Part shown: positions 1 to 64,000 of the stretch, in pieces | Layout: each line of letters starts with the position of its first letter | Numbering within the stretch: position 1 is the first letter of the stretch | Assembly: GCA_022821725.1 (NCBI GenBank) | Contig: JAJEDB010000147.1 | Location: 1 to 64,000, forward strand | DNA length: 64,000 nt | Direction: 5' to 3' | Origin: Candidatus Poribacteria bacterium | GTDB taxonomy: Bacteria; Poribacteria; WGA-4E; WGA-3G | Notes under the pieces: model-generated | Told to the model about the DNA's origin: nothing | The model's database searches: none | Seen by the model: the letters and a program-made list of their open reading frames with translations, nothing else | Program-made: the position numbers and the translations under genes

Positions 1-173
1 GTCTGCGTGAAGTTATGAAAACTCGCTAACAGAAACTGACAGTAATCGGAAAATAACGGTTGCTTCTTTTCTGACAGGGATAAGGTGTTCATAATTCAAG
101 AGTATAACACTTTTCTAAAATATTGCGTAAGTCCTATTAAAGTTATCAGTACCCACCCAACAAGGACAAAAAG

Positions 174-1100
174 ATGAAAATTGACAGAGACTATTTCTGG
201 TTCCGGCTCTTTAAGACACGAGGCATTGGTCCCAAACTTCTGGCTTCGATTGCTAAAATATTGGAGACAGAAAACCTAAATCCAGAAATGCTGCCGCGCA
301 GCTACAGCGATCTGTCTGAGCAGTTTCCAAAATTAGCGAAAATCCTTAAGGGTAAAATTCGTGCAGAGGATGAAGAAAAAGTATCCGCAGCGTATGATCA
401 ACTCACAAGGCAAGAGATTGATATTATCTATCCAGGGCACCCAAATTTTCCACCGCAGATCCTTGAGATTGCCCTAATCCTGTTCGTTAAAGGAGAGAAA
501 AAACGCCTCACGTCTGATAGCATCACGATTGTTGGGGCGCGGGACGTATCAGACAAGGGGACTCGTATCACAAGAAAATTATCGGGTGATCTTGCAGAAG
601 CAGGACTAAATATCGTTTCTGGATACGCGAAAGGTGTTGACGCAGAAGCGCATTTAGGGGCATTAGCAGCAGGCGGGACAACCACAATTGTGCTTTCCAA
701 CGGCATCAAGCAGCTGCGTCAAAAAAGTGCCTTTAAGAAATTCAATTGGGATCGAGATGTACTCACGGTTTCACAATTCGACCCAGATACCGAGTGGCAG
801 GCATGGAATGCGATGGCGCGGAATAAACTTGTGTGCGGACTCTCTAAGGCAGTCGTCGTTATCGAATCCGGACCTGAACGGGATACGCAAGGCAAAATGA
901 GTGGAACCTTTAATACCGCAAAAGCGGCACTTGATCTGAACCTACCACTTTTTGTTGTGGACCCAAACTGCTTTGATAACCCGCCAGAAGGTAATGCGAC
1001 ACTCATTGAATTGGGCGGTTATAACCTTGATCCAGTCAATGGGACAGAGGTGATTACAAAACATATCTCTGTCAAAACTGAGGAACCCGCATCTGTTTGA
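174..1100 (+). CDS. DprA/Smf-like DNA-processing protein
   Basis: 308 residues of the DprA/Smf Rossmann-fold family, which loads RecA onto incoming single-stranded DNA in transformable bacteria. Seen: an N-terminal helix-hairpin-helix-like stretch (RGIGPKLL, residues 16-23), ITIVGARDVSDKG (117-129, matching the family IAIVGTR..S.YG), VSGYAKGVDAEAH (148-160, matching VSGLARGID..AH) and ARNKLVCGLSKAVVVIES (215-232, matching the RNRIIAGLS..VVVVEA strand). The canonical FPxRNR is replaced by WNAMARNK, so this is a divergent member. There is no C-terminal DprA winged helix of usual form. The ATG has an AGGA about 10 nt upstream. The desaturase gene follows after 30 nt on the same strand, although no functional link is obvious. 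Family assignment is firm; a role in transformation is inference. Confidence 0.85.
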   Translation: MKIDRDYFWFRLFKTRGIGPKLLASIAKILETENLNPEMLPRSYSDLSEQFPKLAKILKGKIRAEDEEKVSAAYDQLTRQEIDIIYPGHPNFPPQILEIALILFVKGEKKRLTSDSITIVGARDVSDKGTRITRKLSGDLAEAGLNIVSGYAKGVDAEAHLGALAAGGTTTIVLSNGIKQLRQKSAFKKFNWDRDVLTVSQFDPDTEWQAWNAMARNKLVCGLSKAVVVIESGPERDTQGKMSGTFNTAKAALDLNLPLFVVDPNCFDNPPEGNATLIELGGYNLDPVNGTEVITKHISVKTEEPASV

Positions 1101-1130
1101 GAGTTCCGGGAGGTCCTGAAGGATATTCAA

Positions 1131-2276
1131 ATGATGTATCAACCCCTTGCTGAAGTGCGAAAGACCCTCTATGTAAAGTGGTACCGAAGCAAAATAGACC
1201 GCACAACCTTACGGAATCTATCAAAACGGAGCGATGCGCAAGGCTGGTTTCAGGCAGGTGGGCATCTTGCCCTCTGGCTATTGACCGGGAGTGTCGTCTA
1301 CCTCTTTTGGGCACAAGCGATGTGGTTTGGCTTTTTCGTTGCCCTATTTTTACATGGCACGGTCGCCAGTTTTTTCAAAGGGACAGCCAATCATGAATTG
1401 GGGCACGGCACCGTGTTTCGGACCAAGTGGCTGAACAAATTTTTTCTTTACCTCTTGAGCCTCATCAGTTGGTGGGATCATTTTGACTACGCCAGTAGCC
1501 ATACCTATCATCACCGTTACACGTTATACCCGGAAGGCGATCGCGAAAACCTTCTTCCACTTGAACCCAAGTTGGGATCCTTATTCGTTCTCCAACTGTT
1601 TACCCTCAATTTGCTCACGCAACCCGGTCGGACCTTTAGCAAAGGGGGGCTCATTGCTGCGGTTATCTGCACGATCCGTAGTGCCTTTGGCAAAGAAGGT
1701 CCACCAGAAATCCCGAGTCAGGAGTGGCTGGCATCATTACACGTCGACCAACCCGAAGAACATAAAAATTCGATGTGGTGGTCCCGGATTCTACTCCTTT
1801 TTCATGGCACATTGCTTATCGTTTCGCTCGCCACAGGCTATTGGGTTTTCCCGCTCATCATCACTGTTAGTGCTTTTATTGCTAACTGGGGCTCCTACGC
1901 CGTTTCTCTCCCCCAACATTGTGGTTTGAAAGAAAACGATCCTGACTTCCGTAAATGCACACGGTCAATTACACTCAACCCCTTAGCAGAGTTTTTGTAT
2001 TGGCGTATGAATTGGCACACTGAGCATCACATGTTTGCGGGAGTGCCCTGCTACAATTTGAAAAAATTGCATCATCTCATTGCCGAAGATATGCCCGAAC
2101 CGCGCACGCTTTTAGGGGCCTGGCGAGAAATGCGCGAAACCTGGAGACGACAGAAAACCGATCCTGACTACTACTTTGATACGCCACTTCCGCCAACGGC
2201 TCAGCATATACCCACCGAAACATCCGATGTTTTGGAAAGTTCCATTGGGGAATTAGCCCCTAAAGGGTTGGAGTGA
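1131..2276 (+). CDS. membrane fatty acid desaturase family protein
   Basis: 381 residues of the membrane-bound, di-iron FA_desaturase family, which introduces double bonds into (or hydroxylates) acyl or other lipid chains. The three histidine boxes are intact: HELGH (H88-H92), HTYHH (H124-H128) and HTEHH (H296-H300). Hydrophobic segments lie at about 45-80 and 105-120 before box 2 and at 225-265 before box 3, giving the usual four-helix layout with the iron site on the cytoplasmic face. Length is normal for the family. Two adjacent Met codons (1131 and 1134) follow an AAGGA about 8 nt upstream. Substrate cannot be read from sequence; acyl-lipid desaturase or carotenoid hydroxylase-like enzymes are both possible. 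Confidence 0.85.
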   Translation: MMYQPLAEVRKTLYVKWYRSKIDRTTLRNLSKRSDAQGWFQAGGHLALWLLTGSVVYLFWAQAMWFGFFVALFLHGTVASFFKGTANHELGHGTVFRTKWLNKFFLYLLSLISWWDHFDYASSHTYHHRYTLYPEGDRENLLPLEPKLGSLFVLQLFTLNLLTQPGRTFSKGGLIAAVICTIRSAFGKEGPPEIPSQEWLASLHVDQPEEHKNSMWWSRILLLFHGTLLIVSLATGYWVFPLIITVSAFIANWGSYAVSLPQHCGLKENDPDFRKCTRSITLNPLAEFLYWRMNWHTEHHMFAGVPCYNLKKLHHLIAEDMPEPRTLLGAWREMRETWRRQKTDPDYYFDTPLPPTAQHIPTETSDVLESSIGELAPKGLE

Positions 2277-2317
2277 TGAACCATTCATAAACCGTTCATG
2301 TAGACGCGCTTATGAGA

Positions 2318-3265
2318 TTATCTTCTCGGTGGTTGAATCATCAGATCTTCAATAATACCTACGAACTCGCTATCCGACAACTGAACTTCCAGATAAGACC
2401 GGAAATCCGGTTTCATCTCCCATTCATATCCATTCGATAACCTGCCTTTGCCTTCTGTAACTTCGGTGAAATAGTCACCAAGACCGCGCACACCGTATAA
2501 GACGGCGAGTTGGTCCCAACTGGAACGTCCCTTGTATTGTCCGTTGAACCTTCGATAATACGCCTCTCGCACGGGATTTTCAGCAGCGGTCTCCCCAAGT
2601 CTCACACCGGTATGGACAGTCTCTCCATGCTGACTGATAACGAGCGATGTCGGCCAATTGCGGATAACATACTCCGACTTATCAATCAGACCATGACGAA
2701 CTGTATTGTAAGGATCTTCGATAAGTAGTGCCATCACTACGAGTTCCGTAACCTTTTGAGCAATAAGATCCGGATTTGCTTTCAGGAGGTCGTAAAGATT
2801 GTTGAGGAACCCGACACTGATGATTGTCACGGAGTTATCCGGTTGTTCGCTCAACACCTGTAGATAAAGCTCCAAGGAACTGGGGGTTGGGACGGTCGGG
2901 AGATCGTGCGCGAAATTGGCGGCAATGCTCTCCAAATAACTCGATTCATCAGGATCGACGAGGTCGCCCTTATAGATACCGATGGGAATATCCCCCCGGT
3001 TGTACCATGTATTTATCGCACAAATGGTGCCAGCCCCGCTCGGATGAACTTCATTGTAACTAATCGCGAGGATTTCTGCCTCCCCGTTATCTGCAAGCGC
3101 GTGTAGCACAGCGAGTGCTCCGACATCATCTACATCGGTACACATATCCGTCTCGAATATCACCTTCTTTGGATGCATTTCTTCAGTTCCTTCTGCCAGC
3201 AAGTTGGATGGCATGATTATCAGAATAAAAAACGTCAATATTGTCACAAGATACAAAACTTTCAA
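2318..3265 (-). CDS. secreted inosine-uridine nucleoside hydrolase-like protein
   Basis: The family hydrolyses the N-glycosidic bond of ribonucleosides using a bound calcium ion. The aspartate cluster is seen as FETDMCTDVDDVGAL, equivalent to the family DTDxGxDD motif, followed by ISVGFLNNL (the family's VxxGPLTNL region). I place the start at a TTG codon (3265), preceded by GGAGAG. It begins a clean signal peptide (MKVLYLVTILTFFILIIMPSN) and gives 315 residues. The longer ATG-initiated frame (to 3457) would overlap the upstream epimerase by about 155 nt and bury the signal peptide. The gene lies 37 nt downstream of the epimerase, probably in one transcript. An exported location is inferred from the signal peptide. 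Confidence 0.8.
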   Translation of the reverse strand: MKVLYLVTILTFFILIIMPSNLLAEGTEEMHPKKVIFETDMCTDVDDVGALAVLHALADNGEAEILAISYNEVHPSGAGTICAINTWYNRGDIPIGIYKGDLVDPDESSYLESIAANFAHDLPTVPTPSSLELYLQVLSEQPDNSVTIISVGFLNNLYDLLKANPDLIAQKVTELVVMALLIEDPYNTVRHGLIDKSEYVIRNWPTSLVISQHGETVHTGVRLGETAAENPVREAYYRRFNGQYKGRSSWDQLAVLYGVRGLGDYFTEVTEGKGRLSNGYEWEMKPDFRSYLEVQLSDSEFVGIIEDLMIQPPRR

Positions 3266-3302
3266 GTGTCTCTCCCCAAAAAAGAAGGGCTGCGTCCTAC
3301 AT

Positions 3303-4340
3303 TTACGTCCTTGCACTGTCAGTCCTCCCGAAAAAAGTTTCTTTCGCACTGAGATACCGCCACCTCTCAATAATTTCGCTGTAAATTTCGGGTTCATCTC
3401 TGTTGTGAATGCGTCCGCGGGTATCAAGCCAGTCAATAATCCTGCGCACGCCCTCAATAAACGGGATTGTATAACGAAAATTCAGGTCCGTTTTTGCCGC
3501 CGTGTTATCAAAGATATTGTTGTATTGGAAATTCTCTCTACACCATTCCGTAGCCTTTGGAGCAATCTTAAATAGTAGATCGGTTGGAATGTGAACCAGT
3601 TCGGGTTCAGGGGCGTTCATCGCTTGTGCAACCGTTTGATGGTACTGATTCCAAGTCATCGCTTCTTCGCTCGCCGTGTGGTATCCTTTGCCGAATGTCC
3701 TTTCGTTGCCGACCGCTGCAGCGAACGCTTGTCCTACATCGTCGCGATGACATGCTGCCCAGAGAGAAGAACCATCGCCGTGCGTGATAATCGGCTTCCC
3801 GTTGCGGATACGATGGAAGTAGTAGGCACCGCCGAGACCGAGTGAATGAATCAGACCGCGCCCCTCGCCATAAGTGTGGGCAGGACGGATAATTGTGACC
3901 GGAAAATCGCCACGTTGGTATGCGGCCTCCAAAAGACGCTCGCATTTTGCCTTGTTGTAGGCGTAGGGGAAAGATGGCATCGGCTCTCGTTCTGCATCCT
4001 CACGAATAGGATAGCACCGCGCCGGTTTTGTATAAACATCAACTGTGCTACAAAAGATGAACTGACCAATGCGTCCGCGAAATGTGCGTATCGCACTCTC
4101 AATATCCGCTGGCACAAAACCGATCATGTCAATGACAGCGTCGAAATTCCTTGCTTCTGTCATCTGTGCTTCAAAAGCGGTGTAGTCCTTCCGATTACCA
4201 GTAATGGTATTATACCGTTCTGGAATATCAGCCTTCGTCTGTCCGCGGTTGTAGAGCGTCACATCATCCCCACGCCCAATGAGTACGCGCGTAATCGCCG
4301 TGCTAATCAGACCTGTGCCACCAATAATTAAAACCCGCAT
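3303..4340 (-). CDS. NAD-dependent epimerase/dehydratase (extended SDR)
   Basis: 345 residues. The N-terminus MRVLIIGGTGLIS carries the Gly-rich NAD(P)-binding turn of extended short-chain dehydrogenases. FCSTVDVY supplies the conserved Ser/Thr strand and YAYNKAKCE the YxxxK catalytic pair. Such enzymes act on nucleotide sugars or related substrates; the substrate is not readable here. I start at ATG 4340, with GGAGGC 6 nt upstream, rather than the longer frame to 4454, because the Rossmann motif begins at residue 2. A consensus sigma-70 promoter lies at 4386-4414. The nucleoside hydrolase follows in the same direction. Confidence 0.85.
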   Translation of the reverse strand: MRVLIIGGTGLISTAITRVLIGRGDDVTLYNRGQTKADIPERYNTITGNRKDYTAFEAQMTEARNFDAVIDMIGFVPADIESAIRTFRGRIGQFIFCSTVDVYTKPARCYPIREDAEREPMPSFPYAYNKAKCERLLEAAYQRGDFPVTIIRPAHTYGEGRGLIHSLGLGGAYYFHRIRNGKPIITHGDGSSLWAACHRDDVGQAFAAAVGNERTFGKGYHTASEEAMTWNQYHQTVAQAMNAPEPELVHIPTDLLFKIAPKATEWCRENFQYNNIFDNTAAKTDLNFRYTIPFIEGVRRIIDWLDTRGRIHNRDEPEIYSEIIERWRYLSAKETFFGRTDSART

Positions 4341-4385
4341 GAATGCCTCCAACCTGTTTGAAAATGAAATTTCTTTCCACTGTTC

Positions 4386-4414
4386 AGTATAATTGAAACA
4401 TTGATGAATGTCAA
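4386..4414 (-). promoter_or_regulatory. sigma-70 type promoter for the epimerase operon
   Basis: Read on the minus strand: TTGACA (4414-4409), a 17-nt spacer, then TATACT (4391-4386). This is a full -35 box and a 5/6 -10 box at ideal spacing. Transcription would start near 4379, about 39 nt upstream of the ATG at 4340. Confidence 0.75.
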
Positions 4415-4571
4415 TAGGTTCACTGTTTTTGATAGGACATTTATGGCTTGCCAAATCGTTGAGAGATGCTAAAATGTTATTTTAGAAGAGAAAATTAATC
4501 GTAACGCGTCCAGAAGGATGGCTTAAGGTTGGTTGTTAACCTTGGACACAACATTGATTGGGGGATTACAA

Positions 4572-7415
4572 ATGCAAAGGTATGAAGGATATATATGTAT
4601 CATTATAATTGCCGCATCAGTGCTTGTGTCCCTTAGTGGATGCGGCGTGAAAACAGCACAACAACCCGCGCCCGTTGCGGCAGAGATCGTTAGGAAAGCC
4701 GACTGGGAGGTAGAATTCAGGGATGTCTACTTTCTTGATGCAGAGCACGGCTGGGTCATTGGAGAAAAAGGCACAATCCTCTACACAGAAGACGGTGGCA
4801 AAAATTGGGAAATGCAGAAGAGTAATACCGAAGCACGTCTGAACAAGATGCAGTTCATAGATGAGAAACGGGGTTGGGTCGTCGGAAATGAAGGAACTTT
4901 CTTACGAACAGGAAACGGCGGAAAAAAATGGCAGAAGCAGGTTGTCAGAGACGGGAGTATGAGTCTCATCAGCCTTCACTTCTTGGACGAACACCGCGGT
5001 TGGATAACTGGAGAAGGTGGTGCACTTTATTATACTGAAGACGGCGGAGAATCGTGGGACTTCCGTGCCAGTGGTGTGGGTGAAGCACTCCTCGATATTC
5101 ACTTTGTTAACGAAAACGAAGGCTGGTTGATCGCACAACTCGGCACAACATTGCACACGACAGACGGCGGGAAAACATGGGATTATAAATCGGTAGGACC
5201 GCAGGACGGTCTGCTCAATATACAGTTCGACTCCGACCAGAGAACGGGCTGGGCTGTTGGAATTGCGTCTACTGTGCTCTCAACGACAGACGGTGGAGAA
5301 ACATGGACCCGTGGGGAACCCGGCATCGAAGCCTCCCACGCCATCTATGATCTCTGCTTTACCGATACTAAAAATGGGTGGCTGGCGGCCGAAGTTGGTG
5401 AAGTGTTACATACACAAGACGGTGGAAAAACATGGACGGTTCAAGAGACAGGCACCCGTAGCGACCTGATGGCTGTGCATTCTCCTGACGCGAAACATAT
5501 CTGGGCAGTCGGTAGTTACGGCACAATGCTGCATTCTACCGATGGTGGGAAAACGTGGATAATTGATGCCGAAAGTAATGCCGAACCCTTAGCGGGTGTG
5601 GAGATGGCGGATAGCGGACGCGGCTGGGCTGTTGGACGTCGCGGGGCAATCTTCCGCACGGAAAATCAAGGACGCTCTTGGGAGCAACAGGACAGTGGTC
5701 TCTCTGTCGGTTTGAATAAGGTGACCGCTGTGGACGAAGAACAGGCGTGGGCGATCGGTGATTCCGGCTATATTCTACATACCAAGGACGGAGAGACATG
5801 GGAAGTCCAGAAAGGCTACGACTGGATCGGGCTACACGATGTGCAGTTCTTAAATCGTGAACGTGGCTGGGCAGTTGGTGATATGGGCGGTATCTTCTAT
5901 ACCAACAACGGTGGCGAAAACTGGATTGAGCAGCGCGGTTATATTTTTGAGCTCTTAAAAGGGCTCTGCTTTGTGTCCCCGAATGAGGGATGGACGATCG
6001 GTTCGCCCGGCAAAATTCTCCACACTGTTGATGGCGGGAAAACATGGAAACCTCAAGAGAGCGGGACGTTTAACGAACTCTACTCGATCTATTTCATAGA
6101 TACCGAACTCGGTTGGATCTCTGGACAATACGGACTTGTCCTTCATACTGCTGATGGGGGTAAAACGTGGAACTCTCAGTATACCCGGACGCAGGCAAAT
6201 CTCAACAAAATCTTTTTCGCTTCTCCTACAGTGGGAATAGCGGTCGGTGACGAAGGGACGCTCCTACTCACGCAGGATGGCGGTAAGACCTGGACCCGAC
6301 AAGACAGTGGAACGGACAAAAATCTCAGCGACATCAGTGTCACGGAGGATAAAATATTTGCCGTTGGTGAAGACGGTATCGCCCTTGCCTATACAATTCC
6401 CTCGATATCAAAATATACCCCACGCAAGCGATTCTTTGATGAGCTCACAACCGAGCTGCCGAGAGTAGATGCTGGATGGGACCTCTTACGCAACGACGGA
6501 CCCTTCCGAATCATGGGCGCGGATACCGGCATAAAATCAGCAGATATTTCCTTTATCAACACCATTGAAGGATGGGCAGTCGGCAATTCCAGTGCGATGC
6601 TCCATACTTTAGATGGCGGTAACACGTGGAAGAGCGTTGAATCGCCTGTGGATACCCCTTTGATTGCCGTGCATTTTGTTTCCTCGGAGATCGGTTGGGT
6701 GCTTACCCAAGATGCCAGTTTCCTATCCACGACCGACGGTGGGCGGACATGGCAGATTCTGAACGAAGCAACGAAGCCTGTGATAAGTGCCTACGCCGAA
6801 GACAGGCGTCCTATAGAAGAACCGTGTGAACTTTATACTGCACACTTTCAAGGTTTCGGTGAGGGATGGGCTGCCGGTAAAGAAGGCATTATCCTACACA
6901 ACAAGGACGGAAATACAATCTGGAGACATCAGGAAAACGAAACCTCGGCATCCTATCGGGACCTCCAGATGGTAGAAGATCACTACGGTTGGGCTGTCGG
7001 GTCGTGGGGAAAGGTTCTCTGGACGAACGATCAAGGGGACACATGGCATCTTCAAACAACCAACACAGGCTATGATCTGTATGGTGTGTCTTTTCTGAAC
7101 CGACGAAAGGGATGGACTGTCGGAAGAGACGGGATCGTCCTCCGCACATCAGACGGGGGTTTAGCGTGGTCTGCGGTTAATACGGGCATCAGCACGCACC
7201 TTTATGATGTTTCTTTCGTAAACGAAATGGAAGGCTGGATTGTCGGGGAAGGCGGACTCATCCTGCATACCAAAGATCGTGGCGAAACATGGCTAATCGA
7301 GGAATCCGGCACCAGTGAAGATTTGTACCATGTTGAGCATATTGAAGGGTTTGGCATAGTTGTGTTGGGTGCACACGGCACTATCCTCAAGCGAAAGATA
7401 GAGACGCAATCTTAG
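4572..7415 (+). CDS. BNR/YCF48-like multi-repeat lipoprotein
   Basis: 947 residues. The N-terminus is a lipoprotein signal peptide with lipobox LSGC (Cys24). The rest is a long run of about 45-residue repeats of the form GWaVGxxGtIlhTxDGGkTW, the BNR (sialidase Asp-box)/YCF48 photosystem-stability repeat. I count 19 copies of the DGGKTW-type element, with a break at about residues 600-670 that separates a 13-repeat and a 6-repeat half. The Asp-boxes sit in beta-propeller turns, so the protein should form two or more stacked propellers on the cell surface or periplasmic face. Nothing indicates sialidase activity. ATG 4572 is chosen over an upstream TTG because it starts the signal peptide and follows GGGGGA. 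The TolB-like gene follows after 24 nt. Confidence 0.85.
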   Translation: MQRYEGYICIIIIAASVLVSLSGCGVKTAQQPAPVAAEIVRKADWEVEFRDVYFLDAEHGWVIGEKGTILYTEDGGKNWEMQKSNTEARLNKMQFIDEKRGWVVGNEGTFLRTGNGGKKWQKQVVRDGSMSLISLHFLDEHRGWITGEGGALYYTEDGGESWDFRASGVGEALLDIHFVNENEGWLIAQLGTTLHTTDGGKTWDYKSVGPQDGLLNIQFDSDQRTGWAVGIASTVLSTTDGGETWTRGEPGIEASHAIYDLCFTDTKNGWLAAEVGEVLHTQDGGKTWTVQETGTRSDLMAVHSPDAKHIWAVGSYGTMLHSTDGGKTWIIDAESNAEPLAGVEMADSGRGWAVGRRGAIFRTENQGRSWEQQDSGLSVGLNKVTAVDEEQAWAIGDSGYILHTKDGETWEVQKGYDWIGLHDVQFLNRERGWAVGDMGGIFYTNNGGENWIEQRGYIFELLKGLCFVSPNEGWTIGSPGKILHTVDGGKTWKPQESGTFNELYSIYFIDTELGWISGQYGLVLHTADGGKTWNSQYTRTQANLNKIFFASPTVGIAVGDEGTLLLTQDGGKTWTRQDSGTDKNLSDISVTEDKIFAVGEDGIALAYTIPSISKYTPRKRFFDELTTELPRVDAGWDLLRNDGPFRIMGADTGIKSADISFINTIEGWAVGNSSAMLHTLDGGNTWKSVESPVDTPLIAVHFVSSEIGWVLTQDASFLSTTDGGRTWQILNEATKPVISAYAEDRRPIEEPCELYTAHFQGFGEGWAAGKEGIILHNKDGNTIWRHQENETSASYRDLQMVEDHYGWAVGSWGKVLWTNDQGDTWHLQTTNTGYDLYGVSFLNRRKGWTVGRDGIVLRTSDGGLAWSAVNTGISTHLYDVSFVNEMEGWIVGEGGLILHTKDRGETWLIEESGTSEDLYHVEHIEGFGIVVLGAHGTILKRKIETQS

Positions 7416-7439
7416 ATTCGATCAGGAGAAGTTTTATTG

Positions 7440-8393
7440 ATGAGAAAAGTATTATTTTTGTTAATGGTGCTGTGCCACAGTAGTCTGTTGATAATGGACG
7501 TTTGGGGCAGCCGTAGGATTTCCTTCACCTCCGATAGGACAGGAAACCTTGACATTTATATCATAGATATAACTGGTAAGAATCTCGCCAACTTAACCAA
7601 TCATCCATCAGACGATTTCTCACCGACATGGTCTCCGGACGGTCGCGCTTTCGCCTATGTCTCAAACAGGGACGGAAATCCAGAGATTTATATAATGGAT
7701 GTAAACACGAAAGAATCCCGCAGAATCACAAATCATCGAGCGACGGATGTGGATCCAGCATGGGCGCCTGATGGGAAGTGGATCGCATTTGCATCGAACC
7801 AAGCGCGCGACCATGCTGCCGACACTGACATCTACATAATGGACGTGAATGGAAAGAAGGTTCAGAGACTCACAAACAAGGGTGGACACAATTCAACACC
7901 GGCATGGTCCCCGGATGGCGAATGGATCGCGTTCCGTTCCACACAGGACGGCATCGGCGGTATCCATGTCATGAACGCTGATGGTGAAAAACAACGAGCA
8001 CTCACACAGGTTTCTGCGACAAACCCTACTTGGGCTTCCAACGGAAAACAAATTTATTTTTCCAGCGAGAAGTTGGGCGGCGTAAAAGTGCCGACCTTGT
8101 TTGCCGTAGATGTTGACGGAGAAAATCCGAAAAAATTGACGGACGCCGGACACGCTTGTGAAGAACCTGATGGATCGCCCGACGGTCAATGGATCGTTTA
8201 TGTGTCCCTTCAAGATGCGAACAAAGACATCTATCTCATCCGTGCAGCTGGTGGTGGTCTCCGAAAATTGACCCAAGATGCGGGACTGGAATTCTCCCCC
8301 GCATGGGTACCGTCGGCGTTTAGTGTTTCACCGAGCGCGAACACACAGATGGTGCTCTGGGGAATACTTAAGCAAACAACGATCAAGAAATAA
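7440..8393 (+). CDS. TolB-like (PD40) beta-propeller secreted protein with WG-K tail
   Basis: 317 residues with a signal peptide (about residues 1-23). At least five WD40-like PD40 repeats follow, with the SPDG turn (e.g. FSPTWSPDGRAFAYVS and TPAWSPDGEWIAF) and 'DIYIMDVNGK' strands, as in TolB C-terminal propellers. It lacks the TolB N-terminal domain and has no Tol-Pal neighbours, so it is not TolB itself. The last residues, MVLWGILKQTTIKK, match the C-terminal WG-K motif shared by five other exported proteins here. ATG 7440 follows AGGAG; a TTG one codon earlier is less likely. It is probably co-transcribed with the BNR lipoprotein. Confidence 0.8.
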   Translation: MRKVLFLLMVLCHSSLLIMDVWGSRRISFTSDRTGNLDIYIIDITGKNLANLTNHPSDDFSPTWSPDGRAFAYVSNRDGNPEIYIMDVNTKESRRITNHRATDVDPAWAPDGKWIAFASNQARDHAADTDIYIMDVNGKKVQRLTNKGGHNSTPAWSPDGEWIAFRSTQDGIGGIHVMNADGEKQRALTQVSATNPTWASNGKQIYFSSEKLGGVKVPTLFAVDVDGENPKKLTDAGHACEEPDGSPDGQWIVYVSLQDANKDIYLIRAAGGGLRKLTQDAGLEFSPAWVPSAFSVSPSANTQMVLWGILKQTTIKK

Positions 8394-8404
8394 TTCACTA
8401 TAAT

Positions 8405-8432
8405 ACCCCTATAGAACCCAAAATATAGGGGT
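8405..8432 (+). terminator. terminator-like hairpin
   Basis: A perfect 9-bp stem, ACCCCTATA (8405-8413) with TATAGGGGT (8424-8432), and a 10-nt loop. It sits 12 nt after the TolB-like stop codon. The following T-run is short (TTT then CCC), so intrinsic termination is likely but not ideal. Confidence 0.55.
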
Positions 8433-8556
8433 TTCCCACCGTATTACCTTCCTCGGTTTTGAACAAAACTGTCCATAAATTGAACACTCAAGGCACTCTG
8501 TCAGGTAAGAGTGCGAGAAAACTCCCTTTAAACCCGATTTTTCACCTGAATTGTCT

Positions 8557-8573
8557 TTGGCATGAAAATTGCT
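8557..8573 (+). promoter_or_regulatory. sigma-54 (RpoN) type promoter
   Basis: TTTGGCATGAAAATTGCTC carries GG at 8559-8560 and GC at 8571-8572, separated by exactly 10 nt, the invariant -24/-12 spacing. It also fits the wider consensus TGGCAYR-N4-TTGCW. Transcription would start near 8584, giving a leader of about 130 nt before the lipoprotein ATG at 8716. No RpoN activator gene is in the window. Confidence 0.6.
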
Positions 8574-8629
8574 CCTATATTGCCAAACGCTGCATAAGCT
8601 TGGGAGAGCCTTCCTCCTTGGAAATACAC

Positions 8630-8676
8630 GGAGCGATGCAATAGGCTTTCCTATATCTCAATTGCTGCATCGCTCC
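8630..8676 (+). promoter_or_regulatory. structured 5' leader hairpin
   Basis: Between the sigma-54-like promoter and the lipoprotein gene is a perfect 11-bp inverted repeat, GGAGCGATGCA (8630-8640) with TGCATCGCTCC (8666-8676). It encloses a second perfect 5-bp hairpin, ATAGG/CCTAT (8641-8654), directly stacked on the 5' arm. The rest of the 322-nt gap (8394-8715) holds the terminator hairpin, this promoter and the leader, and no gene. A regulatory RNA element is inferred from pairing alone. Confidence 0.45.
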
Positions 8677-8715
8677 TTCTCTCAATCCGAAACACCGTGT
8701 GTAAGGAGAAAAATC

Positions 8716-9108
8716 ATGAACAGATGGAGATGTTTACTCTTTATATTTGCTTGTTTGTCACAGATGGGGTGTGCCGCGCTGCTAACCGAGCAGGTGTATG
8801 TCCTCATTGATCGCGATGTAGAAGAAAAGGCGACTTTCCACGGTGCCATTTATTCGCTGCCAGAAAGCGCGAACGTGCGAAAAATTGTGCTGCTTGGCTC
8901 TGGAAAAATTCGAAACATTGAAATTCATGTGCGTGACAAGAGAAACCGATGGAAACCCGCCAAGAAAGTCCCAGGCGGAATCCAGTTTCCTTATGAAATT
9001 CCACTTATTGCTAAGACAGACGCTATCAAAATTATAAAACACGCAATGACTGGCGCCGGTCGCATTGAGACGATCCAATTTTACACGGTTTCGGATAAAG
9101 GAGATTAA
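8716..9108 (+). CDS. small putative lipoprotein of unknown function
   Basis: 130 residues, not recognised. The N-terminus is a hydrophobic signal peptide ending SQMGC (Cys19), which is an imperfect lipobox (Met at -2, Gln at -3). The mature part is short, mixed alpha/beta and basic (RDKRNRWKPAKKVPGG), with no catalytic motif I can identify. The start is ATG 8716, preceded by AAGGAG; the frame is open further upstream but has no better start. It is the first gene after the sigma-54-like promoter, and the LamG gene starts 2 nt after its stop codon, so the two are surely co-transcribed. Confidence 0.7.
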   Translation: MNRWRCLLFIFACLSQMGCAALLTEQVYVLIDRDVEEKATFHGAIYSLPESANVRKIVLLGSGKIRNIEIHVRDKRNRWKPAKKVPGGIQFPYEIPLIAKTDAIKIIKHAMTGAGRIETIQFYTVSDKGD

Positions 9109-9110
9109 AA

Positions 9111-9902
9111 ATGATATACCGACACATCTTCACATCTCTCTTTTTAATAACATTAATTCCACTGATGGCTACAGCATTACCGCCGCGTTCACCCGCAGGC
9201 GGCGGTATGTTGAGATTGGATGAAACGCACGCTTTTGTCGCAACCACCAACGCTTGGTTTCCCGATGAACAGTTTGAAGGATTGACCGCTGAAGCATGGA
9301 TTTACTTTGGAGAAGCACCCGCGCCTGGTAGTTTCTGGTCAATCATTGGTCAGGAAGGACGATTCAATCTGGTTATTCACGGCACTAATGCTTCATTGGG
9401 CGCATGGGGATATGCCGAGGGAGCAGCGGGGTCATTGACGATTGGAGGCTTCGATTTACCTGTAAAGCAATGGGTACACGTCACAGCGATTTACGACGCC
9501 TCCGCAGGGATGGGACTCAACGGTGAGGGCGGCAATTGGTGCTGCCCGAGAGGACACCTCATCAAATCAAATAAGTCACTTCGTATTGGTGGCATTATCT
9601 TCCAAGATCCAGAGCGGAGTCGTTTTGTCGGGGATAATGTGAAATTGCGTGGGTATATCGATGAAGTGCGAATTTCCAGTGTCGTGCGGTATGTTAGACC
9701 GGAGTGGAAGGTCCCTAAACAGAGATTCAAGGTTGACAAACATACCATTTCACTGTGGCATTTCGATGAGGCACCCGGAGCAAACCGGTTCAAAGATACG
9801 TCTGGGAACGGTCATGACCTTTGGAGAAGCGGTGTTTTGGCAGTCACAGCACAAGGAAAACTCACAACTACATGGGGCGCAATGAAACAGACGTCCCCAT
9901 AG
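9111..9902 (+). CDS. secreted LamG/concanavalin-like protein with WG-K tail
   Basis: 263 residues. A signal peptide (about 1-22) is followed by one LamG-like jelly-roll domain, seen in LTAEAWIYFGE, WSIIGQEGRFNLVI, KQWVHVTAIYD and the terminal GYIDEVRISSVVRY and SLWHFDEAPG strands typical of LamGL/DUF1080-like lectin folds. A Cys pair (NWCCPRGH) is in a surface loop. The chain ends GKLTTTWGAMKQTSP, matching the WG-K motif. It probably binds glycans or surface partners, inferred from fold. It starts 2 nt after the lipoprotein gene, with AAGGAG inside that gene's end. Confidence 0.8.
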   Translation: MIYRHIFTSLFLITLIPLMATALPPRSPAGGGMLRLDETHAFVATTNAWFPDEQFEGLTAEAWIYFGEAPAPGSFWSIIGQEGRFNLVIHGTNASLGAWGYAEGAAGSLTIGGFDLPVKQWVHVTAIYDASAGMGLNGEGGNWCCPRGHLIKSNKSLRIGGIIFQDPERSRFVGDNVKLRGYIDEVRISSVVRYVRPEWKVPKQRFKVDKHTISLWHFDEAPGANRFKDTSGNGHDLWRSGVLAVTAQGKLTTTWGAMKQTSP

Positions 9903-10010
9903 ATTGCGATCCCTCGGATATTGAGACAGGTTTCTCTCTGAGGAGTAATGAATTGCACGACGAACCGCTACGCTGAAAATCCAACCGTGACAATTAATGG
10001 AGACATTCTG

Positions 10011-12200
10011 ATGATCCGACACTTCAGCATACTCTTACTAACGATTTTATCTATTTCGGTAAGTCCGCTCAATGCCGCAGAACCACTACTGACCATCGGC
10101 AAGCCGTATCTGGATGACATCGCCTATACACCCGATGGCCGTTTTTTGGCAACGTTGTCCATTTCATATTGGGTTGAATTGTTAGATGCGGAGACCTTCG
10201 CTCCGGTGCATCGCATCGACACGGTTGAGGGAGAACATCTCCGGTTTTCACCAGATAGTTCGCAACTGGCAATTTTCGGAGATAGAGCAAATATTCAACT
10301 CTGGGACGTTGCCCCTCCCCGACTGCGGGCTACGATTCCCGTGAAAACGGTGCACGCCACATTTTCATCCGACGGCACGCATCTCGCCTACGCCGTTGGT
10401 GATACTGTCTACCTATGGCATCTCAGAGAAAAGCGAGTAGTTATGGAATTGACCAATGGAGTGCCGATCACGGCAATCGAGTTCCATCCAAATCTCCCGA
10501 TTCTTATCAGTGGTCATCAAGAAGGTCCTGTGACATTCTGGGATGTGGACACCGGGCAGATTCAACGGCGATTCCCTACGGTTTTGCGACATCCGAAAAA
10601 ACTCCGGTTCAGTCCTAATGGCGCATTTCTCGGTGTTCTATTGGAACACACAAATGTTTATCTCTTTGAAACCGCCACAGGTGCCTTACGGGGATCTTCC
10701 CATTCTGCTCTCGATTTCGGTTTCTCACCGGATAGCACCTACTTTTTAGTCGGCACAGAGGAGGCAAGGCTCCAGCGGCTCCACATCCCGACGGGGTGGT
10801 GGGATAGTCGGTCCGTCGTCGATCGACATGGACCAACTGGAATGGGGCGGGTTAAACGCCTCACTTTTCACCCCGATGGCGACCGATTTGCAAGCCAGAT
10901 CGATGCCTACCGGATTAGCATCTGGGACGTTAAGATGCTGTCGCGCCTAAAAACACTTTCCGGCTGGATGCAAACTTCCACGCGGGCGGCTTATCTACCG
11001 AAGATAAATCGCTTGGTGACGGGTTTCGGCACTAACATACTCCATTTCTGGGACACCCGCACCGGCGATCTGTTGAAAACGGTTGAGTTTCACTGGAGGG
11101 TTTATCAAGTTGTCCCGAGTCCAGACGGACGGTCGGTTGCCCTTGATGTTGAGGCAACAAATCAGATCTGGGACGCGGCGTTAATGGAGCCGCGCCACGT
11201 CTTTCAAATTCGGGGCTATTTAGGGACACAGGCTGTGAATTTTTCGCCTTCCGGGAAGTACCTCGCCTCAAATACCTACCGCGGCACGTTTATCTGGGAG
11301 GTGGAAACCGGTAGGCAAGTGAATCTTATTGACACCGGCTGGTCAGATTTCTCACTCTTGCTGTTTACACCTGATGAGCGGCAGATCGTCCTGATTCCAC
11401 CTAACGATGAAGACATCCAGCCCGCAGGCGATTTCATCGGGTTTTGGGACATTCGGACAGGAGAGATGATTCGCACAGTTGATTCAATCGGTCCGCTCTT
11501 GCTCCGGCAAAACAATTCCCTGCAAATGCGTGATACCCAAGATGCCTTAGAGATTTTTGATATGGTGAGCGACAAGCGGATCAGCCAGATTCCGAAACCC
11601 ATACCGTTTCAACTGATACGCCACTTTTCCGACATTCGATTCCATCCCACTGGTCGCGTGGTTGCCGTTCGGTGGCCCCTGCAGACAACACCTGATAAAC
11701 AACGATTTTATGATACCCAAACAGGACAGCTCTTAGCGGTTATACCGGGGGCAGATTTACGGTTTGCAGGGAAAGGTGAATTTCTGCTCCTCCACAACGA
11801 AAATAGCGGTCAATTGGAAATTTACAGAACCCGGGATATAGTGAACGTTCCGGAATCGGTCGCTGTTGAGCCGCAGGCGCGACAGCTGACACAATGGGGA
11901 GGTGTCAAACGGAACGCGCTGCTCCAAAACTTTCCCAATCCCTTCAATCCAGAAACTTGGATTCCGTTCCGACTCTCAACTGAAAGCTATGTTACGATCC
12001 ACATCCATAATTCTGCAGGTCAGTTGGTGCGTCGGTTGTCCCCAGGGACAATGCCTGCGGGTGACTATTCTTCACAGGCGCAAGCAATCTATTGGGACGG
12101 ACGCAACCAGATCGGTGAACCCGTGAGCAGTGGGGTCTATCTCTACACGATTCATGCTGGCGACTTTTCCGCAACCCGCAAAATGTTGATTCGGAAATGA
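10011..12200 (+). CDS. WD40-like propeller protein with type IX-like C-terminal sorting domain
   Basis: 729 residues. The signal peptide is MIRHFSILLLTILSISVSP with cleavage near NAA (22-24). Residues 30-610 are WD40-like repeats (xxFSPDGxxLAxxxxxxxIxLWD), enough for one or two propellers. A linker with the WG-K motif (W629) leads into residues 636-729: LLQNFPNPFNPETWIPF, a GQLVRRL strand, AGDYSSQAQAIYWDGRNQ, SSGVYLYTIHAGDFSATRKM. That is the FlgD-Ig/Por_Secre_tail fold which directs type IX secretion in Bacteroidota and relatives. The start is ATG 10011 (GGAG upstream), 63 nt inside a longer frame, because it begins the signal peptide. Surface attachment or secretion is inferred from the domain; no secretion machinery is in the window. 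Confidence 0.85.
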   Translation: MIRHFSILLLTILSISVSPLNAAEPLLTIGKPYLDDIAYTPDGRFLATLSISYWVELLDAETFAPVHRIDTVEGEHLRFSPDSSQLAIFGDRANIQLWDVAPPRLRATIPVKTVHATFSSDGTHLAYAVGDTVYLWHLREKRVVMELTNGVPITAIEFHPNLPILISGHQEGPVTFWDVDTGQIQRRFPTVLRHPKKLRFSPNGAFLGVLLEHTNVYLFETATGALRGSSHSALDFGFSPDSTYFLVGTEEARLQRLHIPTGWWDSRSVVDRHGPTGMGRVKRLTFHPDGDRFASQIDAYRISIWDVKMLSRLKTLSGWMQTSTRAAYLPKINRLVTGFGTNILHFWDTRTGDLLKTVEFHWRVYQVVPSPDGRSVALDVEATNQIWDAALMEPRHVFQIRGYLGTQAVNFSPSGKYLASNTYRGTFIWEVETGRQVNLIDTGWSDFSLLLFTPDERQIVLIPPNDEDIQPAGDFIGFWDIRTGEMIRTVDSIGPLLLRQNNSLQMRDTQDALEIFDMVSDKRISQIPKPIPFQLIRHFSDIRFHPTGRVVAVRWPLQTTPDKQRFYDTQTGQLLAVIPGADLRFAGKGEFLLLHNENSGQLEIYRTRDIVNVPESVAVEPQARQLTQWGGVKRNALLQNFPNPFNPETWIPFRLSTESYVTIHIHNSAGQLVRRLSPGTMPAGDYSSQAQAIYWDGRNQIGEPVSSGVYLYTIHAGDFSATRKMLIRK

Positions 12201-12367
12201 GACGGTTCAAACCTTTTGACGAATAAGCAAAAATTGCGTTCCAAATAGATGCCCTTCAGCATCACGCCTCTGCACCATTTTGTGCTCTTAGGTCCAAGAT
12301 ATGCCCTATTTTGTGCAGTGCTTTTGGACATTTCGCTAAGAATTTCACCGGTATTGTATTTTTTAGA

Positions 12368-12384
12368 TTGGCACGGAATTTGCC
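12368..12384 (+). promoter_or_regulatory. sigma-54 (RpoN) type promoter
   Basis: TTGGCACGGAATTTGCC has GG at 12370-12371 and GC at 12382-12383 with the exact 10-nt spacing, and matches TGGCACG-N4-TTGC in full. It lies 126 nt upstream of the second propeller gene. The leader holds an imperfect hairpin, AGGAGTATTG (12418-12427) against CAATG...CTCCT (12436-12450), echoing the leader at 8630-8676; both contain ATCGCTCCT. Confidence 0.65.
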
Positions 12385-12494
12385 ATAGTAAAGGCACATA
12401 CTTTGGGTTTTACGCTTAGGAGTATTGAAGTTCAGCAATGTATCGCTCCTGATCACCGATTCATCCTTATCGTCGCACACCTTGGAGGTTTCTC

Positions 12495-14837
12495 ATGAAA
12501 ACGCGCATCATCCTTTCAAAACGAAGCTTACAAGTTTATATTAAAGTCATCAGTGTTATTTGCATCTCCTGCTGTGCTTTTGCGATGGAACCGATCGGCA
12601 CAATTGGGCAACCCTTTCCAGAGCAGCACGCGTTTCTCTCCGATGAAGCGATTGTACGTGTTACCCCAGCACGCATTCAAATTATTGATACGAATACCGG
12701 TGCGGTTATAGATGAATTCGCCGAACGCGAGTATTTCAGCCATGTCGTGTTGAGTCCAGATGCCTCACATTTAGCGATTCTTACACATGCGCATGATGGA
12801 AAGAGTACGACTGTCAGTATCTGGGATGTCAAGGCTCGTGAGCAAGTCAGCGAATGGAAAGTCGAATTTCGCACCTATGATGTCGCGGCATTTAGTCCAA
12901 CGGAGCCGCTGTTCGCAATCTCTTCTGAGGATGGGATTCATCTCTGGGATTGGCAGACGGGTGAGTACCTTGGAAAGATGATAGGCGCACGGCGTCCATT
13001 GAAATCCTGTTATTTCTTCGACGGCGGCAGCAGTTGTGAAGGAGATCCGCGTGATCGCACCGCGATTTTTAGTCCCGATGGTCGCTATTTGATCGTCGCC
13101 GCAATGCGCCCTGACATTGAACGCTGGAATGTTGAAACGCGCCAGTTAGAAGGACACTTTGAAGGACACACCGGAAACTGGGTTGAAAAGGTCGCTATCA
13201 GTCCGGATGGAAGATACATCGCGTCATTCGAGGAAAGATCAACTTCCGTTTACGTGTGGGATGTAGCATCGAGACAGTTGCTCCGGAAAGTGCAAAGCGG
13301 CATTGGAAGGATTTCAGATGTGGTCTTCAGTCCGGACAGTCAACACCTGTATGTTGCGACCGAGACCGCTGACCTGACGTGGATTGATCCCGGTCCCCGG
13401 CAAGGATGGGATGACCAGGTCCGCGTCTGGAATGTCAAATCGGGACAACACATCGACACGTTTGGCAGTGAGTTCCGCGAATTGGAAGAAATAACGCTAT
13501 CACCGAACGGGAAAATTGCGCTCCTTCACTATTGGGATGCCGTCGTGACGTGGGCTATAGAGAAAAAGCGACCCCTGAACGTGTGGACTGATTTCCTCAG
13601 AGATCGGTTCTACGATGTGGTGAAGTTGAGTCCTGATGGAAAAACCGTAGGCTCTACCTCTCGGTATTTTATTAAGACATGGGATGTCGCGTCCCAGCAG
13701 ATGAAACGCATGATTTCTGCAGAAGATGCCACATTTGAAGGGCTCGCAATCTCTCCAGATGGTCGGAAACTCGCTGTCCACAGGGACCGGTGGGTGGAGG
13801 TCCGCAATCTTCAGACCGGTAACATCGAAATCCAATTTCCGCAGCAGATTGGGTGGCTTGAAGAAATTGTCTTCAGTGCTTCTGGAAGGTGGGTTGCGAT
13901 GGTGGGATATTGGGAGCCGCTCTCCATCTTGGATACCCAAAATCCGGAGAAACTCCAGAAACTTGCGTCAGAAAATGGGGCTGTATCCCTACATAATCAT
14001 TACCAGATCGTCTTTAGTGAAAATGACGAGTATTTTGCGGCTTCCGGCAGAACGAAAGACGATCAAGATTGGATTCAATTATGGAAACGCGAGGGCGGCA
14101 CTTTCGGCTTTCAATATGCATGGCAGGTCCCAAAACTTCTCTATAGCCGAATTCCAACGCTCGCCTTTGCCGCTCACACAGACGGTTCAACGGTGTTAGC
14201 AGCATCCAAGGAATCGGAACTTCACATCTGGAGACTCTTGCCAGATGCCCCCGAGCTTCTAACGACCTTGGAGGGATACTATCACCCAGTGCACTTTAGT
14301 CCAGATGGTCATTACCTCTTTGCCCGACGAGACGGTTCCACTCAGATCTGGGACTGGCAGACAGAAACACCCCTTGCGCATCCATCTATCCCAGTATATT
14401 TTGACATCAGTCGTGATGGCTCCGTTCTGCTTTCGGAGTCAGTCAGCGGTCAAATCCGCATCTGGGATGGAAGCGCACTCCTACCTTCGCAACCGGTTGC
14501 CGTTGAGCCGGGCGGTAAACAGATTGTTATACTGGGAGAAGTGAAACGGAATCAACTCCTACAGAACTTTCCCAACCCTTTCAACCCGGAAACCTGGATC
14601 CCGTTCCGACTTGCAAATGAAAGTCACGTCACGATCCACATTTATAACACCGCGGGTCAATTGGTGCGTCGCTTATCCGCAGGGACAATGCCTGCGGGCG
14701 ACTATTCTTCACAGGCGCAAGCCGTCTATTGGGATGGACGTAATCAGACCGGTGAACCCGTGAGCAGCGGCGTCTATCTCTACACGATTCACGCTGGCGA
14801 CTTCTCCGCAACCCGCAAAATGCTCATTCGGAAATAA
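12495..14837 (+). CDS. WD40-like propeller protein with type IX-like C-terminal sorting domain
   Basis: 780 residues, a paralog of the upstream propeller protein. A signal peptide with an extended basic n-region (hydrophobic core about 15-30) precedes many repeats of the form xxxSPDGxxxAxxxxxxxVxVWDV across residues 60-665. The linker carries GKQIVILGEVKRN, in which the usual Trp of the WG motif is Leu. Residues 687-780 are a full sorting domain (LLQNFPNPFNPETWIPF to ATRKMLIRK), nearly identical to the neighbour's. The ATG follows GGAGG by 6 nt. It has its own sigma-54-like promoter. Binding partner unknown. Confidence 0.85.
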   Translation: MKTRIILSKRSLQVYIKVISVICISCCAFAMEPIGTIGQPFPEQHAFLSDEAIVRVTPARIQIIDTNTGAVIDEFAEREYFSHVVLSPDASHLAILTHAHDGKSTTVSIWDVKAREQVSEWKVEFRTYDVAAFSPTEPLFAISSEDGIHLWDWQTGEYLGKMIGARRPLKSCYFFDGGSSCEGDPRDRTAIFSPDGRYLIVAAMRPDIERWNVETRQLEGHFEGHTGNWVEKVAISPDGRYIASFEERSTSVYVWDVASRQLLRKVQSGIGRISDVVFSPDSQHLYVATETADLTWIDPGPRQGWDDQVRVWNVKSGQHIDTFGSEFRELEEITLSPNGKIALLHYWDAVVTWAIEKKRPLNVWTDFLRDRFYDVVKLSPDGKTVGSTSRYFIKTWDVASQQMKRMISAEDATFEGLAISPDGRKLAVHRDRWVEVRNLQTGNIEIQFPQQIGWLEEIVFSASGRWVAMVGYWEPLSILDTQNPEKLQKLASENGAVSLHNHYQIVFSENDEYFAASGRTKDDQDWIQLWKREGGTFGFQYAWQVPKLLYSRIPTLAFAAHTDGSTVLAASKESELHIWRLLPDAPELLTTLEGYYHPVHFSPDGHYLFARRDGSTQIWDWQTETPLAHPSIPVYFDISRDGSVLLSESVSGQIRIWDGSALLPSQPVAVEPGGKQIVILGEVKRNQLLQNFPNPFNPETWIPFRLANESHVTIHIYNTAGQLVRRLSAGTMPAGDYSSQAQAVYWDGRNQTGEPVSSGVYLYTIHAGDFSATRKMLIRK

Positions 14838-14983
14838 AACGGTTTGGCGGAGTCACGAACCTCGCAACTGATAAGAAAAGAATTGCGCTTCAATTTGATT
14901 GATAGGAGATGAGCGATTGTATTTGGAGGATGCATAAATTTGAAAACCATCAGTTAATTCGTCCGTAGGGAGGAACACAACCG

Positions 14984-17900
14984 ATGAACGCGTTAAAACG
15001 AGTAATTCATTCTCTGCTTGTAGTGCCTTGCATCTTGAGTACATCTGTGTTCTATGGGTGTGGTGCCGACCCTCTCGGACCCTACCAACCGCTCTTGCCT
15101 ACTATTGAGAGCGAAGCGAAATTCTCAAGCAGATACCAATTGGAAGAAGAACCGCAGTTCTTTCATGACCTTTATGGGGCAGAAATCGTAGAAGGCAGCG
15201 AACTCAATACATACACCGATCGGAAAGAATTCGATCAGAACGGTAAATTAGTTGTCGGATGGGGCGGTCAACTCGATAGTATGCGCTTCACAGCACAACT
15301 CGACCGGACAATCATCGCTGAAGAAAGTTTCCTCGGTAGACATACCGAGTTTATGATTGGCGATCACCTCCGCATCAAACCCGCGACCCTGTTTCCAAAC
15401 CGATATATTCTATACAAAACGGAGTTCGATGGGCTCCGGTGGGATATCTCTTTTGCGCAGGAACATCATCTTTTTAGCTTCATCCACTCCCGTATTTCTA
15501 ATCCTATTAGAATAACAGACGCTGCAGAGGATGGGGCACTCGGACAGGATCTCGGCCGCCGAAACGGGTGGAACGCAGCGTCAGGGGTCAGGAATATTGA
15601 AAACGCACGACTCGTCGGTTTTCGAGGACAGGGACTCTTCGGCGAAATGTTCCGCGTCGGATTTACTTATGTCAATTTGTATAAAGAACATCCCGAACGC
15701 CTCATAAACGCATTCATGGGGACGGTTGCAAATACACCCCCTGAAACGATATCCGTTGTTTTTCGTGATGATTCGCCTGAGGATAATCACACGAACGCAT
15801 TCACGGATCTTCGTTCTTATGATCCGGACCTACATAGCAATCATAGCCAAGAGGGGGTCGGTGCCGCTTTCAAACGCATGAGAATAACTATCGTTACACA
15901 ATCACTTCACAAATTACCCCCCGCCGCTATAGCGGAAGGCATTGAACCCGAACTTCTCCCCGAAGTGACGCACCACTTCGATGTCTTTGCTGACGAACTC
16001 GTGCCGGTTGATCATAGCGGCGGCACTTCCGAAATCCGAGATTCCGTTGACGGAAAATGGAAGATTGTCACCGGTTTCAATAAAATGAAATATGATCTTA
16101 TGCTGGCGGATCAGAAGATTAACATTGACCCCCGAACAGTTAAATCTGTTGTATTTGATATGGTTGTTGCAGGCGATTACAATATAGCCGTTATCGGCTT
16201 TAGTGAAGCGAATAGAGCCGAGGAAAACCCTGACCTACAGGAGTGGATTAAAACGACAGATGGCCGCATTCAGATGCCGTATCGCGACATAATTCAGGCA
16301 CCGGGGAATTACGGTCAATCCCCGGATTACATCAAAGACAGAAAAAACCTTGTAGACAATCCGACGCAATGGAAGGGGGAAGGGAGACCTCGGAAAGTCC
16401 GATACCGCTACGGTGCTGCACGTGCTGCGACGCTCTATGGACTTGACCTTGAAGGGACTGTCAGTAACGTTTTCATCAGGGCACACTACTCTATTAATGG
16501 TAAATACAAACAGTATCCCACTATCCCGAAAGATAAAGTCGGCTTTAGTCGAACCAAAACCGTGCTTCAGCTGCCCGATGGTGAAGAAGAAACAGGTGTC
16601 ACGATTGATCTCGGCAGCCAACTCCCAGTAGATGCAAACGGGGTCCCGACCTATTCGGAAACCGAGGGCGAACGTTTTGAGGCTTTTTTAGGGGGTGACG
16701 GAACAGATGAAGACGGCAACGGAAAACTCGGTAGAGAAACCGCCTGGTTCGTCCAACTTAAGTCTCGCTTTGACAAACTCCACTTAGAAGCCGTCTTGTA
16801 TCATATTGACCCAGGCTACACAACCAACTATCTGAATTTCGGGGCACATCCGAATCGGGGTCAAATTTATACGCTTGAACGCGGTAGGCGAGATAGACCC
16901 TTGCAAGAACGAATCCCGGCAGAACAAACTCCATGGGACACCGCCAATTATACATTGATTGAGGATGACGATGATGGCGATGACTGGCCCGATGGCATTG
17001 CCGACTTTGATGGGGTGATCCCACGCGCGGATGACCGAGACCAGAACGGGGTCTTAGACTTCCAAGAAGATTTTCTTATTTTTGAAGCCGACCCACCTGT
17101 ATTTACCAATGGTATCGATCTGAATAATAACGGCATTGTTGATCGAATTGAGGATGACCTTGAACCGGAATACGAATACGGCATAGACCGTCAAGGGTAT
17201 CACCTTAAAGCAAAATACGATCTGCTCGATAACTTTGTTGTTCAAGTGGGTTGGTTAAATGAAACCGAAGTTTCAAGCCGTCGGAAGAATAACGCCAAAT
17301 ACATACATATCACCTATAAACGCAGCGTCCCCGATTTTGGGAGTTTTCACTTCCAAAATTGGTTCGTCCGGGTCCATGATGATATTCCGGATTACGCAAT
17401 CGCCTTGCCTGTTGGAGAATTGGAGCCGATTCACATTAAGGACGAGCTCGATTTTTACAACGCGCGGGTGAATACAACAACGTTCCAATGCCTCTATACC
17501 GCGGTGCGGAACTTGACGCTTGAAGCCAAATTTCTGGTTCACATGCAAAAACAATTTGAACAGGAGAAAGAGAAGGCACTTTTCACGGATATTGAATACG
17601 ACCCGATATCAAAGAACTTTGAATCCGATGAACGCGTTGACTTTATGGTCCCAATTGAACAGGTCCGAATTGGCGACAGGGGACGTGTATACCCGTTCTA
17701 TCCCGATCATGGACTTAACGCACTCGACCCGACGGACACCGGTTTGATCTATGACGACACGAATTGGAAAAAACGCCGTTACCCTGAACGGAACATCCGT
17801 AACCAACTCACGATTCTGAAAGCGAAATACGAGATACCATTTGCGAACCTCCCTTATGTCCACAAAAGTGTTGAAGATTTAACGCTAACACCGATGGTGA

Positions 17901-18340
17901 AATACGTCTGGGACCGCGCTTTTGACCGAAGTGCCGAAGAAATTCCAAAGACACTCAACCCATCGCTGTTCCTTCCTACCGACGATGAACCCATTGAATA
18001 TTTGCGATTCAATCGTCGAAGTCGGGAGGATATTCTTGGGGTGCGTCTCGATTATCAGTTTACACCAAGATTAAATATCATCGGAGGCTTCCAGTATCGG
18101 AAGTTTTCCAACCGAGATAAAAACTTCAAGAACTACCTACAAACTTTCTCAGATGACACTGACGTTCCGAACTTATACCGTCCTGATCTGCGAACGCGTA
18201 TATTTGAAATCCAAACTATTAACAGAGGCAGTTGGCTCGGTTTCTATATCGTCATTCTCGCAGGGCACCGTAGAACGACACATCTGTTTGAACACACGAC
18301 CAGTAATACAACCTTCGTTCGAGCGATGATGGGTTTCTAA
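14984..18340 (+). CDS. large exported, probably barrel-forming protein of unknown function
   Basis: 1118 residues, not recognised. A signal peptide is followed by Cys26 (VFYGCG), a weak lipobox. The body alternates amphipathic strands with charged turns and ends in an aromatic-rich strand finishing in Phe (FVRAMMGF), a hallmark of outer-membrane beta-barrels. Segments such as LRIKPATLFPNRYILYKTEF and PRLNIIGGFQYRKFS look like paired barrel strands. Residues about 660-730 are an acidic insertion with DxDxDG-like loops (DDDDGDDWPDG, DRDQNGVLDF, DLNNNGIVDR) resembling calcium-binding EF-hand or dockerin loops. A GGGAGGA sits upstream of the ATG. It lies 146 nt after the sorting-domain gene. Function is unknown; an outer-membrane location is inference. 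Confidence 0.7.
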   Translation: MNALKRVIHSLLVVPCILSTSVFYGCGADPLGPYQPLLPTIESEAKFSSRYQLEEEPQFFHDLYGAEIVEGSELNTYTDRKEFDQNGKLVVGWGGQLDSMRFTAQLDRTIIAEESFLGRHTEFMIGDHLRIKPATLFPNRYILYKTEFDGLRWDISFAQEHHLFSFIHSRISNPIRITDAAEDGALGQDLGRRNGWNAASGVRNIENARLVGFRGQGLFGEMFRVGFTYVNLYKEHPERLINAFMGTVANTPPETISVVFRDDSPEDNHTNAFTDLRSYDPDLHSNHSQEGVGAAFKRMRITIVTQSLHKLPPAAIAEGIEPELLPEVTHHFDVFADELVPVDHSGGTSEIRDSVDGKWKIVTGFNKMKYDLMLADQKINIDPRTVKSVVFDMVVAGDYNIAVIGFSEANRAEENPDLQEWIKTTDGRIQMPYRDIIQAPGNYGQSPDYIKDRKNLVDNPTQWKGEGRPRKVRYRYGAARAATLYGLDLEGTVSNVFIRAHYSINGKYKQYPTIPKDKVGFSRTKTVLQLPDGEEETGVTIDLGSQLPVDANGVPTYSETEGERFEAFLGGDGTDEDGNGKLGRETAWFVQLKSRFDKLHLEAVLYHIDPGYTTNYLNFGAHPNRGQIYTLERGRRDRPLQERIPAEQTPWDTANYTLIEDDDDGDDWPDGIADFDGVIPRADDRDQNGVLDFQEDFLIFEADPPVFTNGIDLNNNGIVDRIEDDLEPEYEYGIDRQGYHLKAKYDLLDNFVVQVGWLNETEVSSRRKNNAKYIHITYKRSVPDFGSFHFQNWFVRVHDDIPDYAIALPVGELEPIHIKDELDFYNARVNTTTFQCLYTAVRNLTLEAKFLVHMQKQFEQEKEKALFTDIEYDPISKNFESDERVDFMVPIEQVRIGDRGRVYPFYPDHGLNALDPTDTGLIYDDTNWKKRRYPERNIRNQLTILKAKYEIPFANLPYVHKSVEDLTLTPMVKYVWDRAFDRSAEEIPKTLNPSLFLPTDDEPIEYLRFNRRSREDILGVRLDYQFTPRLNIIGGFQYRKFSNRDKNFKNYLQTFSDDTDVPNLYRPDLRTRIFEIQTINRGSWLGFYIVILAGHRRTTHLFEHTTSNTTFVRAMMGF

Positions 18341-18355
18341 ATGGCTATCAGCCAT
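18341..18355 (+). terminator. weak hairpin after barrel-like gene
   Basis: ATGGCT (18341-18346), loop ATC, AGCCAT (18350-18355), directly after the stop codon at 18338-18340. The stem is only 6 bp and there is no T-run, so its role as a terminator is doubtful. Confidence 0.3.
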
Positions 18356-18406
18356 CATTTATGAGCTGCTGTTATTCAGCATCTACGACATTTCTTCAAT
18401 TTTTTC

Positions 18407-18435
18407 TTGCCTTCTGACGCTGATGTTGCTATGAT
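18407..18435 (+). promoter_or_regulatory. candidate sigma-70 promoter
   Basis: TTGCCT (18407-18412), 17-nt spacer, TATGAT (18430-18435). Transcription would start near 18442, about 40 nt before the oxidoreductase ATG at 18481. Confidence 0.45.
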
Positions 18436-18480
18436 AGGTGCAAACAAGCACACTCTTTTTGGCAAACTTCGGAGACACAC

Positions 18481-19608
18481 ATGAACACCTATCGTATTGC
18501 AATCATCGGCTTAGGGGGCATGGGTGGAGCGCATGCCGAGGCGGTGCAGTTAGAGACGAACTGTGAACTCGTCGCCGGTGCGGAAATCAATCCAGAACGC
18601 GCAAAAGCCTGGAGCGAACGATTCAGCGTCAAATCCATCTATGACGACTACGAAAAGATGCTTGACGAACAACACCCCGACATCGTCATCGTTCCAACGC
18701 AGGCACCGATGCACCACGCGCCAACAATCGCCGCGGCACAGCGCGGTATCCATGTATTCTGTGAAAAACCGACTGCCCTCAACCTCATTGAAGCCGACGA
18801 AATGGTCGAAACCTGCGACCAGCATCACGTCAAGTTTGCTATTAACCACATTAAACGCGCCAGTCCCTATAATCGTCACGTCCTTTCATTAATAGAAAAA
18901 GGCGAGATCGGCGATGTTGTGTTGCTGAAGGCAACCGACAAAGGTGGACGCAAGGTGGGAAACTCGTTGATGGAGATGGGCACCCATCTCTACGACTGGT
19001 TGCGCCTTTTCGCTGGCGATGTCGAGTGGACACACGCACACCTCGTCCAGATGGATGGTCGAGAATCAACCGTTGATGACATCAAACACACCCAAGAGGT
19101 CCACGCCTTCGATCGGGACGCAGGACTTGTGCTCGGTGAGCGTGGACACGCCGCGTTCCGTTTCAAAAACGGCATCCATGCCGATGTGCAGTTTCTCGCG
19201 CAACCAGAGACAAACGATGATGCCTACGGCATCGACATTGTCGGCACTGAAGGCAGAATTGCGATCCGGGAGAGTGTCGGCACAACGATGTTTATCCACA
19301 AAGGACAACATAAGACACCGGGAGAGGCATGGGAACCTGTGCATCTCTCCGCCGAAGACCTTGATGAACAAGGAAACCCGCGAGACAAAGGATCGATACG
19401 GTTGCTATTGCAACGCCTCATGTTACGCGATCTCATTGAAGCGATTGAAGAAGACCGAGATCCGTTCGCAAGTGGCAGAGACGGTCGAGATTGTCTTGAA
19501 ATGATCCACGCGACATGGGAATCACATCGGCAAGCGGCTCGGGTATATATGCCGCTTACGCCACGCGAGCACCCGCTCGAACGGTGGCAGAGAGAGGCGC
19601 ATGGCTGA
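18481..19608 (+). CDS. Gfo/Idh/MocA family oxidoreductase
   Basis: 375 residues of the NAD(P)-dependent Gfo/Idh/MocA family, which oxidises or reduces sugars, inositols and related polyols. The N-terminus IAIIGLGGMGGAHAE is the Rossmann dinucleotide-binding motif. VFCEKPTALN (about 97-106) is the family EKP motif, whose Lys is catalytic. MGTHLYDWLR gives the substrate-domain His. There is no signal peptide, so it is cytoplasmic. GGAG lies upstream. The O-methyltransferase gene follows after 14 nt, probably in the same operon. The substrate cannot be inferred. Confidence 0.9.
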   Translation: MNTYRIAIIGLGGMGGAHAEAVQLETNCELVAGAEINPERAKAWSERFSVKSIYDDYEKMLDEQHPDIVIVPTQAPMHHAPTIAAAQRGIHVFCEKPTALNLIEADEMVETCDQHHVKFAINHIKRASPYNRHVLSLIEKGEIGDVVLLKATDKGGRKVGNSLMEMGTHLYDWLRLFAGDVEWTHAHLVQMDGRESTVDDIKHTQEVHAFDRDAGLVLGERGHAAFRFKNGIHADVQFLAQPETNDDAYGIDIVGTEGRIAIRESVGTTMFIHKGQHKTPGEAWEPVHLSAEDLDEQGNPRDKGSIRLLLQRLMLRDLIEAIEEDRDPFASGRDGRDCLEMIHATWESHRQAARVYMPLTPREHPLERWQREAHG

Positions 19609-19622
19609 AAATAGGAGACCTT

Positions 19623-20303
19623 ATGCAACGTTTGGATATTCTTCATCCCTCAATTGATGACTACCTACTTGATATCATTCCTGAACGCGATGAGGTGTTA
19701 ACGGAGATGGAAGCACACGCCCGAGCGAATCGGTTTCCGATTGTAGGACCGCTCGTTGGGCGCGTCTTGCATCAACTGGTATTACTGACGAATCCGACGC
19801 GGATTTTCGAGATGGGATCCGGCTTCGGCTATTCGGCGTATTGGATGGCGAAGGCATTGCAAAAACCGGAGGCATCCATCATCTGTACCGATGGTTCACA
19901 AGAGAACGCCGATCGCGCAGCGGGTTATCTCGCTCGCGGTGGTATCGCTGATCGCATTGACTATCGCGTCGGCAACGCACTTGAAATCATAGACGAAACC
20001 GAGGGTGAGTTTGACATTATTTACAACGACATCGACAAAGATGGATACCCCGAAGCCTTCCACAAGGCAATCCCACGCCTCAGAAGCGGTGGGTTGTTTA
20101 TCACGGATAATATGCTTTGGATGGGACGTGTCGTCACGCAGGAACCCGGTGGTCTTCCAGAAGGACTTGATGAACGAGAGCAATGGTTCCATGCGGCGAC
20201 AATCGGTGTTAAAGAGTTAACACGTCTTCTCTATAGTTCACCTGATGTATTCACGACGATCATCCCCCTCCGCGATGGAGTCTCAGTCGCGGTGAAACGT
20301 TAA
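19623..20303 (+). CDS. class I SAM-dependent O-methyltransferase (family 3 type)
   Basis: 226 residues matching the caffeoyl-CoA/catechol O-methyltransferase-like family. FEMGSGFGYSAYWMA is motif I for S-adenosylmethionine. IICTDGSQENADRAAGYL gives the acidic residue that binds the ribose. IIYNDIDKDGYPEAF and LFITDNMLW carry the metal-binding Asp and Asn positions typical of cation-dependent members. The start is ATG 19623 with AGGAGA upstream; the longer open frame to 19515 overlaps the oxidoreductase and is rejected. Substrate unknown. Confidence 0.85.
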   Translation: MQRLDILHPSIDDYLLDIIPERDEVLTEMEAHARANRFPIVGPLVGRVLHQLVLLTNPTRIFEMGSGFGYSAYWMAKALQKPEASIICTDGSQENADRAAGYLARGGIADRIDYRVGNALEIIDETEGEFDIIYNDIDKDGYPEAFHKAIPRLRSGGLFITDNMLWMGRVVTQEPGGLPEGLDEREQWFHAATIGVKELTRLLYSSPDVFTTIIPLRDGVSVAVKR

Positions 20304-20442
20304 GTCATACCTGCGTCGACGAGTTTTTGTCCGAATTACTTATATACCTATTGCTTGGGAATCTACACCCTAAGCATATTTCTACAAGAAAACAAACACA
20401 TCTTTGCTTTCCACAGCGAAGAGTATCAATAGGAGATTCACA

Positions 20443-21462
20443 ATGTTTTTTCAGAAAAAATCGTTCTCTGTTAAAGCCAATACAGTCTTTTCTATTCTCT
20501 GCTGCCTTTTGTTCGTCCTGTCTACGCTATCGGTGATGGCACATTCAGGCGGTGAGGTAACATCCAAAAAAACTGAAACGCCTATCACAATCGATGGAAT
20601 GATGGATGAGGCGGAATGGGATGCCGCATTTCAAGAATCTTCACCCCTGCAAGATATTGTTGTAGACCCACGCGATCCGAAACATAACCAAGAGTGGTAT
20701 CAAATTATTGCCGGCGGCGGTGCCGGTAGCAACACAAATGATGGTGGGCTCCGTGTCAGTCGCGGCAAATTCGATGGCGACGACGATTTTCTGGCACGTT
20801 GGGCAACGCTATGGGATGACGACTACCTCTATTTTGCGTTCGATATCACCGACGATACGCATCACGCGTATGCCAACGATTTCGCTTCACGAGATGGGGA
20901 TATTGACGGGATATGGTTGCTCTTCGACACTAAACACGATGCCCCTGTCTTTGAGTTTCCGCACCATGAATTTGAAACAAAACACGTCGCAAATAACAGT
21001 AGTTATGAAGACGACGATCATTATTGGATCTTCGCGCCTGTAACGACTGAAGATGTAAGCGGCGCATGGTCCCAATCGTTGAGTGCGGGGCTTGATCCAG
21101 AGTTAGGCGAACCCGGCAACGGACACGTCGCAGGTCAGAAAACGGGAAGCGGTTATGCCGCTGAAATGCGTCTGCCTTGGTCGATTTTTGAGCCGTTTTT
21201 TGGTGCAGCCCTTGAGCCGACGGACGGCTTGGTCATCGGATTCGACATCACGATTACAGACATCGACGGGGATGCCCCCGGCACCTACGCTGCACCCCTT
21301 GGCGGTGCAGTCGCTTGGTCGAGTGATTTTGAAAACGACAACAGTCCAGGTGTGCTCGGCGATCTCATCATCTCCAATGAGGTCATCGGTAGTGCAACGT
21401 CTGTCGATCCTACGGGCAAATTGCCAGTGACGTGGGGTAAGATTAAGCACGGCTATAAATAG
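20443..21462 (+). CDS. secreted CBM9-like protein with WG-K tail
   Basis: 339 residues. A signal peptide (about 5-35, ending VMAHS) is followed by a family-9 carbohydrate-binding-like beta-sandwich. Typical signs are ITIDGMMDEAEWDAA at the start of the domain, LWDDDYLYFAFDITDDTHHA in the middle and AEMRLPWSIFEP near the end. Many Asp and Glu residues (DGDDDF, YEDDDHYW) suggest calcium sites. The chain ends DPTGKLPVTWGKIKHGYK, a full WG-K motif. ATG 20443 follows AGGAG by 8 nt. Ligand unknown; it may bind sulfated or acidic glycans, which is speculation. Confidence 0.8.
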   Translation: MFFQKKSFSVKANTVFSILCCLLFVLSTLSVMAHSGGEVTSKKTETPITIDGMMDEAEWDAAFQESSPLQDIVVDPRDPKHNQEWYQIIAGGGAGSNTNDGGLRVSRGKFDGDDDFLARWATLWDDDYLYFAFDITDDTHHAYANDFASRDGDIDGIWLLFDTKHDAPVFEFPHHEFETKHVANNSSYEDDDHYWIFAPVTTEDVSGAWSQSLSAGLDPELGEPGNGHVAGQKTGSGYAAEMRLPWSIFEPFFGAALEPTDGLVIGFDITITDIDGDAPGTYAAPLGGAVAWSSDFENDNSPGVLGDLIISNEVIGSATSVDPTGKLPVTWGKIKHGYK

Positions 21463-21598
21463 TCCCAAATTAACCGCGATACCTTTTGCGTTATTTTGCT
21501 TTCGCCTTCATAGATAGGACCGAGTGGTTTTTCACCATCTATGAGGGCGAAAAGCTTGATACATCGATTGACGCTCATTTGTAAAAGCAACTTAAGTA

Positions 21599-23023
21599 AT
21601 GAGATATCTATTTCAAGGTGCGCTTATCCTTGTCTACTGGTGTTTCATGGCAAGTGCCCAACCTCCTGATCCCTTGTTACGGCACTATCGGCAGGCGGAG
21701 ACATTTGCGAGCCAGCAACGCTTTGATGAGGCACTGCGCGAATATCAGAAGGTCTTACAACTGGACGCAGATTTCGCCGAGGCGTATAGCGGCATGGGTG
21801 TGATCTACTGGAAAACAGGCAGGATAGATGACGCTATTGAGGTCTTCCAAAAAGCCCTTGCACGCAACAATTGTCTCCTGCAAGCACACGCCGTGATGGG
21901 ACTCTTGCTTTCAAAACGTGGGCAAAACACGGAAGCGATCGCACATTATAAGCAGGCAATCGACATCGATCCACACTTCAGTTGGTTGCATTCCAATTTA
22001 GCTGCGTTACTTTGGACGCAGAATCAAGTTCCACAGGCTATTTCTCGTTATCAAAAAGCCATCCAATTAGACCCCAAGTCGTCTCAAGCATATCTTGGAT
22101 TGGGAAATATCTATTACACCCAGCTCAAGTTTAATGCCGCGCTGGAAACGTATACACGGGCTATTGAACTGGAGTTACAGTCACCAGGGATATACTGCAA
22201 TCGTGGAATCATCTACACCAAACAGGGCGAGTATGATAAGGCAATCACAGATTTTCAGCAGGCGTTGGCAATGGATACCGATTACATACCGGCAAGATTT
22301 GAACTCGGCTTCCTCTATCAGCAGATGGGTGAGTATGAAAAAGCGGTTAGCGAATACGAGTGGGTGATGCCGCACCGGACAGGCGATCTCGCGCTGCACC
22401 ATAATCTCGCGCGTTGCTATTTTCGTCTCGGACAGGTCGAAGCGGCAAGACATCAACACGAAATTGCACAGGAGATCCGCGAATTTCAAGATGCCCTTGA
22501 GGCAGCACACGGAAAAATTCGTGAAGAGCCGAGCGATCCTGATGGTTATATGGCACTTGCGAAAATCTATGCAGAACACAACCAACCCGAGAAGGCGTTT
22601 GAACAGTATAAAACGGTTATTCTCAAAGATGCCTTTTTGATGGAGGCTTACGATGAAATCGCCTCACTCTATATTCGGCATCAACAGGGCAGGAAGGCGA
22701 TTCCTGTCTACAAAACCGCTGTCGGCGTTAATTCGGAGTATACGAAAGGACATCTAAGGCTCGGATTACTGTATCGACAGTATGAACAGCCACAGGAATC
22801 TGCACAGCATCTGAAAATCGCCCGCCAACTTGCCCAAAAAGCAGCTGAAACGAGGCCAAACGTGCAAAGTTTCAATATGCTGGGCGCAATCTATCTCGCC
22901 ATGAAAGATTATAGCCAGGCTGAAGTCACCTTTCAGAAGGCTCTTAAATTAGCACCAAATAACAAACAGGCTCAGGAATACCTCCAGCAAGTGCGTCAAG
23001 AAAAAAAGAGAGCGTCGGACTGA
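21599..23023 (+). CDS. exported tetratricopeptide repeat protein
   Basis: 474 residues. A signal peptide ends at MASAQ (about 20) and is followed by roughly 10-11 TPR units (34-residue helix pairs such as AEAYSGMGVIYWKTGRIDDAIEVFQKAL) across residues 30-465. There are two blocks, separated by a charged helix at about 270-300. TPRs are protein-binding scaffolds. The ASPIC/UnbV protein begins 6 nt after this stop codon, so the two are almost certainly translated together and may act as a pair. The Shine-Dalgarno is weak. No enzymatic motif. Confidence 0.85.
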   Translation: MRYLFQGALILVYWCFMASAQPPDPLLRHYRQAETFASQQRFDEALREYQKVLQLDADFAEAYSGMGVIYWKTGRIDDAIEVFQKALARNNCLLQAHAVMGLLLSKRGQNTEAIAHYKQAIDIDPHFSWLHSNLAALLWTQNQVPQAISRYQKAIQLDPKSSQAYLGLGNIYYTQLKFNAALETYTRAIELELQSPGIYCNRGIIYTKQGEYDKAITDFQQALAMDTDYIPARFELGFLYQQMGEYEKAVSEYEWVMPHRTGDLALHHNLARCYFRLGQVEAARHQHEIAQEIREFQDALEAAHGKIREEPSDPDGYMALAKIYAEHNQPEKAFEQYKTVILKDAFLMEAYDEIASLYIRHQQGRKAIPVYKTAVGVNSEYTKGHLRLGLLYRQYEQPQESAQHLKIARQLAQKAAETRPNVQSFNMLGAIYLAMKDYSQAEVTFQKALKLAPNNKQAQEYLQQVRQEKKRASD

Positions 23024-23029
23024 TTTGGG

Positions 23030-24682
23030 ATGCGATACACAAGTTTTCTATTTCTCATAACCTGTTTAATTAACACATCCTACTGGGTGCATGCTGAAGG
23101 TAAAATCTCATTTACGGACATCACAGCGGCAGCAGGACTCCAGTTTCATCACGTTGATGGTAGAAGCGGTCAACGGTATTTTCTGGAAACCGTTGGATCG
23201 GGTGCTGCCTTCTTTGATTATGACGGGGATGGATGGATCGATATATATTTTGTTAATGGTGCGGATTTACCCGGCTTTCGCTCACCCCAATCACCAACGA
23301 ATGTGCTCTATCGTAACAATGGGGACAGCACTTTCACGGATGTCACGGAACGGGCAGGTGTTGGAGATACCGGCTATGGTGGGGGGTGTGCTGTCGGAGA
23401 CTATGACAACGATGGCAATCTGGATGTATACGTGACGAATTTTGGTGCGAATGTGCTCTATCGTAACAATGGGGACAGCACTTTCACAGATGTCACGCAG
23501 CATGCCGGCGTTGGAGATAGACGTTGGAGTCTTGGGTGTGCTTTTGCTGATTATGATAATGATGGCTTTGTTGATTTGTACGTTACTAACTACATTGACT
23601 TCCACTTTGAAACCCATACCAACTGCACGCAAAAAGGTGTGGCGGCATACTGCCCACCCGAAAGTTTTGAGGGCGTGCCAGACACCTTATATCGCAATAA
23701 CGGTGATGGAACGTTTACCGATGTCACCGCGATTGCCGGCGTCTATAATGAAGGTGGAAAAGGGATGGGAGTCGTGTTCGGGGATTATGACAACGATGGC
23801 GATGCGGATTGTTATGTTGGCAACGATGCTGGGGAGAATTTTCTCTATCAGAACAGGGGGGATGGCACATTTACAAACGTCGGTTGGATGGCGGCGGTGG
23901 AAGCCGATGAAAACGGGAACGTCCAGGGAACAATGGGCGTCGATTTTGGGGATTATGACAATGATGGGCTGTTAGACCTCATCGCCATTAACTATCAACA
24001 ACAGCCCAATGCCCTCTATCGCAACGATAACGCTAACTTTTTCACCGACGTATCATTCGTTGCGGGTATGGCTGACAGCGTTCCTTATGTTGGCTGGGGT
24101 GTCGATTTTTTCGATGTGGACAACGATGGGGATAAAGACCTCCTCATCGCCAACGGGCATCTCCAAGACACGATCGAACAATACGACGATACAACGACCT
24201 ATCCGCAACACAACCATCTGTTGATTAACAATGAACACGGATACTTCGTTAATGAATCGGTGAAGACTGGAAACGGTTTACAGTCGCGTAAGGTGAGTCG
24301 GGGTCTCGCGACAGGGGATTACGACAATGATGGCGACTTGGATGTGCTGATCTGTAACGCCAATGATACCCCGCAGCTTCTTCGCAACGATAGTGAAGTG
24401 CAGGAAAATTGGATTCTGATTCACACGATTGGGACGCGGAGTAATCGCGCAGGCATCGGTACACGGATAAAAATTCAAACCGACACTCTCATCCAAATTG
24501 ATGAAGTGCGGGGTGGCTCTGGCTACCTCTCTCAAAATGACTTACGTCTCCATTTTGGAATTGGTACGCACAAGCACATCGACCGCATTGAAGCGAGATG
24601 GCCCAGCGGCATTGTTGACATAATTCGAGATGTCGCACCGAACCAGATAATTACCATCACGGAAGGCACTCACGTTCGGTAA
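23030..24682 (+). CDS. FG-GAP/VCBS repeat protein with ASPIC/UnbV domain (CRTAC1-like)
   Basis: 550 residues. A signal peptide (1-22) is followed by about six FG-GAP/VCBS repeats with calcium-binding loops DYDGDGWIDIY, DYDNDGNLDVY, DYDNDGFVDLY, DYDNDGDADCY, DYDNDGLLDLI, DVDNDGDKDLL and DYDNDGDLDVL. Each is followed by LYRNNGDGTFTDVT-type strands, giving an integrin-like seven-bladed propeller. The C-terminal about 90 residues (NWILIHTIGTRSNRAGIGTRIKI to QNDLRLHFGIG) are the ASPIC/UnbV domain, as in animal CRTAC1 and many marine bacterial proteins. Probably secreted or surface-bound. It is coupled to the TPR gene. Confidence 0.9.
   Translation: MRYTSFLFLITCLINTSYWVHAEGKISFTDITAAAGLQFHHVDGRSGQRYFLETVGSGAAFFDYDGDGWIDIYFVNGADLPGFRSPQSPTNVLYRNNGDSTFTDVTERAGVGDTGYGGGCAVGDYDNDGNLDVYVTNFGANVLYRNNGDSTFTDVTQHAGVGDRRWSLGCAFADYDNDGFVDLYVTNYIDFHFETHTNCTQKGVAAYCPPESFEGVPDTLYRNNGDGTFTDVTAIAGVYNEGGKGMGVVFGDYDNDGDADCYVGNDAGENFLYQNRGDGTFTNVGWMAAVEADENGNVQGTMGVDFGDYDNDGLLDLIAINYQQQPNALYRNDNANFFTDVSFVAGMADSVPYVGWGVDFFDVDNDGDKDLLIANGHLQDTIEQYDDTTTYPQHNHLLINNEHGYFVNESVKTGNGLQSRKVSRGLATGDYDNDGDLDVLICNANDTPQLLRNDSEVQENWILIHTIGTRSNRAGIGTRIKIQTDTLIQIDEVRGGSGYLSQNDLRLHFGIGTHKHIDRIEARWPSGIVDIIRDVAPNQIITITEGTHVR
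23298..23497 (+). repeat. 50-nt internal direct repeat in FG-GAP gene
   Basis: Positions 23298-23347 and 23448-23497 are the same 50 nt with one mismatch, exactly 150 nt apart. They encode NVLYRNNGDSTFTDVT twice. The nucleotide identity, well above that of the other repeats in the gene, points to recent duplication or gene conversion of one propeller blade. Confidence 0.85.
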
Positions 24683-24721
24683 CACGACTGATTCGTTCAT
24701 GTTCATGAAAGGGACGTTTCG

Positions 24722-25636
24722 CTACGGTTTCAAATGTTTTTCAAGGAACGCTTTCGTTAATGTTGGAACCTTTGGATCTTTGAACCAGCCGTGTCCTCCA
24801 CCTTCCACTCTGTATAACGTAACCGGTACACCCGCCCCTTCCAACGCATCCTTCAATAAAACGCTCTGCTGGTAGGGAACAAGTTTGTCTCGATCCCCAT
24901 GGATAATCAGAAAAGGCGAATCGTCTTTGGATACATAGGTGATTGGATTTGCCCTCGCGACCCGATCTTTATGCTCTTGGATGGGACCTCCTACCAATAG
25001 AGACTCTGGCGAGGCAGGGGCATCATGCACGAGTCCATCTGGCAGGCGTTGCGTGTCCATCTGAAGGAAGTCTGTGGGACCGAAGTAATCGACCACGGCT
25101 TGCACGTGACTGGACACCTTCAGGTTTTCACCCACCTCGAATTCCGCTATATTGCCTGTTGTGCCGAGCATGGCGACCAGGTGTCCACCAGCAGATGAAC
25201 CCCACGCCGCGAAACGGTTCGGATCAAGACGGTAGGTTTCTGCATTCGCGCGGAGCCAGCGGACGGCGGCTTTTACATCCTCGATTTGTGCCGGAAAGAT
25301 GGCGTGCTGGCTCAAGCGATAGTTAAGACTCGCACCCGCATACCCGGCTTTGAGATATTCCTTTGGGGTGAAGTGTGTCTTATCTCCACCCTTCCAAGCA
25401 CCGCCATGCACCCAGATAATGAGCGGTAGGTTTTCCCCGGTGTCTGGAACATACAGATCGAGCTTCTGTCGTTCGTGTCCATCCGTAACATAAGCCATAT
25501 CGCGATGCACTGTTACACCTTCAGGGACTTTTGGAGTCTCAGCGGAACCTCGGCGTTGGGTCAGCATTAAAGTCGCTACTACGAAAAATAGTATCAAGGC
25601 AGGTGTGATTACAATTCGCATCATTGGCTTTTGCAT
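24722..25636 (-). CDS. alpha/beta-hydrolase esterase (BD-FAE/HSL type)
   Basis: 304 residues. An N-terminal signal or anchor (about 8-31) suggests export. HGGAW (77-81) is the oxyanion-hole HGG motif of hormone-sensitive-lipase and feruloyl-esterase-like hydrolases. GSSAGG (146-151) carries nucleophile Ser148. HGDRDKLVP (about 245) supplies the Asp and GGGHGW (about 285) the catalytic His. The ATG at 25636 has AAGGAG 9 nt upstream on the minus strand. It is convergent with the FG-GAP gene (39 nt apart). It could deacetylate or de-esterify polysaccharides; the substrate is inferred only from the family. Confidence 0.85.
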   Translation of the reverse strand: MQKPMMRIVITPALILFFVVATLMLTQRRGSAETPKVPEGVTVHRDMAYVTDGHERQKLDLYVPDTGENLPLIIWVHGGAWKGGDKTHFTPKEYLKAGYAGASLNYRLSQHAIFPAQIEDVKAAVRWLRANAETYRLDPNRFAAWGSSAGGHLVAMLGTTGNIAEFEVGENLKVSSHVQAVVDYFGPTDFLQMDTQRLPDGLVHDAPASPESLLVGGPIQEHKDRVARANPITYVSKDDSPFLIIHGDRDKLVPYQQSVLLKDALEGAGVPVTLYRVEGGGHGWFKDPKVPTLTKAFLEKHLKP

Positions 25637-26078
25637 TGACTTTCTCCTTCTCTACGGAATATTAATCTCGGGTGTCTCCGGCGTTATATTGTTCGTTGGG
25701 TTCAGCATACATTTCATATATTGGATTGTCAACTTAAATTTCTCGTGTGTTTTCCCCCGGAAAAATGCTAAAAACGTAAAGCAATATCTTTGTTAATTCC
25801 TTCCAATCCAAACTTTTAACAAAATATTTACACATCGTTTGCGATTTCATGTGTTCTGGCGTAGCGGATTGACATCGGTTGAAATTTGGAGTATAATAGT
25901 TTGTATAAGTTAGCCAAAGAGAGCGGCATATTGAAATAAGGAGACCTATCCATATAGCTACAATGAAGGGGCAGATACGGTTCTGAGAAGGTTATGTCCA
26001 ATTTACGGATTCGTGACCGCTATGATCGCACCTAAGGACAACATCCGCCAATAAACGTCTACATATTTAGGGGGAGTG
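25637..26078. other. 442-nt divergent intergenic region
   Basis: Lies between the leftward esterase and the rightward phosphodiesterase. It contains the consensus promoter at 25869-25897 and an AT-rich stretch. I see no gene, RNA or repeat in the rest. Confidence 0.6.
25869..25897 (+). promoter_or_regulatory. consensus sigma-70 promoter
   Basis: TTGACA (25869-25874), 17-nt spacer, TATAAT (25892-25897): a perfect match at both boxes. It points at the phosphodiesterase gene, leaving a leader of about 175 nt. Confidence 0.75.
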
Positions 26079-27572
26079 ATGGAATTAACCGAATCACGTT
26101 TCAAACGGTTTATCTTTATTATCATCGATGGGGCACCGTATGAAATCTTTAAAACGTTGATTGAAAATGGAGATCTCCCGAATATCAAGAAACATGTAGT
26201 GGATCGCGGCAGTTTGAGTAAAGCGATCTCTGTCTTCCCCTCAACAACAGGCCCCGCCTTTATCCCATTTTTTATGGGCTTGTATCCTGGCACTGCGAAT
26301 ATCCCCGGCATTCGGTGGCTGTCTAAATCGAACTTCCATATCCCTCACCGCTTCAAACGTCCGGGGGTCTGCAGTTATATGGGGTTTGATGGGTTGCATT
26401 TTGAAGCCGATTTACCCCTAAATTCTCCCACACTTTTTGATTTTTTTTCACCCGTAAGCAATATTTACAATCTTCTCGCCCGCGGGTGTCCGACATCCAA
26501 AAACCTGACGCGCTGGAGCAAACCCTTTCTATACACCTACGCACACTTTTCCCATCGTTGGCGATTCGTCAATCAGATTGCAGCCCGTCGCTTATGTAAA
26601 GCCGTTGAAGCAGGTGACAAATTCGTGGTATGCCTCTTTCCCGCAGTTGATACCTTTTCTCATCTCACAGAGATACAATCTCCACAGGTACTTCAGACTT
26701 ACCGAGAGATTGATACCGCGATTGGAAACATTGTTCATACATTGCAAAAGGCAAACACCCTCCAAGAAACGCTGATTCTGATAACCAGCGACCATGGGAT
26801 GACCGATACACATACGCATATTGATGTCCCACAGCACTTAGACGAAGGCGGTTGGCGATGTTTGCATTACCCAAAGGTCTGGCGACAAGGCACCGTATCT
26901 GCCAGTATGGTATCAGGAAACGGGATGACGCATCTCTATTTTAAAAATAATCCGATTGGAAAGGGATGGGGGGAACGCACCCCCTTCGAGGAGCTCCACA
27001 AAATGGGGGTCATTGGTTCCTTGATTGAATTGGAGGGGTTGGGATTTGTTGCAGGGCAGAGCGAAACTGGAGATATTCTCGTTCAAAACCGAGGCGGACA
27101 GGGAAGAATCTCGTGTCGTTCAGCACAGACAGACCGCGGAAACCCACAAAGCGTAGCGGGGACGTTCAAATCCGCAGACGCGTTGCGTTTCTCCTACCAA
27201 TTTACCGGGACAGATCCACTCGGATATGGTGTTCCCTATGAGAATTTGTCCTCACGGGACGCACTCCGTGAGACCTACGACAGTCCGTATCCAGATGGCA
27301 TCGTTCAATTGTGGCAGATTTTCAAAAGTGAACGGACAGGCGATCTTGTTCTCAGTGCCGAGAAGGGTTACGATTTACGTGCCCGTTATGAAATCCCTGA
27401 ACATCGGGCGACGCACGGTGCCTTAATCGCCGAGCATCTATCCATTCCGCTTGCGACGAATTATCCAATCGCAGAACAATGTATCCGATCCGTTGATGTC
27501 TTTCCAACGGTGCTCAGCCTCTGCGGACATAACGTCGCAGAGCGTCACATTGATGGTAGGGTCGTTAAGTAG
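26079..27572 (+). CDS. type I phosphodiesterase / alkaline phosphatase superfamily protein
   Basis: 497 residues of the nucleotide pyrophosphatase/phosphodiesterase branch. FIFIIIDGAPYEIF gives the first metal Asp. SVFPSTTGPAFIPFFMG holds the nucleophilic Thr region. FPAVDTFSH, LITSDHGMTDTHTH and RATHGALI supply the remaining Asp and His metal ligands. There is no signal peptide, so it is probably cytoplasmic. The central insertion (about 270-400) is long. The start is uncertain: ATG 26079 is preceded at only a few nt by GGGGGAG, and a GTG lies one codon earlier. It could be a phosphoglycerol transferase-like or AP-family hydrolase; the substrate is not readable. Confidence 0.8.
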   Translation: MELTESRFKRFIFIIIDGAPYEIFKTLIENGDLPNIKKHVVDRGSLSKAISVFPSTTGPAFIPFFMGLYPGTANIPGIRWLSKSNFHIPHRFKRPGVCSYMGFDGLHFEADLPLNSPTLFDFFSPVSNIYNLLARGCPTSKNLTRWSKPFLYTYAHFSHRWRFVNQIAARRLCKAVEAGDKFVVCLFPAVDTFSHLTEIQSPQVLQTYREIDTAIGNIVHTLQKANTLQETLILITSDHGMTDTHTHIDVPQHLDEGGWRCLHYPKVWRQGTVSASMVSGNGMTHLYFKNNPIGKGWGERTPFEELHKMGVIGSLIELEGLGFVAGQSETGDILVQNRGGQGRISCRSAQTDRGNPQSVAGTFKSADALRFSYQFTGTDPLGYGVPYENLSSRDALRETYDSPYPDGIVQLWQIFKSERTGDLVLSAEKGYDLRARYEIPEHRATHGALIAEHLSIPLATNYPIAEQCIRSVDVFPTVLSLCGHNVAERHIDGRVVK

Positions 27573-27829
27573 ACCGGAACCTCACCACACAAATTTCCAA
27601 ACCCCTCCCTCTTCTGTAGAAGTGATCTCCCGATCGCGACTTGACTTTTTGTTTGCTATATATTTTTTTATTTTCTTTGGGAATTATGCACCTATTCGTC
27701 CCTGATTCGCGTCATTATATAGTGTGGCGTGAACGGATAGACATTTCTTCACACTTTAGAAGCGTCCCTATCCACAAAACGTGTAAGTTGTTAAGTGACT
27801 GATACAAAAAGTCTTTCTGGAGATGTCAG

Positions 27830-29044
27830 ATGAAAAGTGATGATGTTGAATTGATCCAACGCATCCTTACCGGTGATGAAGCTGCTTTTGCGAACTTAAT
27901 CAGAAAATACGAACAGGAAGTCCACGCGTACGCCTTGCGAAGGATCGGAGATTTCCACATCGCGGAAGATATGACACAGGAGACCTTCCTGCGAGTCCAT
28001 CAGAACTTGAAAACCCTGAGCGATCCGACGCAGTTTAGGAGGTGGCTGTATGCGATTGTGAACAACCTTTGTATCGCGTGGCACCGAAAAAATCGGCTAC
28101 AGACCCAGCCGCTGGAAGAAACCCACATATCGGAAATAGAAACAGAAGTATATTCCCGATATGTCGCTACAGAACAGGCGAAAACATCCGTTGAAGCGCA
28201 ACGCGACCTCGTCGAAAAACTACTTGCGAAGTTGAAGGAGAGCGACCGCGAGGTTATTGCACTCCACTACTTTGAAGAGATGACATCTTCAGAAATAGGA
28301 GAGCACTTAGGTGTATCCGAAAATACCATTAAGAGTCGACTCCACCGGGCGAGGCAGAAATTAAAAAAGTATGAGTTCATAATTCAGGAAGCGTTAAGTA
28401 TCACAATGGAAGGGAAACACTATCCCGAAACGCAAACGGAAGGAGAGATTAAAATGGCAGAGGAAGTGAGAGATGAGGCTAAAATTGAAGCCAGGTTGAA
28501 GGAACTACAACGTCAGATCGCTGGTCTGCAAGAAGAAATTAAGGTTATCGCAGTTGAATCAGACACTTTCCACTCTGATGACATGAAATTTCTTGACCCG
28601 GAAAAAAGTGAAGTTCTTAGAACGTTATGCCGTCTCCCTGATAGTGAAGAAAGGGCAATTTCGTGGGGTTATGTCGGCGGCTATCGGACCTCTCCCAATG
28701 AAACGACTGCCCGCGTTGCATTCTGGGGGGATAGTATCGATAGTTTCCTAACGAAAGCACCTGACCCTGAAATCGTGAATCTTGCAAGTCTCTTCACAAA
28801 TCCCACCATAGTCTCTGTTTTAAGACAATTAGTGGCAGGGAAGCAATCCATTATAGATCTGGCAAACGGATGTGACATCCCGGAAAGTGAAATAGAGAAA
28901 GCCGTGGAGATATTAATGGAAGCAACGTTGGTGACGCGCACAGAAGATAACTTAATTGAACCCAAAAACGATGTCGTCTCCTTCTTCCTGAACTTTGTGA
29001 GTATGACAATCGTCCATCTCGGACATATCAAACCTAATAACTAA
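27830..29044 (+). CDS. ECF sigma factor fused to coiled coil and winged-helix domain
   Basis: 404 residues, about twice a normal ECF sigma factor. Sigma region 2 is at about 8-88 (DEAAFANLIRKY, AEDMTQETFLRVHQNL, FRRWLYAIVNNLCIAWHR). Region 4 is at about 125-182 (REVIALHYFEEMTSSEIGEHL, then GVSENTIKSRLHRARQKLKK). A linker and coiled coil (215-243) lead to a C-terminal block whose residues 320-380 look like an ArsR-type winged helix (TNPTIVSVLRQLVAGKQSI). An internal ATG at 28454 (Met209) has a perfect AAGGAG 6 nt before it, so a separate 196-residue C-terminal protein may also be made. No anti-sigma gene is adjacent. Two ABC-2 permease genes follow and may be its targets (inference). Confidence 0.85.
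   Translation: MKSDDVELIQRILTGDEAAFANLIRKYEQEVHAYALRRIGDFHIAEDMTQETFLRVHQNLKTLSDPTQFRRWLYAIVNNLCIAWHRKNRLQTQPLEETHISEIETEVYSRYVATEQAKTSVEAQRDLVEKLLAKLKESDREVIALHYFEEMTSSEIGEHLGVSENTIKSRLHRARQKLKKYEFIIQEALSITMEGKHYPETQTEGEIKMAEEVRDEAKIEARLKELQRQIAGLQEEIKVIAVESDTFHSDDMKFLDPEKSEVLRTLCRLPDSEERAISWGYVGGYRTSPNETTARVAFWGDSIDSFLTKAPDPEIVNLASLFTNPTIVSVLRQLVAGKQSIIDLANGCDIPESEIEKAVEILMEATLVTRTEDNLIEPKNDVVSFFLNFVSMTIVHLGHIKPNN
28440..28456 (+). promoter_or_regulatory. internal ribosome binding site and in-frame ATG
   Basis: AAGGAGAG followed by ATTAAA and ATG (28454-28456), in frame at codon 209 of the sigma-factor gene, exactly where the coiled-coil/winged-helix half begins (MAEEVRDEAK). It is as strong as the real gene starts nearby. 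Confidence 0.5.
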
Positions 29045-29187
29045 CCTCGTTCCAGCACTTGGTAGATGTGCTTTGCAAACATGCTTATCAAATTTTATGT
29101 CCGTTCCTATCTATACAAAGTTCTCGGTTTGTGGACAAAGCGTTCAAGTCGTAGGATTTTTTCTCCATGAAATAAAGGAACCGTTCA

Positions 29188-30696
29188 ATGTTTTGGGTAC
29201 TATTGAAGCGTGAGATTCTCGCACATCTGATCACATTTCGTTTTGCAGTCACGGTGATTACCTGCCTACTTCTCGTCGTTATAACCGCGCTCATCAGAAT
29301 CGACGATTACGAGCAACGATTGGCGGGTTACAATACCATCAGAAATGCGAATCGTGAAGAACTTTTGTCCACCCGAACGTATTCCTTTTTGATGCCGAGG
29401 GTCGATCGACCGCCCAATCCACTGAGCATCTTTAATGCCGGTATGGACAACCGACTCGGCAATACATTGCGGATCTATTACACGAATGTCCCTGTCCTTT
29501 GGGATGCTCAAACCCACAGTTCAGGCAATATTTTCATCGATCACTTCTATCGAATTGATCTCGTTTTTATTTTTCAGTTTGTGCTTTCATTGCTGGCACT
29601 CCTGTTCGCCTATGATGCAATTGCAGGTGAACGTGAAAGCGGCACAATGCGTTTGACGATGAGCCATCCAGTCCGACGTGGAAGTATCTTGGCAGCGAAG
29701 TACCTCGGTGCGATGACGTGTCTAATCCTGCCGCTCATCATCAGTTTTATCATCGCTTTGATTTGGATAGTGTCAACGGGCTCAATCGTCTTTAGTGGAG
29801 AGGATTTTCTACGAATTGCTGGCATTCTGCTAACTTCGATAATCTATCTTTCCGCTATCTACTTGATTGGATTGTTTATCTCCGCGTGCGTACACCGCAC
29901 TGCCACTGCGCTCATGCTCTCTCTATTTGTCTGGGTGGTCTTGGTGCTGGTTTATCCTTCTCTTAGTGTCTCCATGGTTGATCAATTGACGAGCCCGGTA
30001 GACAACAGGATATATTCCTGTGAGAAAGCGATCCGACAAATCTTGGACACAGTCACGAAAAAGGGACGAGACTATCTCATGAATGATGAAATCGAGGGAG
30101 CGAGTGACACATTTACTTTGGGCGAGGATTGGGATGGTTTACACATTGGCATAGGAGACGGAAGTATAGCAATGCGTATAGAATTCAAAGCTTATGATTG
30201 GTACGCCATTCAACCGGCATCTGAGAAATACATTCCTCACGTTATCCGTTACTATCAATTCCTAACACCTTTACGATTTCAAGCGGCAGAGAAAATCGGA
30301 CTGTTGCGACTCCCGGCTTTGGAGCAACTCCGGTTTCGGAGAGCCAGAATCGCTCGGAACCTGCTTCGCCTCTCACCCGCGGCGATGTATAATCTTGCAA
30401 CGCAAGCGTGGGTAGGCACTGATCTCTATGGGGTTGAGGATTTCTTTAAGGCAGCACGCCAATATCGACGAACGCTGGTCAATTACTTTTACGATAAAGA
30501 TGCCTTTTCAAGCAGGCAATGGTTTGCCAGTGATAAGGGGGCAATTGATTTAGACGATCTGCCGAGATTTGCGTATCAGCGTGCCGATTTCTGGACAAAT
30601 GCTTCACGGGCACTTCCCGACCTGCAGCTGCTGCTATTGCTCAACCTTACGCTGTTTCTGGCAACATTCGCGATCTTCGTCAGACAAGAGATTTAG
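29188..30696 (+). CDS. ABC-2 type transporter permease
   Basis: 502 residues. The N-terminal helix (about 14-37) follows the WVLLKREILAHL motif typical of ABC-2 permeases. A soluble loop of about 85 residues precedes a cluster of five helices (about 128-290) with the conserved FAYDAIAGERESGTMRL motif that contacts the ATPase. A second soluble domain of about 170 residues follows, and a last helix (about 478-498) closes the protein. This is the ABC-2/GldF-like layout with a periplasmic insertion. The substrate is unknown. The start has AGGAA upstream. The paralog begins 100 nt downstream. No ATP-binding subunit is encoded in the window. Confidence 0.85.
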   Translation: MFWVLLKREILAHLITFRFAVTVITCLLLVVITALIRIDDYEQRLAGYNTIRNANREELLSTRTYSFLMPRVDRPPNPLSIFNAGMDNRLGNTLRIYYTNVPVLWDAQTHSSGNIFIDHFYRIDLVFIFQFVLSLLALLFAYDAIAGERESGTMRLTMSHPVRRGSILAAKYLGAMTCLILPLIISFIIALIWIVSTGSIVFSGEDFLRIAGILLTSIIYLSAIYLIGLFISACVHRTATALMLSLFVWVVLVLVYPSLSVSMVDQLTSPVDNRIYSCEKAIRQILDTVTKKGRDYLMNDEIEGASDTFTLGEDWDGLHIGIGDGSIAMRIEFKAYDWYAIQPASEKYIPHVIRYYQFLTPLRFQAAEKIGLLRLPALEQLRFRRARIARNLLRLSPAAMYNLATQAWVGTDLYGVEDFFKAARQYRRTLVNYFYDKDAFSSRQWFASDKGAIDLDDLPRFAYQRADFWTNASRALPDLQLLLLLNLTLFLATFAIFVRQEI

Positions 30697-30702
30697 TTGT
30701 AG

Positions 30703-30763
30703 GTTGGGTTGAACGGAACTGAAAAGAAGGACCAAACGTCAAAAGGTGTGAGTGAAACCCAAC
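30703..30763. repeat. inverted repeat GTTGGGTT/AACCCAAC
   Basis: Between the two permease genes, GTTGGGTT (30703-30710) pairs with AACCCAAC (30756-30763) across 45 nt. The flanking TGTAGGTTGGGTTGAACGG and GTGAAACCCAACA resemble a dispersed palindromic element I recall from other bacterial genomes; that recollection is unverified. Confidence 0.45.
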
Positions 30764-30796
30764 ACTTCAAACACCGTCTTCTACTGAGGATATAAG

Positions 30797-32269
30797 ATGA
30801 TTTTCCACATCGTCAAACGCGAACTCTATGATCACCTGAGCAGCCTCCGTTTCGCGCTGACAACGCTACTGATTCTCATACTGATGATCGTTAATGCTAT
30901 CACATATCTCGGAGAATACAAGCAGCGAATGGACGAATATCAAAAGCAAGTGGTTCGATCACGGAGCGAGTTGGAATCCGGGGGATCGGGTCTGTATCGT
31001 CTGACGCTAAGGGGTCCGGGACGCCTCTACAAAAAACCGAGTCCTTTGGCTTTCTGTGCGGACGGTGGAGAGAAAGTTCTACTTGGCGAAGTCCACGGCA
31101 ACACTGCAGGGCGGACACAGCGGTGGCGGAGCGGCGACACTTCGTATAAGTTCACAGAAATCTGGGGGTTAATATATCCACCCAATACCGATCTCCTGTT
31201 TATTTCAGAGCAGATACCAGGGGAAAGAAGCATCATGCCGGCTTATATCAAGATTGATTGGGGATTTGTGACGGCAATTCTATTGAGTTTTATGGGTATC
31301 CTGTTTACCTTCGATTCGATCTCCGGTGAGCAGGAGCGAGGCACACTACGATTGATGCTGGCGAACAGTATTTCACGGAACACCGTGATTTGCGGCAAGT
31401 TTCTCAGTGCATTCCTTGCTATTGCTACTCCCTTTCTGATTGGAGTGATCGTTAGTACCGCCATCATATATCTTTCCGAAGCCGTCCAATTCAAAGGCAT
31501 TGATTGGGTGAGGTTGGGTTTCATCGTCTGTGTCGCGTTAATTTACATCTCAATTTTTATTTTCTTGGGACTCTTCGTCTCCAGTCGTGTTAAAGAATCT
31601 TCGACGAGCCTCGCGATTCTCTTGTTGATTTGGATGGTTTGGGTGGTGCTGATGCCAAACGCACTCGGTTCCCTCGGTCACCGTTTGCACTCCCGACCCA
31701 CCGCCAAGGAATTCATGGCGCAGGTTCGAGATTCGCGCGAAGATTTACAGACACGCTATTTTGCTCGGATTAAAGAACCGCCACGACGGGAAACCCCAGC
31801 GACAATCGCAACAGCGTTAAGTGCTGAATATGTTAATAAAGACGCAGAATTACGCGATCGCTTGCGTGCAGACTACCTTTTCGCTGAACTTCGTCAAATC
31901 CAAGCTGCCCGGTCCCTGACCCGTATTTCGCCAGCGGCGGTTGTCCAGTATGCCTTTGAAGGGCTTGCAGGCACCGGTTTTCCTCGCCATTTAGACTTCA
32001 TCTCCCAAACACGCCAATACGCCAAGCAGTTTCGGCAGTTTCTCATTGATACCGATCGTGCAGACCCAGAAAGCCCGCATGCCGTTGGTATCCCAGAAGG
32101 CACATCACAGAGACCGGTGAACTTTGATGCCATCCCCAAATTTGAGGATCACCACCGTTTTAGCACGGATTTTAATGTTGTAATTGTCGACCTACTGCTA
32201 TTGATCCTGTTTTTACTGGTGCTGTTCATTGGCACGTTCCTCTCTTTTCTGCGGATGGAGATTGGGTGA
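30797..32269 (+). CDS. ABC-2 type transporter permease (paralog)
   Basis: 490 residues with the same architecture as the preceding permease: IVKRELYDHLSSLRFALTTLLILILM (helix 1), a soluble loop (about 40-150), then WGFVTAILLSFMGILFTFDSISGEQERGTLRLMLANS with the conserved GEQERGT coupling motif. Four further helices, a long soluble segment rich in Arg and Glu (about 300-455), and a final helix (about 463-488) complete it. The two may form a heterodimer driven by an ATPase encoded elsewhere. GAGGA precedes the ATG. It is likely co-transcribed with the first permease. Confidence 0.85.
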   Translation: MIFHIVKRELYDHLSSLRFALTTLLILILMIVNAITYLGEYKQRMDEYQKQVVRSRSELESGGSGLYRLTLRGPGRLYKKPSPLAFCADGGEKVLLGEVHGNTAGRTQRWRSGDTSYKFTEIWGLIYPPNTDLLFISEQIPGERSIMPAYIKIDWGFVTAILLSFMGILFTFDSISGEQERGTLRLMLANSISRNTVICGKFLSAFLAIATPFLIGVIVSTAIIYLSEAVQFKGIDWVRLGFIVCVALIYISIFIFLGLFVSSRVKESSTSLAILLLIWMVWVVLMPNALGSLGHRLHSRPTAKEFMAQVRDSREDLQTRYFARIKEPPRRETPATIATALSAEYVNKDAELRDRLRADYLFAELRQIQAARSLTRISPAAVVQYAFEGLAGTGFPRHLDFISQTRQYAKQFRQFLIDTDRADPESPHAVGIPEGTSQRPVNFDAIPKFEDHHRFSTDFNVVIVDLLLLILFLLVLFIGTFLSFLRMEIG

Positions 32270-32334
32270 CTTTCAAACGCCTTCATACTGCTGAAACTTG
32301 ATAAATCCCCTACTACAAACATTCATTCTTCGAT

Positions 32335-32363
32335 TTGACACCTATCTCCAAATGTGCTACTAT
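32335..32363 (+). promoter_or_regulatory. sigma-70 promoter
   Basis: TTGACA (32335-32340), 17-nt spacer, TACTAT (32358-32363). Start of transcription near 32370, about 70 nt before the phosphorylase ATG. Confidence 0.65.
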
Positions 32364-32441
32364 TTTAACTATTGATTGCAACGACCCGCGATTCAGAGCG
32401 ATGTTAAAATTCAAACAAAGTCCTCAAATTTCGAAGTAGTT

Positions 32442-33248
32442 ATGCCAATACCGAATTTCCCCGATAAACATAAATCGCGTCCCATCGTCACGCCACAACA
32501 GCACGTCGCGTATTTCCGTCAGCAAGGCTTCATCCCCGATTTCCCGATCCCCGAGAGTGTCATTTTCTGTTATGAAGGGAATCTTCTGGATCGTATTACC
32601 CGCATTGAAAGTGTAGAGCAGGTTCATGGAGTAGGTGGAGGCTTCTATCTGCTGACTGAAACCGATAATCGTGTGGCAGTTAGTGGCAACAACGGCATCG
32701 GTGCGCCGGGTGTGTCAATGGTTCTTGAACTTCTGATCGAATTGGGGGTTAAACGATTTATCAACGTAGGCATCGCTGGTGGATTGCAAAAAAGTTCTCA
32801 TATTGGTGATGTCGTTGTTTGCACCAGTGCCATTCGCGATGAAGGCGTTTCATATCACTATTTGGAAGATCCCTCAACACCTGCACTGCCGTCCGAAAAT
32901 TTGACGGAGGCACTTAAACAGACGCTTGAACGTGAAGGTATGCATTACACACAGGGACCCACATGGACGACCGATGCTTTCTTTCGTGAAACGATCGGAG
33001 AGATTCAGCACTATCAACAGGAAGGAGTTGTCACGGTTGAGATGGAGGCTGCCGCTTTATTCGCTATCAGTACGGTGCGCGGCGTGGATATGGCATCAGG
33101 GTTTGTCATCAGCGACTCGGTGGCGGACTTGGTATGGCATCCACAGATCCTCGCCCAAGAAACACACGAGCGTTTATTCCACTTGTATCAGGCAGCACGC
33201 GCCACCTTAAACGAAACGAATAAAAACCAACACGAAGGGAATGCCTGA
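32442..33248 (+). CDS. nucleoside phosphorylase (uridine/purine phosphorylase family)
   Basis: 268 residues of the PNP_UDP_1 family, which cleaves nucleosides with phosphate to give the free base and ribose-1-phosphate. VAVSGNNGIGAPGVSMVLELL is the family phosphate and ribose site region. FINVGIAGGLQKSSHIGDVVV is the central strand with the conserved GxxGGL. VVTVEMEAAALFAIS carries the MExAA motif, in which Glu binds the ribose. A late Asp (VISDSVAD) fits base recognition. The start is ATG 32442; the upstream TTG frame adds an unconserved 22 residues and the Shine-Dalgarno is weak in both. It is cytoplasmic and may salvage bases alongside the secreted nucleoside hydrolase at 2.3 kb (inference). 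Confidence 0.85.
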   Translation: MPIPNFPDKHKSRPIVTPQQHVAYFRQQGFIPDFPIPESVIFCYEGNLLDRITRIESVEQVHGVGGGFYLLTETDNRVAVSGNNGIGAPGVSMVLELLIELGVKRFINVGIAGGLQKSSHIGDVVVCTSAIRDEGVSYHYLEDPSTPALPSENLTEALKQTLEREGMHYTQGPTWTTDAFFRETIGEIQHYQQEGVVTVEMEAAALFAISTVRGVDMASGFVISDSVADLVWHPQILAQETHERLFHLYQAARATLNETNKNQHEGNA

Positions 33249-33374
33249 TATAGCATCAAAACCCAAGCTCGTAATGAAATTAGGTTCTCCTTAAATGGCA
33301 TAATTTGTCTTTGCTTTACATTTGGAGAGCGACTCGAACACAAGAACCTTCAAATAGAGTTAACCGTTACTTAT

Positions 33375-33395
33375 CCGCAAGGTAAAATTAAAAAA
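33375..33395 (+). repeat. CCGCAAGG leader element, copy 1
   Basis: CCGCAAGGTAAAATTAAAA, immediately before the ribosome binding site of the PhyH gene at 33407. Same core as the copies at 45914, 54224, 56797 and 58884. Confidence 0.5.
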
Positions 33396-33406
33396 AGGAA
33401 AGGCAA

Positions 33407-34228
33407 ATGGCAATTTTAACACAAGCACATCGTGAACACTTCGACGAATATGGATATATGGTCATCGAAAATGCTATTCCACCTGAACTGTGCGATGCAG
33501 TCGTTGAGGCGATCTTTGCGTTTTTGGAAATGGACCCCTCAGACCCAAACGACTGGTACCGATCGCCTCACAAACCCGGGGCGGGGATGGTAGAGATGTA
33601 TCAACATCAAGCCATGTGGAATGTCTACCAGCACCCACCGATCCATCAAATCTATACCGAGGTCTACGGCACCCACCGGATTTGGGTACACCCCGACCGC
33701 GTCAACATGAAACCCCCGAAACACCCCGACTATCCTGAGTGGGATCATAAAGGGATGTATCACTGGGATGCAGATACCTCGAAACTACCCGGCGGTTTCG
33801 GCACACAAGGCGTCCTCTTCCTGACCGACACAACCGACAACCAAGGGTCTTTTGTGTGCTGGCCCGGCGCACATAAGTCGCTGATTGACAAGGAAAACCC
33901 GTGGGTACCAGAAATTTCGCCGGAACATTTCATTCAAGTGCCTGCGAAAGCGGGTGCCTTGCTTATATGGCATAAAGCACTGCCGCACGGCAACGGTCGT
34001 AATACCTCCGATAAGCCACGACTGGCGCAATACATGAACTTCTATCCTGTTCCTGACCCGATGGACGAGGAGCGACGGCAAGAACGCATTACACTGTGGC
34101 GGGAGCGTCGAGCATTGGGACGAGGTCCCTATCCAGGCGACCCACGCGGTTGGGAATCGAAAAACTATGGACCGGCAGAACTGACACCCTTAGGACGAAA
34201 ACTACTGGGGCTTGATGTGTGGGACTAA
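33407..34228 (+). CDS. phytanoyl-CoA dioxygenase (PhyH) family protein
   Basis: 273 residues of the Fe(II)/2-oxoglutarate oxygenase superfamily. The metal facial triad is readable: H119 and D121 in MYHWDAD and distal H194 in LPHGNGRN. R205 in DKPRLAQY is placed to bind 2-oxoglutarate. Family members hydroxylate acyl chains and many small molecules. There is no signal peptide. The stop codon overlaps the end of the convergent LamG gene by 4 nt. The ATG has AAGGAAAGG upstream. Substrate unknown; one of three PhyH paralogs in the window, which share little beyond the iron ligands. Confidence 0.88.
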   Translation: MAILTQAHREHFDEYGYMVIENAIPPELCDAVVEAIFAFLEMDPSDPNDWYRSPHKPGAGMVEMYQHQAMWNVYQHPPIHQIYTEVYGTHRIWVHPDRVNMKPPKHPDYPEWDHKGMYHWDADTSKLPGGFGTQGVLFLTDTTDNQGSFVCWPGAHKSLIDKENPWVPEISPEHFIQVPAKAGALLIWHKALPHGNGRNTSDKPRLAQYMNFYPVPDPMDEERRQERITLWRERRALGRGPYPGDPRGWESKNYGPAELTPLGRKLLGLDVWD

Positions 34229-35025
34229 TATTTCTTAAGCATCCCCCAACTCGTGGCTAATTTCCCTTGCGGCTCCACACCGAGTGCCGCTTGTAATCCG
34301 TTATCCATGATTGCCTTGATCTGTTTTTCAGTCAAATCCACGTTGAAAATAGCAACCTCATCGAAAAGACCGAACATAAACTGGTGGTGTGCCAGAAAGT
34401 CTCCCATGTTAACCTCTTGGTCCTTAGCGTTTGTGTCCATTGCCTGATCGTTGCCTTCCTTGGACTGAAGTTTACCGTCAACATAAAGATCGTGGTCCTT
34501 CACCGCATCCGAACCCTTAGGAAAAACCACCGCCATGTGATGCCATTCCTTATCACACACGTCGTCTGCCCCATAATTCTGTCCGCCAGCAACCTCAATT
34601 CTCAAGTTGCACTCCGCACCCCGTAGGTGCGCACGGACGTAGTATTTTTCTCCCGTCAGATTTGGTCCCCATTTCACCCACGAATGCTCTCTTGTGTCCC
34701 CTGCTTTAAACCAGAAGACCGTCGTTCTCGGATCTGTGCCACCAATGCCAGCGTAGCCAGAAACGATCAAATTGTCATCTTTACCGTCGTAATCCAGACA
34801 AGTCCCGAACACACCTTTGGTGTATTTCGCACCAGATATCTCTCCGTCTCGACCGTTCCCAGAAATATCCTTGGCGACTGTCCCTTTCCCTTCATCAAAG
34901 AGGTATGCAACCTCAACCGTCTCGGGATCCAGTATAGCAGTATGGCTGATGCTCGTAACCAGTACGCCGAAAGCGATAACAATTACCCAAACCAGCGTAA
35001 AATTGGCTCGATTTCTAAGTTTCAT
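34225..35025 (-). CDS. secreted LamG-domain protein with WG-K tail
   Basis: 266 residues. A signal peptide (about 8-30) is followed by one LamG/concanavalin-like domain (about 35-245) with the classical signs: VAYLFDEGKGTVAKDISGNG near the start, WHHMAVVFPKG in the middle, LYVDGKLQSK, and FGLFDEVAIFNVDLTEKQI at the end. The chain terminates VEPQGKLATSWGMLKKY, a near-ideal WG-K motif with only two residues after the Lys. The ATG follows AGGAGG on the minus strand. Expected to be extracellular and to bind carbohydrate or protein; the ligand is not known. Confidence 0.85.
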   Translation of the reverse strand: MKLRNRANFTLVWVIVIAFGVLVTSISHTAILDPETVEVAYLFDEGKGTVAKDISGNGRDGEISGAKYTKGVFGTCLDYDGKDDNLIVSGYAGIGGTDPRTTVFWFKAGDTREHSWVKWGPNLTGEKYYVRAHLRGAECNLRIEVAGGQNYGADDVCDKEWHHMAVVFPKGSDAVKDHDLYVDGKLQSKEGNDQAMDTNAKDQEVNMGDFLAHHQFMFGLFDEVAIFNVDLTEKQIKAIMDNGLQAALGVEPQGKLATSWGMLKKY

Positions 35026-35197
35026 AGTTTCCTCCTATGCAAATATATCACTGAATTTCCAATCCAAAACCTTATATTTCGATGGAAGGACCTAAGGGGG
35101 TTAGTACACCAGACCATAGTTTTCTAAAAAATGGATTATAGCAAAATTGTTCAAAAATAAGCAAGAGAAAAACAGTAATAACAGTGTGTGACTTTCA

Positions 35198-35227
35198 TTG
35201 ATTTCACAAGTCCAAACAAGGTATAAT
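35198..35227 (+). promoter_or_regulatory. candidate sigma-70 promoter
   Basis: TTGATT (35198-35203), 18-nt spacer, TATAAT (35222-35227), upstream of the methyltransferase gene at 35285. Confidence 0.45.
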
Positions 35228-35284
35228 ATAATGTGGTTACGAGATACTGAGAAATGCATAAATTCTTTTTACGTTTAATTCTGT

Positions 35285-35908
35285 ATGAATATACAAAAGG
35301 CATACGACACCTGGTCATCAACTTATGATTCGGATGAGAACCGCACCCGAGATTTAGATCAGAGTGTTACCCAAAAAACGCTGGCAAATTCATGCTATAA
35401 ATCAATCCTTGAGATCGGCTGTGGAACTGGAAAGAATACTCGCTTTCTCTCACAAGTCGGTGAGATCGTTCACGCGATCGACTTCTCAGAAGACATGATT
35501 TCTCTCGCCAGAGAGAAGTTGAAATCCAACAATGTTACGTTCACTCTTGCCGACCTTACCCGTCCATGGCACTGTGATACTGCGTCTATAGATCTTGTCG
35601 TCTGTAACCTCGTCCTTGAGCATATAGAAAACCTTACATTCATATTCTCAGAAGCATTCCGGGTATTGACCGATGGGGGGCATTTCTTTGTCTGTGAACT
35701 TCACCCATTTAGGCAATATCAAGGGACGCAGGCAAACTTCCAAACGACTCATGGAACAATGGAAATTCAAGCGTTTGTGCATCACATATCCGATTTCCTC
35801 GACGCTGCCAAAAGCAGTGAATTCCGCCTTGAGGAATTCAAGGAATGGTGGCACGAAACAGACCAAAACAAACCTCCGAGACTTGCGTCGTTTATGTTCA
35901 AAAAATAA
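35285..35908 (+). CDS. class I SAM-dependent methyltransferase
   Basis: 207 residues. ILEIGCGTGKNTRFL is motif I for S-adenosylmethionine. VHAIDFSEDMISLARE gives the acidic ribose-binding position. FTLADLTRPW and IDLVVCNLVLEHIEN are motifs II and III of the UbiE/Methyltransf_11 type. There are no membrane segments. No convincing Shine-Dalgarno precedes the ATG. The acceptor substrate is unknown. It is separated from the TetR gene by about 190 nt containing that gene's own promoter, so it is probably an independent unit. Confidence 0.85.
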   Translation: MNIQKAYDTWSSTYDSDENRTRDLDQSVTQKTLANSCYKSILEIGCGTGKNTRFLSQVGEIVHAIDFSEDMISLAREKLKSNNVTFTLADLTRPWHCDTASIDLVVCNLVLEHIENLTFIFSEAFRVLTDGGHFFVCELHPFRQYQGTQANFQTTHGTMEIQAFVHHISDFLDAAKSSEFRLEEFKEWWHETDQNKPPRLASFMFKK

Positions 35909-36024
35909 AAATAATAACCAAACATACTCACCTTTCTCTATCACTTCTTGGGACTTCAAAACACCTAATATCCCTTGAATATCTATAAGAAAAAATGACC
36001 GATGCAAAAATTTTTGAAAAAAAT

Positions 36025-36053
36025 TTGACAAAGAGAAAAACGTGTGATATAAT
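36025..36053 (+). promoter_or_regulatory. consensus sigma-70 promoter of tetR-like gene
   Basis: TTGACA (36025-36030), 17-nt spacer, TATAAT (36048-36053): perfect in both boxes. The -10 box runs into the palindromic operator at 36052-36070, so a bound regulator would block polymerase. Confidence 0.8.
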
Positions 36054-36070
36054 ATTAACACTGTAAAGTT
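36052..36070. promoter_or_regulatory. TetR-type operator, copy 1 (autoregulation)
   Basis: ATATTAACACTGTAAAGTT, centred on C36061, with core ACA-C-TGT. It matches the two downstream copies at TTAACACTGTAAA (13 of 13 identical). Confidence 0.7.
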
Positions 36071-36099
36071 AGATAACTCTGTCAATAAAGGTTAGAGCA

Positions 36100-36705
36100 A
36101 TGGGCACCAAAGAACGCAGGGCAAGAGAAAAGGAACAACTGCGACAGCAAATTCTCGTTGCAGCACGTGAGTTGTTTGTCAATGAAGGCTATGAGAACAT
36201 CTCCATGCGGAAGATTGCCAACAAGATTGAATACTCTCCGACAACGATCTATCTCTACTTCAAAGACAAGGCGGATCTTTTAGATTCCGTTTGTCAGGAA
36301 ACACTCCTGAACCTGTTGAACACGCTGGAGCAGCTAAAAAGAGATGAGAGCGATCCGGTTGAAGCACTGAGAAAAAGTGGACGAACCTATGTCGAATTCG
36401 GTCTCAAATATCCGCAGGATTACAAACTCACCTTTGTTATCCGACCCCAGTTCCAGAAAGGATTAGGACTGGAGGAAGGATCCGTTGGTGAAAAGGTGTT
36501 CAATTATTTACGTGAAATGGTTTCTGAGTGCGTCCAGCAGAAGAGATTCCGTCAGATGGATGTCGAAACCACCGGTCAGGTGCTGTGGTCAGCGGTTCAT
36601 GGGGTCACACTGCTCCTGATTGATTTCCCGGACTTCCCTTGGACCGAGAAAGACGAATTGATAGACACAGTAATTCACACGACAATCGAGGGGTTGAAGG
36701 CATAG
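36100..36705 (+). CDS. TetR/AcrR family transcriptional regulator
   Basis: 201 residues. The N-terminal helix-turn-helix is at about 17-62: ILVAARELFVNEGYENISMRKIANKIEYSPTTIYLYFKDKADLL, a textbook TetR DNA-binding domain. The C-terminal half is the helical ligand and dimer domain, with WSAVHGVTLLLIDF near the end matching the 'WHG' type of TetR C-domains. AAGG lies upstream of the ATG. Its promoter is overlapped by a 19-bp palindrome repeated before the two FG-GAP genes, so it very likely represses itself and them. The inducer is unknown. Confidence 0.88.
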   Translation: MGTKERRAREKEQLRQQILVAARELFVNEGYENISMRKIANKIEYSPTTIYLYFKDKADLLDSVCQETLLNLLNTLEQLKRDESDPVEALRKSGRTYVEFGLKYPQDYKLTFVIRPQFQKGLGLEEGSVGEKVFNYLREMVSECVQQKRFRQMDVETTGQVLWSAVHGVTLLLIDFPDFPWTEKDELIDTVIHTTIEGLKA

Positions 36706-36749
36706 GTTTAAAACTGTTTGGCAAAGGGTGCCTATATTTTTTTATCTAT

Positions 36750-36768
36750 AAGTTAACACTGTAAACTT
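36750..36768. promoter_or_regulatory. TetR-type operator, copy 2
   Basis: AAGTTAACACTGTAAACTT, centred on C36759: an almost perfect 19-bp palindrome (arms AAGTTnACA and TGTnAACTT). A TATAAG -10-like box (36747-36752) overlaps it with nearly the same geometry as at copy 1. Confidence 0.75.
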
Positions 36769-36813
36769 ATTTACCCATGTTAATATATCCGCAAACTTGA
36801 AAGGAACATAAAA

Positions 36814-38457
36814 ATGAAAAAGCGAAGCCTATTCTCAATACTAACCCTTGGGGTCCTGCTATCTGGATACCTCGGCCTGTTTGGCGAGGAAGTTGAGCAG
36901 ACACCGCCTGCCTCTGTGGAATTCACTTTCGATCAGTATGAGATCGTTATTGGCTCCACGAAACGCCAGACCGTTCTGATGGGGTTTCTCCTCGGCAGTG
37001 CTATCGCGGAAATTGCCGTGGCGCACATCGACGAAAATGATAATCGGCACTTGCGCATCTACGCGTTTGACGACAACACCTGGGCACCCAAATTCGACAC
37101 AACGCTACGTCCAGAAGTATTGTTTGTCGATGTCGCAAATATCGGTGGTCGTGATCGATTAATCACATATGGAAACGGTCACCTGAGCTGGTTCGATCCA
37201 AACTCACAGACGGAACGCTTGCTGGTGTCGGTTACTTCCAACTTCACGCCACCTCGTAAGGACGAAATTCCCCATGTAGACGTTACTCGAGACGTGAATG
37301 CTGACGGCCGCGATGACTTGGTAGTGCCTGGTTCCGATGGCTTCTATGTGTTCATCCAGATGAGCGACGGCACGTTCGCTGATCCGGTGAAACTCGGTCC
37401 GCTCACTGAGATGGAGAGGATCCTCGGTGCCGACGGATATCGATACGATCCGTGGTCTCAGAGCCGTATCTATGAGATCGACTATGACAGAGATGGACGC
37501 GTCGACCTGGCGTTCTGGAACGAAGACCATTTCGAGGTTCATCTCCAAGACAAGCGCGAGCTGTTTACACCGAAAGCCATAACCTTCACAACCGACGTAA
37601 CGTTTGACTCGGACCGGCTCGCCTCACTGACCACCGGGAACATGACCGGAAAGGTGTTGCACTCGTTGGCAGATCTGAACGGCGACGGTATCGGGGACTT
37701 GGTCGTTTTCAGGCTTTCGGGCAGAAACATCTCCAGTAAGCACTCCGGTTACGAGGTGCATTTCGGCGCGCCGACACCCGATGGCACTACTTTCGCGCGA
37801 AGTGCTGACATCACATTCCGGGCGGACGAGAGAATCCAGCTTGCAATGAACCGGCACGACTTCAATTGTGATGGTCAGGTTGACCTAATGATTACGACCA
37901 TCCATACCGAGCACCTCAACGGAAGCCTCTGGAAGCGCATCAAGGGGTTCATGGGGGATGACATCGGGCTGAGACTGGAGTTCTACCAAATGGAAAAGGG
38001 TCGCTATCCCGACACATCCAACACGACTCGTAGCATCGCGTTGGACGGCGTACCCAGCCATCGCGAACCGGGATGGCTGCCGCTGGGTGTCGTCCTTCGA
38101 GGCGCGACACACGAGAGCCGGAATACTCAAAAAGGTTACCCGCGCGCCTTCAACACAACCTTGCGCATCGGAGATGTGACAGGTGATGGACTCTCGGATC
38201 TGCTTATCTCGGATCATCCCCGTATCATGCTCGTCTTCGTCGGCGTATCGGGACCAGAAATATTCGCTCGGCAGCCTCAGAGGGTGGCAGTTGCGCTTCC
38301 CAACGACGAAGAATACACCCGGCTGGTGGACCTCAACAAGGACGGGGTCCAGGATATCCTCATGCATCATCCATTCACGCTACGGGATGCTCACGGAGCC
38401 CCGAAACTACCTCCGGGAACTGAACCGCATCGTGTGACGATGCTGGTGGCGCGATAG
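36814..38457 (+). CDS. FG-GAP-like repeat exported protein, paralog A
   Basis: 547 residues, of unknown function, with a propeller built from FG-GAP-like blades. The calcium loops are DVNADGRDDLV, DYDRDGRVDLA, DLNGDGIGDLV, DFNCDGQVDLM, DVTGDGLSDLL and DLNKDGVQDIL. The N-terminus is a signal peptide of the same design as paralog B, but the lipobox reads LLSGY: Tyr19 (TAC) replaces the Cys (TGC) kept in paralog B, so it is probably not lipidated. The two proteins align over nearly full length. AAGGAA precedes the ATG. A TetR operator lies at -64 to -46 from the ATG. A surface or secreted location is likely. Confidence 0.8.
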   Translation: MKKRSLFSILTLGVLLSGYLGLFGEEVEQTPPASVEFTFDQYEIVIGSTKRQTVLMGFLLGSAIAEIAVAHIDENDNRHLRIYAFDDNTWAPKFDTTLRPEVLFVDVANIGGRDRLITYGNGHLSWFDPNSQTERLLVSVTSNFTPPRKDEIPHVDVTRDVNADGRDDLVVPGSDGFYVFIQMSDGTFADPVKLGPLTEMERILGADGYRYDPWSQSRIYEIDYDRDGRVDLAFWNEDHFEVHLQDKRELFTPKAITFTTDVTFDSDRLASLTTGNMTGKVLHSLADLNGDGIGDLVVFRLSGRNISSKHSGYEVHFGAPTPDGTTFARSADITFRADERIQLAMNRHDFNCDGQVDLMITTIHTEHLNGSLWKRIKGFMGDDIGLRLEFYQMEKGRYPDTSNTTRSIALDGVPSHREPGWLPLGVVLRGATHESRNTQKGYPRAFNTTLRIGDVTGDGLSDLLISDHPRIMLVFVGVSGPEIFARQPQRVAVALPNDEEYTRLVDLNKDGVQDILMHHPFTLRDAHGAPKLPPGTEPHRVTMLVAR

Positions 38458-38463
38458 ACCCAC

Positions 38464-38498
38464 AGACGAAAAATAATGACACGCTCAATTTTTCGTCT
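38464..38498. repeat. 11-bp inverted repeat containing a copy of a downstream gene's start
   Basis: AGACGAAAAAT (38464-38474) pairs perfectly with ATTTTTCGTCT (38488-38498) around a 13-nt loop. The stretch AATGACACGCTCAATTTTT (38475-38493) is identical to the start of the barrel-like gene at 40259-40277. It may act as a terminator-like hairpin after paralog A. Confidence 0.6.
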
Positions 38499-38500
38499 AT

Positions 38501-38519
38501 AAGTTAACACTGTAAATTT
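38501..38519. promoter_or_regulatory. TetR-type operator, copy 3
   Basis: AAGTTAACACTGTAAATTT, centred on C38510. The surrounding 40-45 nt (TCTATAAG before, TTATTTA and ATGTTAATA after) also match copy 2, so the whole promoter block was duplicated. Confidence 0.72.
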
Positions 38520-38558
38520 ATTTATCTATGTTAATAAGAAAGTCGAGAGGAGGATCAA

Positions 38559-40241
38559 ATGAAAAAGCGAAACCCATCCCATAAACTCTTTTTTATCGCA
38601 AAACCGAGATCGGCAGCTAAACACACAAGGTATCCGCAACGGAGCCTATGCTTCGTGCTGGTTTTTGGCATATTGCTATCGGGATGCTCAGGTCTACTGG
38701 GTAAAAAGGACATCACGATGGTGCCTGCTCCTGTGGAAATTACTTTCGACCAGTATGAGGTCGTCACTGGTTTTATAAAGCATCAAACCGTTGTGATCGG
38801 ATTTTTCCTCGGCGGCTCCATCGCGGAACTTGCTGTGATTAGCGTCGATGAGAACAGGGATCGGCACTTGGGGATCTATGCGTTCGGCGATGTTACCTGG
38901 GCACCAAGACTTGACATGCCGCTGCGTTCTCAAGTGCTGTTCATTGATGTCGCGAATATCGGTGGACGCGATCGCTTAATAACGTACGAACGAGGGCGCC
39001 TGAACTGGATAGATCCCGAATCGAGAACGGAACATGTCCTTGTTGAAGTCACTACGAACTACAACGCAGCAGGCGATCGGGGTATCCCGCATGTCGACAT
39101 CACTCGGGACGTAAACAGTGATGGTCTCGACGACTTGGTAGTGCCGGATCTGGATGGTTTCTGGATAGCGATGCAAGTGAACAACGGCTCATTCACCGAT
39201 CCCATAAAACTCGGACCGTCCGAACCCTTTCTCGACGAGATTGCCTTGGACAATACACACAGTTACCGCGAGGTCGGAATAACTGCCTTGACTGTTCCGT
39301 GGTATCTCAGCCGTGTTCATCAAATGGACTATGACCAGGATGGACGCAGCGATCTTGTGTTCTGGAACGAAGACCATTTCGAGGTTTATTACCAAGATGC
39401 TAATGGAATGTTTTCCACAGTGGCAGACACTTTCACTGTTGACTTCCCATTTGACACTGATGGGATCTACTCGATCGCCTTCGGATTCAGCGGCGAGCGC
39501 GCGTTTTCGCTCGTCTTTGGATTCAGAGAGAGCACGACTCTAAGGGTGTTGCACTCGTTCCGCGACATGAATGACGACGGTGTCGCCGACATGGTCATCC
39601 TCTCATTGGAAGGCCGGAGTCTACTGAGCCAGCGCAGCCTATACGAGGTGCATTCCGGCACGCCAACGTCCGACGGCATCTTGTTCACACCAGAGGTTAG
39701 CACAGCGATCCAACCGCAAGGAAAAGCGGGGGGATTGCTGCACTCTGGATATTCGTCCGTGTGGTTGCAAGATTTTGATGGAGATGGCCAAATCGACATG
39801 ATGTTCAGAGACGTGAATATTGGTGTTGCGGGGATGATGCGTGCGCTCCTCGGCAATTCCGTTATGATGGATGTTGAGTTCTATCGACTCGACAACGGTA
39901 TATACCTTGACAAGCCGACTACCACGCATAAAATCAGACCTGATATCAATCCATTTGACAAACAAAACATATTTTTCTCTCCGGTCCTCATGGGAGATGT
40001 GAATGGAGACAGACGCTTGGATCTGCTGGTCGGGAAGAGCCGAGATGAACTGCAAGTCTTTATCGGTGTCCCGGGACCAGAACTGTTAGCACGGCAGCCC
40101 AAAAAGATCGCGGTCACTTTGCCTATGGACGAACGGAATACCCGATTGGTAGACCTCAATAAGGACAGTAAACAAGACATCCTCATGTATCATCCGTCTA
40201 CTACTGATGCACACCGAGTGACACTATTGATCGCTCAATAA
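38559..40241 (+). CDS. FG-GAP-like repeat lipoprotein, paralog B
   Basis: 560 residues, paralog of the gene before it. It has a long basic n-region, then FGILLSGCSG with lipobox Cys43, so it is a predicted lipoprotein. The repeats carry loops DVNSDGLDDLV, DYDQDGRSDLV, DMNDDGVADMV, DFDGDGQIDMM, DVNGDRRLDLL and DLNKDSKQDIL. Conserved blocks shared with paralog A include ANIGGRDRLITY, FWNEDHFEV and GPELLARQPKK. GAGAGGAGG precedes the ATG. The barrel-like gene follows after 18 nt, in the same TetR-controlled unit. Function unknown. Confidence 0.82.
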   Translation: MKKRNPSHKLFFIAKPRSAAKHTRYPQRSLCFVLVFGILLSGCSGLLGKKDITMVPAPVEITFDQYEVVTGFIKHQTVVIGFFLGGSIAELAVISVDENRDRHLGIYAFGDVTWAPRLDMPLRSQVLFIDVANIGGRDRLITYERGRLNWIDPESRTEHVLVEVTTNYNAAGDRGIPHVDITRDVNSDGLDDLVVPDLDGFWIAMQVNNGSFTDPIKLGPSEPFLDEIALDNTHSYREVGITALTVPWYLSRVHQMDYDQDGRSDLVFWNEDHFEVYYQDANGMFSTVADTFTVDFPFDTDGIYSIAFGFSGERAFSLVFGFRESTTLRVLHSFRDMNDDGVADMVILSLEGRSLLSQRSLYEVHSGTPTSDGILFTPEVSTAIQPQGKAGGLLHSGYSSVWLQDFDGDGQIDMMFRDVNIGVAGMMRALLGNSVMMDVEFYRLDNGIYLDKPTTTHKIRPDINPFDKQNIFFSPVLMGDVNGDRRLDLLVGKSRDELQVFIGVPGPELLARQPKKIAVTLPMDERNTRLVDLNKDSKQDILMYHPSTTDAHRVTLLIAQ

Positions 40242-40259
40242 ACAAAAAGGAGAAAGACA

Positions 40260-40811
40260 ATGACACGCTCAATTTTTTGCACAATTTGTATCCTTATCGG
40301 ATTACCCCTCAGTTTCTCGGTTCAGGCGCATGCCGCTGATCCTAACAAAAATAGTGTAAGGCAAGACAAATTCCTCACGGATGACTCGGAATTTGGTATC
40401 GGACTTCAGGGAGCCACCTCTGAATTTGGAGGAATTAGTGTTCGCTATACCGGGCTTGCACCCGTATATCTTCAAACCGTTGGACGTTTTATTCTCAACG
40501 ACCAGAATAGCGATCACATGTTAGGGGGCGGCGTTTCCTACGCTATATTTGAGCACCACGGTAGGTGGCATACATCACGCCTCTATTTCACCTTAGAAGG
40601 GGGCTGGCGATACAATAAAGAACGGGAACTCCTTACCACTACATTAGGCGGCGGACTCGCTTTTGGGGGCGAGCTTGTGTTCTCACTCGGCGGCATCCCG
40701 CTCGGTTTGAATGTAGCTGTTGGTCAAGGATTTGGGAGAGAAACATCCGACTCGCAATCCAAAGGTATCGCTGGTGTTTACGTAGGAATGGGTATACATG
40801 CCTATTTTTAG
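40260..40811 (+). CDS. small outer-membrane barrel-like protein
   Basis: 183 residues. A signal peptide ends AHAA (about 25). The mature part is rich in Gly and in alternating amphipathic strands (FGIGLQGATSEFGGISVRYTG, TSRLYFTLEGGWRYNK, TTLGGGLAFGGELVFSL) and ends in Phe (GMGIHAYF), as in eight-stranded OmpA/OmpW-like barrels. Not assigned to a named family. AAGGAG lies before the ATG. It is transcribed with paralog B and followed by a strong terminator, so it ends the TetR-controlled transcript. It may display or anchor the FG-GAP lipoprotein (inference from adjacency). Confidence 0.65.
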   Translation: MTRSIFCTICILIGLPLSFSVQAHAADPNKNSVRQDKFLTDDSEFGIGLQGATSEFGGISVRYTGLAPVYLQTVGRFILNDQNSDHMLGGGVSYAIFEHHGRWHTSRLYFTLEGGWRYNKERELLTTTLGGGLAFGGELVFSLGGIPLGLNVAVGQGFGRETSDSQSKGIAGVYVGMGIHAYF

Positions 40812-40845
40812 TAGAGTCATTCGATTTTCTTCACTCAGACCCGGT

Positions 40846-40869
40846 AGGAGCGGTTTCCTAACCGCTCCT
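40846..40869 (+). terminator. intrinsic terminator
   Basis: AGGAGCGGTT (40846-40855), loop TCCT, AACCGCTCCT (40860-40869): a perfect 10-bp GC-rich stem, followed shortly by TTTTTC and TATTTTTATT. It ends the FG-GAP/barrel transcript. Confidence 0.8.
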
Positions 40870-40959
40870 GCTCCTTTTTCTATTTTTATTTATCCCTCTG
40901 AATCCTCCTGATCAGGTGGACTCCAAAGGGAAATGCGTAAGCTCTCAGGTAAAAAACAT

Positions 40960-41850
40960 TCAATCCGATTTACGATGCGCTGCACTCCACTCTTCCCACG
41001 TCGGTTTATGACCTTCAGTAAGCACGACAAGCGGCACCCTATTCCCCCGCAAAGCTTTCGTTTTCACGAATTCGGCGGCTTCGCGCGCTTCGGCAGTCAA
41101 ATCTGCTCGTTCAGGCGTGGGAAAGTAACGGAAGTCGATACTCCACCGGGATTTCCGCGTTGTGTTCACTTTGCTGGTATGGACGCAAAGGTTCGACATG
41201 AACAACGCACCACCAGGCTTCAGGGGAACCGGGACTGGTGTGCCACGCGCCTCGACATCTTCCTCCATCCGGACGTTTGAATCTGTGCCGCGCGCACCGT
41301 CCAACAAACCCCAACGGTGGCTCCCGGGAATCACCCAGCAACACCCATTCTCAACCGTCGCTTCCACCAACGGCACCCACACCGTGACCATGTGAAGACC
41401 CCCTGTGTGCTGCTCCTTTTTTCCGATAGTCGACTGGTCCAAATACTGGCTGTCTTGGTGCCACGGGAATGAGGTAATCACGCTTCCGGGGAGTTTCGTC
41501 CGTAATGCCGGTGTGCCGATATTTGAAACTTCAGGCCCTAAAAGCAGGCGAAGCACATCAAGAACACCGGGGAGGTTGTAAAGATCGTAAAACTCACGTC
41601 CATACATACCAAAACTCCAATTGCGAGGTAATATATCCAACTCTTCACAGATTGCCGCATACCGCCGCTCGAAGGATTCGTCCTCATAGCGCGACGATAG
41701 TTTGCCTTCACTATATAACTCGTGGCTATACGCAGCAACTTTCGCCTTAATGAAATCTCGAATAGGCTCTAAATCCCGATTGTCAATAAAGTCTCTGACG
41801 ACAACGTAACCATCACGTTCATAAGCGGTTTTGATTTCTTGATCTGTCAT
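40960..41850 (-). CDS. phytanoyl-CoA dioxygenase (PhyH) family protein
   Basis: 296 residues. Iron ligands are H131 and D133 in FPWHQDSQYLD and H224 in LCVHTSKVN, and R235 in KSRWSIDF should bind 2-oxoglutarate. The N-terminal helix TAYERDGYVVVRDFI is typical of PhyH enzymes. AAGGAG lies 9 nt before the ATG on the minus strand. It stands alone, divergent from the peptidase E gene across 170 nt. The substrate is unknown. Confidence 0.9.
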   Translation of the reverse strand: MTDQEIKTAYERDGYVVVRDFIDNRDLEPIRDFIKAKVAAYSHELYSEGKLSSRYEDESFERRYAAICEELDILPRNWSFGMYGREFYDLYNLPGVLDVLRLLLGPEVSNIGTPALRTKLPGSVITSFPWHQDSQYLDQSTIGKKEQHTGGLHMVTVWVPLVEATVENGCCWVIPGSHRWGLLDGARGTDSNVRMEEDVEARGTPVPVPLKPGGALFMSNLCVHTSKVNTTRKSRWSIDFRYFPTPERADLTAEAREAAEFVKTKALRGNRVPLVVLTEGHKPTWEEWSAAHRKSD

Positions 41851-42020
41851 TGACGCATCTCCTTTGGGGAAGTCACGCGATCACGATCATCGTGATGACC
41901 TGCTTCCGCCCGTCGCTGTTGCACAATCTCAAAAGATATGTTATCATGAATGCTGGGCAAACGCAATATAATTGAACTTTCCTGACCAATACATGTAGCA
42001 ACTGTTTTGAGGATCATTTA

Positions 42021-42770
42021 ATGAACACAACACGGAAGATTGTCGCAATCGGGGGTGGAGAGCTTAAATTTCTGGAAACCGCCGACATCGACAAACGCAT
42101 CATCGAGTTGACTGGCAAAACACGACCAAAGGCGCTCTTTATTCCAACCGCCAGTGGCGACGCTGCTGGATACATAGATACCTTTGAGGCGTGTTACGGC
42201 AAGCATTTTGGGTGTCAAACGCGGACCCTCAACCTGATTCAAAGTCCGCCAACGTTTGAGAAAATGTCAGCATTGGTATTGGAGTCAGACCTGATTTACG
42301 TCGGTGGTGGAAATACCTACGGGATGATGAAAACATGGCGGCGGTTGGGATTGAACACTGTGTTAGCAGAGGCAGCGTCTCGGGGTATTGTCCTATCGGG
42401 TCTCAGTGCAGGCGCGATTTGCTGGTTCAAATACGGTTGCAGTGATTCCCGTTCCTTCTCCAGCAATGTCGCGTGGGACTATATCCGTGTGAGCGGATTG
42501 GGATTCATCAACGCTGTATATTGTCCGCATTACCACTTCGAGAAGCGGGAGGATGCCTTCTCAAAGATGATTGAAAAACGGGGTGGTATCGGAATTGCCT
42601 GTGACAATAATGCCGCGATTGAGATTGTTGGAAACGATTACCGTGTACTTGCCTCGGCTCCGAATGCAAAGGCATATAAACTCTTCAAACGGAACGGGCG
42701 CGCTATCGTTTCGGAGTTACCTCAAGAGAATGAATACACCCCTTTGGACGATCTTTTGAAACGGAAATAA
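42021..42770 (+). CDS. peptidase E-like serine hydrolase (family S51)
   Basis: 249 residues of the dipeptidase E/cyanophycinase-like family, with a class I glutamine-amidotransferase-like fold. GIVLSGLSAGAICW holds nucleophile Ser129 in the elbow. VYCPHYHFE holds H170, and LIYVGGGNTYGM (92-103) is the conserved Gly-rich loop. There is no signal peptide, so it is cytoplasmic. Family members cleave Asp-X dipeptides or beta-aspartyl bonds; which of these is not clear. GAGGA lies upstream. The enolase-superfamily gene follows after 69 nt. Confidence 0.85.
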   Translation: MNTTRKIVAIGGGELKFLETADIDKRIIELTGKTRPKALFIPTASGDAAGYIDTFEACYGKHFGCQTRTLNLIQSPPTFEKMSALVLESDLIYVGGGNTYGMMKTWRRLGLNTVLAEAASRGIVLSGLSAGAICWFKYGCSDSRSFSSNVAWDYIRVSGLGFINAVYCPHYHFEKREDAFSKMIEKRGGIGIACDNNAAIEIVGNDYRVLASAPNAKAYKLFKRNGRAIVSELPQENEYTPLDDLLKRK

Positions 42771-42839
42771 TATCAAATTCTTAGGATTGTAACACCGATC
42801 GACCTTTTTTAGCCGATTCTACACACGAAAGGAACAGAT

Positions 42840-43973
42840 ATGAAAATTATCGATATAAAAGCGATGACCCTCAACGGATATAAACAGTGGAACTACGTCC
42901 AGATTGAAACCGATGAGGGATTGACAGGGATAGGCGAAGCGCATCCCGGGGCAGGGGTCGCTGAAATTATCCTACAATTCAAGAAGACACTCGTCGGTGC
43001 GGATCCCAGAAATATAGAACCCCTCTATCACCGAATGATTGGCGCGGCGAGCAATCGATACGCGATGGGTTTATCGGCTATCGGTGGGATCGAAACGGCA
43101 CTGTGGGATCTGCTTGGAAAAAGCCTCGGAGTGCCGGTCTATCGACTGTTAGGTGGAAAGTATCGGGAGCGTATCCGACTCTATGCGGATGTTGGACACG
43201 GAAAAGGGAATACCCCGGAAGGCTGGGCGCAGCGAGCCAAAGAAGGCGTTGCGGACGGCTACCAAGCGATCAAGTTCGACATTGATAACTCTGCAAACGA
43301 ACTCAAGCAGGATGCAGTGAATCGGGAACTCAGTACAGCGGAATTACAGAAAATGACGTCGTTGGTCGCCGCTGCGCGAGAAGCCGCTGGCGATGGAATT
43401 GACATCAGTATTGATTGTCACAGTCTCTTCAGTACCCATTCAGCGATGAAGCTCGCTGAACGCTTAGAACCGTTCGATTTGATGTTCTTGGAAGATCCAG
43501 TGCCGAATGATAACGTCGACGCAATGGCGAAGGTTAGTGCGGCAACCTCTATTCCAATTTGCACCGGTGAGTTCTTGTTCCGACGCGACGGCTTCCGAGA
43601 GTTGATCCAGACCCAAGCGTGTGATATGCTGCATGTCGATGTGTCTGGAACAGGCGGGATACTCGAAGCGAAGAAGATTGCAGATCTGGCAGACCTCTAT
43701 TATATCCCATTTGCTGCACATAACATCACATCGCCAATCGGGATGACAGCGACAGCACATGTCTGTGCAGCGGTGCGGAATTTCATCGTTATGGAACTCC
43801 CATATCACGCCGATCAGGTTGAGTGGCGATGGGATCTCGCAATTTCCAATGGACCGCTCATGCAGGATAGCGTGTTCGTAGTGCCAGAGCAGCCGGGACT
43901 CGGTGTTGAAATCAATGGAGCCGTTGCCAGAGAACATCTCATGCCTGGGTCTGACCATTTTGGGATCGACTAA
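42840..43973 (+). CDS. mandelate racemase/muconate lactonizing-type enzyme (enolase superfamily)
   Basis: 377 residues. The N-terminal capping domain (1-125) is followed by a TIM barrel. Metal ligands are readable as D192 (DISIDCHS), E218 (FLEDPVP) and E244 (CTGEFLF). H294 (AAHNITSPIG) is placed as the general acid/base of the mandelate-racemase subgroup, and the KxD at K145 lies on strand 2. Such enzymes abstract an alpha-proton from a carboxylate, often dehydrating sugar acids such as galactonate or gluconate. The exact substrate is not readable. AAGGAA precedes the ATG. It is convergent with the membrane protein gene. Confidence 0.88.
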   Translation: MKIIDIKAMTLNGYKQWNYVQIETDEGLTGIGEAHPGAGVAEIILQFKKTLVGADPRNIEPLYHRMIGAASNRYAMGLSAIGGIETALWDLLGKSLGVPVYRLLGGKYRERIRLYADVGHGKGNTPEGWAQRAKEGVADGYQAIKFDIDNSANELKQDAVNRELSTAELQKMTSLVAAAREAAGDGIDISIDCHSLFSTHSAMKLAERLEPFDLMFLEDPVPNDNVDAMAKVSAATSIPICTGEFLFRRDGFRELIQTQACDMLHVDVSGTGGILEAKKIADLADLYYIPFAAHNITSPIGMTATAHVCAAVRNFIVMELPYHADQVEWRWDLAISNGPLMQDSVFVVPEQPGLGVEINGAVAREHLMPGSDHFGID

Positions 43974-44002
43974 ATTAGCGTTCAAGAAATAAGTAGGAAC
44001 GA

Positions 44003-45916
44003 TTATCCGGGTAAGGCACCTTGGTAATTCACACCCGTAAACATCCCGATTAGCATCCAAACCCCTACAATGCCAAATTCACCGATAATCAATCCCATAA
44101 ACAGGGGTCGAAGCCTTCGATAGGAGCCGATCCCACCCGATTTCAGGACCAGATACTTCAAAAACCAGCCAATGCATATACAGGACCAGAGGAAATAGGA
44201 GGAGTAAACCGCACCCATCACATATCCAATCGGATGAAGGTGCCACCACATAAATTGACGCTGCATAATCAGGAGGAAGCCGGTGATCCCAGCCCCTAAA
44301 AGCATGCTGTATGCTTCCCCCAATTTCGGGTCTTTCGGATACTGAATCAGGGAAACCATATGATTGAAGTATCTCGGTGCACCGGTAAAGGGGCCCCTTT
44401 GCAGATTCAAGCCACCTTTCTCATAAATCAAGGGCAACGATGCCGCGTATGAAACACCGATAGCAACAGCAATCGCAAGCACCATCGCGCCGAGGACGCT
44501 TCTTCGATTTAAGCCGACAGGATCCGCCGCTTTGAACCCGTGCAGAACACTCGGCATCAGAATACCACCCCAGTCGCGCATCATTACCCGCTGGAACCCT
44601 AAGAGTGCCAAACTGTTGGCGTTAATGATTCTCGAACCCGCAACAATTTCAAAATATTCTACGGGATACATCGGTGCCTGAATCAGTAGCATGCCACCGT
44701 TGACGACCATCCACGACAATGCCGTAGAGGCAATCAGGAACAGTGCTAGAATGCTACAAGCGACCCAAAGCGACATCCCTGCGTAGACGCAGAGACCCGC
44801 AAGCAACAGAAAACTGAGAATTGTCCCCAGCACAGCCCATCTATACGGCAATACTTCCGCTGAGTCGTCAATCGTTGTAGAGGTAGACGCCCCCAGAAAC
44901 GTGCGTTTCAAGAGCTCTGTGATATGGGACCGACTGTTCAGCAGGAAGGCGAGGACCATGACTACATAAGCAGCCATTGTCTGCCCTCTGGCAGAAATCC
45001 AGGGGCTGATAGGGATCGCAAAGGCGTTGATGGTGATGTACTGTAACTTGAAGAACAGGAAGAAAAACCAGCAGCTGAAAGATACATCCATCGCGAGAAA
45101 GTAAGTGATACCGATAACCGAGAAATAGAGGAAGAACCGAAATTGGGGCCACCACCCCATCACAATCCACGGACGCTCCGTGAATGGGGTGTACAAATCA
45201 TATCGATTCGGAATGCGCGGGAGTGCGGGAAAATACTCGTGCAGTCCATTGAGGAGATGAAAAAAGGCGGCGATCCCAAACCCTACCCATACCAACCGAT
45301 TCCTGAACAAACTGTTCAGCCCCGCCTGCATCGAGGTTTGCTGGACCATCTCCACAGGCACAGTAACGAGTGGAAAGATGAACCTTTCGCGCTCAACCCA
45401 CTGTTTCCTTAACACCACCGATACGCAAATCGTCAAGGCGTAGAGCAGTAGAATGAAAACCGTCCAGACAAGCAGCGGTTTTGCCCAGAGCAGCCAAGGG
45501 ACAACCGATTCCCCCTCATAGAAATCGGTAACGGCATGCGCGTCCCACACAATTAGCCATTCAGGAAAGTGCGGATGTAGCGTTTCTGCCCACTCGTTCT
45601 CAGGTGTAGCGAAATAGACGGGTGCCGCCAGAAAGGGGAGTAAATACCCGATCATGCCTTTCGATGGGATCGCTGAACTGATGACCATCATCACCCAGAC
45701 GATCATCAATTCGCTCGGATTTAGCACGCCTCGAGGAAATACTTTTTTTAGGATGGGATTGACGACAAAGGTGAGAAAAATCAGTGTGAACACTGTCCCC
45801 AAAGGAAAATGGTTTCCAGCAATATCTGTTCCTTGGAGATAGTAGTCATTATAGGGGGTAATTGCTGTCTGTATAATGACGAGTGCCAAACCGATCAGAA
45901 TCGCTCTCACGCTCAT
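44003..45916 (-). CDS. polytopic membrane protein (DUF6785/OPT-like)
   Basis: 637 residues with roughly 13-15 hydrophobic helices (about 5-20, 35-55, 70-95, 145-170, 200-220, 245-270 and so on to the C-terminus) and no soluble domain. The sequence resembles the large uncharacterised membrane families DUF6784/DUF6785 of planctomycetes and relatives, which are distantly like oligopeptide transporters. This is recognition from memory. The start is ATG 45916, with AAGGAACAATTAAAAA before it, part of the CCGCAAGG leader repeat. It is downstream of the repeat-protein gene and may be the last gene of the leftward cluster. Confidence 0.65.
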   Translation of the reverse strand: MSVRAILIGLALVIIQTAITPYNDYYLQGTDIAGNHFPLGTVFTLIFLTFVVNPILKKVFPRGVLNPSELMIVWVMMVISSAIPSKGMIGYLLPFLAAPVYFATPENEWAETLHPHFPEWLIVWDAHAVTDFYEGESVVPWLLWAKPLLVWTVFILLLYALTICVSVVLRKQWVERERFIFPLVTVPVEMVQQTSMQAGLNSLFRNRLVWVGFGIAAFFHLLNGLHEYFPALPRIPNRYDLYTPFTERPWIVMGWWPQFRFFLYFSVIGITYFLAMDVSFSCWFFFLFFKLQYITINAFAIPISPWISARGQTMAAYVVMVLAFLLNSRSHITELLKRTFLGASTSTTIDDSAEVLPYRWAVLGTILSFLLLAGLCVYAGMSLWVACSILALFLIASTALSWMVVNGGMLLIQAPMYPVEYFEIVAGSRIINANSLALLGFQRVMMRDWGGILMPSVLHGFKAADPVGLNRRSVLGAMVLAIAVAIGVSYAASLPLIYEKGGLNLQRGPFTGAPRYFNHMVSLIQYPKDPKLGEAYSMLLGAGITGFLLIMQRQFMWWHLHPIGYVMGAVYSSYFLWSCICIGWFLKYLVLKSGGIGSYRRLRPLFMGLIIGEFGIVGVWMLIGMFTGVNYQGALPG

Positions 45917-45943
45917 TTTTTAATTGTTCCTTGCGGTTCGATC
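45914..45943 (-). repeat. CCGCAAGG leader element, copy 2
   Basis: On the minus strand: GATCGAACCGCAAGGAACA then ATTAAAAAATG, covering the ribosome binding site and start codon of the membrane protein gene. Confidence 0.6.
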
Positions 45944-45995
45944 AGGTGAAATTGAGGTTTTGAAGTGCCTGTGCGTAGATTTGAAGAAATACGCA

Positions 45996-46048
45996 GAAAT
46001 ACCCAAGCAAAGACCCCTATCAAAAACCCTGCGTATTGTTGCAGGCTA
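45996..46048. repeat. mosaic intergenic repeat, copy 1
   Basis: Positions 46029-46048 (CTGCGTATTGTTGCAGGCTA) are identical to 56669-56688. Positions 45996-46017 match 56732-56753 in inverted orientation (19 of 22). Confidence 0.65.
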
Positions 46049-46073
46049 TGCGCTTTGGCACTCTTGTAATGGA

Positions 46074-48557
46074 TTACGGCTCGTCACTGAATACTGGTTC
46101 TTTTGCCGGGCGGACGACCCACGCTGCGAAGGCAGCCTCAAACGACGCTGACGTGTCTCCGAGATATAGGTGCTGGATACTTTCGATCGGAACGCTTATT
46201 GCTCCGTAGATCGATGAACGTCCCAACAACGTATCATCTTTGATCTCAAGCGGTTCAAACATTAGAATTGAACCATCGGTTAATCTCATAGCGACTTCAG
46301 CATAGTTGTCAGTTGTCGGTAAGATGTCTTCGTTTAACAAATCCCTCTTTAACTGATAACCCTTAACCGAAGACCGATAGCCATTTTCCTGATTGCTGAC
46401 GGCTTCTTTGCTGACATCGACTACCCGTGCCACACGGTCTATAGGAACGGAAAACTGGCGTAGTTTGGAATCAAACCGAATCGTTTCCCCATTGAAGCCC
46501 AGCAATTTGCCCCGTTTCATATCCCCGTTCTCTGCCACTAAGATATGACTTGGGGGTGTGTCACGGTTGAAACGTGGAACAGTTAACGCACGCTCCAATT
46601 TCTCGTCTAACTTGCGGTTTTTAGAGATCCCACTATCAAAGATCACTTCTGCAAAATTCGGGTCCCGGGGTAAATTTATTTTATTGCCATCTATCATGAG
46701 TATGATTTCACCCTCTTTCACATCTATCTTGCCACCCTCTGCCAGAAATCCGTCCAAGTTACCATCTCCTTTGACTTCAATTCTATGGATTACACGATTG
46801 TTGAATCGGTCTCCTCCTTTCTCTAAAACAGTATATGGACGTTTATTGTTTGCTGAATGTGCCCAATCAATATAGCGGGCGTGCGTTCTGCCAGAGAACT
46901 CAAGTGCTTTCACGTCCGCTGAATCTATAAGATGCGCGCTAATAAAAGGAGACTGGAAACCGACAGTCTTTTCATCGTATGTCAAGATTTGACACGGAAT
47001 GATCTCTCCACTCTTCAGATGCAATATATGGCGGAATTGTGAGGTGTCAAAGGGATACACCTTCGAGGCACGTCTATTGTTGCGTTCTATGTGCGCCCTC
47101 CGACTGTTCGCCAACCGGACTGCCTTTGACGCACCGACGGGTTTCCAGCGAATGAACGATCCATCTTCTATATCGAAGAAAACGCGACCCCGGAGATTCC
47201 CTAATGGATGAAACAATCTATCCTCGTCTTCAATCTGACCGTTATTCTTGGGAGCCTTTGATTCCATACGAAGCAGTGAAGCCCCCGCGAACATACATTC
47301 TATGGGTTCATTCGCGAACGCTGTCTGTAACAACACGCTGTCTGCGTTCACTTGCGCAATCTTGCCGCGCAAAACCGCGCCATCCGGATATGTCAAGGCA
47401 ACAGGGTGTTCCCTTTCGACTAAGGCAGCACTGGGTTGAACGACACGATCAATTTGCTGGATATCGATGTCATGCCGATCTCCGTCGCCATCAAGGACAT
47501 AACTGCTTTCTTTCTCGACAAACAACTTCCCATAAATGACGTGCCCATTCATCATGTGGACCCGCGGTTTGGAAGCGTCGAATTGCTGTTGTGTGGAACC
47601 AACAGGTTGTCGGTAGACCCTTAACCGTCGTACCGTCAGATTCTGACCTCGATTGTAGATATAGACACCGGATTCCGCAACTGTCGGTTTTTCGACCTCA
47701 CCCAATTTCAGAAGCAGATTGCCAGCAAAATCGAATACCTCCAGCACACGGGTGTCTCCATTGTAAGCAAGACGTAAACGGAAGTTTCGTCGGTTGGGTT
47801 GGATCGTCAATACCGGCTCGAACAGTGTGCCTTGAACGACAACGAGTTCGTTAACCCAAGTTTCCAATCGCAATGCCTCGTATAAATTTTTGCCGAGTGC
47901 GAAAACAAAACCTGGGGGACGGGTTGCAGATGCTAACTCCAAATCAATCTCAAAATGTTGGGGCCAGTCAAGCGGGTGAAACATTTTTCCCTTGACTTTG
48001 TCCGTCCGTGGATGCCCCCCGCGATCCGCATACCAATCTGGAAGCGTATTCCCACCGAAGAGCAATATTGGCTTGTTCGCATCCTCTTTGGATAATTCCC
48101 AATTCGTCATTTGGGAACCATCAAAAATAAGATTAGGATGCACCCGGCGTTCAAGGGTATAGATCGCCTCACGATTTACTCGAAACTGACCGTGTCGCTT
48201 ACTGAAAAATAGAAAAGTGTCCGCATCCGAATCAACGATATCGGCGATCCAGATATCTCCCGATACGGTACCGACGCGAAAAGCCTCTGTTGCTGGAACG
48301 GACTGTTTTGGAAAAGCAACCGATTCCAATACACCAATATCGACAATCAGATCGTCCGAAAAGTAGGGCGATGACCAGTGAATAGCACCAGACGCGCTTT
48401 TCAGTAGGTTACCGGGAAGAGCATCACCATTTTTCCAACGCAATGTTTGGGATCGGGACTCGGAGTTCTCTCCTACCTGAGCCTGTAGTATCGGAGACCC
48501 TAATACCGTCAATATTGTGGTAACCACAACAAGGAGTCTCTTTGGATTCCATTGCAT
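46074..48557 (-). CDS. exported repeat protein of unknown function
   Basis: 827 residues, not recognised as a named family. A signal peptide (1-26, LQAQ) is followed by seven or eight copies of a roughly 42-residue beta motif of the form L-x-(D/N)G-x-x-l-x-G-x-l, then a strand and a terminal V-D-I/V-x-x-l strand. Copies are at about 38-83, 94-136, 333-374, 386-431, 510-555, 671-714 and 756-800. Between copies 2 and 3 is a beta-sandwich domain (about 145-318) like the lectin-type domain of 3-keto-disaccharide hydrolases. Heptamer DNA repeats fall at codons about 719-751. AAGGAG precedes the ATG. It is encoded downstream of the cyclase-fold protein in the MoxR cluster. Confidence 0.75.
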   Translation of the reverse strand: MQWNPKRLLVVVTTILTVLGSPILQAQVGENSESRSQTLRWKNGDALPGNLLKSASGAIHWSSPYFSDDLIVDIGVLESVAFPKQSVPATEAFRVGTVSGDIWIADIVDSDADTFLFFSKRHGQFRVNREAIYTLERRVHPNLIFDGSQMTNWELSKEDANKPILLFGGNTLPDWYADRGGHPRTDKVKGKMFHPLDWPQHFEIDLELASATRPPGFVFALGKNLYEALRLETWVNELVVVQGTLFEPVLTIQPNRRNFRLRLAYNGDTRVLEVFDFAGNLLLKLGEVEKPTVAESGVYIYNRGQNLTVRRLRVYRQPVGSTQQQFDASKPRVHMMNGHVIYGKLFVEKESSYVLDGDGDRHDIDIQQIDRVVQPSAALVEREHPVALTYPDGAVLRGKIAQVNADSVLLQTAFANEPIECMFAGASLLRMESKAPKNNGQIEDEDRLFHPLGNLRGRVFFDIEDGSFIRWKPVGASKAVRLANSRRAHIERNNRRASKVYPFDTSQFRHILHLKSGEIIPCQILTYDEKTVGFQSPFISAHLIDSADVKALEFSGRTHARYIDWAHSANNKRPYTVLEKGGDRFNNRVIHRIEVKGDGNLDGFLAEGGKIDVKEGEIILMIDGNKINLPRDPNFAEVIFDSGISKNRKLDEKLERALTVPRFNRDTPPSHILVAENGDMKRGKLLGFNGETIRFDSKLRQFSVPIDRVARVVDVSKEAVSNQENGYRSSVKGYQLKRDLLNEDILPTTDNYAEVAMRLTDGSILMFEPLEIKDDTLLGRSSIYGAISVPIESIQHLYLGDTSASFEAAFAAWVVRPAKEPVFSDEP
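46304..46379. repeat. heptamer short tandem repeats inside a coding region
   Basis: AGTTGTC twice (46304-46317), then ACTGATA ACCCTTA ACCGAAG ACCGATA as four consecutive 7-mers (46352-46379). Because 7 is not a multiple of 3, each unit is read in a different phase. Confidence 0.6.
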
Positions 48558-48657
48558 CGTCCTTCTCCTTCTTTAATTATCAGTACGTCTGCTCCGCAGG
48601 CTTTCAGTTAAAGCGGTGTTTGTGGCAGTTGCGTTATCCTTATCGCCAGAAAGTCTT

Positions 48658-48671
48658 AACTGAAAACTGAA
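48658..48671. repeat. heptamer repeat (AACTGAA x2)
   Basis: Two exact tandem 7-mers in the 155-nt spacer between the cyclase-fold gene and the repeat-protein gene; the spacer also carries TATCAGT-like fragments near its other end. Confidence 0.5.
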
Positions 48672-48712
48672 AGGTTTTTTGTAGAAAAGCCGTACTAACG
48701 GTTGACAACTAC

Positions 48713-49870
48713 TCACCTTTCATATATGGGTAAGAGACGATAGTTCAACGCCAAGGCGAGGATAGCCATACCCGTGCCGTAGGCGCTGCCATGGGAACTC
48801 GAGAAACTGCCATCTTCTGCCTGCGTGCTCTGGAGCCAGTCGATCGTTCTTTGGTTCCAAGCCTTCCACGCCTCAAAGTCGCTTTGAAACAGTGCCTGCG
48901 CCATATAGTAAAGATTATAGAACAGGTGTCCACTGCCGCGCTGGTCAATTCGCCGTTTGATGAACTCGGAAGCGGCTTTGTATTCAGGGGTGTCTTTTCT
49001 TTTCGCAATCGCATAAATCAGAACCCCAATTGCCGTCCGGGTGAGTCCGCTACCATGGCTGCTTGCCATCTGATACGTTACACTCCCATCTTGCATCGTG
49101 TGTGTCTGAAAAAAACTCACCGCCTTATCAACGGCTTCGTTAGGAATCTCAATGCCAGCGTTCCGGGCACCGAGTATGCCCATCAACACGGTTCCCGCCA
49201 CGGTTGTATCAGCATCTTGGGATTCCGGAGAGTAACGCCAGGCACCCCACGGATTCTTCCGTTGCGCGGTCAACGAGGAACGCACCGCCAGTTCTAATGC
49301 CTCACTAAGCGTGCGCCGCCGTTGGGAGGGAACGTCGCTCCCTTCCCAGAGCAATCGCTCACTGACCGCACCATACGCTTCGGAGAGTGCCAACAGGGCG
49401 AAACCGTGCTGGTACATGGATCCGTGTCCGCCCCAACTGCCACCGATGTACCCTGTCCTCGCATCCTGATTGCTAATGATATTCTGCAAGGCTTTACGGA
49501 TGTTCGTCGCATAAGGACCGAAGTCAGGATCTTCACCGCTTGCCATCAATGCCATGACACAAATTCCTGTTATGCCGGGGCCGCTTCCCGCACCCGACCA
49601 ACCGCCATCCTCCATTTGCGAGTTAACGAGATAGCGTAAACCGCGATCATTGATGATACGAACCGCCGCGGGGACACCTGTTCCATAACGGAGGGCAACC
49701 TCCTGTGCATTCGCCGACGCAATTGAAAGTGTGACCAGCATCACAAGAAAAAAATAAAAAAGTTTGCAAGTGTATCGAAAGTGAGTAGGAGAGAATCGCG
49801 ATTCCCAACGAAAGTTGTTAGCAACTTTACGGACTTTAGCACACTTTACAAATTTTGAAACTTTCATCAT
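48713..49870 (-). CDS. exported terpenoid-cyclase/prenyltransferase-fold protein
   Basis: 385 residues. A long n-region and hydrophobic core (about 36-55, ending ANAQ) suggest export. The mature part is an alpha/alpha toroid built from repeated GxGxxxTGxxxxAL helices with QDGG/QxxxG turns: NSQMEDGGWSGAGSGPGITGICVMAL, QDARTGYIGGSWGG, STQAEDGSFSSSHGSAYGTGMAIL. This is the squalene-hopene cyclase/prenyltransferase fold, common as a non-catalytic domain in planctomycete MoxR clusters. It lacks the DxDD acid motif of squalene-hopene cyclases, so catalysis is doubtful. Two Met codons (49870 and 49867) follow GGAGGAG. It starts 19 nt after the propeller gene. Confidence 0.8.
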   Translation of the reverse strand: MMKVSKFVKCAKVRKVANNFRWESRFSPTHFRYTCKLFYFFLVMLVTLSIASANAQEVALRYGTGVPAAVRIINDRGLRYLVNSQMEDGGWSGAGSGPGITGICVMALMASGEDPDFGPYATNIRKALQNIISNQDARTGYIGGSWGGHGSMYQHGFALLALSEAYGAVSERLLWEGSDVPSQRRRTLSEALELAVRSSLTAQRKNPWGAWRYSPESQDADTTVAGTVLMGILGARNAGIEIPNEAVDKAVSFFQTHTMQDGSVTYQMASSHGSGLTRTAIGVLIYAIAKRKDTPEYKAASEFIKRRIDQRGSGHLFYNLYYMAQALFQSDFEAWKAWNQRTIDWLQSTQAEDGSFSSSHGSAYGTGMAILALALNYRLLPIYER

Positions 49871-49889
49871 CGCTATCTCCTCCGCTCAC

Positions 49890-50837
49890 CTAATTTTCTC
49901 GGATTGTAGCCAACCCTGTCTGCCATTCCTCGCCTTTCTTGCCTGCGTAGATCATTGCGTAGGTGTCTCCAACTTCAAATATCTGACCCGTCAACACGCC
50001 ATCACAATCAAAGGCATTTGGATCGTCCGACGGTGTGAATACCGGGTTATAAGGGTTCGGCTCGAAGGTCCGGAAATCGCGGGTCCGCACGTGTCCGATC
50101 CGCCAGACTTCGCCATCGTATCCACCATAGAGAATATGGAAGTACCGCGAATCCTTGAACAATTCGGTTTCACGAACGGCTCGACTATCCCACGCCTGTC
50201 CACTCCCTGTAAAAACGGGATTGTTAGGATTTTTTCTGACCGACGCTGGATCGTTCGTCGGTGCGGTCGCATGACACATCGTCAATCCCTCCCCGAAGGA
50301 CCGGGTCGCCTTCCCCGTATAAACGATGTGGATCGTGTTGTCTTCTATCGCAACCGAAGGGTGGGTTGAGCCGTGCCGCTCGTGATCGGTATCCGCAGGA
50401 ATGACTGGCATATTTCGGACGCGTCGCCACTCGCCAAGGTCGCCATCGCTCACAAGGAGTCCCGTCTGTTCCGGTGTCGTTTGTCCTTTGCCTCGATAAT
50501 ACATGTAGAACTTGCCATCAGCAGGATTTAGGAACGGGAAAGGGTACTCAACGGCTGCATCATCGAACCCCTCTGTTGAAGGCTCCAGAATAGGATTCCG
50601 CGCATCCTGTGTGATGTTGGTGAGATCATTCACCGGAGCCGTCGCGTGCATTATCAACCATCGGACCCCAAGGTCGCGCTTACACCAGATGTAATGGACG
50701 GTTTCATCAACGATAATAGCGTGGGTCGCCGCTGCCCAAAGCGGTGGCGGCAGAGCAATGATCGGATTGCCCGTCCCAATTCGCTTGAAACTGGCGAATA
50801 CTTCAAATGGAATAGGATCTTTTCGTGGATTTGTCAT
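49890..50837 (-). CDS. glycosidase-like five-bladed beta-propeller (GH43/GH130 type)
   Basis: 315 residues, no signal peptide. The blades repeat an HATAPxNDxxxxxxxxxNPIL pattern (ATAPVNDLTNITQDARNPIL, ATAPTNDPASVRKNPNNPVF), with FYMYYRGKG, IHIVYTGKA and FHILYGGYD strands. This is the five-bladed propeller of GH43, GH117 and GH130 glycoside hydrolases and phosphorylases. Acidic candidates for catalysis include D and E in FDDAAVEYPF and WDSRAVRETELF, but I cannot assign the triad. Its ATG overlaps the TGA of the gene before it (ATGA at 50837-50834), so translation is coupled. A glycosidase inside a MoxR cluster is unusual. Confidence 0.75.
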   Translation of the reverse strand: MTNPRKDPIPFEVFASFKRIGTGNPIIALPPPLWAAATHAIIVDETVHYIWCKRDLGVRWLIMHATAPVNDLTNITQDARNPILEPSTEGFDDAAVEYPFPFLNPADGKFYMYYRGKGQTTPEQTGLLVSDGDLGEWRRVRNMPVIPADTDHERHGSTHPSVAIEDNTIHIVYTGKATRSFGEGLTMCHATAPTNDPASVRKNPNNPVFTGSGQAWDSRAVRETELFKDSRYFHILYGGYDGEVWRIGHVRTRDFRTFEPNPYNPVFTPSDDPNAFDCDGVLTGQIFEVGDTYAMIYAGKKGEEWQTGLATIREN

Positions 50838-53800
50838 TGTTGGGTTCTCCCTTCTAAAGCATCGAAATAAGCGTCCAAACCTTGACGGAATTCTTCCGGT
50901 AACACGCGCCCCGTTTTCCCGGTTGCCTGTCTCGGTGAACGATTTTCAATAGAGGCTTTGCCACTGTCATCACCAACCCCCAGGAGCATCAAAGCTGACG
51001 CCGTGGCTGGGGGTGCGTTTCTTATCATGGGGGCATTTGGCATACGCCCGGTTTCGAGTAGGATTTCAATTGTCTCCGTTATTGCGGCAATCGCTCTGGG
51101 ACCGGTGTCCGGTTCCGCGAGGATATCTTCGACCTCCTCCATAACTTCCGCAGCACGTCCTACTTTCGCGAGTTGCCCTTGGATGAAGCGTTCTTGTGCG
51201 TTGGGTAGGAGGCTAATTTGTGCCTCTACCTCGCGGGTATCCTCGGTGAGTGTGATTTGCGTCTCATACAGTGCGATGCTGCGATCGCGGTATTCATCAG
51301 CAGTAAGTGCCGCCTTCGCCTGCTCAAGTTCGCGTGTCTCTTCCCGCAATTGGATCTCGCGATTGATAATGCGCATCACCTCCACGACGATTTCTGGGGG
51401 TAGGTTCGGCAGCTCAACCAGTCCCATCTCCGGTGGAGGATTCCCATCAGGTAGCGGATCTACCAGCTGCTCTGCCCACCGATCTAACGTATCTGCCCAG
51501 AATTCCGCCTCAATCGTTGCGTCCCCGATAAAATTGTCCTGAATCGCTTCCGCCATGTCCAGCATCTGGTCGGATACAATAACGTCCTGCATCTCCGACA
51601 GCACACGCGAGAAACCTCCGGACGGTCGTCGATCAGCATAAGCAGCCATGTCCTGTAAGAGTGTAGAGGCTACCTTAGACTCAGAGATCTCTTTTCCTGC
51701 CAAACGCTCTCGGTCGGATGCATCTTCCACCGCATCACTCACATCTTGCCCGAAACCGTCCAGATTGTTCAGGTCCACTGCGATGTCGATCTGCCGTCGC
51801 GATGCCGCTTTTAAACGTTTCACGAATGTGCTATTTTCAAAACCCGTGAGCAATTTGTTCATTTTTTCTGCCAACGCAGCAAAGGCATCCAGCAATTCTT
51901 GCTGTTCCTTGACGGCTTCCAAGACGAGTTCCGCTGTCTGAGGTGCAGGGGGTTCTTCCTCTTCATCGTTTTTTCTACCGCTCCCTTTGAGGGTTGTCAT
52001 GGGGATTCCCAAACCACCGACGATCTGCGGTGCCTGTCCTGCCTCTTCTTCCTCATTGAAACCGGATTCAACATCAACGACACGCGGTGTTGGGTTGGCG
52101 GGTACATAACCCGGCTTACCTTCTGGCTGTTTGCTTCGGTTCACGATAACACCCGCGCCAGGGGTATTCGGATCTTCTGGGATATCGTCTAACCCTTCAG
52201 GAGGTGTCTTGCGCTCGGGTCCATATTTCTCCACGTTCTCCAAATTATTAGGTTCACCCTTGGAAGAGGATGGAGGTCTCTCCGCTGTCAGAGACGAGCT
52301 TTCTTGCTGATTGCTGTTCGCTGTTTGTTGATTACGAATGGGTTGACGACTACTCTGACCTGGTGCCTCAGCAGCGCGTGCAAGTAGATCAGCGACAGAA
52401 GGCATTCTCTGTCCAGCGATCTCCTCTAACTTTTTGAGTATTTCTGCCCATGACTCCAGCTGATTCGGATCGAATTCCTCGTTTTTTGTGGCTTCTTGCA
52501 CCAACTCAGTGCCAAGTTGGATGAGACGCTCAAGCCTCGCCGCATTGGCACGCTCCGCAGCGGCTTGATTTTGAAGTTTCCTGCGCTGCGCTGGATCGTC
52601 AAGTGCTTCGGGCGGTAGGTCACGCAGTTCGCGATTGGTTTCGTGCAACTGCAATTCTTTGTCGTGGACCTCCTGTGCTGCACCCATCCAGAGTTCCATC
52701 TGCCCGACCAACCACTTGAAATGTTCCGCTGGGGTCAACACATGTATGACGAGGTCGGGTGAACGGACGCGCTCGCGACCGGGAAGATAATCCTCTGCAA
52801 AAGCACGTAGACGTAGGCTCTGTGGACGCACATTTTCCCGCAAGGCAGAAAATGTAGCCGGAACAGTCATAACATCTGTGGTTGGTGTGCCGGATGCTAC
52901 CGTTTTCTCACCACTCGTAGGTTCGGGATTGTGAATCGGATTGCCAATGCCTTCCCATTCCAACCCTACCCGTTTCACACCGAAGTCATCCCCCGCCTGA
53001 ACCTCAAAGGTGAGGACTTCACTCGAAAGCACAACACGATTGTTATTGAGTTTATTGAAACTAACCCTCGGAGATTCATCTTCTCGCGCCTCTAACTGTA
53101 TCACTTGCGGTTCACGTGCAGCGAGACCAAAGCGATCCCGCCACGCCAACTGGAGTAAGGTATCGGGGTTAAAAACCCCTCCTACGACACTGATGGGCTC
53201 GGTTGTCACACGCTCACCATCCACACGTTGTGGGCGCCCGTTTAAAGTCGCTTCGGCGAGTGCCCGTGTTGCTGTGGCTTCTAAGATTGCGGTACTCCCT
53301 TTCAACAAACTGAGGGTCCCACCGCGGACATCCTCCACGAGTGGCTCGCTGCGTTGCAAATAGTCTGGCAGTTCTACCTTAGCAGTAAGCTGCGTCAGTG
53401 CAGGACGCAATTTGGGTTCGATGGGGATGGTGCGTCGGGCATCGCCGACTCGAAGTTTGAGGTGTCCATCCCTTGTTTGAGGTGGTAGTTGAAATTGGTA
53501 AATTGCCTCGTCTCGCGTCGCAACCACTGGGGTTTGGTTGGCGTAACGGGCTTCTCCTGACTCGGGTTTCCACGGAGAATCTTCTTTTAAGCGTGCTTCC
53601 ACATCAAAGGGTTCGGCGTAAGGGACAACACGCAATCCTGATTCACCCTCCAATTGGGCAAAGGTATAACGCGGCACATCACGCCACGGGGTCAGCCAGC
53701 GGGCAAAGGTGTTCCAACTCGTTGCGGGTATTGCTACGGTTCCGATCACTACCAATGCTAATGGCAGGGCTGCTGCATAAGCCCAATGCCGGTGCCGCGG

Positions 53801-54271
53801 CTTGGGAACCGCATCCGCCAAATTATGTCTTGCGACCTCGGCATCAACCTGACGCATGGCTGCCTCAACCAGCGTAGGACTCGACAATTGATCCTCTCTG
53901 TTCTGTGCTAACTCTACGATGCCCAGCACATGATCCCCAAAACGTGGGAACTTTTGCTGCAACAACCGAGCGACACCCTCTAATTGTCGATGCTTCCAAA
54001 CCCAGTTGTAGTATTTCATGGGTAAGAGAAAGACCATTCCGACCATACCAACCCCTAAGATGAGCACCCGTAGAAGTGTAGGTGTATCAAAGACTCGGTC
54101 TAAGCAGAAAACGATGATATAAGAGACGAGGATACCAAAGATTGCTGCCAACACCCCTTCAGCAAGTTTGATCGTCCATACCCGTTTTTGGTACCGTTCC
54201 AGTGCCGCTTTCATACGCGGCGGTATTTTAATTTTTCCTTGCGGTTCGGTCAGATGCGTCTGGATTCTCAT
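50834..54271 (-). CDS. DUF4175-like large membrane-anchored protein
   Basis: 1145 residues. Two transmembrane helices near the N-terminus (about 32-55 and 62-80) and a third near 160-180 precede a mainly extracytoplasmic chain. About 250-550 is a beta-rich domain (YAEPFDVEARL, LTAKVELPDYLQR, DDFGVKRVGLEW) and 560-1130 is helical and coiled-coil with many Glu, Gln and Arg residues. This fits DUF4175-type proteins found beside MoxR, BatA and DUF58. Low-complexity Gln/Ser residues near 650 are encoded by heptamer repeats. The start is ATG 54271 with GGAGG; the longer frame to 54382 overlaps the next gene. Probably part of the envelope complex made by this cluster. Confidence 0.7.
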   Translation of the reverse strand: MRIQTHLTEPQGKIKIPPRMKAALERYQKRVWTIKLAEGVLAAIFGILVSYIIVFCLDRVFDTPTLLRVLILGVGMVGMVFLLPMKYYNWVWKHRQLEGVARLLQQKFPRFGDHVLGIVELAQNREDQLSSPTLVEAAMRQVDAEVARHNLADAVPKPRHRHWAYAAALPLALVVIGTVAIPATSWNTFARWLTPWRDVPRYTFAQLEGESGLRVVPYAEPFDVEARLKEDSPWKPESGEARYANQTPVVATRDEAIYQFQLPPQTRDGHLKLRVGDARRTIPIEPKLRPALTQLTAKVELPDYLQRSEPLVEDVRGGTLSLLKGSTAILEATATRALAEATLNGRPQRVDGERVTTEPISVVGGVFNPDTLLQLAWRDRFGLAAREPQVIQLEAREDESPRVSFNKLNNNRVVLSSEVLTFEVQAGDDFGVKRVGLEWEGIGNPIHNPEPTSGEKTVASGTPTTDVMTVPATFSALRENVRPQSLRLRAFAEDYLPGRERVRSPDLVIHVLTPAEHFKWLVGQMELWMGAAQEVHDKELQLHETNRELRDLPPEALDDPAQRRKLQNQAAAERANAARLERLIQLGTELVQEATKNEEFDPNQLESWAEILKKLEEIAGQRMPSVADLLARAAEAPGQSSRQPIRNQQTANSNQQESSSLTAERPPSSSKGEPNNLENVEKYGPERKTPPEGLDDIPEDPNTPGAGVIVNRSKQPEGKPGYVPANPTPRVVDVESGFNEEEEAGQAPQIVGGLGIPMTTLKGSGRKNDEEEEPPAPQTAELVLEAVKEQQELLDAFAALAEKMNKLLTGFENSTFVKRLKAASRRQIDIAVDLNNLDGFGQDVSDAVEDASDRERLAGKEISESKVASTLLQDMAAYADRRPSGGFSRVLSEMQDVIVSDQMLDMAEAIQDNFIGDATIEAEFWADTLDRWAEQLVDPLPDGNPPPEMGLVELPNLPPEIVVEVMRIINREIQLREETRELEQAKAALTADEYRDRSIALYETQITLTEDTREVEAQISLLPNAQERFIQGQLAKVGRAAEVMEEVEDILAEPDTGPRAIAAITETIEILLETGRMPNAPMIRNAPPATASALMLLGVGDDSGKASIENRSPRQATGKTGRVLPEEFRQGLDAYFDALEGRTQQ
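52304..52331. repeat. heptamer short tandem repeats inside a coding region
   Basis: TTGCTGA, TTGCTGT, TCGCTGT, TTGTTGA: four consecutive 7-mers, read on the minus strand as a Gln/Asn/Ser-rich stretch of the DUF4175-like protein. Confidence 0.6.
54224..54251 (-). repeat. CCGCAAGG leader element, copy 3 (in coding sequence)
   Basis: On the minus strand: GACCGAACCGCAAGGAAAAA then TTAAAATA. Here the element is translated as TEPQGKIKI, residues 8-16 of the DUF4175-like protein. Confidence 0.55.
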
Positions 54272-54297
54272 GTTTTCCTCCGTGGATCCGCTCTCCA

Positions 54298-56538
54298 CTA
54301 TACCGCTCCCGACATTTTTCTCGCAACCCAGAACACCCCGAGCAGTAGGATAAGAAGTCCTGCCCAAAGTGGGTGTGCCCAAATCCGTGTGCGGTGCACC
54401 GTTGGTTCAGGTTCCGGTAAGGCGGCGAGATCATCCAACAGACTTCTCGCCTCAGAAACCGACACTAACCTACCGTCTGTAATTTTGGCGATTTCGTCTA
54501 AAACCTCAAAACGCGCCAAACGCCCTTGTTGTTCCCGATTTAAACCTTGAACTGACAGATCGGTTTGGACCGAAGCCCCAGTTTCAATGCTACTCGCAAC
54601 GAGTTGATAGTTTCCAGATTCTTTCGGGGTAAACGAACCTGCGAACAATCCTATTGCATCACCTTTACCCGGTTGCAGATGTATTGTTTGTGTTTTACCT
54701 GACGGCGAAATCACCTGGACAACAACCGACCCCCTATCCACCGGCGTCCCCAACGGATCGTTCACGTTGGCATTTAACATCACAACATCATCGACGTGCG
54801 GTCGGTCGGGTGAAAAAAACAAACGCATTGATTCGCCTTGTGCCATCTGCCGACGATACGCCATCCACCGAGCGACTTGGCTCCAGAAACGGTAGTGATA
54901 CTTATCCTCAACCCCTTGCCGCCACCGCCATGCGCTATCTGTTCCCATAAACAATACTTTACCCGCACCGTAGGTTTTGCTCACGATGAGCGGCACGCGT
55001 CCAGAAGTCGTCGCGACCTCATTGTGCACGGCTAAAGTCTCTGTCCCTGCCTTGGCGCGTTTGACCGCAGCGTACCAGTAGAAACCCGGCAATGTGCGCC
55101 ATACTTGACGGTTGAGTTCCTCGGTTTCTCCGAGGCGAGTTAATAAGCTCCGCTGTCCCAACTGCGTGAGTGCGAAATACCCCTGTGTTGCCGCCCCAAC
55201 ACCATACGGGGTCGCAGCGTCCAAAACCACGGGATAGAGATCCGCAAGCGGACCGGACATCAACGATTCATGCATCCCGGTCCGTCCCGGCATAAAAACG
55301 AGTCCTGAGGCCTGTGCACTGACAAGCTGCCGTAGGTCCCGTGCCTGTTCAATTGTTAACTGTTTCTCTTTGACACCGACATCACCAAGGAACACCACGT
55401 CGTAGCGGCTCAGTTCGTTGGTCGTAGGAAAGTTTTTGATGTAACTACGCCCGCCGCCGACCTTCGATAGTTTCGGATGAAAAAGTAGGCAGGTCAATTC
55501 GACCCCGGGATCCCGCTCCAAGGCATTGCGCAGATAACGGTACTCCCACCGGGGATAGGATTCGACGACCAGGACCTTCAATTGTTCCTTGCGCACTGAT
55601 ATCGGTACGGAAATCTCATTGTTTTCTGGGATTAATTCCTGTGTGTCTCTCGGAATACGCATTGTTAGCAGATAGTCCCCAACTGCTGGCGGTGTCCAGA
55701 CCATGTTCTCTTGCGCTTGGTTCATCGCGGGGACACGGATAAGTTTGCTAACAGTTGATTTATTGTTAATATTGTCTCGCAGGTCTCCTTTATAGACTTG
55801 CGTCAAGGTAACATTCACGTCTCTGTCCTGACCCAAGGTGCTGCGAACGACAAAGGGGATACGAAGTTGCTTATTGACAACCGCAAAAGTCGGGGCATCC
55901 ATACTTACTAACTCAAGATCAGGTAACGGCACTTTACTACCCACCCCAACAGCAAAAACCGGAATTCCGCGCATCCGAAACCGCGTCGCCGCTTCGACAG
56001 GTGAATTACCGATATTCCAATCACCGTCCGACAACAGCACGACCCCGCGAAGATTGGCATGCGTGTCTAAAACTTGCGTCAGTCCGGCGTTCAAATCCGT
56101 TGCTTCCTCCGCCGGATCTAACTGTGAAGAGAAGGGTTCAAATACTACGTTGAGGTCACTGGCATCCGAAGGTTTCCAAATCTCCTCAGACATCAAGGAT
56201 TGAATCGTTTCCGCTCGACTTTTCGGATCCCTTTGTTCAACGTCTTGTGAGTCTATTACGTCCCGTGTTTTCATGCTATTAGATGTGTCCCAAAGCACTG
56301 CGAGTGTAGAACGCCGATCGGGTAGTTGTGTTTGCAACCATTCGGGCTGATTCAGGGTTACAACGACCATGCAAATCAACACAAGGCGTAGAAATTCAAG
56401 CACTGCGGTCTTTTTGCTATAACCGCTGCGACACCATGCCAGCCAGCATAATATGCCAGCCACAATTATGACAGCCAAACTCAACCCTAAGAAGGTACCA
56501 CTTGAGAAAAATTCGAGGTTTCCCTGCTGTTCCTGCAT
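54298..56538 (-). CDS. VWA-domain / glutamine amidotransferase-like membrane protein
   Basis: 746 residues. N-terminal helices (about 14-36 and 44-62) precede a von Willebrand A domain: VLWDTSNSMKTRD carries the DxSxS metal site, and LLSDGDWNIG and VFAVGVGS are the later strands. A middle region (about 320-570) has the Rossmann-like strands of class I glutamine-amidotransferase-like domains (LKVLVVESYPRWEYRYL, YDVVFLGDVG, VLFMGTDSAWRWR) without an obvious catalytic Cys. A beta domain and a C-terminal helix (about 720-742) close it. This is the usual partner of BatA-type proteins in MoxR clusters. The ATG has no clear Shine-Dalgarno. Confidence 0.8.
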   Translation of the reverse strand: MQEQQGNLEFFSSGTFLGLSLAVIIVAGILCWLAWCRSGYSKKTAVLEFLRLVLICMVVVTLNQPEWLQTQLPDRRSTLAVLWDTSNSMKTRDVIDSQDVEQRDPKSRAETIQSLMSEEIWKPSDASDLNVVFEPFSSQLDPAEEATDLNAGLTQVLDTHANLRGVVLLSDGDWNIGNSPVEAATRFRMRGIPVFAVGVGSKVPLPDLELVSMDAPTFAVVNKQLRIPFVVRSTLGQDRDVNVTLTQVYKGDLRDNINNKSTVSKLIRVPAMNQAQENMVWTPPAVGDYLLTMRIPRDTQELIPENNEISVPISVRKEQLKVLVVESYPRWEYRYLRNALERDPGVELTCLLFHPKLSKVGGGRSYIKNFPTTNELSRYDVVFLGDVGVKEKQLTIEQARDLRQLVSAQASGLVFMPGRTGMHESLMSGPLADLYPVVLDAATPYGVGAATQGYFALTQLGQRSLLTRLGETEELNRQVWRTLPGFYWYAAVKRAKAGTETLAVHNEVATTSGRVPLIVSKTYGAGKVLFMGTDSAWRWRQGVEDKYHYRFWSQVARWMAYRRQMAQGESMRLFFSPDRPHVDDVVMLNANVNDPLGTPVDRGSVVVQVISPSGKTQTIHLQPGKGDAIGLFAGSFTPKESGNYQLVASSIETGASVQTDLSVQGLNREQQGRLARFEVLDEIAKITDGRLVSVSEARSLLDDLAALPEPEPTVHRTRIWAHPLWAGLLILLLGVFWVARKMSGAV

Positions 56539-56634
56539 TTTTTAATTTTTTAATTATTCGCAAGGCGTTAAATGGAGTGTTCTGTTTATCAACGGTTTTC
56601 CCTTAAATCCGCCTGCGTGTTTTTGCGAATCAAT

Positions 56635-56659
56635 GCTGAATGCGCGTGTGGCATTCAGC
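56635..56659. repeat. hairpin in cluster spacer
   Basis: GCTGAATGC (56635-56643), loop of 7, GCATTCAGC (56651-56659), inside the 278-nt gap between BatA-like and VWA genes. A possible transcript-processing or attenuation site. Confidence 0.45.
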
Positions 56660-56668
56660 GGGGTATTT

Positions 56669-56753
56669 CTGCGTATTGTTGCAGGCTACTGTCTTGGATA
56701 AACTAAAACCGGTAGCCCGTAATGTAATGAAGGGGTTTTTGCTTGGGCGTTTC
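56669..56753. repeat. mosaic intergenic repeat, copy 2
   Basis: Contains the 20-nt exact match to 46029-46048 and, at 56732-56753, the inverted match to 45996-46017. Modules are therefore rearranged relative to each other. Confidence 0.65.
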
Positions 56754-56796
56754 CTCATAGATATACGGAAAGGGACTTTATCCATCAAAACGCCCT

Positions 56797-56822
56797 GACC
56801 GAACCGCAAGGTAAACTTAAAA
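56797..56822 (+). repeat. CCGCAAGG leader element, copy 4
   Basis: GACCGAACCGCAAGGTAAAC then TTAAAA on the plus strand, overlapping the stop codon of the leftward BatA-like gene, opposite in orientation to the copy at that gene's start. Confidence 0.55.
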
Positions 56823-58883
56823 AGTCGTTCTGGTTCTCTTACCCGGTAAACTCAGTGCTGCCTCTGCCAGAAGTGCCATTATCATTGCAATCAAAAAAAT
56901 ACGCCATAGTTCACTCGCTAATGCAGATGTGTCGCCTACATCAACATCAATCCGTCGATACGACATCCCATCAAAGAGTGCATCCACCGTCTCGACAGGG
57001 ACCGCTGTAGCACTGTCTTCAATTTGGCTACGATTTACAGCCGTCCAATACGCGCCGTCTCGGTACACACCCGCATGTAACCCGTGTTGTGACAGGAGTG
57101 GCGAGTTGTCCGTAGGTGCGACTAATTCCCAAGCTGAAGCGTCTTTCAACACATCAGGACCTGCGTCGCGCTGAGAGGCGACAGACAAAGCTTGGCAACC
57201 CCAGCCCAACGCCCGCTGTAAAATCACGTAAAATATGACCCCTTCGCGTTCGAGGGAGGAAAATTGTGCTGTGGGTAGTGTGCTACAGAAATATACCGCA
57301 CCACGATCAGTAGCGACACGACTGAGCAGGGGCGCATCGTCATTAAATCTCGCCAAGGGTGTCCCAGGACTTTCAAAAGAACGGTATTGATACGTGCGTA
57401 ATTCATTCAGTGGCAACGCGTCTCCGCTCTCTACATGAGCCAGCAGATCTGTATCGCCACGCCACCATGAAGTGCTGAAAATCTGTTGACTTCCAGGAGT
57501 TTGCCAGTCCCGCCAATGCGATCCAAATAGCCGTTCATCTGCGTTCTGATTCCCCTTCCGAATAACGGGTGGGTTGTCCCACAGGTTTCCTATAAAGGCT
57601 TGCGTCGGCGGGAAGAACATAACCACGCGCCCTTTATCAACAAATTGCGCAATCTGCTCTGCGACTGACCCACGCGGTAGAGCTGCTTGCCAGATCAACA
57701 ATCCTGTATTTTCCCATTGTCCCGCAAGCCTATTAAGGCTTGCGCCCTCTGCAGCGCTATCTACAGAGATTACATCAACCTGATGTTGAAGTCGAGGGTC
57801 TATCGGAATAGCAAGTGCCCGTCGAAACGCTTCACCGTTCTTTACATCATCACTCACAACAACGGCTCTCCGCACCGGCGATTCCGAAAACACAAAGAAG
57901 AACCGATTATCCAAGGGATTCGCATCGCCCGGCAACCCAACCGAACCCCAACCTGAACGGAGTTTGGTATCGATTGGGATACGATGTCCTTTCAGAGAGG
58001 CTTCCTGTTGGTCAAGCTTCACCTCAACGACAGACCGAACGTTGTTGACTTCAAACTCAATCGGAACCTCTTGACGCATTGTGTCACGATTCCCCTTCGA
58101 CCGAACTATCACATCAAGGACAAGCTCCGCATCGTTCCCGCGTTCCCACCGTTGGACGTTTTCTACCCTTACCGACAAATTGCTTGAAGGCAAATCTGCG
58201 TCCGCCAGCAAGAAATGATGGACACCTTCTAATTGCGCAAATTCCTCGCGTATCGCTTGCCAGCGTCCGCTTTCAACATCCCAATCGTTCTCGTTCAAGT
58301 CAGAGCAGATCCACACGTCAACGCGTCCCGACTCATTCGCGTTGAGATACGCTAAGGTGGACGCAAGCATTCCCGGAATATCCGCACTGGTGGCACTCGG
58401 TCCGGCGATGGGTATATCCAATAGTGCCTTCGGTGAATCCACCTCCTGTAGTTGACCGCTTGCACTATCAATCAGAATCAAGTGCGTCCCGTAATCTCCC
58501 TGTTCCAGCAATTCCGCGAGTTTTTGAAGTGCCGCAGATCGCTTTGACTGCCCCGTTTGTAAGTCTTGCCTTTCCATGCTCGCGGAACGGTCCAGGAGTA
58601 TTAAGGTGGCATCCGGTTTACTCATTCCGATGCTACCCAACCATCCACCAGATAAGGGACGACTGACGACGAAAATTAGAGCGGCGACCGCAAGCACACG
58701 CATCAGTAGAATAAGGAAATGCCGAAGACGTGCCATACCTTTGCTCATCCGCTTCGCACTCATAAGGAACATCATGGCTGCCCAAGGGATCGTGCGGTGC
58801 CGATACTGATTGATGAGGTGGATAAGGATCGGCAACGCGATTAAAGGGAGGGCGATTAATGCGAACGGTTGCAGAAAACCCAT
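56817..58883 (-). CDS. BatA-like protein with VWA domain
   Basis: 688 residues. The N-terminus MGFLQPFALIALPLIALPILIHLINQYRHRTIPWAAMMFL is the BatA (aerotolerance regulator) N-terminal region with two helices (about 5-22 and 58-78). ATLILLDRSASMERQD is the VWA metal-ion-dependent adhesion site DxSxS. A later region (about 320-560) resembles the glutamine-amidotransferase-like fold without a catalytic triad, and a C-terminal helix is at about 660-680. Acts in the cell membrane with MoxR and DUF58. Leader copy 5 supplies its AAGGA ribosome binding site. Confidence 0.85.
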   Translation of the reverse strand: MGFLQPFALIALPLIALPILIHLINQYRHRTIPWAAMMFLMSAKRMSKGMARLRHFLILLMRVLAVAALIFVVSRPLSGGWLGSIGMSKPDATLILLDRSASMERQDLQTGQSKRSAALQKLAELLEQGDYGTHLILIDSASGQLQEVDSPKALLDIPIAGPSATSADIPGMLASTLAYLNANESGRVDVWICSDLNENDWDVESGRWQAIREEFAQLEGVHHFLLADADLPSSNLSVRVENVQRWERGNDAELVLDVIVRSKGNRDTMRQEVPIEFEVNNVRSVVEVKLDQQEASLKGHRIPIDTKLRSGWGSVGLPGDANPLDNRFFFVFSESPVRRAVVVSDDVKNGEAFRRALAIPIDPRLQHQVDVISVDSAAEGASLNRLAGQWENTGLLIWQAALPRGSVAEQIAQFVDKGRVVMFFPPTQAFIGNLWDNPPVIRKGNQNADERLFGSHWRDWQTPGSQQIFSTSWWRGDTDLLAHVESGDALPLNELRTYQYRSFESPGTPLARFNDDAPLLSRVATDRGAVYFCSTLPTAQFSSLEREGVIFYVILQRALGWGCQALSVASQRDAGPDVLKDASAWELVAPTDNSPLLSQHGLHAGVYRDGAYWTAVNRSQIEDSATAVPVETVDALFDGMSYRRIDVDVGDTSALASELWRIFLIAMIMALLAEAALSLPGKRTRTTF

Positions 58884-58903
58884 ATTTTAATTATTCCTTG
58901 CGG
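58884..58903 (-). repeat. CCGCAAGG leader element, copy 5
   Basis: On the minus strand: CCGCAAGGAATAATTAAAAT directly before the ATG of the BatA-like gene, with AAGGA as the ribosome binding site. Confidence 0.6.
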
Positions 58904-58928
58904 AGGAACGGCGACTGACAACTAATCC

Positions 58929-59831
58929 TCACTTGTGTCGTTTCGGTGTCCGACCTAATAGGAATCGCGCTAACACATCGTCGTAGTTCTCATTGATGCG
59001 GATACGATGATAATCGACTTCGGTCTCCTGAATGACCGTGTTCATACCTTCGAGATATACTTCCAGTGCTCGCTGGTATTGCGCCCCGATGACGGTTGGA
59101 TCCGCCAATATAGGCTCGCCGCCCTCCATGTCAATGAAACGCATGGGACGATCGAATTCCAACGCCAATTCGCGCTGCTCCAACAAATGAAACACCGCGA
59201 CATCGTGCTTACGGAATCGTAGATGGTCAAGACAGTTCCGAACGACTTCCGGTTCGATGAACAGATCGGAAAGGATGATAATGAGTGCCCTTTGCGGAAC
59301 ACGTTCAGCGGTTTCATGGAGAACGTTCGCCAACCCTGTTTCACCAGAGGCTTCCATCGCACCCAATTCATCAAGAACTGCGCTGAGATGTGCCGCACTC
59401 CGTTTCGGTGGTATCTCTTTGTGAAACCCTGTGCCTGCGCAGTAAAGTCCGACAGCATCACCTTGCTGTGCCGCGATATAGGCTAAGGTTCCAGCGATAC
59501 GACGGGCATAGTCCAGTTTACGCATCCCGTCGTGTGCGAAATTCATAGAACCGCTCGTATCAATGACTAAACACATCCGTAAATTGGTGTCAGCCTCAAA
59601 CTCTTTGATGTAGTAGCGATCGTTCCGGGCATAAGCGCGCCAATCAAGTCTCCGAGGGTCATCCCCCGGCACATACTTTCGGTATTCTGCGAACTCAAGG
59701 CTCGAACCACGAATCGGACTCCGATGTTTGCCCGATACGCTTCCGACCATAGGCAACCGAGCGTGCAATTGAAGGGTCGAAAGTCGTTCCAGCACCTTCT
59801 GATCAAGGTAATCTCGTTTGAGTTCCAACAT
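58929..59831 (-). CDS. DUF58 domain protein
   Basis: 300 residues, the normal length for stand-alone DUF58 proteins. SLEFAEYRKYVPGDDPRRLDWRAYARNDRYYIKEFE (about 44-79) is the DUF58 signature, followed by a VWA-like fold with LVIDTSGSMNF as metal site. No membrane helices. In characterised MoxR systems DUF58 proteins pair with the MoxR ATPase to mature or assemble VWA-containing partners; that role here is inferred from gene order. It starts 57 nt after MoxR and ends 45 nt before BatA. Confidence 0.9.
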   Translation of the reverse strand: MLELKRDYLDQKVLERLSTLQLHARLPMVGSVSGKHRSPIRGSSLEFAEYRKYVPGDDPRRLDWRAYARNDRYYIKEFEADTNLRMCLVIDTSGSMNFAHDGMRKLDYARRIAGTLAYIAAQQGDAVGLYCAGTGFHKEIPPKRSAAHLSAVLDELGAMEASGETGLANVLHETAERVPQRALIIILSDLFIEPEVVRNCLDHLRFRKHDVAVFHLLEQRELALEFDRPMRFIDMEGGEPILADPTVIGAQYQRALEVYLEGMNTVIQETEVDYHRIRINENYDDVLARFLLGRTPKRHK

Positions 59832-59888
59832 TTTTTACTTTTTTATCCTTGGGCATTACTGCGGAATGTAATGGCGCGGTGCCCGGGT

Positions 59889-60902
59889 TTAATCGTTAGA
59901 AATCTCTTCAACGAGTCGGTTGACGATGTCTTTACTGGTAATATTTTCAGACTCGGCAGCGAAGGAGGTGATAACACGATGCGCCAGCACGGGATTCGCC
60001 ACCGCAATAACATCTTCAAGGCGTGCCATGTAGCTGCCACTGAGTGCTGCACGAGCTTTCGCACCGAGAATGAGATATTGAACCGCCCGCGGACCAGCAC
60101 CCCAAGCAACCAAGGGTTTCAACCAATCAGGTGCTGCATCCCCTTTTGGACGTGTGCTGCGGGCGAGGTCCACGGCAAATTCGTAGATGTGCTCGGCGAC
60201 CGGAACGCGACGCACAAGGTCTTGAAACGAGCGCACTCGCTCACCGGTCAGAACATGCTCCAGTGTCGGGAGGGACGCGCCAGTCGTTGTGCGGGCAATC
60301 TCGATCTCTTCAAACCGTGCCGGATAATCCACCTCGATTCTGAACATGAATCGGTCTAACTGCGCTTCCGGTAACGGGTAGGTGCCTTCCTGCTCGATTG
60401 GGTTCTGCGTTGCTAAGACAAAGAAGGGGAGATCCAGAGCGTATGTTCTGCCGATGACAGTGATTTTGTATTCCTGCATCGCCTCAAGCATAGCCGCTTG
60501 GGTCTTTGAAGGGGCGCGATTAATCTCATCCGCCAAAATCAGATTCGCAAAGAGGGGTCCCTTTACGAACTCGAACTCCCGTCTACCGCTGGGGATTTCC
60601 TGAAGAATGTCTGTGCCGGTAATGTCCATCGGCATGAGGTCAGGTGTGAATTGGATGCGACTAAACTGCAACGCCATCGTCTCAGCAAACCGACTGACCA
60701 ATAACGTCTTTGCCAAGCCTGGAACACCCATCAGCAGCGCGTGCCCTTGCGAAAATAGGCAAATTGCCAAGTGTTCGATGACCTGTTCCTGACCGATGAT
60801 AATCCTGGCAAGTGATGTCTTTAACTGGTCATAGACGTTTCGGAGTTCGTCAATTGCAGCAACGTCATCGGCATGCATTCCGTTATTCATTGAGGTCGTC
60901 AT
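59889..60902 (-). CDS. MoxR family AAA+ ATPase
   Basis: 337 residues. Walker A is GVPGLAKT (59-66), Walker B is LILADEINRA (121-130, D125-E126), and sensor 1 is FVLATQNP. The C-terminal helical lid carries the MoxR-type LxxxxRAxAL pattern (LGAKARAALSGS). MoxR ATPases act as chaperones for VWA and DUF58 partners. The start is ATG 60902, with AAGGAATATT before it. This is the first gene of the leftward cluster, whose next genes (DUF58, BatA, VWA/amidotransferase-like, DUF4175-like) are the standard partners. Confidence 0.93.
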   Translation of the reverse strand: MTTSMNNGMHADDVAAIDELRNVYDQLKTSLARIIIGQEQVIEHLAICLFSQGHALLMGVPGLAKTLLVSRFAETMALQFSRIQFTPDLMPMDITGTDILQEIPSGRREFEFVKGPLFANLILADEINRAPSKTQAAMLEAMQEYKITVIGRTYALDLPFFVLATQNPIEQEGTYPLPEAQLDRFMFRIEVDYPARFEEIEIARTTTGASLPTLEHVLTGERVRSFQDLVRRVPVAEHIYEFAVDLARSTRPKGDAAPDWLKPLVAWGAGPRAVQYLILGAKARAALSGSYMARLEDVIAVANPVLAHRVITSFAAESENITSKDIVNRLVEEISND

Positions 60903-60920
60903 AATATTCCTTTTAATGAT

Positions 60921-60941
60921 TATCAGTTGTCAGTCGTCAGT
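60921..60941. repeat. heptamer repeat (TATCAGT TGTCAGT CGTCAGT)
   Basis: Three consecutive 7-mers just upstream of the MoxR start codon, in the 5' leader. Confidence 0.6.
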
Positions 60942-61126
60942 TAAGGGGTTTTCATTTAACAAAACCCGCACCGGTGCGGAGTGTCCAATTAATTCTAAAC
61001 TTTACTATACAGGAAAACCCTTTACCGCGGTTTGAAGTTACGTTCACCCGTCACTTCTTAGTGACACACTTTTAGCGTGAGAAGGTTGCACAATCTCAGA
61101 ATAACCCCAAAGAAACACCTCTGTAA

Positions 61127-61186
61127 GGGTTGGGAGTGTAATACAAGGAATGGATTTGGTCTATTTAAAGACCAAATCCCCAACCC
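61127..61186. repeat. nested palindrome, terminator-like
   Basis: Inner stem GGATTTGGTCT (61152-61162) and AGACCAAATCC (61169-61179) are perfect around ATTTAA. An outer stem GGGTTGG (61127-61133) and CCAACCC (61180-61186) extends it. It lies downstream of the sulfatase gene and may end that transcript. Confidence 0.6.
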
Positions 61187-61220
61187 CTACGAAAACTGAT
61201 AACCGATAACTATTCTCATA

Positions 61221-62681
61221 CTAATGCGAAGCGACGCGCGGTATCATCTGCGGGTGCGCATAAACAGTCGCGTCGAAGCTTTTCTGCATCAGTTCCCATT
61301 TGACGGATTGGTAATCGGCATGCTCCGAAAGATCGTTGTGTTCCCAAGGATCGTTGTCGAGATCGTAAAGTTCGCAAAGTCCCTTTTGATGGTAGGTTAC
61401 GAGTTTCCAGCGTCGGTCTCGATACATCGTGGCGTGTGTCCGGTCGGGCATCGAGATGGCATCGAAAAATTCACAACGAACCGCCTCCCGATGATCGTTA
61501 GCAGCGGTATCACCGCGGAGCAGCGGGGCAAGGGATTTGCCTTGGACGTAGTAGGGAACCTCCATACCCAAAGCATCATATAGCATCGGAACAATATCGG
61601 TCAGTTCAACGAGGGCATCACTCTGAACGCCTTGCAAAAACTGCCCGGGCCACGAGATCATGAGTGGCACCCGCACGGATCCTTCATAAAAACGACACCC
61701 TTTGAATGCTAACCCGTGGTCGCCAAGTGCCTCTCCGTGATCGGAAGTGAAAACAATGATCGTATCTTCACGCAGTCCTTCAGCGTCGAGGTGGTCGAGT
61801 ATACGCCCGAACTCGTAATCGAGTTGCTCAACCATGGCGTAATAAGACGCTTGCATCCGTTTGTCGTCCCATTCCGAAGGTGGTTTCGCTTGGGATTGAA
61901 AGTCGATACCAGCCTCTGTCAATTTCGACTGAAAGGCAATATCGCTCTCCTGAAAGTGTGGACCGGGCAGTGATTCCGGGTCGTATCGTCGATAATACTC
62001 CCACGGCGCATCAAAGGGTGGGTGTGGATCAAACGGATTGATACTCAGCATCCACGGCTGATTTTCTCGGCGATTTTTCCCAATAAATTCGATTGTTTTC
62101 TCGGTGCACCAGTAGGTTTGATGAAGGGGCGGCGGAACATTGTCGCGATCCGGGGTCGGTTCTTGCACGCGTCCGGCACTGTTCGGATACTTTTGGGAAA
62201 TCGCTTTTCCTGCTATCAACGCTTCAGGATCAACCCCCTGTGCGCGTTGCCAATCCGCGTATTCGTGTCCGAGGGCATTCGGCTTGCCGTGGTCGTGGCT
62301 GTATTGGAAATAGCGGTATCCGTCATCCACACGCTGTTCTTGTGCCTCGAAGGCACTGGCGAGGTGGAGTTTGCCGATTAACCCGCAGTCATACCCGTCT
62401 TGTGTCAACGCATGGGTTATGAGTCGATCTTCATAATATTCGGGGAAAACCGGGTTGCCGTTGCCAGTGACGCTGACGGCTGAGGGATACATACCCGTCA
62501 TAAAACTCGCACGGGAAGGTGTGCAGATGGGAGACTGGCAATAGGCGTGGGTGAATGTGACCGACTGACCCATAAATTCGTCGAGCCTCGGCGTGTTGAT
62601 GTGTGAATTTCCTAAGCCTCTGATAGTATCGAAGCGTTGCTGGTCTGTGCAATACCATAAAATATTCGGACGTTTTTCCAT
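61221..62681 (-). CDS. sulfatase family protein
   Basis: 486 residues of the type I sulfatase (formylglycine-dependent) family. ICTPSRASFMTG (52-63) is the signature in which Cys53 would be converted to formylglycine. NILWYCTDQQRFD supplies the N-terminal metal Asp; FTSDHGEALGDHG (about 320) and the Lys and His residues of the CGLIGKLHLAS and SINPFDPHPPFD regions complete the site. No signal peptide is visible, so it would act in the cytoplasm, unlike many marine sulfatases. No maturase gene is in the window. AAGGAG precedes the ATG. It starts 19 nt after the PhyH gene. Confidence 0.9.
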   Translation of the reverse strand: MEKRPNILWYCTDQQRFDTIRGLGNSHINTPRLDEFMGQSVTFTHAYCQSPICTPSRASFMTGMYPSAVSVTGNGNPVFPEYYEDRLITHALTQDGYDCGLIGKLHLASAFEAQEQRVDDGYRYFQYSHDHGKPNALGHEYADWQRAQGVDPEALIAGKAISQKYPNSAGRVQEPTPDRDNVPPPLHQTYWCTEKTIEFIGKNRRENQPWMLSINPFDPHPPFDAPWEYYRRYDPESLPGPHFQESDIAFQSKLTEAGIDFQSQAKPPSEWDDKRMQASYYAMVEQLDYEFGRILDHLDAEGLREDTIIVFTSDHGEALGDHGLAFKGCRFYEGSVRVPLMISWPGQFLQGVQSDALVELTDIVPMLYDALGMEVPYYVQGKSLAPLLRGDTAANDHREAVRCEFFDAISMPDRTHATMYRDRRWKLVTYHQKGLCELYDLDNDPWEHNDLSEHADYQSVKWELMQKSFDATVYAHPQMIPRVASH

Positions 62682-62700
62682 TTTTACTCCTTTTTAATCG

Positions 62701-63909
62701 CTATTCTACTATTTCACTCAGCGCAGCGTCAGTCGTGACGACATGCTTTCCACCTGAACCCTCGATTCTGGTTATCATCAGGGCTTTCAGCTCTTTCAGT
62801 TCCAACGGTGTTAATTCTTCAACGAGAGGGCTCTCAATGAAGTTCCGATAGGCACGACTGGTATCCGTTTTCGGCATGATATACATCGGGATGATGGCTT
62901 GCAACATTGCGGCGCGTTTACGATCTGTTCGATTCACCCCGGCGCGATGCCAGACTCTCGAATCGTAGAGAATATAACTTCCACCGGGTGCCTCAACAAC
63001 ATCTGCATCGGGTCCATTGTAGGGCAATCCATGGGCTGCGCGATAGCCCGGTTGTCTGTAGATGTGTCCCGGTCCCCACTCGTCTGGTGGACCTTCACCG
63101 AGTATGTGCGATCCGAGTTTGAAACAGGTCGCGCCATTCTCCTTTCGGAATTCGGAGACGCAAAGATTGCGCTGAATACCCATAACCAATTCAGGGAAAT
63201 TGTGGAGGGGTATCTCTGGACCGGTGCCTCTCGTGGCAAAAATACCCCAATGATACGGGAAATCGGAATGCCACCCTTGGACATCCCGTTCGCCATCGTC
63301 CGGCGCAAGGATCGCGAGGCCCGGCGGGTGCCCGAGTCGAATTTCACTCGTTCGCATGTATTGGCGCATCACCCACAAGGACACCGGCTCTGTCGCGGCT
63401 TGTGCTACGGCGATACCTTTAACCAACGCGCCTGTGCTTCGATCGTATGTTTCATGATCCCACCGACCTGTGCAACTAATCCGCTCCAATTCCTCAACAA
63501 CATCGGGTGCCATAATGGATGGGAGGCATACCCAACCGTTCTCTTGGAGCGTTTTTAGATACTCCGATGGCAGATGTGCAGGTCCATGTCCAGGAGAAAA
63601 GACCGCCCCCTCATCAACCGCTACAGTGCCGTTCCTGGCAAGCTGGGCCCCGTTGTAATGAAGATAACAGCCGCTCCCGGACTTCACAGATTCCGCCTTA
63701 AGTTTGAGATCGGTGATCACATGACGATACGCAGCACCATCATCAATTGATTCCCATATCGCTTTATCGTCTACATACTCAAAAACTGCGAGTCCATCGT
63801 CAGACGCGCCGAGAAATTCTCCGTTCGGGGCGCGTAACAACGTCCAATGCGCTGATGGGCGTTCCACACGAACGACGCGTTCCTGAAAAAGTTCGTTCTC
63901 GTATGCCAT
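62701..63909 (-). CDS. PhyH-family dioxygenase with N-terminal beta domain
   Basis: 402 residues, about 110 longer than typical PhyH enzymes. The catalytic part (about 118-390) carries H214 and D216 in GWHSDFPYH and H321 in VWHRAGVNR, with R332 placed to bind 2-oxoglutarate. Residues 10-110 form a separate beta-rich domain (HWTLLRAPNGEFLGASDDGLAVF, SGCYLHYNGAQL) not normally seen in this family. The start is ATG 63909 with AAGGAG 8 nt upstream, rather than the GTG three codons earlier, which lies within that Shine-Dalgarno region. It is co-transcribed with the sulfatase, suggesting both act on one sulfated compound (inference). Confidence 0.85.
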   Translation of the reverse strand: MAYENELFQERVVRVERPSAHWTLLRAPNGEFLGASDDGLAVFEYVDDKAIWESIDDGAAYRHVITDLKLKAESVKSGSGCYLHYNGAQLARNGTVAVDEGAVFSPGHGPAHLPSEYLKTLQENGWVCLPSIMAPDVVEELERISCTGRWDHETYDRSTGALVKGIAVAQAATEPVSLWVMRQYMRTSEIRLGHPPGLAILAPDDGERDVQGWHSDFPYHWGIFATRGTGPEIPLHNFPELVMGIQRNLCVSEFRKENGATCFKLGSHILGEGPPDEWGPGHIYRQPGYRAAHGLPYNGPDADVVEAPGGSYILYDSRVWHRAGVNRTDRKRAAMLQAIIPMYIMPKTDTSRAYRNFIESPLVEELTPLELKELKALMITRIEGSGGKHVVTTDAALSEIVE

Positions 63910-64000
63910 AATCTTCACTCCTTATCTGTTTCCGTATCGGGCAAGTTCACCCCAACGCGCTTACGCACTACCACGCATACGCCTCTGGTGCCTCGCCACC

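Follow-up and report, generated by a model that had tools for sequence, protein, structure and literature searches.

What do two sigma-54-like sequences do in front of neighboring beta-propeller operons in a member of the Poribacteria, and which activators would act on them? The host genome is that of a sponge-associated Poribacteria bacterium. It is available as a 4.97-Mb draft in 151 contigs (91% complete), from which we analyzed one stretch of 64,000 nt, in the following called the window. The original prediction placed two sites with the GG-N10-GC spacing of sigma-54 promoters on its plus strand. Positions and spacing were borne out for both:

8558-8572, plus strand: sigma-54 promoter 1 (site 1), TGGCATGAAAATTGC, 23.7 bits, second best in the window
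12369-12383, plus strand: sigma-54 promoter 2 (site 2), TGGCACGGAATTTGC, 24.4 bits, the window's best

The wider sigma-54 consensus is TGGCAYG-N4-TTGCW. Promoter 1, with its -24 GG at 8559-8560 and its -12 GC at 8571-8572, has one mismatch to TGGCACG-N4-TTGC. This is the sequence that had been given for the second site, and promoter 2 matches it exactly, followed by C instead of W after TTGC. The transcription start is predicted at ~8584 for promoter 1 and at ~12395 for promoter 2.

Loose sigma-54 patterns are frequent by chance, as would be expected if the two sites were accidental or remnant sequences without function. With up to two mismatches, the window holds 23 matches versus 18.0 expected; genome-wide, the wider pattern with up to one mismatch gives 475 matches versus 354 in the control; in such relaxed forms, enrichment is weak or absent. 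The PWM scores tell the two sites apart from this background. The PWM was derived from 15 intergenic sites of the same genome outside the window (leave-one-out scores 14.4-29.0), two of which, at L006 and L015, have near-identical flanks and are therefore not independent. The third-best site in the window reaches 13.9 bits, so that only two strong -24/-12 sites exist there. In 200 window simulations under a first-order Markov null, scores of at least 20 appeared only 5 times in total; when the PWM columns were permuted 300 times, no permuted version attained 23.7 bits in the real window. Promoter 1 is kept at orthologous positions in relatives, and a 19-mer identical to that of promoter 2 lies at the orthologous position in G026 (L115). 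This score gap, the two nulls and the upstream elements described below, conserved and helically phased across a genus, make a functionless origin extremely improbable. Sites 1 and 2 are almost certainly real sigma-54 promoters.

The lack of an rpoN gene in the genome had been named as a finding that would refute the original prediction; rpoN was found (PF04552, E 6.6e-58), together with 12 full-length enhancer-binding-protein (EBP) genes (PF00158). The strict form TGGCAYG-N4-TTGC has 25 matches genome-wide versus 5 in the reversed control, 17 of which were judged intergenic and 8 coding from the ORF listings. Genes behind the 15 intergenic sites outside the window include groES-groEL, one hsp20 gene with two tandem sigma-54 sites in front, genes for DUF4159 proteins and lipoproteins, one PhyH gene and one prepilin-peptidase-like gene (groES/groEL, hsp20 and the prepilin-peptidase-like gene were named from sequence alone). 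The statement that no other sites lie near genes lacking an export tail thus holds within the window, but groESL, hsp20 and DUF4159 contradict it genome-wide. In the portion of the literature covered, nothing relevant was found that links Poribacteria to sigma-54, RpoN or a regulon.

The ORF order behind the two promoters agrees with the one predicted, in which site 1 precedes a lipoprotein-LamG-propeller series and site 2 a second propeller:

8716-9108, plus strand: putative lipoprotein, 130 amino acids, first gene after promoter 1
9111-9902, plus strand: LamG (Laminin_G_3) protein, second gene after promoter 1 (PF13385, E 2.1e-9)
9948-12200, plus strand: WD40-type propeller bearing a FlgD-like/T9SS-like tail at its C terminus, third gene after promoter 1 (PF13860, 35.6 bits)
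12495-14837, plus strand: second WD40 protein with tail, after promoter 2 (TIGR04183, 32.2 bits, cut-off 23; PF13860)
14984-18340, plus strand: 1118-amino-acid protein, family unknown, whose ortholog in G033 lies directly after promoter 2

The 130-amino-acid lipoprotein had no match among Pfam and NCBIfam profiles, and the tail of the 9948-12200 gene reaches 21.8 bits with PF18962, under the cut-off of 27. Poribacterial WD40 proteins carrying a C-terminal Por/T9SS sorting tail (TIGR04183) were described in a study in which, as far as its main text goes, structural Por genes were not found (PMC3909097). The WD40 proteins of the window resemble these in tail and in kind of protein; regulation is not covered in that main text, in which the word "sigma" does not occur.

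Two adjacent tail operons with such promoters, and members of the same WD40-plus-tail subfamily behind sigma-54 promoters also in G026 and G018, would fit the original prediction of a class-wide control of export-tail proteins by RpoN. The other tail genes of the genome argue against it. The tail was matched at 42 places, 34 of them strong (E <1e-25), two of these in the window. For the 32 strong tail genes outside the window, the scan took in as much as 4 kb of upstream sequence; 3 of them begin at a contig end and 2 more have <300 bases upstream. Six of the 8 weaker places were scanned in addition. Near the 32 genes, all sites score at most 15.2 bits with one exception of 21.9 bits (L055), and this site is distant: the lipoprotein gene that it precedes is separated from the tail gene by two others. 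One tail ORF missed by the tail motif (L065) was scanned as well, and no sigma-54 site was found in its stretch. In the genome scan, which had been proposed as a check, none of the 15 intergenic strict sites outside the window adjoins a tail gene. Among the complete first genes of promoters with the upstream element UAS-A (see below), 1 of 50 carries a tail and is the ortholog of a window gene. The window's own tail gene, incomplete in its locus, would be the second tailed first gene of this kind.

Synteny points in the same direction. The WD40-plus-tail subfamily recurs in sigma-54 transcription units, twice in the host genome and twice in G026, where both promoters and two tail genes are present, and G018 has one member behind a promoter with the site-1 element UAS-B. 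In G033, however, promoter 1 stands before the lipoprotein and LamG genes without a tail gene, and promoter 2, again preceded by a UAS-A pair, stands directly before the ortholog of the 1118-amino-acid gene, with no tail gene between. With both promoters retained in G033 and both tail genes missing there, the promoters are not tied to the tail. Control of the tail genes as an RpoN class was rejected as a general rule, based on the own-genome stretches and the UAS-A targets, and we consider it very unlikely. As read from these comparisons, the sigma-54 sites belong to wider gene sets than the export-tail proteins.

Site 2 is preceded by two 16-bp copies of TGCMCYATTTTGTGCW, 31 bp apart, which together form UAS-A:

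12271-12286, plus strand: UAS-A copy 1, TGCACCATTTTGTGCT, putative EBP site
12302-12317, plus strand: UAS-A copy 2, TGCCCTATTTTGTGCA, putative EBP site, 31 bp after copy 1

Both copies are imperfect palindromes, and 52 bp separate the core end of copy 2 from the -24 TGG of site 2. UAS-A-like pairs occur at 6 of 18 promoters examined (L009, L010, L011, L013, L020, which is site 2, and L055, where one copy is degenerate). The pair pattern TTTNGTGC-N21-24-TTTNGTGC has 7 matches in the host genome versus 0 in the reversed control; a sigma-54 site comes after six of them, including the newly found L082, and the seventh (L079) lies inside a coding sequence. We surveyed 60 genomes including the host's own. 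The 36 same-genus genomes yielded 212 matches versus 10 in the reversed control, with the pattern present in 35 of them, and the 24 genomes outside the genus 8 matches versus 4 in the control. From the pairs listed, a subset of 90 distinct pairs was analyzed. Of these, 75 have a sigma-54 site of at least 15 bits within 220 bp, compared to 0 of 90 in the control; the other 15, one of them in G026, have no site at this threshold, with some plausible weak ones (G051, G055). The distances from UAS-A to the 75 sites fall at 30-32 (5 pairs), 39-41 (11) and 49-54 bp (57), with single values of 81 and 201 bp. They step by a helical turn (Rayleigh test with a 10.5-bp period, p ~1e-8, on 34 values, one per family and distance, 201 excluded).

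In a scan of named genomes, most of the matches listed (61 of 80) came from "Candidatus Poribacteria" MAGs. A site follows 57 of these 61, versus none of the 18 non-poribacterial pairs with enough sequence among the matches listed. An extra distance class of 64-65 bp also appeared among these listed matches, as did one value each at 84, 103 and 201. The genus and named-genome sets overlap, and therefore only the non-poribacterial control is independent; the counts for both UAS-A and UAS-B share ancestry, most loci being orthologs within one genus. UAS-A may be older than the genus, because DUF4159 orthologs in G041 and G044, which belong to another family, carry UAS-A-like pairs, together with weak sites of 11.5 and 13.6 bits. 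In G024 (95% complete), no strict UAS-A pair was found, though core EBPs are present. The DUF4159 sequences that match best there are short fragments, so that this absence is possibly due to assembly loss.

The 75 UAS-A promoters include 66 with a called first ORF, 50 of them with a complete one. Representatives of the target genes match DUF4159, MoxR (AAA_3, bpMoxR), vWA, LamG, TPR and PhyH, and the propellers among them match WD40, PD40, Ycf48-like BNR and SGL-like profiles. At four loci (L108, L129, L135, L160), the ortholog, judged by eye, of the window's MoxR gene (59889-60902) lies behind a UAS-A promoter, which at L129 scores only 11.1 bits; the window gene itself has no sigma-54 site in front. 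Ternary systems of MoxR, vWA and beta-propeller genes have been described (PMC7159879), and the UAS-A targets contain the same three kinds of genes (bpMoxR, 46.1 bits). Those systems are joined by one gene cluster, whereas the UAS-A targets are joined by a shared UAS, and the main text of that study does not contain the word "Poribacteria".

A different element lies upstream of site 1:

8460-8485, plus strand: UAS-B, TGAACAAAACTGTCCATAAATTGAAC, putative EBP-binding element, 72 bp upstream of the -24 TGG of site 1

The half-sites of UAS-B alternate (TGAACA/TGTYCA/TGRACA), and in the alignment its pattern TGAACAAAACTGTYCANAAATTGRAC is found upstream of most site-1 orthologs. Allowing up to one mismatch, there are 51 matches in 35 of 38 genus genomes and none in the reversed control; the match at 8460-8485 is the only one in the host genome. 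A sigma-54 site at a distance of 70-74 bp follows 27 of the 35 instances examined (control 0 of 35), and the 8 matches without a site are mostly of another sequence type. The targets are the 130-amino-acid lipoprotein family and LamG proteins. By eye, two targets (L313, L328) have TonB-like N-termini, and one in G018 (L202) is a WD40 protein resembling the window gene at 12495.

Because sites 1 and 2 carry unrelated upstream elements, we expect at least two activators. The proposal of RpoN plus one activator encoded elsewhere is thus supported by rpoN, the 12 EBPs and the conserved upstream elements, but not in the point of a single activator. One EBP might serve both sites if UAS-B were a variant or an accessory element, for a bending protein or a repressor, and if a distant UAS-A acted on site 1. 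Such an arrangement would agree with a UAS-A pair ~300 bp upstream of the site-1 ortholog in G026 and with paralogous leaders behind promoters with a single UAS-A-like site. It is nevertheless improbable, considering that no UAS-A-like match was found near site 1 in the host genome, that the UAS-B distance is fixed at 70-74 bp and that G024 has UAS-B without strict UAS-A pairs.

From the promoters, the rpoN and EBP genes, the conserved elements, their phasing and the synteny without tails, we regard it as highly probable, taken as a whole, that the sites are functional sigma-54 promoters of two regulons, one with an activator EBP-A at UAS-A and one with EBP-B at UAS-B, and that the tail propellers lie in pre-existing sigma-54 units. 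We infer that EBP-A, in response to its presumed signal, would bind, always on the same DNA face, the tandem UAS-A pair, whose copies are spaced by three helical turns, and, sitting about 5 turns upstream of -24, would activate the RpoN polymerase at short range. Its regulon would comprise several envelope-protein operons per genome (DUF4159, vWA, MoxR, propeller lipoproteins, LamG, PhyH, TPR), and site 1 would be served by EBP-B at UAS-B. The presence of export-tail propellers downstream of these promoters would go back to their insertion into, or retention in, units already under sigma-54 control.

NtrC-type enhancers have the consensus TGCACY-N5-RGTGCA (TGCAC-N7-GTGCA). UAS-A resembles them in its TGCAC/GTGCA half-sites and its tandem arrangement. 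Its left half is degenerate, however, and its half-sites stand 6 bases apart instead of 7, so that with this N6 spacing UAS-A does not match TGCAC-N7-GTGCA. Six EBPs have reciprocal best matches with at least 78% identity in each of three same-genus genomes (G005, G021 and G024), and none uniquely fits an element. One core EBP (L027), with a histidine-kinase-like ORF upstream, has what we take to be an NtrC-like RNTL recognition helix, and its assignment to UAS-A is a guess. Another, L037, seemed to fit by presence and absence and was dropped: its absence in G041 and G044 is uninformative, because only 12 EBPs of G041 were compared and the DUF4159 genes there carry UAS-A-like pairs. A scan of the EBP loci for autoregulatory elements found no UAS-B and only two-mismatch single UAS-A matches.

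The transcript from site 1 has a further feature between promoter and first gene:

8586-8680, plus strand: conserved structured leader RNA, 95 nt, from a 33-sequence alignment

A helix (8630-8640/8666-8676) and a possible pseudoknot (8602-8610/8644-8652) were recognized in 33 hand-picked leaders, truncated or unrelated ones having been left out before pairs were counted. In this two-helix structure 95.1% of the cells are paired versus 93.7 in shuffled alignments, a value reached by none of 500 shuffles, and at most 50.6% are paired when the partners are slid. Cells changed on both sides number 13 versus 4.3 in the shuffles, none being as high, and pairs changed on both sides number 4, reached by 34 of 500 shuffles. 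As the sequences are closely related, support for the structure is moderate. RNAalifold returned no structure for 45 raw leaders, which align poorly; for the 33 trimmed leaders it returned the helix 8630-8640/8666-8676 and a GGGA/TCCT hairpin competing with the pseudoknot. The leader's CTCCTT at 8614-8619 is, by eye, complementary to the AAGGAG ribosome site at 8703-8708, and the structured leader may also control translation. Searching other loci of the host genome with its covariance model (110.6 bits) gave no further copy, and a comparison with Rfam yielded no family at gathering score and no known riboswitch or cis RNA.

Sigma-54 regulons have been rebuilt by comparative genomics in Desulfovibrio vulgaris (PMC4641369) and Clostridiales (PMC6615313). 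To the extent covered in these reports, the -24/-12 promoter, EBP genes and a conserved UAS are common to them and the Poribacteria, and in D. vulgaris the largest fraction of promoters lies at most 100 nt from the closest EBP site (PMC4641369). The poribacterial regulons differ from those covered there in the phylum, in the UAS sequences, in their envelope targets (beta-propeller, LamG, DUF4159, MoxR) and in a UAS-promoter distance that is stepped over many promoters.

A more far-reaching reading is offered tentatively, as it is rather doubtful in all its parts together. A dedicated sigma-54 program of the Poribacteria, with one EBP, a tandem UAS and a distance quantized in helical turns, might co-ordinate exported beta-propeller and LamG proteins with MoxR/vWA/DUF4159 complexes. 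Another EBP might drive a promoter-leader cassette whose RNA would be a new pseudoknotted switch, in which CCUCC would either base-pair with a GGAG lying upstream or cover the ribosome site, giving surface proteins two levels of control.

With the two regulons, a candidate phylum represented here by MAGs only would gain two testable sets of genes with exact putative binding elements. Poorly understood surface beta-propeller and LamG proteins would be tied to MoxR and DUF4159 genes through shared control, and the stepped UAS-promoter distances would represent a natural experiment on how EBPs positioned on a single DNA face reach the sigma-54 polymerase over a short range.

Two features of the window have counterparts elsewhere:
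8586-8680, plus strand: leader RNA, conserved and possibly pseudoknotted, downstream of promoter 1 (sigma-54)
49890-60902, minus strand: single run of MoxR-like, DUF58 and BatA-like genes and large genes of no assigned family

No Rfam family was found for the leader RNA. Paralogous promoters at four loci (L183, L185, L190, L194) each carry a single site resembling those of UAS-A, the putative activator-binding element, followed by a similar leader. At the MoxR gene of the window we looked for a UAS-A promoter and found none; some relatives have one at the matching MoxR gene.

Upstream of the own-genome sigma-54 promoters of groESL (L003) and hsp20 (L022/L023) lie palindromes resembling TGCCAAAATGGCA / TGCCAATTTGGCA, and these genes possibly form a sigma-54 heat-shock regulon.

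The core enhancer-binding protein (EBP) gene L027 (own genome, C59) is preceded by an ORF that resembles a histidine kinase. It is followed by two small genes whose products, judged by eye, may be EutN/CcmL-like microcompartment vertex proteins.

Repeats around CAATTTTTGCG, a third upstream element, precede genes at L006, L014, L015 and L021, some adjoining short EBPs without a receiver domain; EBP loci near this set are L038 and L033. Strong sigma-54 sites also lie near short EBP genes at L035, where the site precedes a small Cys-containing protein (L024), at L036, and at L207, L217, L238, L242 and L244 of the genus relative G005. At these last loci, from L035 to L244, the short EBP genes and their neighbouring sigma-54 sites possibly constitute local EBP-peptide modules.

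Follow-up and report, generated by a model that had tools for sequence, protein, structure and literature searches.

We propose that a TetR-family regulator encoded in a 64,000-nucleotide stretch of Candidatus Poribacteria DNA (the window) very probably acts as an autorepressor on paired operators, governs a surface regulon of four promoters, and is released by a ligand. The promoters under its control would be those of its own gene (tetR), of FG-GAP gene 1 and of the operon of FG-GAP gene 2 and a barrel gene, all located in the window, and that of a deacetylase gene on another contig (C15). The original prediction of a single TetR in control of its own gene, the FG-GAP paralogs and the barrel gene finds support, as a reading of the sequence, in phylogenetic footprinting, by the specificity of the site across the genome, by its co-occurrence with the regulator, by the presence of a sole full-length TetR, and by the operator of distant homologs. 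The regulon had been considered complete in the window, but it is not: three of its sites are located there, and the fourth paired site and its deacetylase gene lie outside it.

Paired operators in the window

The promoter of tetR (36025-36053, forward strand) consists of TTGACA (36025-36030), a 17-bp spacer and TATAAT (36048-36053). It matches the consensus in 12 of 12 positions, carries a TG in front of the -10 box, and is conserved upstream of tetR orthologs. A scan of the window located this perfect promoter and three exact copies of the 13-mer TTAACACTGTAAA, all on the forward strand, as described before: 36055-36067 (tetR operator 1, with the ortholog consensus TTAACASTGTTAA), 36753-36765 (operator 1 of FG-GAP gene 1) and 38504-38516 (operator 1 of FG-GAP gene 2). 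With up to two mismatches allowed, no further copy is present in the window. The 19-mer AAGTTAACACTGTAAACTT at 36750-36768, said to be palindromic save three positions, differs from its own reverse complement at positions 6, 10 and 14, an asymmetry that amounts to one mispair (6/14) and the unavoidable odd centre. Another perfect TTGACA-17-TATAAT is found at 25869-25897 of the window, without an operator, about 180 bp 5' of an ORF at 26076.

Phylogenetic footprinting over about 40 relatives, comprising the sites upstream of tetR and before the first FG-GAP gene, defines the operator core as TTAACA-S-TGTTAA. The full palindrome is found in most relatives, and the A-for-T in the genome studied here is the variant. 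A weaker second copy, with its centre exactly 18 bp downstream, accompanies the core at every site; the operator, previously taken to be a single 13-mer, consists of two sites at a distance of 18 bp, of which the second copies had been missed. The pair aligns over 34 columns without gaps in 58 ortholog sites. In operator 2 the right arm is near-invariant and the left arm weaker, and the ortholog second copy reads WTNACTATGTAAA at tetR and TTATCTATGTTAA at the FG-GAP genes. In the window, operator 2 follows on the forward strand at 36073-36085 for tetR (ATAACTCTGTCAA, exactly 18 bp 3' of operator 1), and 18 bp downstream of operator 1 at 36771-36783 for FG-GAP gene 1 (TTACCCATGTTAA) and at 38522-38534 for FG-GAP gene 2 (TTATCTATGTTAA). 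The tetR pair matches the profile of the operator pair over positions 36054-36087, gapless in the ortholog alignment.

The -10-like boxes noted earlier near both FG-GAP cores are present as TATAAG at 36747-36752 and 38498-38503 (forward strand), each touching the operator of its gene, and they come without a -35. In ortholog FG-GAP genes, the hexamer directly 5' of the operator is the best -10 of the region (TATAAC/TATAAG, mean 4.17/6), and neither the orthologs nor the window have a -35 at the right distance, so the FG-GAP start sites are uncertain. Behind tetR, a small hairpin with a T-tract (GGCA-AAGGG-TGCC followed by TATATTTTTTT; 36720-36743, forward strand) is likely an intrinsic terminator, weak in this genome, where a consensus terminator scan did not call it. 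The stem is better in many orthologs, where the arms have changed yet still pair (e.g. TTTGGCGAAAGCCAAA). The conserved hairpin and T-tract between the genes, with compensating changes in orthologs, suggest that tetR and FG-GAP gene 1 are separate units.

Repression is the natural reading of this layout, because a protein bound at a site abutting the -10 box would block the polymerase, and we consider it the most likely direction of control. If TetR instead were an activator or dual regulator at the FG-GAP and barrel promoters, and a repressor at its own, the conserved -10-like box without a -35 would be accounted for, and some TetR-family proteins do activate, for example AtrA (PMC3511530), while FasR is annotated as an activator. 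However, activator sites usually lie upstream of the promoter, whereas the FG-GAP operator is located downstream of the -10-like box and touches it, which is the blocking position also found at tetR. We therefore regard activation as improbable.

The operator pair in distant homologs

The nearest sequence relatives of the Poribacterial TetR outside Poribacteria are Firmicutes homologs, with 26-42% overall identity. Helices 2-3 are 74-87% identical between the two groups, and the sensor domain 17-33%. The motif AACA-N-TGTT precedes the homolog's own gene in Clostridium, Sedimentibacter, Bacillus, Caloranaerobacter and others, and a core at +18 bp scores on average 5.71/8, compared to 2.41 +/- 0.33 in shuffles; loci L129 and L144 deviate from the +18 spacing. 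Kangiellaceae homologs, in which helix 3 is different, do not have the site. Since the TetR and the operator are what the Poribacteria and Firmicutes groups share, TetR would be by far the likeliest binder of the paired site.

In several Firmicutes the TetR gene adjoins genes for Flavodoxin_5 and FMN_bind proteins (loci L129-L136 and L147). Two Clostridium loci (L129, 6835-6879, and L130, 7409-7453) have an extra paired core behind tetR, directly before the gene for the FMN-binding protein, a layout as in Poribacteria. A Clostridiales locus (L143, 1486-1584) carries core-like repeats with an 18-bp period 5' of the tetR homolog; three adjacent repeats are strong, and more can be seen by eye.

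The second block could also be read as part of a promoter, with TTAACA from the left arm of operator 1 serving as -35, a 17-bp spacer, and TATGTT or TATGTA as -10. The best such combination, TTAACA-17-TATGTT at FG-GAP gene 2, matches 9 of 12 positions, and conservation of the block extends to both promoter types. Against this stand the Firmicutes homologs, where the block at +18 fits AACA-N-TGTT (5-7 of 8 in most) and not a -10, and where the several repeats of L143 keep the 18-bp period. In one relative (L034), moreover, a start from that -10 would land inside the Shine-Dalgarno sequence, and upstream of tetR a perfect promoter is already in place. A promoter function of the block thus appears unlikely, and we retain the assignment as a second operator.

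Genome-wide distribution and a probable fourth target

In the genome studied here, the degenerate core pattern TTAACASTGTWAA has four matches, as many as the reversed control pattern. We dropped the 13-mer count as evidence, since it equals this control. The concern that the 13-mer might be common at random positions is borne out to the extent that its count is no higher than that of the control, but all copies are at gene starts. That the site is non-random follows from this position of every copy, from the second copy 18 bp further on and from conservation, not from the count.

A 34-column profile of the operator pair (R1), run over the whole genome (4.97 Mb), returned only four strong sites: FG-GAP gene 2 (E=1.9e-8, the best match in the genome), FG-GAP gene 1 (1.9e-7), tetR (2.2e-7) and C15:26497 (7.2e-7). 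The next independent match has E = 1.5 and is noise. The search for further copies, proposed with the original prediction, thus adds one paired site, which follows a further perfect TTGACA-17-TATAAT and precedes a polysaccharide deacetylase gene by about 20 nt. The product belongs to Polysacc_deac_1 (CE4/NodB; PF01522, E=4.3e-34), with deacetylase activity as a prediction from the family, and by inspection has a hydrophobic segment at the N terminus.

This promoter and operator pair precede the deacetylase gene in G000, G009, G023 and G030; the gene is located within the tetR operon in G021, G024 and G035, and in G031 and G011 it stands behind the operator and the decayed start of a tetR. Its membership in the regulon is not universal, because the gene of G026 and G034 has no such operator. 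The operator is absent from all four copies of a deacetylase paralog that were checked. Control of the deacetylase gene likely arose when the tetR promoter was copied and the tetR behind this copy disappeared. The module occurs a second time in G024 (L082, 8389-8571), G031 (L081, 3676-3897) and G035 (L083, 7391), with an intact promoter and paired operator followed by a truncated or remnant tetR start. Exact cores away from these loci in G043, G012, G019 and G002, and one of two in G009 (L057, L058, L062, L061, L065, L063), were taken as chance occurrences, because the second site is missing and no module gene adjoins.

We compared the presence of site and regulator in 60 relatives, with a threshold of E < 1e-3 for the paired-site profile. 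Orthologs of tetR, 84-100% identical across the order, are present in 40 of them. The paired site was found in all 40 of these genomes and was absent from 18 of the 20 others. One exception (G014) has a contig that begins just after tetR, and the other (G044) contains at most a possible tetR scrap, a ten-residue match. Fisher's test for this co-occurrence gives 2e-13, a value inflated by relatedness, and 0.005 if restricted to the 14 members of the order that are more distant. The presence pattern of the barrel gene matches that of tetR and the paired site. A methyltransferase gene 5' of tetR (35285-35905) is intact in the window and fragmented in several relatives (L015, L017, L024, L045).

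It is very improbable that the site represents a repeat or a mobile element spread by gene duplication and not the target of a regulator: the loci have indeed been duplicated repeatedly, as a barrel remnant between the FG-GAP genes and tetR pseudogene copies show, but half of the site columns are near 2 bits although the FG-GAP proteins are down to 42% identical, complete genomes have only 2-4 strong sites each, all at the same place before genes, copies at random positions are absent, and the sites are lost together with tetR.

The regulator, its predicted targets and known TetR systems

The putative binder of the operator pairs is a protein of 201 amino acids (36100-36705, forward strand) with an N-terminal TetR_N domain (PF00440, E=2.4e-14, 53.3 bits, cut-off 24) and a TetR_C_33 domain (PF13305, E=9e-9, above the cut-off). 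No other full-length match to TetR_N was found in the genome. An AF2 model (pLDDT 92) has nine helices in a TetR fold, with Foldseek TM scores of up to 0.79 to TetR-family structures. The palindromic operator TTAACASTGTTAA at its own promoter, conserved after the -10 box, agrees with membership in the family. None of the named subfamilies (FadR, BetI, AcrR, RutR and others) was matched at the NCBIfam equivalog cut-off; the best score was 50.5 bits for Bacillus-type FadR, against a cut-off of 200. We abandoned the assignment of a ligand from structure, because the nearest folds (EthR2, FadR, Rv0078 and PfmR) are only 16-24% identical and too far.

FG-GAP protein 1 (36814-38457, forward strand; 547 amino acids; PF13517, E=3.6e-15) has a signal-like N terminus in which LSGY replaces the lipobox, and is therefore probably not lipidated. 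FG-GAP lipoprotein 2 (38559-40241, forward strand; 560 amino acids; PF13517, E=8.4e-19) has the lipobox LSGC, which is likewise found in many relatives. The replacement of the lipobox cysteine (LLSGY; 36814-36870 in the window) is also seen in L008, L009, L010, L016, L023 and L066. A small protein of 183 amino acids resembling outer-membrane beta-barrels is encoded 18 bp after FG-GAP gene 2 (40260-40811, forward strand). It has no Pfam match; its AF2 model contains a signal helix and eight strands (pLDDT about 85 in the barrel), and matches to OmpX-type folds are weak (best E=1.7e-3). An intrinsic terminator with a 13-bp stem and a 4-nt loop (40843-40877, forward strand) closes the operon. Between the FG-GAP genes, 19 nt (38475-38493, forward strand) are identical to 40259-40277 and form a remnant of a barrel-gene start, which suggests a tandem duplication of the FG-GAP/barrel unit and subsequent loss of the first barrel gene. 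Next to the figures for tetR, identity among relatives is about 72-96% for the barrel protein and about 42-92% for the FG-GAP proteins (to either window copy). The lipobox of FG-GAP 2, the barrel prediction, the hydrophobic segment of the deacetylase and these conservation figures make a role of the products in the envelope or at the surface likely. That the module faces the host is our guess.

Taken together, we hypothesize that one TetR dimer would bind TTAACA-S-TGTTAA, abutting or overlapping the -10 box, and a second dimer the weaker copy with its centre 18 bp further on, an arrangement that would block RNA polymerase at the start site. At this distance the two dimers would sit on different sides of the helix, without a need for contact. 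A small molecule binding to the C-terminal domain would free the operator of the repressor and turn on the FG-GAP beta-propeller lipoproteins, the outer-membrane barrel and the membrane-anchored sugar-polymer deacetylase.

Such a switch would resemble the TetR/tetO paradigm of TetR-family autorepressors (PMC3511530) in having a TetR_N domain, a ligand domain made of alpha helices, a palindrome as operator both at its own promoter and at adjacent targets, and two operators per control region. It differs in that the predicted Poribacterial targets are surface or envelope proteins and not an efflux pump or enzyme, and are co-directional rather than divergent, with one of them unlinked. FhtR from Enterococcus faecalis also has two short palindromes in one promoter and forms two shifted complexes; either palindrome is enough for repression, and both together tighten it (PMC7858072). 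By analogy with FhtR, the Poribacterial pair, where repression is our interpretation, would probably give less leakage and a sharper response. In contrast to the Poribacterial TetR, FhtR recognizes TTATCAATCGATAA / TTATCGATTGATAA, binds heme as ligand, and controls the heme exporter hrtBA. Heme sensing was not adopted from this analogy, which was considered for the paired palindromes only, the FhtR operator being unrelated. The dimers of QacR overlap on one site, unlike the Poribacterial 13-mers, which are two full sites with centres separated by 18 bp and no need for contact. An arrangement with two dimers per control region is nevertheless established in the family, as QacR is cited to bind one operator cooperatively with two dimers (in PMC8053128). 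The uncharacterised Firmicutes TetRs beside Flavodoxin_5/FMN_bind share both the operator core and the 18-bp pairing with the Poribacterial protein, but their neighbouring, probable target genes are different and the sensor domain has strongly diverged. The openly searchable literature yielded neither the operator string nor a TetR/FG-GAP regulon of Poribacteria.

The switch itself would be of an ordinary type; the point of interest is an operator code that appears common to different phyla with different neighbours. We tentatively speculate that this TetR subfamily kept its code, two AACA-N-TGTT palindromes at a distance of exactly 18 bp, from a time before its Firmicutes and Poribacteria branches separated or by transfer between them, while sensor and targets were exchanged (flavodoxin and FMN-binding proteins in Clostridia; FG-GAP lipoprotein, barrel and deacetylase in Poribacteria), and that in Poribacteria, where it would be the cell's only TetR switch, it may set the presentation of the symbiont to the sponge. 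Through their predicted common control, the FG-GAP, barrel and deacetylase proteins likely have a common function at the cell surface. From sequence alone, the analysis provides a defined 34-bp operator and a putative regulon of four promoters in a sponge-associated phylum that is uncultured, and points to a case in which the DNA code of a regulator was kept unchanged between phyla while changes affected the sensor and, probably, the targets.
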